Positions 1 through 33,493 of a DNA stretch of 33,493 nucleotides are shown here, piece after piece (positions within the stretch are counted from its first letter, which is position 1; the number at the start of each line of letters is the position of its first letter). Where the stretch lies: contig CALGBT010000574.1 in the NCBI GenBank assembly GCA_937884235.1, positions 1-33,493 of the forward strand, in the 5' to 3' direction. A program made the position numbers and the translations under genes. The notes beneath the pieces were generated by a model, which had not been told where the DNA came from, made no database searches, and worked only from the letters and a program-made list of their open reading frames with translations. The DNA comes from an uncultured Pseudomonadota bacterium (GTDB lineage Bacteria > Myxococcota_A > UBA9042 > CAIXZC01).

Positions 1-1370
1 CGACGAGAAGGCTCATATTGCAGGCCCGCTTTCAGACCCCCGAGGAAGGGGGGGGACCAGAGTCCGATACGTCCCCTGAACAGCACGTCTTGTCGTGCAT
101 CTGGAGCATGGAAAGCCTCACTTCCGGCGGATTCAGGATACCAATCCAGCGCCAGCGTGCCACTCGCTCGCAGACTCCAGGCATGCAGGAAATGCCAGCG
201 CAGGGCCAACAAGGCCGTGCCACCCCGGAGGTCGTAGGCCGTATTTTCAGCCTGATGAGCCCGACCTGACAGACCGGCAAGCAGGAATACCCGAGACCCC
301 AGGCGGTCCCCCCATCCAAGGCCCAGGTCACCCTCGTAACGGCTCCGCCCCATAATTCGAAACGTACGGTGTCCTCCGCCCGCAAGGAGATATACGCCAC
401 TACTACTTTGCAGCGATAGTTCCCCACGATGGCCATCGAAAAGCAAACCCCGGTCGCCGTAATCATCACGGGCCGCCAGCCATAGCGCGTCATAGTGGTA
501 GCTCAGGACCAGCTTGCTCGATGGCCAGCTGAACTCCAGTCCCGGACGTACACCCCATCCCACGTAACTCAGGTCCTTAGCCTCGTCGGCTGCAAGAAAT
601 TGCGAGCGTAGGTCCGCCTCTGCGAGCAAAAGGATCCTTCCCCAGTAAGGACCCGCGAAACGTCCCCGGACGTCCACCCCGCCCTTCCATGAAGCGAAGT
701 CCTCCCCCGACGCCTGGGGATCCAACGGTGAACCGAGCAGCGGATTGCTACTCCACCCTGCAGTCGTCTCGCCTCGCAATTCCAAGGAAGGAGTACGCAT
801 CGGCCAGAGAAGAGAAAGCAGATGGGAGCGGAGCCCAGCATCCTCGTCGTACATCGCATCCCGAGAATCGGCCTCCGAGACCCGCTGCCGAGCGGGTTCA
901 AGGCGGTCCGCCTGCAGCTCCGCCTCAGCGCGCAGCAAGTCCCATCGCGTATGCTCTTCCATTGTGATGGGACAGGTCCCCTCAGCCAATAACGCCAACG
1001 CTCCTCGATAGTCGGCGTTCTCAAGTAGGAGCCAGGCGAGACGGGCGCGGACCGTGCAATCCTCTGGCTGCCTCACAAGGGCATCCGACAGCACTTTCAT
1101 GGCCCAGGAGAGATTGCCGGTGCCGCCGTATGCCCGGGAGAGGAGCATCGTGAAGCGAGAATCCTTACCAAAACAGGCCCGCAGCGGTCGCAACAACTCT
1201 AGGCACTCTTTCGCTTTGGCTTCTTGAAGCAACGAAACGGCCTCCTGCAGAAGAGGCGCCAGGAGCTCAGGTGGGCAGGTAACAGCCACCTCCTGACCCC
1301 GGCTAAGGCCCGCCGTTGCCGCCAGCAGAACCACCGCCACAATCCACCCCGTCACCGCACTTCGATTCAT
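1..1370 (-). CDS. Partial secreted protein (C-terminus beyond left edge): signal peptide, TPR-like helical region, then beta-barrel-like region
   Basis: Manual reverse-strand translation from ATG at 1370 stays open to base 1 (about 456 codons): MNRSAVTGWIVAVVLLAATAGLSRGQEVAVTCPPELLAPLLQEAVSLLQEAKAKECLELLRPLRACFGKD... then alternating barrel-like strands (...LLLAEADLRSQFLAADEAKDLSYVGWGVRPGLEFSWPSSKLVLSYHYDALWLAARDDYGD...). Absent from the ORF track because it has no stop in the window. 4-nt ATGA overlap with the upstream gene. Confidence 0.82.
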   Translation of the reverse strand, partial: MNRSAVTGWIVAVVLLAATAGLSRGQEVAVTCPPELLAPLLQEAVSLLQEAKAKECLELLRPLRACFGKDSRFTMLLSRAYGGTGNLSWAMKVLSDALVRQPEDCTVRARLAWLLLENADYRGALALLAEGTCPITMEEHTRWDLLRAEAELQADRLEPARQRVSEADSRDAMYDEDAGLRSHLLSLLWPMRTPSLELRGETTAGWSSNPLLGSPLDPQASGEDFASWKGGVDVRGRFAGPYWGRILLLAEADLRSQFLAADEAKDLSYVGWGVRPGLEFSWPSSKLVLSYHYDALWLAARDDYGDRGLLFDGHRGELSLQSSSGVYLLAGGGHRTFRIMGRSRYEGDLGLGWGDRLGSRVFLLAGLSGRAHQAENTAYDLRGGTALLALRWHFLHAWSLRASGTLALDWYPESAGSEAFHAPDARQDVLFRGRIGLWSPPFLGGLKAGLQYEPSR

Positions 1371-3952
1371 GGGGTCTCTCCGACAACGGCTGCGTCCTTG
1401 CAGCACCTGAACCCCTTGGCTGAGATGTCCTGAAACAGTCCTCCACAGTTGTGCAGATACTCCGAGTTACCGCAATTGTAAGCCCCGCCTTTGTACCAGG
1501 ACTCGCCGTTGCCGACGTCGACCAATTCCCAGACGTTACCGTTGACGTCGTAGGCTCCCCAGGCGTTGACGCACTCCGGGAAAGCACCGGTCGCAGTGAC
1601 GTGGAACCAGGCCCCGCAGCCTTCTCCCCAGACCCCTTCCTGACTCATGTTGTAACAGTGTGGGTAGGGACAGACCTCAAGAGCAATGCAGAGCGGGTCC
1701 GCACAGTCGCAAAACGCATCGATACCGTTGCAGGCTGTTGCCGAATAGGTGTCGCCATAAACATACGCCAGTTCATCAAGCCCACCACAGGAGAGGGCCA
1801 TCTCCTCCTGCGTGCAGACCCGTTTGTCAGCTGCCACGCACGCAGCCGACGCAGTTGCCAGTTCAACCGGAAACCAGGGCAGAACACCACTTTGACTAGT
1901 GGCCTTGGAACTGTCCATGCCCTGATAGACAGCGGTGGCGTCAGCGCGAGACGCTTCGTAAATATCCATGCAGAACTGGTCGCCAATCAACACCATATCC
2001 ATTGGACAAGTGCAGAGGTCGACGCTTCCTGACAGGCACACGCCCCCGACGCACTGGTCTGCTCCGGTACAAGGATCTCCGTCTTCGCAAAGGGCACCGT
2101 CTGGAAGAATGGTCTCCTTACACTCACCGTTCAGTGGGTCGCAGCTAGATTGCTTGCAGGCTTCGGCGGGGGGCGGGCAGAAGACCACTGTAGTCGGGTC
2201 CACCGCACAGGAATAGGGGAACGACAACTTGCTGCAGAGCAAAGTGCCATTGCAATGATTTCCGTCTTCAAGAGCAGTACAATCTGCATCCGTGATGCAC
2301 TGGCAAAGACCTGACTCGCCAATGCAAGCGCCCTCCCAGCACGAATCGTCGGTGGTGCACGGTTCCTGGTCATCGCAAGGTTTGCCGTTGAGTGGCACGA
2401 CCTTGCACTGGCCATCAGCCTCGTCGCAGGATGCCGACAGACACTGGTTCTCCGGGGCCGGGCAATCAATTGCGCTGCCGGGAGAGACGACGCACACGGA
2501 AGGGGTCGTCTCCCACGAGCAGACAAGGAATCCGTTGCATAGGTTCGCATCGACCGGGCAGTCAACATCCTCCTTGCATTCGCAGACCGTCCCCTGCCCT
2601 ATGCACTCTCCAGATTCGCACTGGTCGGGCCAGGTACAGGGGTTGTTGTCGTCGCACTCCACACTGTTGGGGCTGTTGATGCAGCCCTCCATGGCCACGC
2701 ACGCGTCATCCGTGCAAGGATTGCCGTCGGCGCAGTTGGCGGCACCAGAACCTGGCACACACTCGCCGTCCTGGCAGTCGTCCCCCACTGTACAAGGGTC
2801 ACCGTCAGTGCAGGCAGCGGGACCCGGCGTGTGAGAGCAACCCGCCCCCGGCAGGCACGCGTCCTGCGTACAAGGGTTGAGATCATCACAATCCAGCGTC
2901 TCAGGGCCGGCGGCGCAGCTGCCATCGTCACAAACATCGCCCAGTGAGCAGGGGTCACCTTCGTCGCAGGGAGTGCCGTCAGCGGCTTCCACCGCAACGC
3001 ACAAACCGCTGCCCAGGCATTTGCCAACCTGGCATACGGGCAGCGGAGCCAGTAGGTCACTGCACTCCTCGTCCGACTGGCACGGCGGTAACCCGGCTTC
3101 AGTCCCTCCGTCGCCGTTCACGTCAGGGTCCAGGCATCCAGAGGCATCGGCATCGGCATCGGGGGAGTAAGTATCGGACGGGAGGTGGACATCCCATTCC
3201 CGGTCCGCTTCCGGAGGAATCCAGCAACAGCGGAAACCAAGCGCAGACGGCACCCAAGTGCGCGGTACGTAGTCACACCGATGGAGCGTCATGGAGTCGA
3301 TGCAATTGTAGGCTCCACCCCTCACTAAATTCCCACCCCCTTGGGCCACATGCTCCCACAAGTTGCCGTTCAGGTCGTACGCACCCCAGCCGTTCACGCA
3401 CCCAGCTAGACTGCCAGTGGGTAGCAGCTTCACACCATCGGTGCCAAACGTGTCGATGCCATTACAGGTCGCAGGCTCATAGTCGCTGCCATACCCATAC
3501 CTACGACCCTCTGGTCCTCGGCAAGCCAATTCCCACTCGAAGGAAGTGCACAGCCTCTTCCCCGCCGCCTCACACGCCTTCGCGGCTGTCGCGTTGTCGC
3601 TCCCTAGTTCCCACGGAATCACGCCGGGACGGCTCAGCGCCCGGGAGTCGTCCGTGCCAGCGTCAACGCTGGTGGCATCCACCCTCGATGCTTCATGCCG
3701 GTCGACACAGAAGAGGTTCTGCACCGGCACCATGTCATCGGGACAACTAATGGGCACGTGCGCCACGGGCATGCACAGGTTGTCCAAGCACTTGAACCCG
3801 GCCCCGCAACTTTCGTCTTGGAGACACTGGTAGACGCACTGCCCGAGAGCGCTGCACACCTTAGGTTGGGGACAGTCCCGGTCCATAGTGCAGCGCTCCT
3901 CCACACAGCCCAGGGCGATCAGGCAGATCAGCAAAGAACTCGCCAGCTTCAT
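1367..3952 (-). CDS. Cys-rich lipoprotein with two formylglycine-generating-enzyme (FGE/SUMF1)-like domains flanking Cys-rich repeats
   Basis: Lipobox LIALGC near the N-terminus; two FGE-like blocks (CPDDMVPVQNLFCVDRHEASR...LNGNLWEHV...VRGGAYNC...GFRCC and CPMDMVLIGDQFCMDIYEASR...VNGNVWELV...YKGGAYNC...GFRCC); central CDDxxPCTxxxxCxxGxC-type repeats. Confidence 0.88.
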   Translation of the reverse strand: MKLASSLLICLIALGCVEERCTMDRDCPQPKVCSALGQCVYQCLQDESCGAGFKCLDNLCMPVAHVPISCPDDMVPVQNLFCVDRHEASRVDATSVDAGTDDSRALSRPGVIPWELGSDNATAAKACEAAGKRLCTSFEWELACRGPEGRRYGYGSDYEPATCNGIDTFGTDGVKLLPTGSLAGCVNGWGAYDLNGNLWEHVAQGGGNLVRGGAYNCIDSMTLHRCDYVPRTWVPSALGFRCCWIPPEADREWDVHLPSDTYSPDADADASGCLDPDVNGDGGTEAGLPPCQSDEECSDLLAPLPVCQVGKCLGSGLCVAVEAADGTPCDEGDPCSLGDVCDDGSCAAGPETLDCDDLNPCTQDACLPGAGCSHTPGPAACTDGDPCTVGDDCQDGECVPGSGAANCADGNPCTDDACVAMEGCINSPNSVECDDNNPCTWPDQCESGECIGQGTVCECKEDVDCPVDANLCNGFLVCSWETTPSVCVVSPGSAIDCPAPENQCLSASCDEADGQCKVVPLNGKPCDDQEPCTTDDSCWEGACIGESGLCQCITDADCTALEDGNHCNGTLLCSKLSFPYSCAVDPTTVVFCPPPAEACKQSSCDPLNGECKETILPDGALCEDGDPCTGADQCVGGVCLSGSVDLCTCPMDMVLIGDQFCMDIYEASRADATAVYQGMDSSKATSQSGVLPWFPVELATASAACVAADKRVCTQEEMALSCGGLDELAYVYGDTYSATACNGIDAFCDCADPLCIALEVCPYPHCYNMSQEGVWGEGCGAWFHVTATGAFPECVNAWGAYDVNGNVWELVDVGNGESWYKGGAYNCGNSEYLHNCGGLFQDISAKGFRCCKDAAVVGETP

Positions 3953-4278
3953 CAGGAGCGGTGACCTCGACCTCTGCGGTTCCTATGGCGCGCTCCCACG
4001 GTGCCATCACCGTTCCGGCCTCCGCCAAAGCGTCTCCCACGACCTCCGCCGCGGGGCGCTCCTCCTCGGCCCACTCCCCGGAGTTCACCCGCCTCGCCTA
4101 TTATTCCGGGCGGGTTCTCTTTGGATTCGGAAGCAGGATTGGATTCTGATACTTCAAGTTGTTGGTCAGTAATCAATGCAGGTGCAGCTTCCTCTCCAGC
4201 ACCGCCTTCGCATCTACCTCGTCGACCGCCCGTCATGGGCCCGCGGCCGTTGGGGCCCGTCTTGTTAAGACCTGGCAT
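3952..4278 (-). CDS. DUF5320-like Gly/Arg-rich small protein
   Basis: N-terminus MPGLNKTGPNGRGPMTGGRRGRC matches the DUF5320 signature (M-P-x-x-x-x-T-G-P-x-G-R-G-P-M-T-G). Strong RBS AAAGGAGG just upstream on the minus strand. Stop overlaps the next gene's start (TGATG). Confidence 0.75.
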   Translation of the reverse strand: MPGLNKTGPNGRGPMTGGRRGRCEGGAGEEAAPALITDQQLEVSESNPASESKENPPGIIGEAGELRGVGRGGAPRGGGRGRRFGGGRNGDGTVGARHRNRRGRGHRS

Positions 4279-4645
4279 TGTTGCCTCCTTTCTTTCTGCG
4301 GCATCGTCGACTCCTAGCCGACGATAGCCGTGGCGAGTTGTTCGTCGTTACTGCTCGTCCCAGAGTCCCTCTCTGGCACTCCTCTACGGCTCTTCTGGCT
4401 TCCCCGGTGAGACCGTCCCACACATTGATGCCACACTCGTTGAGCACATAGAGATCGCACCGCCTGATGCCCCCACACAGCAGACAATCGGGCATGATCT
4501 TGATGACCTCCTCAAGACGCTCCCCCACCGTCCATCCCCGCAAGTCAAGTTGCCGCTCCGATTCCTCGTCGCACACCAGCAAGCCAACGCAACAATCGAA
4601 GCGTGGCGAGATCTCCTGGCCAAAGAGTGCAGCGACTATTTTCAT
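4265..4645 (-). CDS. NifX/NifB-type dinitrogenase iron-molybdenum cofactor-binding-like protein
   Basis: MKIVAALFGQEISPRFDCCVGLLVCDEE... resembles the NifX-like family; CLLCGG motif; adjacency to DUF5320 is a known association for this family. Confidence 0.75.
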   Translation of the reverse strand: MKIVAALFGQEISPRFDCCVGLLVCDEESERQLDLRGWTVGERLEEVIKIMPDCLLCGGIRRCDLYVLNECGINVWDGLTGEARRAVEECQRGTLGRAVTTNNSPRLSSARSRRCRRKKGGNNARS

Positions 4646-4692
4646 GCTTCTCCTGACTTCACCTGAACGTCAATTCAGTTGCATCTCTCCCA

Positions 4693-5877
4693 TCAATCAG
4701 CGCTTTCCAGCGCCTGCCGGAGGTCCTCAAGAAGGTCGCAAGCATCTTCGATACCAACCGAATATCGAACCAGCCCGTCCGTAATCCCTGCTGCAATCCT
4801 CTCGTCTCTTGAGAGTCCCGCGTGGGTCATGGACGCAGGATGCTCAATCAGCGTTTCGACTCCACCCAGTGATACTGCAAGCGTGGCCAGCTTGACGCGG
4901 TCCATCAGGTGCCTTCCTGCCTCCACCCCACCTTTCAACTCGAAGCTGATCATCGAGCCAAAACCGCGCATCTGTCGCCGCGCCAGTTCATGCTGCGGAT
5001 GTGATGGCAGACCAATGTAACGCACCCATGCCACTTCTGAGCGAGCTTCCAGCCACCGCGCGATTTCCATGGCGATGGTCTGCGAACGCTCGATGCGCAG
5101 CCCCAACGTCTTGATACCGCGATGAACCAGAAAGGCCTGATGCGGGTCCATGCAGCAGCCGGAAATAGACATCATGTTCCGGAGCTTCCGGCCCACTTGA
5201 GCGTTGGCGGCAACTAATACACCGCCCACTACATCCGCGTGACCGTTGATGAATTTGGTCACGGAATGCAGAACAACGTCTGCCCCAAGAACCAACGGAT
5301 TCTGTAGATAGGGCGAGGCAAAGGTGCTGTCCACCACCAACAGGGCCCCCTGCTCGTGGGCAATCCCCGCAGCCGCCTCAATGTCCGTCACCTGCATCAT
5401 CGGATTGGAAGGTGTCTCCACGTAGACCAGTCGGGTCCGTTGACCCATCGCACTCGCGATCTGTTCTGGGTCGGACGTATCCACAAAAGTCGAGGTGACA
5501 CCAAAGCGAGAGAGATGAGACTCGATAAGCGTCCTTGACGGGCCGTACACCGATGCGGTGCTCACTACGTGGTCTCCTTGCTTCAGGAGAGCCAGGCAAG
5601 CGACGGTGACCGCTGCCATTCCAGAACTCGTTGCTACTGCCGTCTGGCCCGCTTCGAGATCGCACATACATCCCTCGAATGCGGCCACCGTAGGATTTCC
5701 CATGCGGGTGTAGATGAACCCGGGGTCTTCGCCGGCAAAGCGGTCTGCCCCCTCCTGAGCATTCCGAAATCCAAACGTCGAGGTTTGGTAGATTGGCGTG
5801 ACAGCGCTTCCGAACTCTTCGTCGAAGCTTCCAGAGTGAACGAGCCTGCTTGAGATACCTTGTTTGCGAACATGCAT
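4693..5877 (-). CDS. PLP-dependent trans-sulfuration enzyme (cystathionine gamma-synthase / methionine gamma-lyase-like family)
   Basis: GSAVTPIYQTSTF, YTRMGNPT, SSGMAAV, HSVTKFINGHADVVGG (PLP lysine), RYSVGIEDACDLLEDL. The ORF extends to 5928; MHVRKQG at 5877 is the more likely start. The position of the MGL Cys116 appears to be Pro (VYGPSR), so substrate is not assigned. Confidence 0.9.
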   Translation of the reverse strand: MHVRKQGISSRLVHSGSFDEEFGSAVTPIYQTSTFGFRNAQEGADRFAGEDPGFIYTRMGNPTVAAFEGCMCDLEAGQTAVATSSGMAAVTVACLALLKQGDHVVSTASVYGPSRTLIESHLSRFGVTSTFVDTSDPEQIASAMGQRTRLVYVETPSNPMMQVTDIEAAAGIAHEQGALLVVDSTFASPYLQNPLVLGADVVLHSVTKFINGHADVVGGVLVAANAQVGRKLRNMMSISGCCMDPHQAFLVHRGIKTLGLRIERSQTIAMEIARWLEARSEVAWVRYIGLPSHPQHELARRQMRGFGSMISFELKGGVEAGRHLMDRVKLATLAVSLGGVETLIEHPASMTHAGLSRDERIAAGITDGLVRYSVGIEDACDLLEDLRQALESAD

Positions 5878-5947
5878 ATGCGCAGCCTTCCTGTGTGTAC
5901 AACTCTTACCGGGAGACACCATGCCCACGCCGGTTGACCAGGTTGGT

Positions 5948-5963
5948 TGCAGCTTCTATGCCA
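5948..5963 (-). promoter_or_regulatory. Candidate sigma54 (-24/-12) promoter upstream of the trans-sulfuration gene
   Basis: Minus strand reads TGGCATAGAAGCTGCA against consensus TGGCACG-N4-TTGCA: GG and GC are at the required spacing. It lies between the sigma54-activator stop (5991) and the next start (5877). Confidence 0.6.
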
Positions 5964-5990
5964 GTCGCAGTCAGGGAGGCTGAAGGTAAG

Positions 5991-7334
5991 TCAGGTCTGC
6001 ATGCCCAGGCGTTTCATCTTGCGCCAGAGAGTATTGCGGGAAATGCCAAGGTCAGAGGCGGTGCGCACGCGACTCCCACCATTTCGCCGCAGGGCTTCCT
6101 GGATGGCCCAGGCTTCCGCCCTCTCCAACGGAGCCTGCTGGTCGACACACCCTGCGTCCAACGGTACAGGACGGGCCAGGTCCATGCAGGATTCGGGCAA
6201 GTGTTCCAACTGGAGAACATCGCCTTCGCAGAGCACGAATGCATGCTCCACCGCGTTCTCCAATTCCCGGACATTGCCCGGATACGGAGCACGCATCAAC
6301 GCGGCCCGGGCCGCATCCGAAAACCCGGCCACGTGCCGGCCGTGCAATGCGTTAAAGCGCCGCACGAAATGGTCCTGCAGCAGAGGGATGTCGTCTCGGC
6401 GCTCGGCGAGTGAAGGCAATCGAATGGGAACCACATTGAGTCGATAGAACAGGTCCTGACGGAATCGACTTGCCGCCACCTCCCCAGCCAGCTCTTTGTT
6501 CGTTGCAACGATGAGACGGACGTCAGCCTTGACCGTCTTCGTGGCACCCAACGGCTCGTACTCCCGCTCCTGGAGCACCCGCAGTAGCTTCACCTGCATG
6601 GCCGTGGATACATCCCCTATTTCGTCCAGAAACAGAGTCCCCCCATGTGCCCGAGCGAATCGTCCCGGCTTGTCCCTAATGGCACCAGTAAACGCCCCCC
6701 GGACAAAACCAAACAACTCCGACTCAAGTAGCGTGTCTGGCAACGCCGCGCAGTTTACTGCGACAAACGGCTTGCCGCGCCGAGGACTCAGGTTGTGCAG
6801 AGCTCTGGCAACCAACTCCTTTCCCGTCCCGCTGGCCCCCTCGATAAGTACCGTGGATGGGCTCTGGGCGATCAACGGCAAACGCTTCAGGATGCGCTTC
6901 ATCAACACGTTCTTGCTCACAATGTCCTGGAAGACATACTGGCCGTCCAGCCGCTTGCGCAATTCGACCAGTTGAGAGATATTTCGGAACATCTCGACGC
7001 CGCCAAGGACGGTGCCGTCCTCACTACGCAAAGCTGCAGTGGAAATGGAGATGGGCACTTCCTCGCCGTCCCGGCCGAGCACCGTAACTTCCCGCTCAGT
7101 TGTATTCTCGCCAGTCCGAATACTGCGTTTCAACGGACAGTCCTCCTGGCAGATATCGGCGCGAAAGATCTCGTAGCAACGACGACCGAGAGCCTCCGCC
7201 TGAGTGTATCCAGTGATGCGCTCCGCCGCCGGGTTAAAAGAAGTGATCTGGTCTTCAGAATTGACGGTGAAGATACCCAGGGGAGATGATGAAAAAACAA
7301 GAGCCAAATACTTCTGCTGGAGAAGACCTTTCAT
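5991..7334 (-). CDS. PAS-domain sigma54-dependent transcriptional activator (AAA+ and Fis-type HTH)
   Basis: PAS region (SSPLGIFTVNSEDQITSFNPAAERITGY), Walker A GASGTGKE, GAFTGA loop (GFVRGAFTGAI), Walker B GTLFLDEIGD, C-terminal HTH (RTASDLGISRNTLWRKMKRLG). ORF extends to 7448 but the start at MKGLLQQKYLALVF (7334) is more natural. Confidence 0.92.
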   Translation of the reverse strand: MKGLLQQKYLALVFSSSPLGIFTVNSEDQITSFNPAAERITGYTQAEALGRRCYEIFRADICQEDCPLKRSIRTGENTTEREVTVLGRDGEEVPISISTAALRSEDGTVLGGVEMFRNISQLVELRKRLDGQYVFQDIVSKNVLMKRILKRLPLIAQSPSTVLIEGASGTGKELVARALHNLSPRRGKPFVAVNCAALPDTLLESELFGFVRGAFTGAIRDKPGRFARAHGGTLFLDEIGDVSTAMQVKLLRVLQEREYEPLGATKTVKADVRLIVATNKELAGEVAASRFRQDLFYRLNVVPIRLPSLAERRDDIPLLQDHFVRRFNALHGRHVAGFSDAARAALMRAPYPGNVRELENAVEHAFVLCEGDVLQLEHLPESCMDLARPVPLDAGCVDQQAPLERAEAWAIQEALRRNGGSRVRTASDLGISRNTLWRKMKRLGMQT

Positions 7335-7476
7335 GTTGCTTTCAGTATCATGCCAGTCCCAGAATGGCAACAGTCTCGTCTCGCATGTTACAGAACTGAG
7401 ACGCCGGCATGGTCGAGGGCTGGCGCAGTACCTGTTGGCGTGGCCCATCTGTTGTCTCCCCGTTTCCTCTGGGTCG

Positions 7477-7551
7477 GATGCGTTTGGGCGCTACCACCGG
7501 CTGCCTGAGAGCGAGGTTTTCCATCGCCAGCTCTGCTCGGTCTGCGAACAA
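7477..7551 (-). pseudogene. Short remnant resembling the N-terminus of an integrase-core (DDE) transposase
   Basis: Minus-strand frame reads MFADRAELAMENLALRQPVVAPKRIRPRG, resembling the 'AELxxENLALRQQLAVLKRxxxRPR' N-terminal helix of integrase-core transposases; the match ends after about 25 residues. Confidence 0.5.
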
Positions 7552-7698
7552 GTTTTGGTGTACGACAACCTATTCTGAGGAGGGACAGGTCGCACTTTCG
7601 TTGCAGACAGAGACGGCAAAGCACGGAAAAGGACTCCCATGGACGGAAGAGATGCTCGGGTTGGAAGCGTAGCGACGCCTTGCTGCGGTTGCCGTTGA

Positions 7699-9414
7699 CT
7701 ACCGGTGAGTGGCCAGCACCCCCACCACCTGGTCCTGGATGCGGCGCATGCGGTAGGCTGATGTTTTGGTTTCAGCCATCAGAATGGCGAAGACGACGTA
7801 GCCGCCACCTCGTCGCTCGATGTAGCCGGCGACACTGGAGTGGTAGTCGAGGGTCCCGGTTTTGGCACGCACTGGTCGTTTGACGTTCTTCATGCGGTCC
7901 ATGAGAGTTCCGCTCTTGCCGCCCAGCGGCAGAGCCAACATGTACAACTCACCCCACTCCTTCTGGTTGGCCACTTCGATGAGCAGCCGCACCACCTGAC
8001 CGGCAGATACCCGATTGGCATCGAAGAGACCGGAGCCGTTTTCCAGTTGCAGGCAGCGGTGGTTGAGATGGAAACGGGCGAGGCTCTGGCGGATCACGCG
8101 CAGGCCGCACTTAAACGTCAAGGGGGCACAGCGACCCTCGCCCATGAGCTTGGCAAACTGCTCAGCCACGAAGTTCTTGCTCCACCTCTGCATCCGCCGA
8201 AGATCGGTCTGCAGAGGATCAGAAGCCAGCGTTGCGATGGGCTTCGCCCCCGCCGGTGCGACCTTGGCGATGAGAGTCTTCTGGCGCACCTCGATGCCGC
8301 GGCTACGCAACATATCTCGGGCGAAGCAGGCGGTGAACTGGTCGGGTTGGGGGATGGCCTTGCGTACCAAGACGCCGTTGCTGCTCTTCATGGGAATCTG
8401 GCCGGTGACCTGGACAACAACGTTGCCGCCGGATTCCCGCACCGAGACGGCCAGCTGCTTCTTCTCTTCCACGGTCTCAACGGTGAGAGCGCGGGAATCG
8501 ATCATCACACATGAACTGAACGGTTCCACGGTGACTCGCGGCACCGCATCCGGGTAGTCGCCGGGGAAGATGCGGACGTTGAGATTGCCATCGCACATAC
8601 CCAGGGCGCCGATTTTGGGGCGCCAGTGAGCATCGGATTGCTTCTCTTCGTAGTGTGGCGGCAGAATCTGGTCATCGAAAAAGGTCACATCGTAAAACAG
8701 TTGTTCGACGCAGGTTATGCCCTTGCTCTTGACCGCGTCCACGAGCTTCTTCACGTCCCCTTCGCAGAGTCCGGGGTCCCCGCCCCCCACCAGATAGAGG
8801 TCTGGACACTCCCCCTCCCCCGCAACTACTTCAGTATGCCAGCGGTGGTCGGGGCCAAATCGGGCCAACGCGGCGGCCGCGGTAAAGAGCTTGCTGACGG
8901 AGGCCGGATTGACCTTCAAGTCGGCCTCACGCTGGTAGATCACAGTCCCTTCCGGGTAGGCAACAGCCAGCACCGAGAGCTTGCCGCCAGCCAGGTCTTT
9001 GTTGGCGAGAATCTTGTCTACCCTGCCCTGCAGCACCGGGGGGGCCTCGCCGGGGAAGAACTCCTGGCAGCCGAAGGTCCGCTCCAGGGGTGCGACTGGC
9101 CCCATGGGAACGGGCGGCTGCTCAGCCTGAGCAGGGGTAAGGGGTTCCTCGGGGACAGGTTGATCAGCCTGAGCGGGGACGGGGGAAGCAACCTTTTGAG
9201 AAGACCTCTCGGGAGCAATCTCCGGTGGCACATCCTCAGGTTCGACAACTTCCTCATCATCAATGGGCAAGGGTGGCAAAGGTACCGGCGTCCCTTGGGC
9301 GAAGACCGCCGCGCTGCAGACCAGGCAGAGCCCGGCCAGCCAAGCGGCCAACGCGGTACGCAATAGTCCTGCCATCGGTGTTTTGCATCGGTTCAGGGGC
9401 ATCTCCTCGGCCAA
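7699..9414 (-). CDS. dacB: D-alanyl-D-alanine carboxypeptidase/endopeptidase (PBP4, peptidase S13)
   Basis: SxxK (SVSKLF), SxN-type block (ENGSGLFDANRVSA), KTG (RAKTGTLDYHSSVAGY). Signal-like N-terminus and a Pro/Glu-rich linker. ORF-track start is TTG; an ATG lies at 9402. Confidence 0.9.
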   Translation of the reverse strand: MAEEMPLNRCKTPMAGLLRTALAAWLAGLCLVCSAAVFAQGTPVPLPPLPIDDEEVVEPEDVPPEIAPERSSQKVASPVPAQADQPVPEEPLTPAQAEQPPVPMGPVAPLERTFGCQEFFPGEAPPVLQGRVDKILANKDLAGGKLSVLAVAYPEGTVIYQREADLKVNPASVSKLFTAAAALARFGPDHRWHTEVVAGEGECPDLYLVGGGDPGLCEGDVKKLVDAVKSKGITCVEQLFYDVTFFDDQILPPHYEEKQSDAHWRPKIGALGMCDGNLNVRIFPGDYPDAVPRVTVEPFSSCVMIDSRALTVETVEEKKQLAVSVRESGGNVVVQVTGQIPMKSSNGVLVRKAIPQPDQFTACFARDMLRSRGIEVRQKTLIAKVAPAGAKPIATLASDPLQTDLRRMQRWSKNFVAEQFAKLMGEGRCAPLTFKCGLRVIRQSLARFHLNHRCLQLENGSGLFDANRVSAGQVVRLLIEVANQKEWGELYMLALPLGGKSGTLMDRMKNVKRPVRAKTGTLDYHSSVAGYIERRGGGYVVFAILMAETKTSAYRMRRIQDQVVGVLATHR

Positions 9415-11298
9415 CTACTTGTCCTTGGTTTGACGTTCTTCCGCAACACTCTGGTCAATGCGCCCAAAGGCCTCTTTCAGCCACTCCAGGTCCTCTTCAC
9501 CCAGGTCTGGGTGTTTCCGCTCCCGGAGCTGCCTGGCCTTCTCAGCATGCTCATGCGAAACGTAGAAGAAATAGAGCCACGCAATAAGGCGACGACTCCC
9601 CGGCATCCTGGCCAGTCGCTCCTCCAGGAGCTGCTCAGTTTCATCCCAGTACTTCCAGGAAGAGAGAGTTTGTGCCACCTGGTAAACGCGGCGGGGCCAC
9701 TGCTTGCCCAGTTCATCAACAGTTTCCTGTGCCGTAAGTGCGCCCTGGCCACCGGTCTTCTCCAGGGCGAAGCGAGCCAAGGCCAGATCAACCAGGACCT
9801 GAGAATCTTTGGGGTCTCGCTCTCGCAGGCGCATGAGCACTTTTTCGGCAGCGGCAAAGTCACGGGCATCCATGAGCCGTTGCCCGGATAGATTGAGCAA
9901 CTCCACATTGTCCGGGTGGGCGACGAGGGCTGCGGCAAGCCGCTCCCGGGCATCGTCTTCCCCGCCAACGGCTCCGGCCAGCTGCACTGCCATGAGTGCC
10001 AGATCGGCCCGTTGGCGTTCCTTGTAAAGCGTATCCAGCAGGGTCATGGCCTCCTCGCCTTTGCTCTCTGCCAGAAGTAAATCAACCAGGGTGGCAACAT
10101 GTTCCCGGGCAGGGTTGTGAGCGACCTCCAGCCGTAAGGCAGCGATGGCCCCGGGGATGTCTTCTTTCTGCCGTCGCGTTAGCGCCACAACGGCCCAGAG
10201 ACCGGGGAGGTCAGGATTGTCTTCTTGTAGGGTCTTGAGAATCGCGGCGGCCTGGTCACTGCGCCCCAGCAGACCCAGGGTCCGGGCCTTGCCGAGACGC
10301 CCAAAGGTGCTTTCCGGGGCGACCCGCAGGAGACTCTCGTAGGCATCGAGGGCATCGGCGGGGAGCCCTGTTGCGAGGAGCGCATCCCCCAGTAAAAGAT
10401 AGCCGTCCACCGCGGCCCCTGATTGCAATGCCGAGCGCATGTCCTCAATACCAAATTCTGCTGCGTTGTTGCGCACTTTGGCGGCCCCCTGCTGCAGCAG
10501 GACATCCGGGTCATCGTGCAACTCACGGGCCACCGAGAAGAGCCGATAGGTCACCTTGGCTTGCACCGACAGCTGGCCACTGGCGGCAATGAAGTGCGCC
10601 GTAAAGCGCGGAGGCGTAAGACATTGCCAGACAATCCCCGTCGCGGTCTGAGGCAGGGGCGAGTAAACAAGGTTGCGCTGTCCATCGCAGAGCCCATAGC
10701 TGCGTTGCCAGAACGGCTCTGCCGCCAGCACCGGTTCCGGCAGGCAGGGTACCAGATCAAGTTGGGCCGCCTGCGCCGCACCCCAGGCCAGAGCTACTGC
10801 TTCTAGCGGAACGATCTGTAGCTCGCGACCCTCCAGGATTCCCGCCGCGGAGCGAAGACCATCGGGTGGTGCCTGCGGCTGATAGAGAGTACCGTGCTCC
10901 TTGATGACTGCGCCCAGGCGGATGGCCAGCTCAGCCGCGCTCGGAGCGGCGGTCAGGGTGGCGGGCAGGGCCAGGTTATCGGGTACTGGACAGGTGACCC
11001 GCTTCACCGAACAGAAGGAAGCCAGTGGGGCCTCGTTCCCGGTGGTCCCGGTGAGCCACTCCGGCTGTACCTGCCAGAGCACAACCCCCAGGACCACCAC
11101 GGCAACCCCCATGCTCAAGAGCAGCCAGGTAAGCCCGCTCAGGCGCGGCAGCCGCAGGCGGCGAACCTGCGGCACAGCGGTGGGAACCGCCACAACCCCG
11201 ACGCGCCGCAGGCAATGCGGACAGCGCGGAGCCTGGTTCGACAAAGCGTCGAATTCCTGGTTGCAAAGAGTACAGACATGCCGGGTGGGGCTCGTCAT
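9415..11298 (-). CDS. Zinc-ribbon, single-TM, TPR-repeat protein
   Basis: N-terminal CTLCNQEFDALSNQAPRCPHC zinc ribbon; TM segment LTWLLLSMGVAVVVLGVVLW; C-terminal TPR-like helices (e.g. GYLLLGDALLATGLPADALDAYESLLRVAPES). Confidence 0.85.
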   Translation of the reverse strand: MTSPTRHVCTLCNQEFDALSNQAPRCPHCLRRVGVVAVPTAVPQVRRLRLPRLSGLTWLLLSMGVAVVVLGVVLWQVQPEWLTGTTGNEAPLASFCSVKRVTCPVPDNLALPATLTAAPSAAELAIRLGAVIKEHGTLYQPQAPPDGLRSAAGILEGRELQIVPLEAVALAWGAAQAAQLDLVPCLPEPVLAAEPFWQRSYGLCDGQRNLVYSPLPQTATGIVWQCLTPPRFTAHFIAASGQLSVQAKVTYRLFSVARELHDDPDVLLQQGAAKVRNNAAEFGIEDMRSALQSGAAVDGYLLLGDALLATGLPADALDAYESLLRVAPESTFGRLGKARTLGLLGRSDQAAAILKTLQEDNPDLPGLWAVVALTRRQKEDIPGAIAALRLEVAHNPAREHVATLVDLLLAESKGEEAMTLLDTLYKERQRADLALMAVQLAGAVGGEDDARERLAAALVAHPDNVELLNLSGQRLMDARDFAAAEKVLMRLRERDPKDSQVLVDLALARFALEKTGGQGALTAQETVDELGKQWPRRVYQVAQTLSSWKYWDETEQLLEERLARMPGSRRLIAWLYFFYVSHEHAEKARQLRERKHPDLGEEDLEWLKEAFGRIDQSVAEERQTKDK

Positions 11299-11300
11299 AG

Positions 11301-13463
11301 CTATCGGGGCTGAAACTCAATAAGCTCGAGCTGATATAGCACAAGCAAAGTGTGATAGAGGCTCGCCTTCAGCTCGTCGGTACTACACTCTCTCAGGACT
11401 TTCCCGAAGCTTCCGGCCCGCTGAACCTGGGCGAAGAGCCGCTGCTCCTTGGAATTCAGGGGCAATGACTGGATGGAAACATACTCGTTCCGCTTCTCTT
11501 TGACCGTGGACCCTTCGTGCTGCTTGAAGAGTTTCTCCAAGTCTGCAGCGGTGGAGAACTTTCGCACCCCTTCGAGCACGTAGCGGAAGACATTGGCATC
11601 CGAGGGAGCCATGTCAATGGGACAGGGTACCCCTTCGTAGAACTCGTACCGCCCTTGCGTCCATGAGAAGACCTGGAGGAACTTCTCACGGAACTGCTGA
11701 TCGAGGAGCCAGTAGAGCTCATGTGGTTTGACAAATCCCATGGAAACAAGAGCATCACCGAGACGGCCGCCAAATTCGCCGGCCCGGGAGAGAGCCTCCT
11801 CCATCTGCTCCTCGGTCACCACCTGCCGGTGGAGGAGGAAGGAGCCGAGTAGTTCCTGCTTCAGGTTGGACGCAATGTGGCGCGGTTTGCCATTGCGGAA
11901 ATAGAACTCCTTCTGGGCGGAACTCATGGTGAAGCGGAGCTTCCCAGAGAGAGAGCGGCTGGACACCTGATAGAATACGCGGACCATTCCGGTACGGGAG
12001 ATGGTACCGGAATATATGGGGGTAACGCCCTTACTCTTGAGGGCCTCATTGGGCGAGAATTTGCGAACGCCGGTAATCTCCCGGACTCGCTGCCAGTCAC
12101 CGCCATCCACGGAGACGAACTCCTCCTCGGAGACGGCTCCGGTCTGCAGCAGATTGACCAGATTGTCAAAGTCAACTGGTCCGAAAACGTAACCGGAGGT
12201 ATTGCGCAGCTTGAACTCATGCCCCTTTAGAGACTCGGACACAGGGGAGTGCTCTTCACCAAACTTGGGAGAGGCGTATTCGCCAAAATCATCTGAACCC
12301 GCCGAGCCACTTGTGAGCGGCGTGACGGTCTCGGCTTGAGCCGTCTCCTCCTGAGGGGGATGAGGTTTGGGGGCTACTGCGGCGCGCCCCTGCCCAACCA
12401 TCTCTTCCATGCGACGAGCTTCTTCCACAGCAGACTTTGGCACCCCTGGGGAGGTTGATGGACGACGTGCAATATCATTGGTGAGTTCAGTGTCAACCAA
12501 CTCTTCGGTGGTCTCTTTGATCAGGGCGGAATTCTGCGCCTCTTCGCCAAAGACACTCTTCATGTAGTCTTCGACCTGCGCGTTATTGACCCGGACCTTC
12601 AGTTCGTAGAGGTACTCCACCAGATCCTCGTGAAACTCCATGGCGGTGCCATATCGTTGTTCTCGATCTGCGGCCAGGGCTTTTCGAAGAATGGTCCTAA
12701 GCTCTTCGCCAATGAAGGGATACTTTTCAAATTTCCGCTCGATACTGGCATCGCGAATATTGATCAGCGTCTCAAGGTCGGAACGGCCGAGGAAGAGCCT
12801 TTTGAGGGTCAGTGATTCAAAGAGCACAATACCCAGGGAGAAGATATCCGAGCGGTGGTCGATCTCCTCGCCCTTGACCTGTTCTGGGGACATGTACCCC
12901 AGTTTCCCCCGCAACACGTGCTTGGAGCCCTTGGTATCCTGAGTCCTGGCCTTGGCCACGCCAAAGTCCATGATCTTGACCGAGCCCCCCCAGGAGACGA
13001 TGATATTTGAAGGGGAGACGTCGCGGTGGATGATGTTGAGAGTATTGCCGTAGATGTCCCGTGCCCGGTGCGCATAGTCCAAGCCCTTGCAGACTTCGGC
13101 GGCAAAGAAGCAGGACATGGTCTGATTGGGCTCGGCCTTGTCCTCAGCCAGCCGCGCCAGGATCTTGAGGAGGTCCTTCCCGTCCACCAACTCCATGGCG
13201 ATGTAGTACTGGTTGTCAATGTGGTCAAGTTCAAAGATCTGGACAACATTGGGATGCTGGAGCACTGAGGTCAGTTTGGCCTCGTCCACGAGCATCTTGA
13301 TGAAAGAGACATTACGGGCATATCCGGGCAGAATCTTCTTAACGACAACTATCTTCTCAAACCCTTCGATGCCGGTAAGGCGGGCCTTGTAGACTTCGGC
13401 CATACCTCCGGCGCCGATCTTCTGAAGTAGTTCGTACTTGCCGAGTACTTGAAGGGGCTTCAT
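11301..13463 (-). CDS. Ser/Thr protein kinase with GYF_2-like and DUF4388 (PATAN)-like C-terminal domains
   Basis: YELLQKIGAGGMAEVYKAR, VVVKK, HRDVSPSNIIV, DFGVAK, MSPEQ; GYF_2-like GYVFGPVDFDNLVNLLQTGAVSEEEFVSVDGGDWQRV; DUF4388-like tail (SGKLRFTMSSAQKEFYFRNGKPRHIASN...). Confidence 0.93.
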   Translation of the reverse strand: MKPLQVLGKYELLQKIGAGGMAEVYKARLTGIEGFEKIVVVKKILPGYARNVSFIKMLVDEAKLTSVLQHPNVVQIFELDHIDNQYYIAMELVDGKDLLKILARLAEDKAEPNQTMSCFFAAEVCKGLDYAHRARDIYGNTLNIIHRDVSPSNIIVSWGGSVKIMDFGVAKARTQDTKGSKHVLRGKLGYMSPEQVKGEEIDHRSDIFSLGIVLFESLTLKRLFLGRSDLETLINIRDASIERKFEKYPFIGEELRTILRKALAADREQRYGTAMEFHEDLVEYLYELKVRVNNAQVEDYMKSVFGEEAQNSALIKETTEELVDTELTNDIARRPSTSPGVPKSAVEEARRMEEMVGQGRAAVAPKPHPPQEETAQAETVTPLTSGSAGSDDFGEYASPKFGEEHSPVSESLKGHEFKLRNTSGYVFGPVDFDNLVNLLQTGAVSEEEFVSVDGGDWQRVREITGVRKFSPNEALKSKGVTPIYSGTISRTGMVRVFYQVSSRSLSGKLRFTMSSAQKEFYFRNGKPRHIASNLKQELLGSFLLHRQVVTEEQMEEALSRAGEFGGRLGDALVSMGFVKPHELYWLLDQQFREKFLQVFSWTQGRYEFYEGVPCPIDMAPSDANVFRYVLEGVRKFSTAADLEKLFKQHEGSTVKEKRNEYVSIQSLPLNSKEQRLFAQVQRAGSFGKVLRECSTDELKASLYHTLLVLYQLELIEFQPR

Positions 13464-13687
13464 TCCAGCTCGCTCTCCGGCAGACTACGCATCAACATCA
13501 AGGCACGTTCACAAATTCTGGTCTGGCCCGCGGACCGCTGCTCCAATTCGCGGGATCGGCTGACACAAATTAACGAAGTTTCACCGTGTCTGGCACAGGC
13601 CTTATCTGCCAGCGTCTGGCACGCGTCAGTACACCCTACCGCCCCCGATGTTAGCAGAAGTAACGTGGCGACAACAAGCTTGATCAT
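13460..13687 (-). CDS. Small Cys-rich lipoprotein
   Basis: MIKLVVATLLLLTSGAVGCTDACQTLADKACARHGETSLICV...; lipobox SGAVGC; 4-nt ATGA overlaps with both neighbouring genes (13460-13463 and 13684-13687). Confidence 0.75.
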   Translation of the reverse strand: MIKLVVATLLLLTSGAVGCTDACQTLADKACARHGETSLICVSRSRELEQRSAGQTRICERALMLMRSLPESELE

Positions 13688-14472
13688 TCGCTCTCCTCGA
13701 TTCTCGCCACAACAACAGTCACGTTATCAAGGCCACCGCCGTCCAGAGCCATATCCACCAAACGCCGAGCGATGGCCTCAGGTTCCTCCTCACCCGCAAA
13801 CGCTGCCGCGATATCAGCCTCCTCCACCAGGTCAGACAAACCATCGGAACAGAGCATAATCAGGTCGCCATCTCGGGCAGACTTCATGGCAGTATCAACC
13901 TCAACCTTCTCTTGCAGCCCCAAAGCTCGGACGATTACGTTCTTCAAGGGAAAGGAGGCCGCGTCTTCCGGCCGCAGGAAGTTCATCCGGAGATACTCAT
14001 TGAGGAGCGAATGATCTTCGGTGAGTTGCTGCAACTGACCCCGGCGGAAGCGATAGATCCTCGAATCACCGACATGACCCACGAAGAGGCTGTGCTCAGA
14101 GACCAGGGAGGCAACGATGGTGGTACCCATATTCTCATACTGGGGGTTGCGCTCCGCGGCCACGTAAATGGCCACATTGGCTTCCTCCACGGCCCGTTGC
14201 AGTTTGTATTGCTCAAAGGGGTGATTGCGAGGTACCAGAGAAGCCCGTTTGGCCCGCGTGAATTGCTGCCGGAGCAACCGATTAAGCTCCTCGCTCTCGT
14301 AGAACTGACGCATCGTTTTGACCGCAATAGCAGAGGCCAATTCGCCATACTCATGGCCAGCCATCCCATCGGCAATGACGACGAGTCCACGGTGGCCCAG
14401 CAGCAGATGAGCATCTTCGTTGTTGGTACGAACATAGCCCGGGTGTGTCTCTGCGTGGGTAAGCAGTCTCAT
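13684..14472 (-). CDS. PP2C-family Ser/Thr protein phosphatase
   Basis: RTNNEDAHLL, VVIADGMAGHEYGELAS, VGHVGDSRIYRFR, LCSDGLSDLVEE, GGLDNVTVVV. Confidence 0.95.
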   Translation of the reverse strand: MRLLTHAETHPGYVRTNNEDAHLLLGHRGLVVIADGMAGHEYGELASAIAVKTMRQFYESEELNRLLRQQFTRAKRASLVPRNHPFEQYKLQRAVEEANVAIYVAAERNPQYENMGTTIVASLVSEHSLFVGHVGDSRIYRFRRGQLQQLTEDHSLLNEYLRMNFLRPEDAASFPLKNVIVRALGLQEKVEVDTAMKSARDGDLIMLCSDGLSDLVEEADIAAAFAGEEEPEAIARRLVDMALDGGGLDNVTVVVARIEESE

Positions 14473-14517
14473 GGCTCGTTAGTCTATCACCGCGGGAGGG
14501 CTAATTCCATCACAAAG

Positions 14518-14547
14518 TTGACCGGCAATCGGCCCTTGACGTATACT
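14518..14547 (+). promoter_or_regulatory. Candidate sigma70-type promoter for the radical SAM gene
   Basis: TTGACC - 18 nt - TATACT in the divergent intergenic region, about 20 nt upstream of the start. Confidence 0.5.
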
Positions 14548-14566
14548 CGCAACCGGAGTTTCTACC

Positions 14567-15493
14567 ATGATTAACATGGAACGGATCCGGCGTCGTTCAA
14601 GAGCGCTAACTGCGGGATTGCCCCAGTGTCTGCAAACGGGGGATGTCGCGGCCTTCAACGTCATCTCGGGCTGCGCCTTCGAATGCCACTACTGCAAATA
14701 TAGGGCCCGCGGCCGAACCCCGCCTGACAAGGTGGTCTTCTACACCCACATCGCCAGTCAACTGGCCGAGGAATTGGATGAGCTTGCGGGCCGCCGGCAG
14801 CTGCCCCGAATGGTACTCTTCAACACCATCTCCGATGCCTTTTTTGGTGATACCAAGGTGGCCGAGGTGGCCCGCGATAGCCTCGCCCATCTCTTCGCCC
14901 ATAAGATCTACGTCAATCTCTCCACCAAGGGCCTGCTGCCACGCCTCCTCTACGATATCGTCGCCCAGAACGCCTCGCTGATCACCGTTACCGGCTCCAT
15001 CGCCGCCCTCAGCGAGAGCTTCCAGCGACTCTTCGAACCCCGCGTTGCAAGTGCGGAAGAACGTCTTGCCCGGCTGCGAGAGCTACATGAACTGCGAGTC
15101 CCCGTCCGGGGCAGGATAGAACCCCTCATTCCCATGGAGAATGACTCGGAAAAAGAGATTGAAACACTGCTCGGTCTTTTTCGCCGTGCGGGAGTCAGGG
15201 AGGTGGTCCTCGCCTATCTCCAACTCGACCGCCCCACCAGAGCGCGCCTGCGCCACAAGCTGGGCGAAGTGCAGATGTCAATGCTCATGCCCTGGTATCG
15301 CGAGCCCGGCGGTGAACCGACGATGCTCGTCGACCGCAAGTACCGCGCCAGAAAATACCTGGAATTCAAAGCTATCGGCCAACGATTGGGGGTCAGAGTG
15401 GTAGTCTGCTCCTGCCGCAACGCAGACATCTACACGGGACGCTGCTTTGTGATGCCGGCCAGGCTGGAGAAGCCCGCCAGGTCGTTGCTGTAG
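14567..15493 (+). CDS. Radical SAM protein
   Basis: CAFECHYC (CX3CX2C) cluster motif after VAAFNVISG; SPL-like barrel pattern; C-terminal CSCRNADIYTGRC. Confidence 0.85.
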   Translation: MINMERIRRRSRALTAGLPQCLQTGDVAAFNVISGCAFECHYCKYRARGRTPPDKVVFYTHIASQLAEELDELAGRRQLPRMVLFNTISDAFFGDTKVAEVARDSLAHLFAHKIYVNLSTKGLLPRLLYDIVAQNASLITVTGSIAALSESFQRLFEPRVASAEERLARLRELHELRVPVRGRIEPLIPMENDSEKEIETLLGLFRRAGVREVVLAYLQLDRPTRARLRHKLGEVQMSMLMPWYREPGGEPTMLVDRKYRARKYLEFKAIGQRLGVRVVVCSCRNADIYTGRCFVMPARLEKPARSLL

Positions 15494-15519
15494 GTGGCGC
15501 CGAGGTCCGCCTGGTGAAG

Positions 15520-16878
15520 CTAGAGAACGTACCTGGAAACGTCTTCGTCTTCGATGATATCTTTGAGCCTGGACTCAACTTCGGCGCGGTTGAAGACAAT
15601 GCGGCTGCCGGCAAGATCAGGCGCTTCGTATGAGAGCTCTTCCAGGAGCTTCTCCAGGATCGTGTGGAGCCGCCTGGCACCAATGTTCTCCATTCTCTCG
15701 TTGGCCATTACAGCCAGCTCGGCGAGGGCATCGATGGCATCATCGGCAAACTCCAATACCACTTGCTCAGTAAATAGCAGGGCGACGTACTGCTTGATGA
15801 GGGAGTTCTCCGGCTCCACCAGAATACGACGGAAATCTTCTGACTCCAGGGCCTTGAGTTCGACGCGAATGGGGAATCTCCCCTGCATCTCCGGAATAAG
15901 ATCGGAGGGCTTGGAGACGTGGAAAGCGCCGGCGGCCACGAAGAGGATGTGGTCGGTACGCACCGGTCCATACTTGGTAGCCACAGTCGTGCCTTCGATA
16001 ATGGGCAGCAGATCTCGCTGCACGCCTTCCCGGGAGATGTCGGGACCATGTCCGCCTTCACGGCCAGCGATCTTGTCCAGTTCGTCGATGAAGACGATAC
16101 CCGTCTGCTCAACCCGTTCACGGGCCTCATCCACAACCTTGTCCTGATCCACCAGGTTGCCCGCCTCTTCCTCCTCGATGAGCCGCAGGGCCTCCTTAAC
16201 TGTCACGTTCTTGTCCTTCTTCTTGCCCGGGAAGAGATTGCCGAACATGTTCTGCATGTTGAGCCCCATTTCCTCCATTCCGGCATTGGAGAAAACTGAC
16301 ATCATGGGCATTGAATTCTTCTGATCTACGGAGATCTCCAGTTTGCGATCATCGAGGAGCCCTTTACGGAGTTGTTCACGCAGCTTCTCCCGGCGCCGAT
16401 TGGCCGTCTCCACCGCGCTGCCATCTTCCACTTCCTCGAAGCTGGGTCGCACGTAGAGTTTGTCCAGGACACGGTTCTCTGCGTTGCGGCGGGCCACGGT
16501 ACGCACGCGCTCTTCTTCCTCCTTCTGCACCATTCCCACGCCAGTCTCCATGAGATCTCGAATCATGGAATCGACGTCCCGGCCGACATAGCCAACCTCA
16601 GTGAACTTGCTGGCTTCCAGCTTGATGAAGGGAAGATTGGCCAGCTTGGCCAGCCGGCGTGCGATCTCGGTTTTGCCGACTCCGGTGGGCCCGATCATGA
16701 TGATATTCTTGGGCATGATCTCTTCCTGTAGATCGCCCGGGACCATCTTGCGACGCCACCGATTGCGCAGCGCGATGGCAACTGCCTTCTTGGCATCTCC
16801 CTGACCGACAATAAAGCGATCAAGGTAGCCGACTATCTCTTTGGGCGTGAGGCTCGCCTCCATGAATGTGGTATCCAT
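15520..16878 (-). CDS. hslU: HslU ATPase subunit of HslVU protease
   Basis: [61 protein letters not shown]-terminal [19 protein letters not shown]...; diagnostic of HslU. Confidence 0.97.
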
Positions 16879-16881
16879 CGT

Positions 16882-17430
16882 CTACTCCGTTTGCGCAAGG
16901 GTCTCAACGGTGAACTCACCGTTGGTATAGATACAAAGCTGAGCGGCTACTTCCATGGCTGCCCGGGCCAGAGCCTCGGTATCCATCTCGGTGTGTCGGG
17001 CCAGCGCCCGGGCCGCCGCCACTGCGTAGGGACCGCCGGAACCAATGGCCGCGATGCCTTCTTCGGGCTCCACGATGTCGCCGGTTCCGCTGATGAGCAG
17101 CAGATTCTCCTTGTCCGCCACCAGGAGCATCGCCTGGAGCTGTCGCAGAGCCTTGTCGGTGCGCCAATCCTTGGCCAGTTCCACCGCCGCCCGCATGAGG
17201 TTCCCACTGTAGTCCTTCAGCTTCTTCTCGAACCGCTCGAAGAGGGCAAAGGCATCTGCTGTCGAGCCGGCAAAACCTGTCAGTACCTGCCCATCATAGA
17301 TGCGGCGCACCTTGCGGGCGGACCCCTTCAGGACGGTGTCGCCCAGGGTCACCTGGCCATCCCCCACGAGGACCACCTGCCCTTTGCGACGGACACCTAG
17401 AACGGTTGTGCTTCTCACTCTACTCTTCAC
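16882..17430 (-). CDS. hslV: HslV peptidase subunit
   Basis: [37 protein letters not shown]...[18 protein letters not shown]-terminal Thr after a short propeptide. Confidence 0.97.
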
Positions 17431-18326
17431 GATCGGTCCTCCTCTCGGGGATGGGCCTTGCGATAGGCCGCCATGATGGTCTTCATGTCCAGATGCGTAT
17501 ACTTCTGCGTGGTTGACAAGTTGGCGTGGCCCAACAACTCCTGAATGGTGCGCACGTCAGCTCCCTCTTCGAGCATGTGGGTGGCAAATGAGTGGCGGAG
17601 CATGTGGGGGTGGAGAGGCTTCCCTACTCGCCCGGCACTGCGATCCAGGAGCCGGCGCACCGACCGGTCCGACAGCCGCCGTCCCCGCCGACCATAGAAG
17701 AGCGCAAGGGGATCGTGCCCCTGCTGCCACCGTTGACGCTCCGCCAGGTAGGCTTGCAACGCGGCAACCGCCTCATCCCCCAGGAAAGCAAGGCGCTCCT
17801 TGCCCCCTTTACCCCGCCTGATGCGAACCTCCCGACTGCGTAAGTCCACGTCACGTTCGTCCAGGCCGGCCAACTCCGAGACTCGCATGCCGGTGCCGTA
17901 GAGCAGCTCTAGCACAGCCCGGTCTCGCAGGGTATCCGGGTCGTCCAAATCCCTGCATCCACCCACCAGATTCAGCGCCTCCCCCTGGGTCAACACTGCC
18001 GGCAATCGCTGGGGAAGCCTGACGCCGGGCAAGAGATCAGCAGGGTTCTCCTGAATCAGACCCTCCCGCTGCAAGAAGCGGTAGAACGTGGTGATGCTGG
18101 CCCGTCGCCGAGAGACCGTTGCGGCCGCATATCGCACCACCTGCAGCCCCAGGAATTCGCGCAACTGCTTGCGGCGGGCACGGGCCAGAGAGAGACGTTT
18201 GTCCGCCAGAAAATCGGCGAGCATGCCAAGGTCAGCCCGGTAGTTGCGGAGGGTATGCGGCGAGAATCCGCGCTCGACGCGCAGATAGGTTTCAAATCGC
18301 GCCATCAACTCGGTGCGTTCATCCAT
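17427..18326 (-). CDS. xerC: Tyrosine recombinase XerC-like
   Basis: [12 protein letters not shown] (Arg I), [14 protein letters not shown] (HxxR), [14 protein letters not shown] (H...Y). 4-nt overlap with hslV. Confidence 0.92.
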
Positions 18327-18498
18327 ACCGCCTCCACTCGTCTAGGATAGTACAGATTGCCCGCCACGCAATGCACTTCGTCGTCGGCACTATTGCTCGC
18401 AAGGGATCTCTCTGGTACTTTCACAAGGGTCTACACTTGTACCGATGGACCTGTGTAAGTGGCGAAGGCGCCGCCCACAAATCGGCTTTGAGGTGAAT

Positions 18499-21400
18499 AT
18501 GAAAACCTGGCGACAACACGTACGCTGGCTGGCCACGCTGATGCTCCCCTGCATGATGCTGGCCTGTTCCAATGGCGAAGGCAAAGCGGAAGAGGAAGAT
18601 TCTACTTTTGTCTTCCCGGTGTTCGATACCTATAAGCCCCCTGCGGATATCACCAGCGAAGATCTGCGCCTTGACGATCTTGATGTTATCTATAGCGAAA
18701 CCCCGTTTGTAGCCGATGGGGAAATCATAGAACCAGACCTCCCCGACATTGAAACGGCAGATGGGGACGATGCCATCCAGCCCGTCGATTTGCCCGATGT
18801 TCCTGATATCGAGCCAGACCTGGACGTCACAGAGGACGAAATCGAAGGCCCCATAGACTACCCGTTCCAGTCCTTCGGGCCACTCACTTTGAGCATGAAA
18901 GGGCCGATGCTGAATGGCCAGTACATTCAGTTGCGAATGGCGGAAGTAAGCTACTGGAAATACCCGGCTGAGCAGTGGGAGGCACTTCTGGACCGGGTCA
19001 AACAGGCGGGTTTCAACGGTATCTACCTGAGCGTCTGCTGGGCCCATCACGAGCGAGAGCAGGGTAACTTCGACCTGTCCACCGGCAACCGTAATCTGAG
19101 CAGCTTCATGGAACTGGTCAAGCTCAGCGGGCTCTACGTCTACGTCGGAGCTGGCCCCTGGATCGACCGTGAAGCCGGCGGCTGTCTCCCCACCTGGCTG
19201 GCGGCTGGGGCGAAGGCCAACGTCTCTCCCGTGCCCGATGGTCAGTTCGCCCTGCGTCTGGCCGACGCCGATTTCCAGCAAGCCTTCATGGCCTGGTTCG
19301 ATCAGGTCAACGCCGTCCTCGCAGGCTATCAGGTCACCTCCTTTCCCCAGGGACCGATTCTCTTCTACCAGTTGGAATCAAGCTACGATCTGTACACCTT
19401 CTTCAAGGATGCCGACGGGCGCATCCAGCAGGAGATGCTGGGCATCCAGCCGCTCCCGGTAAATATCGGGCTCTACATGGCTCAGCTGCGAGATACGGTT
19501 CAAGCCGACGGTATCACCGTGCCACTGGTGACCTCCATTACCGGGGACTTTGAGAATGGCGGCCGCCGCGTATTGGGAACCGGTGATACCCCGGGCATCT
19601 ACCCCGTGGCGGACCTCTACACCGAAGATGAATATGAGAGCATGGAGTTGAAGCTCTGGAATTTGCGCAAGGAGATGCGCAAGGCCGAACTGCACGGGCA
19701 GGTCTACATGGTGGTTCCTGGTATTGCGGTAGGAGTGGTCCCCTCTCCGGCGCATATGGCCCGCCTCCTCATGGCCGGTGCTGACGTGGTGGTGGTGCGC
19801 GACTTCGCTGCCGCTTCGCTGCCGCTTGCACACCAGGCAGTGAGCCTCGACCGGGAAGGTATCGACGTCTTCTCCCAACTAAGCGAAGCCAGAGTGTCGT
19901 TGGGTTCAAGCCGTCGCGACCTCGCATCGCCGGTGACTCTTTCGGGATTGCCCCGGCCCTCCTTCTGGCGATTCCGCCAGCTCAACTACTACATGTCCCT
20001 CTTTGGCAGCGGCTTTCTGGGCAAGGACCTGCCCTACCGCACGGGCCCCAACAAGACCGGCTCGCCCCACTCTGTGGTCCTTTCTGAACCAGCCATTGGC
20101 GCCATTGAGGACAAGTACAGCCCACCTGTTCCCGGCCCGGCTTCGGGGATTATTGAAGTCATGCTCGACCACTTCAAGGCCTGGTACATGGAGGCCATAG
20201 GTGCCGAGCCCACGGGACGAGCGACCTACTACTTCGACACAGCAACCGGATCGTTGCTAGTTCACCTTGTCAATCTCGATCAGGTGGATGGCGATGCCAA
20301 TGCCCACGAAAGGGAAGATCTGATCACGAAACTGACGGTGAACGGACAGAAGGTCCCCCGTCACTCCAACATCGTTGTGCCTGCCACCAGCGAAGAGACG
20401 GGGGGCGAAAGTGCTCTAGGATGGGGCAGCAAGCTCATTATCCTCAACTACCCGCTGGGTATCGGCTATCCGCTGCTTGAGTACGCCTCCTCCAATCTCG
20501 CCGCGGCACGGCAGTTCAACAGCCGGATGCTGATTGTGGCCCACGGAAAGCCGATGGTGAAGTCCGGGGGGGTCTACTTCACTGAACCGGGGGAGATCTC
20601 GCTGGCCAATATCGGCGGCATTCCTCAGATCATTCTTAATGCGCTGCCTGAAGGTGGCATCCATACCGACCCCGGGGGTAGAATCGCCGTCCAGTTCCAG
20701 CACAACGACACCGGCTATCTGGTACTGGGACTTCCCGGCGGGAAGGAGCTGGTGCTGGTGGCCACTACCACCGCAGTCGCCCGCAACCTCCAGTTTGTCT
20801 ACCAGAAGAGCGGCTATGAAATGGCCATTATGGGCTTCGACCGTATCGACGAGGTCATCGAAGATGAGACCGGCCTGACCATTCAAGGTCGCGTCTCGCC
20901 ACCGGCCGGGGAGTTCATCATTCTCACCGACAAGAAGCCCTTCAAGGTGAACGCCAACGGGGCGGCAGCTGACTGCGACTGGGAACCGCAGGTTGGTGCG
21001 CTCCATTGCAATATGCCCCTTCTCTCCATGCCCGATGCTGCAATTCCCCTGGGGGACTTCTATTCTCGCCAGGAAAACTACAATGGCGCCACGTCGGACT
21101 TGGGGGCCAACGAGTATCCCGATCAATTCGCCCAGGTCGAGTTCGCACCGGTATCGCTGGATAACGATTTGCTCCAGGCTGATGCTGGCATTGCCTGGTA
21201 TGCCGCCGACGTTGAACTTGGCGCGGTATCGCCAAACCTGGAGGGTTTTCTCAATATCGCCGGGGCCGCGGACATCGTTTCGGTTTTCATCAACGGTACC
21301 TACCTGGGCTCGTCATCACCCCTGGGCAACGTGCCCATGGCAGCCACCGACGTAGCCATCGGCCTGGCCGCGGCCGGGTTCCGGATTCCGGCCGGGGTCC

Positions 21401-22305
21401 TAGTGCAAGGCAGCAACAACGTCGCCATCCGGGTGGTGGCCCTGGGGCGCGCCAACACCTCGCTGCCGCTCTTCTACGCTTCCGCCCCCCTCCTCCCACC
21501 TGAACTCGACCCCCTCGCTTCGCTCATGCCGCACGTCGCAGTAGAGGGTCTTAACGCCAACCACTACAAGGGATTGTGGGGCAACGTCAAGCTCACAGTG
21601 GGAGCACTATCGGCCCCGGTATCCGGTCCCTGGACCATCAGCAAAGGAGACGCTGACCGGCTGGCCCGTCCCTATGGCATGCTTAAGGGCTGGCACGCCA
21701 TGAATTCCAACCCAAGCACCCCGGGGAGCCAGGGTTTTGCCTACGCTACCGCGATTTCTCAGGACACGCCCATGGCCCTCCAGGATGGTCAGATGACCTG
21801 GGTTACGTCGACCTTCTCTTCAGGCGCCATGGGTGAACTGGAGGGGGGCTTGGAGTTGGTCGTGGAAGGTCGCAGTGCCATGGCTCTGGTATTCCTCAAC
21901 GGCACCTTCGTCGGCACCTGGTTCTCCGATTTTGAGGCCCTGAGCCAGGCGCTCTACTCGAAGCTGGTGCAAGGTGCCGGGACACGCCAGCTCCTGGCCA
22001 ATCTGGATGCTCCACACTTCGGCTCCAGCAATGCGGACATCATCTCCCTGCCGGACCACCTGGTGAGCAAGAGTGGGGGGCAGGACAACCGCATCACTGC
22101 ACTCTTCATCGATCTTTCACCAGCACTGGCCGCAGATCTAGCCCTGCCGACCATAGGCACCATCTCCGGCCAGGGCAAGATTGAGCGCTTCGAGTTACGG
22201 TGGAACGGCGACAACTGGTTCCCGGATGCCTCTGCCGAGGAGTCCATGGTCATCCAGACCGGCATTGAAGTGGAACTGCAGGCCGCACCTGCACCTGAGC
22301 AGTAG
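18499..22305 (+). CDS. Lipoprotein with GH35 beta-galactosidase-like fold and C-terminal jelly-roll domains; probably catalytically inactive
   Basis: Lipobox CMMLAC and Asp/Pro linker; GH35-like LNGQYIQLRMAEVSYWKYPAEQWEALLDRVKQAGFNGIYLSVCWAHHEREQGNFDL...VYVGAGPWIDREAGGCLPTWL...PILFYQLESSY. ORF extends to 18445; MKTWRQHVRW at 18499 is the likely start. Confidence 0.82.
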   Translation: MKTWRQHVRWLATLMLPCMMLACSNGEGKAEEEDSTFVFPVFDTYKPPADITSEDLRLDDLDVIYSETPFVADGEIIEPDLPDIETADGDDAIQPVDLPDVPDIEPDLDVTEDEIEGPIDYPFQSFGPLTLSMKGPMLNGQYIQLRMAEVSYWKYPAEQWEALLDRVKQAGFNGIYLSVCWAHHEREQGNFDLSTGNRNLSSFMELVKLSGLYVYVGAGPWIDREAGGCLPTWLAAGAKANVSPVPDGQFALRLADADFQQAFMAWFDQVNAVLAGYQVTSFPQGPILFYQLESSYDLYTFFKDADGRIQQEMLGIQPLPVNIGLYMAQLRDTVQADGITVPLVTSITGDFENGGRRVLGTGDTPGIYPVADLYTEDEYESMELKLWNLRKEMRKAELHGQVYMVVPGIAVGVVPSPAHMARLLMAGADVVVVRDFAAASLPLAHQAVSLDREGIDVFSQLSEARVSLGSSRRDLASPVTLSGLPRPSFWRFRQLNYYMSLFGSGFLGKDLPYRTGPNKTGSPHSVVLSEPAIGAIEDKYSPPVPGPASGIIEVMLDHFKAWYMEAIGAEPTGRATYYFDTATGSLLVHLVNLDQVDGDANAHEREDLITKLTVNGQKVPRHSNIVVPATSEETGGESALGWGSKLIILNYPLGIGYPLLEYASSNLAAARQFNSRMLIVAHGKPMVKSGGVYFTEPGEISLANIGGIPQIILNALPEGGIHTDPGGRIAVQFQHNDTGYLVLGLPGGKELVLVATTTAVARNLQFVYQKSGYEMAIMGFDRIDEVIEDETGLTIQGRVSPPAGEFIILTDKKPFKVNANGAAADCDWEPQVGALHCNMPLLSMPDAAIPLGDFYSRQENYNGATSDLGANEYPDQFAQVEFAPVSLDNDLLQADAGIAWYAADVELGAVSPNLEGFLNIAGAADIVSVFINGTYLGSSSPLGNVPMAATDVAIGLAAAGFRIPAGVLVQGSNNVAIRVVALGRANTSLPLFYASAPLLPPELDPLASLMPHVAVEGLNANHYKGLWGNVKLTVGALSAPVSGPWTISKGDADRLARPYGMLKGWHAMNSNPSTPGSQGFAYATAISQDTPMALQDGQMTWVTSTFSSGAMGELEGGLELVVEGRSAMALVFLNGTFVGTWFSDFEALSQALYSKLVQGAGTRQLLANLDAPHFGSSNADIISLPDHLVSKSGGQDNRITALFIDLSPALAADLALPTIGTISGQGKIERFELRWNGDNWFPDASAEESMVIQTGIEVELQAAPAPEQ

Positions 22306-22433
22306 GGTCATCACCTCCCCTCTTGCGGCACCGGCAATGCAGCCGAAAATCTTGACTTCACCCTCTAACTGATGTTTCATCGAAGCCGGGTGTAACGCAA
22401 GGTCGACTAAGTATCCCGTGCCAGGAGGACCGA

Positions 22434-24368
22434 ATGTTCGTAGTCTCTGTAAGGGAGCGTGGTAAGGAAGAACACAAATTCACCTTCCGAAAACCTGGAG
22501 TAGTTATTGGACGGCTACGCTCCAATGACATCATCTTGCCCAAACGCAACATATCCAAACGTCATGCTCGACTGGAGTTGACCGCAGACGGCAAAATCTT
22601 GCTGGTCGACAATGGCAGCACCAACGGCAGCTATGTGAACGGCAAGAAGGTCAGTGAGACCATTGAGGTGGGGCCCGAAGACAAGGTCTTCATGGGTGAC
22701 TACATTCTTCAGGCACAGATCCTTGAGGATACCTCAGCTATCGATGGCCTGGGCAAGGAAGACATCGGCCAGATAGTGGGCGGTGACAGCCAGGGACAGG
22801 ACCGACCGACAGTGGCGGACATCGACTCCAGCATCCTCGATGAGGAGCTGCGGCGAATGGAGGCCGAGCAGAGCGAACTTGGGCCCGCGACCGTAGTCGT
22901 CGATCCCCTCGACGTTCCCACCGAGCCGCCTCCCGGCCTGCTTGAGGAGACCGGGCTCGACATGGATCTGGTTGCGGAAGACATGGCAGAGACCATGCGC
23001 TTCAAGGAAGCCAGTGAATCCACCGGCGGCGAAGTTCAGTTTGAGGTTGAGTTAGAGGAAGCAGTTCCGGAAGCCGAGCCGGTACCCGAGCCTGCCGTCG
23101 AAGAGCAGCCTGAGGCCGCCTTGGACGACCTCGAAGAACTCATTGATATTGCACTGGAAGATGACTTCGAAGCCACCGTTGAGCCGGACGAACAGCTGGT
23201 GGAGGAAGTGGACGACAAGGTTGAGGAACTCGTTGCGGTTCCGACTCCGACTCCGGCAACCACAGCCGCGCCAGTGGCCGCCACGGCCTTTGCGCCTTCA
23301 GTGAGCCGCCTTGAAACCAAGTTGGCCAGCGCCCTGGAAAGCCACTATGACGACGTTGCGGCAGCCTTCGACCAATGGCTCGAAGAAGGGGGCAAGCCCG
23401 AGGGGGCCCGGGGGCAGATAGGATCATTGCTCATCGATGCACTCGGCGACGCCGCCGGCGATCAACTGGATGAACTCGTCGACCAGGTGGTGGCTGAGCT
23501 AAACTACATCGGTGTGGTTGCCTCACTCCTCGAAGAACCCCGGGTCGGCGAGGTCTTCGTGGCTCCGTCCGGTCGCATCCAGGCCTTCGACTGGGCTGGA
23601 AATCGCCTCGATATCAACGCCTCCCTCTCCTGTCCGGCAGCCTGCGGCCGGGTGGCCGAGCGCATCCTCGATGCCGCAGGCAACACAGGCGATAGCTTCG
23701 CTGAAGCGCGCTTGCAGGATGGCACACTGGCGCGGGTCTTCATGGTTCCCTACGCCGCCGAGATCCCAGCATTGCGTTTTGTCCGTCCCTTCCAAACCTC
23801 CATGTCATTGGCCAAACTTCAGGATACCGGGGTAGTTACTGCGGCCCAGGCAGCAGAACTAAAGAAGGCCGTCACGGCCAGGCGTAACATCCTCGTCACT
23901 GGCCCCAAGACCTCAACCATGACCCTGTTGATCCACTCCTTGGTCGCGGCCATCGACCCGTCGGAGCGCCTGTTGGTTTCGGGCGATCGCTTCGCCGGTG
24001 GACCGGGACTGGAGAACGCCACCATCTTTGCGGCGCGCGCAGTCCATTCACATGATTTTTCGGAGGCCTGCTCGCAGATGGGATTTGACCGGGTCGTGCT
24101 TGAAAATGGCGCCGGAGATACGGTTGTTGCGACTATGGAACTGGGCGCATTGCTGCAGATTCCATACATCGCCTCGGCACGCCTCAACGACCCGACCAAT
24201 CCCACGGCCCTGCTGGGAATGAGCAATGAAGAAACCCGGCTCGCCCTGCTTGATTCTCTGGACCGGGCCGGAGTCATCCTCGTCGCCACTGGCGATGCTG
24301 GAGTTGATTCCATCTCCCTGTTCACCCTTCAGGCTGGTGAGCCGAAACTGGTAGACATCTCTGCCTGA
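22434..24368 (+). CDS. FHA-domain protein with acidic linker and C-terminal CpaF/T2SS-ATPase-like domain (degenerate nucleotide-binding motifs)
   Basis: FHA: VVIGRLRSNDIILPKRNISKRHARLEL...DNGSTNGSYVNGKKV. CpaF-like: VGEVFVAPSGRIQAFD...LRFVRPFQTSMSLAKLQDTGVVTAAQAAELKKAVTARRNILVTGPKTSTMTLLIHSL...QMGFDRVVLEN. RBS AGGAGGA upstream. Confidence 0.85.
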   Translation: MFVVSVRERGKEEHKFTFRKPGVVIGRLRSNDIILPKRNISKRHARLELTADGKILLVDNGSTNGSYVNGKKVSETIEVGPEDKVFMGDYILQAQILEDTSAIDGLGKEDIGQIVGGDSQGQDRPTVADIDSSILDEELRRMEAEQSELGPATVVVDPLDVPTEPPPGLLEETGLDMDLVAEDMAETMRFKEASESTGGEVQFEVELEEAVPEAEPVPEPAVEEQPEAALDDLEELIDIALEDDFEATVEPDEQLVEEVDDKVEELVAVPTPTPATTAAPVAATAFAPSVSRLETKLASALESHYDDVAAAFDQWLEEGGKPEGARGQIGSLLIDALGDAAGDQLDELVDQVVAELNYIGVVASLLEEPRVGEVFVAPSGRIQAFDWAGNRLDINASLSCPAACGRVAERILDAAGNTGDSFAEARLQDGTLARVFMVPYAAEIPALRFVRPFQTSMSLAKLQDTGVVTAAQAAELKKAVTARRNILVTGPKTSTMTLLIHSLVAAIDPSERLLVSGDRFAGGPGLENATIFAARAVHSHDFSEACSQMGFDRVVLENGAGDTVVATMELGALLQIPYIASARLNDPTNPTALLGMSNEETRLALLDSLDRAGVILVATGDAGVDSISLFTLQAGEPKLVDISA

Positions 24369-24385
24369 AACAATGAACCGGGTAG

Positions 24386-25117
24386 ATGAAAGGGACACCG
24401 CACCGATTCGAACTCACCATCACCACCGCTGACGGTCACACCCACGTCTTCCCTCTACCCGAAGGTGAGCACGTCGTCGGCCGCTCCCTGGCCTGCGAAA
24501 TCTACGTCTCAGAGGCTTCACTCTCCCGCCAGCACCTCCGTATCAGTGTCGCAGGCAGCAGCCTCTCGGTTACCGACCTGGAGAGCCTCAACGGCACCCA
24601 ACTCAGGGACCAACCCCTCACCGGCAGCGCTCCCGTCAAGCCCGGGGAGCCACTGGTACTCGGCGAACTTGAGGCCACCATCAGAGACGCCAGCGCTGAA
24701 GTTGGAGCCGATCAGGTCTGGCTCGAAGTGCTCAACACTTCTTTGCGGGGCAAAGTCTATGAGGTGACCAGTTCAAGGATCATTATCGGCCGCTCCGGGT
24801 CAGTCGATTTCCCCATCGACCATCCCACCATCTCCCGCGCTCACGCCGTGCTATCTTACTCTCCGGACGACCGAGCCTGGCTCCTTGAGGACCGGAAGAG
24901 CGCCAATGGCACTTTCGTCAACAATGTCATGGTCTCGCAGTCGCTGGTCACCGGCGACGATACCCTCAGAGTAGGGGACGTGGAGCTACGCTTCACTCGC
25001 CAACCCCCGGCAGGCAACCGTCAACGCACCGGCCTGCTCATTGTCCTGATGCTGCTACTGGCAGGCTCCATCGGGGTCCTCCTCGCCGACCTCTTTGGCC
25101 TGCTGGTCTCGCCCTGA
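24386..25117 (+). CDS. Tandem double-FHA protein with C-terminal TM anchor
   Basis: FHA1 VVGRSLACEIYVSEASLSRQHLRISV...DLESLNGTQL; FHA2 IIIGRSGSVDFPIDHPTISRAHAVLSY...DRKSANGTFVNNVMV; TM TGLLIVLMLLLAGSIGVLLADLFGLLV. Confidence 0.92.
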   Translation: MKGTPHRFELTITTADGHTHVFPLPEGEHVVGRSLACEIYVSEASLSRQHLRISVAGSSLSVTDLESLNGTQLRDQPLTGSAPVKPGEPLVLGELEATIRDASAEVGADQVWLEVLNTSLRGKVYEVTSSRIIIGRSGSVDFPIDHPTISRAHAVLSYSPDDRAWLLEDRKSANGTFVNNVMVSQSLVTGDDTLRVGDVELRFTRQPPAGNRQRTGLLIVLMLLLAGSIGVLLADLFGLLVSP

Positions 25118-25199
25118 CCGGATGTCCGGCCTCCGGACAATGGGTTTGCGCCCAGGTGCAGGGCCATGTAAGATGCTGTCGTTCATGGAGGGTGTGAGG

Positions 25200-27026
25200 A
25201 TGAAGCGGTCCGCGCTATTGGCATTGGTTCTTCTAACTCTGGGCCTGATTGGCTGCTCTAACGAGAGCGCCAGTACGCTGCCCGAAGTCACCGACGACTG
25301 CCCGCTAAAGGGGACACGCACCTGCGGCCTCGATGACAACGGCAACTTCGCGGTTCTTCAGTGCGGCGCCTTCCTGATATGGGAGCTTGAAATGGCCTGC
25401 CCGGGCAGCTGCATCTTTGATAGCGTTGTCGGGGTAGTCTGCGAGGGAGGGGAACTGCCAGACGTCATTGGGGATGACCTCCCGGATGGGGACGGCTGGG
25501 ATGTTCGGATCACCGACACCCCCAGCGACCTTCCCCAGGAGACAGAAACTCCCACCGATGTGACTCCTGATCTGCTTGACCAGGATTACATCTTCCCGGA
25601 CCTGATGCCCGACCTGACACCACCATGGATCGAAACCACCAGTCCGGCTGACAACGAGATGGGAGTTGCCGTGCCATTCGTGGTCACCGTCCAGTTTACC
25701 GAACCGATGCACGCCATCACCCTAGAGGCAAAGACCGTGCGCATGCATGATGCCGGTGGCAAAGAAGTAGGCCTGGAGTTCGAGTGGCTCGACGAGGAGA
25801 CATCGCTGCTGCAGTTGACCCCCAGCGGGGCCATCTTTCATTCGTCGCCCTACTCCATCACCATTGACCCCATCGTCAAAGACAAGGCCGGCAATTCAAT
25901 GGGCAATACTTTCTCCTTCACGTTTTACACCAAGGCCGTACCCAGCCTCAATGGATACGCCGAATTAGCCGGCAAGTATGCGCCTCTGATTTACCAGGAA
26001 ACCAACACCACTTCGCCGCAATTCGACTATCCCACTCGCTTCGACCTGGATAGCGATTGGGTTGCAGAAGACAACGTCGAGTTCATCAAAGGCGCAGCTA
26101 CCACAATTGAACCGACAGTCCACTACTCCGTAACCGAGACCAAATCGCACTTCTTCATCACCTATGCCTTCTTCTACCCGTACCGCTACACAGAGGATGA
26201 ATCCAGCCGCTTTGGCAACGACGTTTCTGGTGCCCTGGTGGTAGTACGCAAGGTCAACGAAGCACCCGTCGCGGTAGAGACCTACTTCAAGCGCGAGACT
26301 GACGAACGATCGTTCTCGTTTATCACCGAAGAATCGCAACTACTGCCGCCGGGGAAGACTTTTTCTGACCTCAAGTTCGATGGCATGCTGCCAATTGCCA
26401 CCCTCTTCCCGGGAAACCGCTATGTGGCCTACCTCTCGGGGCGCAAACATGAGTCCTGTCTCTGGCTCGACGAGAACAATGGCTTCCTTGATGGCTGCAT
26501 CCTCAACACCGGCATCAAGAACGGGATGCAGAAGATCGAGATGAACTACAAGAACGGCGTCGTCGACATCCTCAAGAAGGAGGGGAGCAAGTTCCCCCAG
26601 GCCAAGGCAGACGTGGGCTTCGCACTGGTGCATCTCCTGGACAGTTGGTGGGCACGGCGGGCCGATATCGGTAGTGGGAAGGTCTGGGCTGAGGACTACA
26701 AGTACCAGCCCGACACTCACTTTGCCAACCGACCAACACTTTCAACCAAGATTCCCACCTCTTTCATCGACCCCATTGGCAACGACTACGGGCGGCCGCC
26801 GTGGGCCTGGAAACACAAGCCAGGCAACGGCTCGAGCTACTTCGACATGCCCCGTGGGGTCTGGTTCCTCGACCCTGCCGTGCACTTCAAGCTGCGCCAC
26901 GACCAGAGCAACGGGTGGTCCGACTATGACACCCAGGCGGGTACCGGATGGTCCCTGGAGTACTGCTTCAACCCTTACTTCAACCTCGATTTCCGCGGCA
27001 TCTGGCCGGAGTGCACTGCCAAGTAG
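25200..27026 (+). CDS. Lipoprotein with SbsA-type Ig-like domain and C-terminal domain distantly resembling Vps62-like proteins
   Basis: Lipobox LGLIGC; Asp/Pro linker; Big_5-like PPWIETTSPADNEMGVAVPFVVTVQFTEPM...YSITIDPIVKDKAGNSMGNTFSFTFYT; C-terminal KYAPLIYQE...FFITYAFFYPYRY...NDVSGALVVV...YLSGRKHESC. Start corrected from 25095 to ATG at 25200. Confidence 0.8.
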   Translation: MKRSALLALVLLTLGLIGCSNESASTLPEVTDDCPLKGTRTCGLDDNGNFAVLQCGAFLIWELEMACPGSCIFDSVVGVVCEGGELPDVIGDDLPDGDGWDVRITDTPSDLPQETETPTDVTPDLLDQDYIFPDLMPDLTPPWIETTSPADNEMGVAVPFVVTVQFTEPMHAITLEAKTVRMHDAGGKEVGLEFEWLDEETSLLQLTPSGAIFHSSPYSITIDPIVKDKAGNSMGNTFSFTFYTKAVPSLNGYAELAGKYAPLIYQETNTTSPQFDYPTRFDLDSDWVAEDNVEFIKGAATTIEPTVHYSVTETKSHFFITYAFFYPYRYTEDESSRFGNDVSGALVVVRKVNEAPVAVETYFKRETDERSFSFITEESQLLPPGKTFSDLKFDGMLPIATLFPGNRYVAYLSGRKHESCLWLDENNGFLDGCILNTGIKNGMQKIEMNYKNGVVDILKKEGSKFPQAKADVGFALVHLLDSWWARRADIGSGKVWAEDYKYQPDTHFANRPTLSTKIPTSFIDPIGNDYGRPPWAWKHKPGNGSSYFDMPRGVWFLDPAVHFKLRHDQSNGWSDYDTQAGTGWSLEYCFNPYFNLDFRGIWPECTAK

Positions 27027-27044
27027 TCGGCAGAGGAGTACACC

Positions 27045-27425
27045 TTGCGTTGGACATGGCTGATTTTCTGGGGAGTAGCCGGTGTCACGATGCTCGTATC
27101 GTCCTTCGTGGTCAACTGGTTCGACATTGATTTCACTTACTTCAAGCTGAATCTGGGGTGGTTTGCCCTGGTCTATACCGGGCTGCTGGCGGTACGCAAC
27201 GTGCTAGTGAAACAGCAAATAGAGATGACCCCCCGGGAACTCCATGATTGGGGCGAAACGCTGGCCCGAGTCACTCCCCAAATCCTTGAGCTGGCAGAGG
27301 AGGGCTCCCGCCCAAAAGTAATCGCGGCCAAACTCAAAGCAGCAGATGGGATTCCCGAGTTGGTGAGCTTGAAGTATATGGTGGCCCTGTCTAAGCAACT
27401 CAAGAAAGAAGCAGCTGCCAAATAG
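27045..27425 (+). CDS. Small two-TM membrane protein of unknown function (TTG start)
   Basis: MRWTWLIFWGVAGVTMLVSSFVVNWFDIDFTYFKLNLGWFALVYTGLLAVRNVLVKQQIEMTP...; AGGAG 7-8 nt upstream of TTG; 18-nt gap from the previous gene. Confidence 0.7.
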   Translation: MRWTWLIFWGVAGVTMLVSSFVVNWFDIDFTYFKLNLGWFALVYTGLLAVRNVLVKQQIEMTPRELHDWGETLARVTPQILELAEEGSRPKVIAAKLKAADGIPELVSLKYMVALSKQLKKEAAAK

Positions 27426-27439
27426 CCGGATGGACCTGC

Positions 27440-29575
27440 CTACTGGCCGTAACCGTCACCTTCGATGGATTCCATCATGTCCATGGCTTTCTGCTCCATG
27501 GCGGGAACCTTCTGTAGTCTTTTCAGGGCCTTGCGGGCCTTTTGGCGATCACCAGCGGCAATGTAGATCTGGGCCTCTCGCATGTCCATAGCCTCTGCGG
27601 AGCGGGTACCCACACACGGACCGCTGCGGAACATCCGGAGGAGCTTGAGGGCCTTTTCGTTTTCACCGGCCTTCTCCAGGGCCAGGAGTTCATCCCAGTA
27701 CTTGTCGCAGGCGTATCCCTGGTCGGACTGCTTCTCAGCGTTCTTGCTCTCTTCCTTCTTCTTCTCAACCAATTCAGCTTGCGCCTGCAGCACCTCTTCC
27801 CCCGACTCTTCTTCGTTCTCTTCGGTCGCGAAGAACTGCTTGTCGACCACCTCGCCTGGGGCCTCTTGGATAGCATCCGGGGCCTCGGCCTTCTCATCGT
27901 CCGCACCGCTATCTTCATCGGCAGCCGGCTCTTCAGGGGCCTTTGACAGAGCCACCACAGGTTCGAATATGGCGGCCTGCGGCGCAGCGCCCGACGACGT
28001 TTGCGTGGGGGAGTTCACCACCGTCGCATCGTCACCGTAATCGAGTTTGAGCTGGCCCTTCTTCATCACCGTCGTGTATTCGCTGCCGGCCTCCGGTTGT
28101 ACGCTCACTGGCTTCACCAGCGAACCATCTGGAATGGCACTGGGAACTACGCCCCAGGCTTCGTCCACTGAGGTGCTGGCGGCGGGTTTGACAGGGGCCG
28201 ACTCAGTTGGCTTCTGCGGTCCCTGGTCGGCAACTTCGGCCGATTTGAAATCCCCTGCGCCATCACGTCCACTGCTGGTTACGGCAGGGGCCTTGGCCCC
28301 GGCCGACTTGGATTCTCGGCCCGTGGTGAGAGATTCCTCGGCATTGTCCTTGAGCACCGCGCGGTTGTAAGTATTGCCCACCCACTCCCGCTTCTCCGTC
28401 CGTTCTTTCTCGCCTCCCTTCTGCAGCTGCGAAACGTCATTGGGGACAAATGCCTCTTCTGGTTTGGCCAGTTCCAAAGCCTTCGTTTTCTCGTAGACTT
28501 CGGTGCTCTCCTTGGCGAACCCGGCCCCGGAATTCTGCGTCTTTTTTCCCGCTTGTGACTCCACGGCAACCTTCTTGCTCCGTTCCTTGCGAGGGATATT
28601 GACCTGCCGGTGAGTGCTGTCATCCCTCACCAGCGTGCCATCTGCAGTGAGGCGGGCAGCTGGATCCTGATTCGCAGTGTCCTCGACGATACCACCCTGG
28701 TCACTCTGCCGGAGATTGGCATCCCCGGAAGCCTCCCCGCGCGGATGGTCTTTGGCAGCATCCTCTTCACTCTTGCTCCGCCGCCGATCCAGAGAATCCA
28801 CCAGTGTTCGAACTGCTACCTTGCCGTCAGCCTTGCGCAGCCCCTCATTGGCCAATCCCTCGGACGCGACCGATGCCGGCTCCTCTGCATCCTGGGCAAC
28901 CTGCTCCTGCAAAGGAGCCTCCTCTGGAGGGTCCACAGCAACTACGTTCTCGGCAGTTGCCTTCTCGGCAACTGCGACGGTCGCCATCTGCTGCTCAGCT
29001 TCTCGTTTCTCTTCTGCCTCGGGGGCCTTCGCCACTTTGCTTTCAACTGCTTCTTCACCCGTCCCAGCCTCATGGTCTGCGACCTGGGCCCTTGCGGCGG
29101 CACCGGCGGCGGGAGCTTTGTCCTTGGCTACGGCACGAGTCGGCCGCATCCGCTCCTTGACCTCCTGGGCGGAACCAGGCTCTGCCGGACGACGAGCGGA
29201 CTGTCCCATGTAGACGCCCACTGCCACCACCAGCAACGCGGCCATGGCCATTCCGACCTGCGGCTGCAGCAACCAGCCAAAGAGATCGGCCAGCGTCAGA
29301 CGCTTCTCGGGCACCGGTTCCGTCCGCACCACACGATTCCGGCCAGCGGCGTAGGCCATGATGTCGGCCACCACGTCCGCCGGTGGCTCGGGCACCTTAA
29401 CGGCATCGATACTACGCTGCAGCGCGGTCAGATCAGCGACCTGAGCCTGCAGGTCGGGCCGCTGCTCCAGCTCCTTGCGAAACGCAGCTTCGTCCGCAGC
29501 AGAGAGCTCGCCATAGACGAACTCAACCACTCGCTCGTCAAGGGGGCCATCCCGCCGTCTTTCGTCGCCGCTCAT
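27440..29575 (-). CDS. Large anti-sigma-factor-like protein (cytoplasmic helical domain, single TM, long low-complexity region, C-terminal TPR-like domain)
   Basis: N-terminal DERVVEFVYGELSAADEAAFRKELEQRPDLQAQVADLTAL; TM PQVGMAMAALLVVAVGVYMGQ; charged low-complexity stretch; C-terminal YACDKYWDELLALEKAGENEKALKLLRMFRSG...REAQIYIAAGDRQKARKALKRLQ. 4-nt overlap with the upstream sigma gene. Confidence 0.82.
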   Translation of the reverse strand: MSGDERRRDGPLDERVVEFVYGELSAADEAAFRKELEQRPDLQAQVADLTALQRSIDAVKVPEPPADVVADIMAYAAGRNRVVRTEPVPEKRLTLADLFGWLLQPQVGMAMAALLVVAVGVYMGQSARRPAEPGSAQEVKERMRPTRAVAKDKAPAAGAAARAQVADHEAGTGEEAVESKVAKAPEAEEKREAEQQMATVAVAEKATAENVVAVDPPEEAPLQEQVAQDAEEPASVASEGLANEGLRKADGKVAVRTLVDSLDRRRSKSEEDAAKDHPRGEASGDANLRQSDQGGIVEDTANQDPAARLTADGTLVRDDSTHRQVNIPRKERSKKVAVESQAGKKTQNSGAGFAKESTEVYEKTKALELAKPEEAFVPNDVSQLQKGGEKERTEKREWVGNTYNRAVLKDNAEESLTTGRESKSAGAKAPAVTSSGRDGAGDFKSAEVADQGPQKPTESAPVKPAASTSVDEAWGVVPSAIPDGSLVKPVSVQPEAGSEYTTVMKKGQLKLDYGDDATVVNSPTQTSSGAAPQAAIFEPVVALSKAPEEPAADEDSGADDEKAEAPDAIQEAPGEVVDKQFFATEENEEESGEEVLQAQAELVEKKKEESKNAEKQSDQGYACDKYWDELLALEKAGENEKALKLLRMFRSGPCVGTRSAEAMDMREAQIYIAAGDRQKARKALKRLQKVPAMEQKAMDMMESIEGDGYGQ

Positions 29576-30288
29576 TGTAGAAAGTCCTCCAGTTCCCGAC
29601 GCAAGGCCTCAAGGGCATAGCGCATTCTGGTTTTCGCCGTATTTACCGGACACTCCATGATGTCTGCAATCTCCGCAAACTGAAGTCCCTGGAAATGCCG
29701 CATCTCAAAGACCTCACGCTGGTCAGGATTAAGACCGGACAACGCTTCTTTGAGTCGACTTTCGAGTTGCCCCTTGCGCACCATCTGCTCGGCGTCAACC
29801 GCGTGTCGGTCTGCCACGACGTCGCCAAAAGAGCGTTTATCCTCGCCGGAGCGCAGCGGGGCATCCAGCGAGCGCATCATCAGCTTCTTCTTCTTGAAGG
29901 TATCGATCATGGTGTTGCGGACGATGGTGAAGAGCCAGGTGGAGAAGCGCCTGGTGGGGTCATACGAGTCCGCGGCCCTGACAACCTTGTACCAGCAGTC
30001 TTGGAACACCTCGCTGGCCCGATCCGCATTGTAGTAGTGACGGTAGATGTAACCGTACATCTTGCCCTGATAACGTCGCATCAGGACATTGAATGCGCGC
30101 TCATCACCGGCTACATAGCGTATCATCAGTTCCTCGTCTGATGGTTCGTCCGAGGCCTCCGGGTCGGGGGCCCCTAGACCTGCTTCCGCCCAAAGGACGG
30201 CGCCTAGTACGCAGAGCAGTTGGAGAAGTTCTGGCAAGAACCATTTCCAGGCCGGGCTGACTCTCGCAGAATATACTCTCATCACCAT
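29572..30288 (-). CDS. ECF-type RNA polymerase sigma factor
   Basis: DEELMIRYVAGDERAFNVLMRRYQGKMYGYIYRHYYNADRASEVFQDCWYKV...RRFSTWLFTIVRNTMID (sigma2); LNPDQREVFEMRHFQGLQFAEIADIMECPVNTAKTRMRYALEALRREL (sigma4). The true start may be 30126 (see findings). Confidence 0.93.
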   Translation of the reverse strand: MVMRVYSARVSPAWKWFLPELLQLLCVLGAVLWAEAGLGAPDPEASDEPSDEELMIRYVAGDERAFNVLMRRYQGKMYGYIYRHYYNADRASEVFQDCWYKVVRAADSYDPTRRFSTWLFTIVRNTMIDTFKKKKLMMRSLDAPLRSGEDKRSFGDVVADRHAVDAEQMVRKGQLESRLKEALSGLNPDQREVFEMRHFQGLQFAEIADIMECPVNTAKTRMRYALEALRRELEDFLQ

Positions 30289-30404
30289 CCGACGGTTGAA
30301 GACACGCTGTTCTCACAGGAGAATATAGCCGATATGCACGCTCTTTCACAGTCTTTTCGAGTCGTCATCCCCGCACCTGAGCTTCGCCCATGCCATCTTT
30401 CTCG

Positions 30405-30433
30405 TTGACATTTCCCGGACCCCTTGATCTACT
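30405..30433 (+). promoter_or_regulatory. Candidate sigma70-type promoter for the MMPL transporter gene
   Basis: TTGACA - 17 nt - TCTACT (4/6 to TATAAT) in the divergent intergenic region. Confidence 0.4.
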
Positions 30434-30537
30434 TCGGACCGTGTCTTTTTTGAATATGTAGCCGGCCACCTTCTCTAACGAGCCCGGTTCCTGACCCCAC
30501 CGGTACGCCGGAAGAACGCCCCCAGGGAGGATTCCCA

Positions 30538-33261
30538 GTGGAAAAGCAGTTGCGTTCCCTAGGCTTCTGGATTGTCGGCCACGCCTGGTGGGTGGTGGCC
30601 GCGGCCATAGTGTTCTCAGGCATATCCGTCGCGCTGCTGCCGCAACTGGACATCCTCACGGCCCGCACTGCCCTCTATCCACCGGACAACCCGGTAAACA
30701 TCCGATTCCAGGGCTTCCTCGACGACTTCGGCACCACCGGCAGCCTCATTGCAGTACTCGAAGGCGAGCCGGAAACCCTCGGCCCCTTTGCCGATGCCTA
30801 TGCCCGGGAGCTGGCCCAGGAGACCGACGTCATCGCTGACGTCTTCTACAAGGCCGACCTCGAGTTCTTCGCAGACCGCGCCTTCCTCTACCTGTCGCTG
30901 GACCAGCTTGAGAAGCTGCGAGAGCGAGTGGTCGAGCACCGGGACAAGATCGAGCAGTTCGGCCGCATCAACGGCCTGCTGCCGCTTCTGAGGAAGTTTG
31001 GCGAGGCCGATGCCACCGCCGGCTTTGAAGAGAACATCGACATCGCCACCGCCAAACGGATTCTCACCGTAGCCGGGCAGCTCTTCGAAGAAATCGAGGC
31101 CTGGATAGATAACCCGGACCGCACCGAGATCGCACTCATCGAGACCCTCTTCGCCGAAGAGCTGTCGGGGCGGGACATGGATCGTGAGGGCTACCTGCGC
31201 TCCCATGATCGCAAGCTGCTCTTCCTCTTCATTCAACCCCACAACGCCTCCGACGAATTCGAGATCATCAACGAGTTGCTGAACAGCGCCAGGGCCGCTG
31301 GGGAGCGCACGCTGGAGACGTGGCAACGGGAAGGTCGAACGGCCCCTGCCCTGGGATTCGCCGGCTTGCCGGCCAACGGAGTTGAAGAGAACCTGGCCAT
31401 CAAGCGGGACGTAATCTTCACCGCCGCAGTCGCCGCGGTACTGATTCTCCTGATCATTTTAATCGGCTTCCGATCCCTGCGGCGCGGCATTCTGGTTTTC
31501 ATTCCACTGGTCCTGGCGGGACTCTGGAATCTGGGTCTCACGGCCCTCACCGTGGGCCATCTGACCTTGCTCACCTCAGGCTTCACGGCCATCCTCTTCG
31601 GCCTCGGTGTGGACTACGGCATCTTCATTTCCGGTCGCATTGAGGAGGAAGTGCGCCAGGGCCACAGCCTGGCCGAGGCCATCTCCATCGCCCTGGCCAC
31701 CAGCGGCCGGACCCTGCTGGCCGCAGGCGGTACCACCGCTCTGGCCTTCTTCGTCATCGGCACCGTCGATTTCACCGGATTCGCTGAACTCGGTATCGTC
31801 GCCGGTAGCGGCGTGCTGCTGGTCATGGCCGCCACCTTCTTCGTCCTCCCGGCGCTCACTGCAATCTTCAATCCGAAGGTGCGACCGGCCCGGTCATCGG
31901 CCCCGCGCTCACTGCTCCCCTCCCACCCCCCCATGTTCTTCATGGTTGCCATCGTCGTGGTCGCAGTGGCAACGGGAGGCATCTCGGTCTATCGAGCCAT
32001 CAACATGGATGTCGACATGGGCGTGGAAGCCATCATGCCCAGAAATTCGGAATCCATGCGATTGCAGAAGGAGATGGCCACACGTTCCGACTTCCAGCCC
32101 GAGTTTGCTGCCATCATCGCTGATAACCTGGACGAAGCCCGCCAGATCACAGAACGTTTGCGGGCGCTGGACACAGTCGCGCGAGTAGAGACCATCACTG
32201 AGATTCTGCCGCCCGATCAAGCGCGGAAGATTGATATCATTCGGGAGATCTCGCCCGTCTTCGAGAAGATCATCATCGCCACCAGAGACTTCGAGCCCTT
32301 TACCGGCGAACAACTCGCAGAGCAACTCGAGGCGATGGTGGAAATGGTCCTTGATGCCCAGGATAAAGCCTTCGCTGGTGGCCAGGCGGAGCTCGTGGAT
32401 GCCCTGGAAGCGGTCGCCGGCCGTATGGAGAAGCTGGCCCGGAAGCTGGCCCATGACCCGGCCGCGCTCCCTCGCCTGCAAGCACTCGAGAAAGAACTCT
32501 TCAAAGTGCTGGGAAAAGCCGCCGAAATGACTCGCAACTGGGCCCATGTAGGGCTCTTGACTCCCGCCGGTCTGCCCTCCGGTATTCGCAGCCGTTTCCA
32601 GGGTAAGTCGGGGCGCTTCGCCGTCTATGCCTTTCCCAAAGAATCGGTCTACGACATGGATTTCCTCGACCGATTTCTGGCCGATGTCTATGCCATTTCG
32701 CCCGAGGCTACCGGCTTTCCCACGACCCATCAGACTTTCTCCCGCCTGATCATGACCGGCTTCAAGCAGGCCTCCATCTATGCGGTGATGGTCGTCTTCC
32801 TCATGCTCTTTCTGGAGTTTCGACACATCGGCTATGCGCTGGGTGCACTGCTGCCGCTCTCCTTTGGCGGAGCCTGGATGTTTGGCGTCATGCACACCCT
32901 GGGTCTCTCCCTGAATTACGCCAATATCATCGCCTTCCCACTAATGATCGGCCTGGCCGTGGACTACGGGGTCTACCTGGCCCACCGCCTGAGGGAGGAC
33001 CGGAATAGACATCCATTCGAAGTCATGCAGCGGGCCTCAGGCCCGGTCTTCATGGCCGCGCTAACGACCCTCGCCGGTATCGGCGCCATCTGTATGGGAG
33101 AGCATCGCGGCGCCGCTTCCTTGGGCGAAGCCCTAATCTATGGCATACTGACCTGCCTGACCGCGGCGCTTCTGCTACTGCCCAGCGCAGCAGCAATCGC
33201 TCGAGGCGTAATGCGCAGCCACCCGGACGCACCGGTCAAAGGAGAGGACCATGAAACGTAG
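30538..33261 (+). CDS. MMPL/RND-superfamily exporter (GTG start)
   Basis: Two 6-TM repeats with MMPL motifs (GFTAILFGLGVDYGIFISGRIEEE and ANIIAFPLMIGLAVDYGVYLAHRLRED) separated by large periplasmic loops; AGGGAGG RBS before GTG. Confidence 0.92.
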   Translation: MEKQLRSLGFWIVGHAWWVVAAAIVFSGISVALLPQLDILTARTALYPPDNPVNIRFQGFLDDFGTTGSLIAVLEGEPETLGPFADAYARELAQETDVIADVFYKADLEFFADRAFLYLSLDQLEKLRERVVEHRDKIEQFGRINGLLPLLRKFGEADATAGFEENIDIATAKRILTVAGQLFEEIEAWIDNPDRTEIALIETLFAEELSGRDMDREGYLRSHDRKLLFLFIQPHNASDEFEIINELLNSARAAGERTLETWQREGRTAPALGFAGLPANGVEENLAIKRDVIFTAAVAAVLILLIILIGFRSLRRGILVFIPLVLAGLWNLGLTALTVGHLTLLTSGFTAILFGLGVDYGIFISGRIEEEVRQGHSLAEAISIALATSGRTLLAAGGTTALAFFVIGTVDFTGFAELGIVAGSGVLLVMAATFFVLPALTAIFNPKVRPARSSAPRSLLPSHPPMFFMVAIVVVAVATGGISVYRAINMDVDMGVEAIMPRNSESMRLQKEMATRSDFQPEFAAIIADNLDEARQITERLRALDTVARVETITEILPPDQARKIDIIREISPVFEKIIIATRDFEPFTGEQLAEQLEAMVEMVLDAQDKAFAGGQAELVDALEAVAGRMEKLARKLAHDPAALPRLQALEKELFKVLGKAAEMTRNWAHVGLLTPAGLPSGIRSRFQGKSGRFAVYAFPKESVYDMDFLDRFLADVYAISPEATGFPTTHQTFSRLIMTGFKQASIYAVMVVFLMLFLEFRHIGYALGALLPLSFGGAWMFGVMHTLGLSLNYANIIAFPLMIGLAVDYGVYLAHRLREDRNRHPFEVMQRASGPVFMAALTTLAGIGAICMGEHRGAASLGEALIYGILTCLTAALLLLPSAAAIARGVMRSHPDAPVKGEDHET

Positions 33262-33493
33262 ACAATCAATCGCAATGGCGCTATTGGCAGGCCTTTGCCT
33301 ACTGGCCGCCCCGGCCTATGCGCAGACGGACAGCGGCCGCAAGTTTCTCATCTGTCACACCGGCAGCGTCACCACCGCCGAAGAGGCCCAGCCGTATATC
33401 GACGGATTCGGCGGCTACCTGGCACAGAAGCTAGGCTGGCAGGATGGCACTTGGGAGGTGAAGTTTGAGAATCAGCGCCAGGCCGGGATGAAG
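33251..33493 (+). CDS. Partial PhnD-like periplasmic substrate-binding protein (truncated by right edge)
   Basis: Manual translation: MKRRQSIAMALLAGLCLLAAPAYAQTDSGRKFLICHTGSVTTAEEAQPYIDGFGGYLAQKLGWQDGTWEVKFENQRQAGMK. Signal peptide with AYA-Q site; overlaps the transporter 3' end by 11 nt. Not in the ORF track because no stop is present. Confidence 0.7.
   Translation, partial: MKRRQSIAMALLAGLCLLAAPAYAQTDSGRKFLICHTGSVTTAEEAQPYIDGFGGYLAQKLGWQDGTWEVKFENQRQAGMK

Follow-up and report, generated by a model that had tools for sequence, protein, structure and literature searches.

The window, i.e., the whole stretch of 33,493 nucleotides analysed here, carries five consecutive open reading frames on the plus strand at positions 18499-27425. 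A sequence-only reading had described five same-strand genes with short gaps, and both the arrangement and the gaps (128, 17, 82 and 18 nt) were confirmed on the open reading frames. It had also pointed to a Ser/Thr kinase and a PP2C phosphatase about 4 kb away; both are present, encoded on the minus strand, and are separated from the cluster by a radical SAM gene, HslU, HslV and a XerC-type recombinase. The features are as follows.

11301-13463, minus strand: Ser/Thr kinase gene
13684-14472, minus strand: PP2C gene
18499-22305, plus strand: GH35-like lipoprotein gene, from an in-frame ATG inside the open reading frame 18445-22305
22434-24368, plus strand: FHA-pseudoCpaF gene (644 aa), from the open reading frame and FHA/TadA profiles
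24386-25117, plus strand: double-FHA gene with one TM helix, from the open reading frame and two FHA matches
25200-27026, plus strand: Big_5 (Ig-like) lipoprotein gene, from an ATG inside the open reading frame 25095-27026
27045-27425, plus strand: small 2-TM protein gene, from the open reading frame

In profile searches, the product of 22434-24368 matched FHA (E=2e-15) and the TadA family TIGR03819 (E=2e-16), with a sub-threshold match to T2SSE (E=0.004). The product of 24386-25117 contains two FHA domains and gave weak matches to GltG and YscD, that of 25200-27026 matched Big_5, and that of 27045-27425 matched no family above its cut-off. Like GH35 beta-galactosidases, the product of the first gene matches the GH35 profile over the N-terminal part of the barrel (E=1e-26, aa 155-318) as well as BetaGal_ABD2. 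Unlike these enzymes, it lacks the acid/base Glu: the motif QVENEY reads QLESSY in the window, and the same Glu is gone in both of its family homologues (ESH and EDA), hence in all three proteins. This agrees with the earlier description of the protein as an inactive GH35, which is how we would predict it to behave.

Conservation of the five genes in related genomes

The five genes had been proposed to act as one module. As an envelope signalling operon, the GH35-like and Ig-like lipoproteins would sense the outside and the FHA proteins would relay the signal inside. In the window, the shared strand and the short gaps are compatible with this idea, and promoter-like and terminator-like sites are no more frequent in the region than in shuffled sequence. 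We compared the locus with related genomes, most of them incomplete metagenome-assembled genomes (MAGs; the window's own genome is 87% complete), and used a GC3 criterion for gene calls in GC-rich loci. Full-length homologues of the GH35-like protein were found only in the window's own family, in G003 (51%) and G002 (36%). The contigs of G003 that carry the GH35-like and FHA-CpaF genes overlap at their ends by about 99 bp, putting the former just upstream of the latter, which favours a common module. In G002, however, the gene is on a different contig and has different neighbours, and no GH35 was detected in G001, where HslU is directly upstream of the FHA-CpaF gene and its double-FHA partner (hereafter, the pair).

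The Big_5 lipoprotein has matches in 49 of the 53 related genomes, a few of them to Ig domains only, but its gene adjoins the pair in no family except the window's and is located elsewhere in the genome outside that family. The 2-TM gene, matched in 15/53 genomes, is a neighbour of the lipoprotein gene in the window as well as in G001 and G003, and is patchy elsewhere; in G001 and G003, both genes come after the pair but are encoded on the other strand. The set of five genes, its order and its strand pattern are not conserved, and a five-gene operon was rejected on the comparison with G001, G002 and G003. A module of all five is very unlikely, as the GH35-like, lipoprotein and 2-TM genes have not been kept with the pair, and we conclude that they are not required components of the assembly. 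The scattering of homologues that the sequence-only reading had set as a test of its module is what we found for these three genes, and not for the two that form the pair.

Two further suggestions about the neighbourhood were rejected. The lipoprotein has a conserved C-terminal domain and had been called Vps62-like, but the Vps62 Pfam family had no match in 18 of its homologues and the predicted C-terminal domain gave no convincing match in the PDB, so that this identity is unsupported. A link to the neighbouring kinase as a conserved feature was set aside because a kinase homologue was found in one surveyed pair locus only (L046).

The FHA-pseudoCpaF gene and its double-FHA partner

The FHA-CpaF query matched all 53 related genomes; among the matches listed, many span both FHA and CpaF and the rest cover FHA only. 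An FHA-CpaF gene followed by a same-strand double-FHA gene could be called in 16 of 20 fetched regions, the window not counted, and the other regions held contig ends or miscalled genes. Wherever both genes were called, i.e., in the window and 16/16 other loci across the class, they are adjacent and co-oriented with the double-FHA gene directly downstream, mostly at a spacing of <100 nt. The conserved unit is therefore the gene pair 22434-24368 and 24386-25117, which extends across the phylum Myxococcota. No relative was found in a scan of viral contigs, and a viral origin was rejected.

The partner protein always comprises two FHA domains followed by one TM helix (at aa about 216-234 in the window). 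In most homologues a further C-terminal region follows the helix, which is TPR-like in Kil-type loci and absent from the window's family. The order of FHA and then a single TM helix is shared with proteins of the GltG/SctD type (FHA, TM, periplasmic domain). In contrast to these, the partner has two canonical FHA domains and is tied to the FHA-pseudoCpaF gene, not to gliding or T3SS genes.

The product of 22434-24368 is divided as follows.

aa 1-97: FHA domain
about aa 99-291: disordered linker
about aa 295-644: three-helix bundle and CpaF NTD/ATPase fold

An AF2 model placed both the FHA domain and the CpaF-like core at high confidence, despite the dead site, with the disordered linker between them. 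The closest PDB match to the modelled core is TadA/CpaF 8rjf (E=1.5e-19). This model and the profile match to CpaF structures reproduce the class III CpaF architecture of FHA-IDR-3HB-NTD-CAD (PMC12019362). Within the linker, an RPT motif (aa 124-126 in the window protein) is found again in members of the window's family and is a possible phospho-site.

The residues expected of an FHA phosphothreonine reader (GR, SxxH, NG) are present. In 19 class homologues that were collected without residue patterns, G26, R27, S41, K42, H44, S62, T63, N64 and G65 of the FHA-CpaF protein are kept in 19/19, and both FHA motifs of the partner are kept in 16/16, in keeping with putative phosphothreonine binding by both proteins. 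The FHA Arg is R27 in the first protein, and R33 and R136 in the two domains of the partner. The FHA residues are likewise invariant in a wider phylum set, although this count is biased because the locus scan used FHA motifs as seeds.

Kil-type relatives and the degraded ATPase site

KilF (MXAN_3107), the Kil ATPase of the Tad-like predation system of Myxococcus xanthus, has an N-terminal FHA domain, and Kil cluster 1 contains a prepilin peptidase, a secretin and several FHA proteins (Seef et al., PMC8460266). Downstream of kilF and probably co-transcribed with it is kilD (MXAN_3108), whose product is described as a cytoplasmic multidomain protein (PMC8460266). The intact relatives in our named Myxococcota loci match this layout, with an A24 peptidase and/or secretin gene followed by an intact FHA-CpaF gene (GGTGSGKT) and a double-FHA gene; a Myxococcaceae MAG (L102) stood in for M. 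xanthus, which is not among the named loci. In the Kil-type loci L102, L084 and L128, the gene after FHA-CpaF codes for a protein with two FHA domains, to which L102 and L128 add TPR-like repeats.

Like KilF and class III CpaF, the window protein has an FHA domain and a CpaF core with a disordered linker in between, and, as in the Kil-type loci found here, a double-FHA gene comes next. This partner resembles KilD in lying directly after the FHA-CpaF gene, an equivalence by position only. KilD is described as cytoplasmic, whereas the partner in the window has a TM helix, and it has no C-terminal repeat domain. The window's gene also differs from kilF in its setting: none of its neighbours was recognised as a Tad gene, be it a secretin or a prepilin peptidase, and profile searches of the window recognised no secretin, prepilin peptidase, platform or CpaB gene. 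In the other loci examined, whose neighbours were identified in part, the pair likewise adjoins no recognised Tad or pilus gene.

We mapped the catalytic residues K287, T288, E312, R347 and E357 of CpaF (numbering of PMC12019362), i.e., the Walker A Lys and Thr, the Asp-box Glu, the Arg finger and the Walker B Glu. The window protein reads M/T/G/G/N at these positions, so that four of the five (K287, E312, R347, E357) are lost, bearing out the earlier call of a degenerate CpaF. None of 22 class members has all five residues intact; the site is degraded in every class member aligned, in diverse ways that include the arginine finger. Overall, 10 of 76 sequences keep all five, one true CpaF included.

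In a quick tree, the window falls in a detached clade of 66 rows that stands apart from the intact Kil-type sequences (SH-aLRT 99). The status of the Walker A Lys changes five times, with at least three changes forced by well-supported branches, and repeated loss is the natural reading of this pattern because regain is unlikely. Three genomes, G058 (Lujinxingiaceae), G063 (Polyangiaceae) and G062, carry both the detached form and an intact FHA-CpaF in a Tad-like locus (neighbours of the intact copies judged by size and start only). The two forms are therefore paralogues, and the window protein, unlike KilF, belongs to the detached one. A culturable strain, Polyangium sp. y55x31 (L115), has the detached gene as well.

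The detached form also occurs in genomes without detectable CpaB, which again sets it apart from KilF. The CpaB profile TIGR03177 had matches in 10 of 53 relatives, six of them above cut-off, and none in the other 43, the window's genome (G000) included, in a search that diverged KilB may escape. Among 23 genomes searched with TIGR03819, a clear separate CpaF was present only in G020; all further matches fell on the FHA-CpaF genes or on other ATPases of the T2SSE family. Genomes with no detectable Tad system thus still carry the pair, a conclusion qualified by MAG completeness and a possibly diverged KilB.

These results weigh on whether the pair is still a component of a pilus or secretion machine, with the CpaF-like protein serving a type IV pilus or T2SS as its regulatory subunit, either within a hetero-hexamer or alongside a PilB/GspE partner. 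The preserved and constrained CpaF fold would suit such a role, the same genomes carry other T2SSE-family ATPases, and relatives of the KilF type take part in assembling pili (PMC8460266, PMC12075869). We nevertheless regard it as unlikely, given the lack of a recognised pilus gene among the partly identified neighbours at the loci examined, the diverse loss of catalytic residues including the arginine finger, and the fact that G058, G062 and G063 hold the paralogue in addition to intact Tad motors. To judge from the sequences, the window's pair is related to KilF by descent, yet it has neither the catalytic residues nor the gene context of a Tad motor, and membership of that class was rejected on both grounds.

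We also considered whether the pair is a decaying, functionless remnant of a lost Kil/Tad system, as the repeated loss of catalytic residues, the long branches in the FHA-CpaF tree and the mostly undetected CpaB of the class might suggest. In four close relatives (genus g8 of family f5, not the window's family, with a less eroded site in which the Walker A K is changed to R), the FHA domain has a dN/dS of 0.007-0.019 and the dead ATPase domain one of 0.036-0.073, compared with 0.19-0.25 in the linker. Such strong purifying selection on both folded domains, far below a dN/dS of 1 and together with intact frames in g8, contradicts decay. The open frames are also full-length in the loci read, the phosphothreonine-binding residues are invariant and the partner gene is constant, which leaves a remnant extremely improbable. 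The low dN/dS of the dead ATPase domain instead points to constraint by a role other than canonical catalysis, measured in f5 and extrapolated to the window.

A candidate phosphothreonine-gated scaffold

The earlier argument that dead enzyme folds beside phosphothreonine readers fit sensing or scaffolding better than metabolism holds for the ATPase fold of the second gene and its double-FHA neighbour, which are conserved beyond the window. We favour, at a probability of roughly 0.6, the reading that the pair is a two-protein phosphothreonine-reading assembly which arose from the FHA-CpaF (KilF-type) family of Tad/Kil pilus motors and is now an ATP-independent scaffold. The double-FHA protein would be anchored in the inner membrane, its two readers facing the cytoplasm, and the FHA-pseudoCpaF protein would supply a CpaF-fold scaffold and a further phosphothreonine reader. 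The pseudo-ATPase may keep the CpaF fold without turnover, perhaps assembled into an oligomeric ring. Switching of the assembly would fall to Ser/Thr kinases and PP2C phosphatases, which would write and erase phosphothreonine on partner proteins or on the disordered linker, and the controlling kinase/phosphatase pair need not be the neighbouring one. A phosphothreonine-gated, ATP-independent scaffold at the inner membrane is most likely what these sequences encode. The broader proposition, that throughout Myxococcota a paralogue of the Tad/Kil motor has, with repeated loss of its ATPase residues, become such a scaffold, acting together with a membrane protein of two FHA domains and independently of any pilus, is more tentative, and we would put it slightly below even odds.

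The change of a motor family into a signalling scaffold seems to be the actual finding here. We found no account of an FHA-CpaF pseudo-ATPase family in the open-access literature, a scope that left most subscription papers and preprints outside. CpaF-like motors are known as ATP-driven engines of pili and secretion. A fold and phosphothreonine readers held under strong constraint while the ATPase site was lost, in several lineages of Myxococcota, would amount to a clear natural experiment on how a motor becomes a signalling scaffold. If true, the phosphothreonine-gated scaffold would represent a new class of pseudo-ATPase signalling platform. The FHA-pseudoCpaF family could also help to explain the richness of the Kil predation system in FHA domains, and the pair gives concrete genes for knock-out.

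The Big_5 lipoprotein of the five-gene cluster

The Big_5 lipoprotein (window 25200-27026) has matches in 49 of the 53 related genomes, a count that includes a few matches to the Ig domain only, and is mostly present as a single full-length copy in each. Its C-terminal domain (about residues 240-609) is conserved and was modelled by AF2 with high confidence, and none of the solved structures compared with this domain matched convincingly.

Other genes in the window and in related loci

The following genes lie outside the five-gene cluster in the window, or next to the pair formed by the FHA-pseudoCpaF and double-FHA/TM genes in L034, a locus of the same family (genome G001).

Window 1367-3952: ORF with an FGE-sulfatase-like domain and Dictyostelium CTDC repeats
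Window 15520-18326, opposite strand to the pair: XerC-HslV-HslU genes, bordering the pair's region
Window 27440-30288, convergent with the five-gene cluster: ECF-type sigma factor gene and an overlapping 711 aa gene
L034 596-3409, same strand as the pair: XerC-HslV-HslU genes, directly upstream of the pair

Three loci (L042, L052, L174) match the FGE-sulfatase-like/CTDC ORF in part. In families f3 and f5 (L040, L041, L045), a putative thiG (thiazole synthase) and thiE, judged by eye, lie upstream of the pair. The Kil-type locus of a Myxococcaceae MAG (L102) carries a 23S_rRNA_IVP family gene at 1849-2352, flanked by the secretin on one side and FHA-CpaF on the other.

The linker of the FHA-CpaF protein

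Within the otherwise disordered linker of P0002, the FHA-pseudoCpaF protein, lies an RPT motif (residues 124-126; window 22803-22811) that is common to the FHA-CpaF proteins of the window's family, with KKT as the version in G002. This RPT is a candidate phosphothreonine site.

Follow-up and report, generated by a model that had tools for sequence, protein, structure and literature searches.

A catalytically degenerate FHA-CpaF protein and a membrane-anchored FHA partner form a class-wide two-gene module, with a proposed phospho-dependent scaffold role

Fusions of an N-terminal FHA domain to a CpaF-type motor are already known. The KilF protein of the Myxococcus xanthus Kil system, a Tad-like predation apparatus, contains an N-terminal FHA domain and a CpaF-fold domain, has several FHA proteins encoded nearby, comes from a deltaproteobacterial lineage, and is described as a hexameric ATPase within an apparatus that includes a secretin, a platform, and pilins (PMC8460266). 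The class III CpaF/TadA proteins have the domain order FHA-IDR-3HB-NTD-CAD, and in Caulobacter crescentus CpaF, whose residue numbering is used throughout, the K287A substitution by itself abolishes ATPase activity in vitro, while the extended pore loop (T325-T337) is predicted to contact the T2SSF domains of the platform (PMC12019362). Further comparators are FHA phospho-switch adaptors such as GarA/OdhI and the type VI secretion protein TagH, which have a canonical FHA domain and possibly kinase-controlled binding, but here the resemblance is confined to the FHA domain and the effector domain is not common.

The locus described here lies in a stretch of 33,493 nucleotides (the window) from a genome of 5.57 Mb in 958 contigs that is 87% complete and presumably metagenome-assembled. 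The gene of interest, referred to as FHA-pseudoCpaF, and its downstream partner have the following features.

22423 to 22428, forward strand: Shine-Dalgarno sequence AGGAGG, seen in the sequence
22434 to 24368, forward strand: FHA-pseudoCpaF gene, 644 amino acids (P0001), an open reading frame with AGGAGG shortly 5' of its ATG
22434 to 22727, forward strand: N-terminal FHA domain (Pfam) with the canonical pThr-binding residues R27, S41, H44, S62, N64, and G65
22728 to 23285, forward strand: Pro-rich acidic linker, probably disordered, in which GPATVVVDP and MAETMRFKE are candidate pThr sites (exploratory)
23286 to 24365, forward strand: catalytically degenerate CpaF/TadA-fold domain (3HB, NTD, CAD), from profile, AlphaFold2, and Foldseek
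23901 to 23924, forward strand: degenerate P-loop GPKTSTMT (G286T, K287M; T288 kept), against CpaF GGTGSGKT at 281-288
23985 to 24005, forward strand: degenerate Asp box DRFAGGP with E312 lost, by alignment
24024 to 24074, forward strand: position at which the extended pore loop is shortened, from the length between CpaF 312 and 351
24075 to 24107, forward strand: degenerate R347/Walker B segment QMGFDRVVLEN (R347 to Q, E357 to N), against RMRPERIIVGE
24180 to 24194, forward strand: degenerate His box RLNDP (H382 to R), against HANSP
24386 to 25117, forward strand: partner gene, 243 amino acids, two FHA domains (Pfam) followed by one transmembrane helix (residues ~216-234)

The FHA domain of the window protein scores 57.6 bits against Pfam, and both the fold and the conserved pThr-site residues that are features of pThr-binding FHA proteins are present. 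The C-terminal domain scores 16.2 bits against Pfam T2SSE, under the cut-off of 24.9, and 60.3 bits (E = 1.8e-16) against the NCBIfam TadA model TIGR03819, far below the cut-off of 373.15. A sigma-70 promoter scan gave no match. The window protein shares its domain order with class III CpaF, of which structures 8rkd and 9e24 are its best matches, but unlike class III CpaF it has lost K287, E312, R347, E357, R223, and H382 together with part of the T325-T337 loop. The class family as a whole resembles KilF in its FHA-to-CpaF fusion, in having further FHA proteins encoded close by, and in its deltaproteobacterial lineage. It departs from KilF in that catalytic residues are lost, as is part of the pore loop, and in that it is encoded by a stand-alone two-gene module.

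A first-pass annotation made from the DNA letters had called this protein a pseudo-ATPase, pointing to a stretch (23901-24110) that runs from the P-loop through the Walker B region. Alignment bears out its reading of the P-loop, in which Lys is replaced by Met and the preceding Gly by Thr, and of the Walker B block, and it also agrees on the HANSP-like block, which lies just beyond that interval; the loss of E312 from the Asp box is an addition to its list. When seven catalytic positions are scored (K287, T/S288, E312, R347, E357, R217, and R223), the window protein retains two, T288 and R217, and of the NTD arginine fingers it has lost R223. Judged from these residues, FHA-pseudoCpaF has very probably lost catalysis.

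The fold itself is kept, as had been supposed at first pass. A profile built from 40 class orthologs returns the CpaF structures 8rkd and 9e24 at the top (E ~1e-65; 8rkd at 1.2e-65), and the match spans the whole of the 3HB, NTD, and CAD. The AlphaFold2 model of the window CpaF-like domain has a pLDDT of 91.4 and a pTM of 0.86, and in Foldseek its best matches are TadA/CpaF structures (8rjf, E = 3e-20; TM 0.56-0.63), followed by FlaI, GspE2, and VirB11. The GPKTSTMT segment sits exactly at the P-loop position of this model, between a strand at 202-206 and a helix starting at 209 in domain numbering, and an intact P-loop elsewhere in the protein, which would have spoken against the pseudo-ATPase reading, was found neither by profile nor by structure. 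The helix that follows begins at the equivalent of residue 284, three residues before the former Lys, and in a control model of the active FHA-CpaF L137, from a related class, it begins at the Lys itself; the modeled position in the window protein would fit with a phosphate-binding nest that has been lost.

The loss of catalytic residues is shared across the class. An ortholog is present in at least 46 of 52 class genomes, comprising 44 aligned sequences and the module in two more genomes (L130 in G017 and L092 in G046), and a 47th genome (G047) contains a fragment; a peptide-pattern scan of genome contigs had picked up two relatives only. Not one of the 44 aligned orthologs has the complete seven-residue set, which is found in 48 of 53 CpaF-type relatives from other classes of the phylum and in all four Tad CpaFs of the same class, so that the check proposed at first pass, whether orthologs share the loss, is answered with 44/44 affected in the class versus 5/53 elsewhere, a difference beyond chance. 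Just three of the class members (L027, L053, and L069) still have the canonical Walker A GK[ST], five others read GKR and one GKL, and Arg occupies the Lys287 position in 28 of the 44. In the window's own family, f1, no two members have the same P-loop (GPKTSTMT, GRNPAVNS, GPETATND, and ASDPDALE). Because the Lys replacements are family-specific, and mostly to Arg, the loss of the lysine appears to have been progressive or repeated, and since three members keep GK[ST], with L027 missing only R223 among the seven positions, some class orthologs may still bind or even hydrolyze nucleotide. FHA-CpaF fusions with intact motifs, whose existence the first-pass annotation had noted, do occur in related classes.

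The degenerate domain is under purifying selection. By the Nei-Gojobori method, on pairs with dS mostly below ~1.3, the CpaF-like domain has a dN/dS of 0.033-0.067 in genus g8 (where the P-loop reads GRRT) and 0.05-0.21 in the other pairs of the class family, alongside 0.06-0.17 for active Tad CpaFs; the linker evolves faster (0.12-0.30). The FHA residues R27, S41, H44, S62, N64, and G65 are invariant in 40 of 40 orthologs. Within the CpaF-like domain the 3HB is the most conserved part of the class family and the CAD the least (entropy 3HB < NTD < CAD), and the order is reversed in active CpaFs, where the ATPase domain is the most conserved and the three-helix bundle the least. Kinases and AAA proteins have well-studied pseudo-enzyme members, and the features that define a pseudo-enzyme, an enzyme fold, catalytic residues lost across orthologs, and maintained selection, are all found here. 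The pseudo-ATPase designation thus stands on losses throughout the class, a kept CpaF fold, and purifying selection on the domain, and the regulatory or structural repurposing suggested along with it is plausible.

A second mark of the family is an indel. The interval between CpaF residues 312 and 351 is exactly 40 residues long in 55 of 55 active proteins and only 29-36 residues in 44 of 44 class members, and what is missing is a portion of the extended pore loop T325-T337. A sister module, f19, has the same operon of FHA-CpaF and 2xFHA-TM genes in 12 genomes (L138, L149, and L177-L186), and its interval is likewise shortened in 12/12, to 34-35 residues. It shares with the class family the loss of E312 and R347, and none of its 12 members has the complete catalytic set, but unlike the window protein it retains K287 and T/S288 (GK[ST]) and R217 in 12/12 and R223 in 11/12, and for this reason it looks like an earlier step; it is probably an intermediate that, going by its residues, would bind but not hydrolyze nucleotide. 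In at least three f19 genomes a further FHA-CpaF, intact and separate from the module, is encoded (L189-L191), and at L137 (G053) a fully intact FHA-CpaF is itself followed by a 2xFHA gene. On a tree built by a quick search, with the pore-loop and catalytic columns left out, the pore-loop loss maps to one change (99% SH-aLRT), the loss of R223 requires two changes, and that of K287 five, though the very long branches of several pseudo-members, together with the quick search, leave the details of branching unsure. In the simplest history to be drawn from the tree and the indel, an FHA-CpaF that was active and had an FHA-TM partner first lost the pore loop along with R347 and E312, and the Walker A lysine was then lost repeatedly. 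Two further sets of proteins were seen alongside. Degenerate FHA-CpaFs with a shortened interval (33-35 residues) occur in other families (L142, L187, and L188), where no 2xFHA gene lies downstream. FHA-CpaF loci of families f18, f20, f22, f30, f31, and f34 (L144, L151-L153, and L155-L163) have a second, shorter CpaF paralogue with intact motifs a few kb downstream, and these paralogues form their own clade (support 100); the Kil paper describes one ATPase (PMC8460266).

The partner gene begins 18 nt downstream of FHA-pseudoCpaF in the window. Of the 44 class loci with room for it, 43 have a 2xFHA-TM gene immediately downstream, and at the 44th (L066) a longer open frame contains FHA matches where the gene would be expected; in f19 the gene is adjacent in 12/12. 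Longer versions of the partner have TPR-like C-termini, and as the partner in the window's family is 242-243 amino acids long and ends at the membrane helix, without the C-terminal TPR part, its readout may differ. Other neighbors vary by family and include thiG, a ThiE-like gene, a flippase, an O-antigen ligase, an acetyl-CoA synthetase, and GidA, most of these names being readings of the sequences and not search matches; given these differences, the 2xFHA gene is the sole constant neighbor, and an operon with Tad or pilus genes was accordingly rejected. In the window's family a Big_5 Ig-like lipoprotein is conserved beside the module (window 25095-27026, forward strand, with a likely start at ~25200 and a lipobox LIGC), although L039 and L040 encode it on the other strand. 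Elsewhere in the window, on the reverse strand, are a cluster of a XerC-like tyrosine recombinase, an HslV-like proteasome subunit, and an HslU-like AAA ATPase (15520-18326), in a gene order common to L040, and an FGE-sulfatase domain protein with Dictyostelium-type Cys-rich CTDC repeats (1367-3952).

The module does not track with a Tad pilus. Intact CpaF occurs in 5 of 52 class genomes, and RcpC and Flp pilin are found within the class only in the same five, which indicates that the module persists where there is no Tad pilus. In the window genome, at 87% completeness, no intact CpaF, RcpC, Flp, or single-domain Tad platform was found; its T2SSF platform proteins are three, all two-domain, and PilB- and PilT-type ATPases and PilC are present. 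That the protein might join an active CpaF in mixed hexamers was rejected for most of the class on the same count of CpaF genomes.

These observations bear on what the protein might do instead. It might serve a different type IV filament machine as a regulatory pseudo-subunit, binding a T4a platform or motor and modulating it in a phosphorylation-dependent way, for which the window genome would offer the PilB/PilT-type ATPases and three two-domain platforms just mentioned, CpaF-fold proteins being known to bind T2SSF-type platforms (PMC12019362). The loop predicted to touch the platform is, however, shortened in every member, the gene lies beside pilus genes at none of the loci examined, and the fold is that of CpaF and not PilB/PilT-like, and we consider this role unlikely. 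A domain that binds nucleotide, or another phosphate ligand, without hydrolysis and couples this to FHA signaling would fit with the K287 and T/S288 that all 12 f19 modules keep in proteins lacking E312 and R347, and with the persistence of GK[ST] in three class members, GKR in five, and GKL in one; but with a P-loop that varies from member to member in the window's family, and a modeled helix in the window protein that begins within the former P-loop, such a sensor is improbable.

Continued ATPase activity through a non-canonical P-loop has in its favor the Lys at the third P-loop position in the window (GPK), as some P-loop NTPases use displaced lysines. Yet this Lys is not conserved even within f1, five of the seven catalytic positions are gone, and substitution of K287 alone inactivates CpaF (PMC12019362), so activity of this kind seems highly improbable. 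Decay of a pseudogene left over from a lost Kil/Tad system would fit with lost catalysis and the lack of Tad markers in most class genomes, but it is already contradicted by a reading frame intact in dozens of genera, by a CpaF-like domain dN/dS of 0.03-0.2 in all pairs, by invariant FHA residues, and by a partner gene that is always adjacent; we rejected it on the dN/dS values and give it hardly any weight. A motor-type protein whose ATP-using parts are gone is thus maintained under strong selection, with its FHA domain intact and a gene for a membrane-anchored FHA partner beside it, which suggests that a motor became a signaling scaffold. We therefore favor, as rather likely, a pseudo-enzyme acting in a class-wide two-gene module, FHA-linker-pseudo-CpaF with FHA-FHA-TM with or without TPR, as a phospho-dependent scaffold, and on the residues and domains described a scaffold or adaptor role for FHA-pseudoCpaF itself is fairly probable.

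In this scaffold model, a Ser/Thr kinase would phosphorylate Thr sites, candidates for which lie in the linker itself, and the FHA domains of the pseudo-CpaF protein and of the membrane-anchored partner would bind them. The kept 3HB/NTD core may be a scaffold at the inner membrane, possibly hexameric, and the protein would then be a phospho-switchable assembly platform and not a pilus motor, having arisen from an active FHA-CpaF of the KilF/class III type that lost the pore loop and R347/E312 first and the Walker A lysine later. FHA domains read the residue at pT+3, which makes linker Thr sites candidates for binding by the FHA domains of the same module. The pattern T-x-x-[ILVMF] is present in 40 of 40 class linkers, where 31.7 would be expected from composition shuffles (p ~0.002), a modest enrichment from a test that ignores relatedness and uses a motif chosen after the linkers had been read. 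This signal is confined to position +3 and is seen for Thr but not for Ser, it is absent from the f19 linkers, and the recurring forms differ by family (RPTVAMPA, DRMTGPIDGL, DESTQAISL, and ETMRF). A phospho-switch at these threonines can be advanced only tentatively. The L065 linker (ORF 5684-7714) contains three near-identical DESTQAI[NS]L repeats, a candidate region for multi-site phosphorylation. The window genome has 37 Pkinase matches, and a Ser/Thr protein kinase that also contains DUF4388 and a weak GYF-like match is encoded on the reverse strand at 11301-13463, ~9 kb from the FHA genes; it is a possible upstream kinase of the module.

In the open-access papers searched we found no description of a class-wide, catalytically dead FHA-CpaF in a stand-alone FHA operon, nor of any class-wide dead CpaF/VirB11-type motor. 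There is perhaps an even chance that the full picture is right, in which a type IV filament motor turned into a membrane-tethered scaffold that is controlled by a kinase, no longer acts as a motor, is fixed throughout a bacterial class, does not depend on a Tad pilus, and has its order of loss preserved in living lineages. If true, it would show a route from a pilus or secretion motor to a signaling scaffold, and would provide a graded, testable series of active proteins, proteins without the pore loop but with the P-loop intact, and fully dead proteins. It also serves as a warning for annotation, in that an FHA-CpaF-like gene in these lineages does not imply a Tad/Kil predation apparatus.
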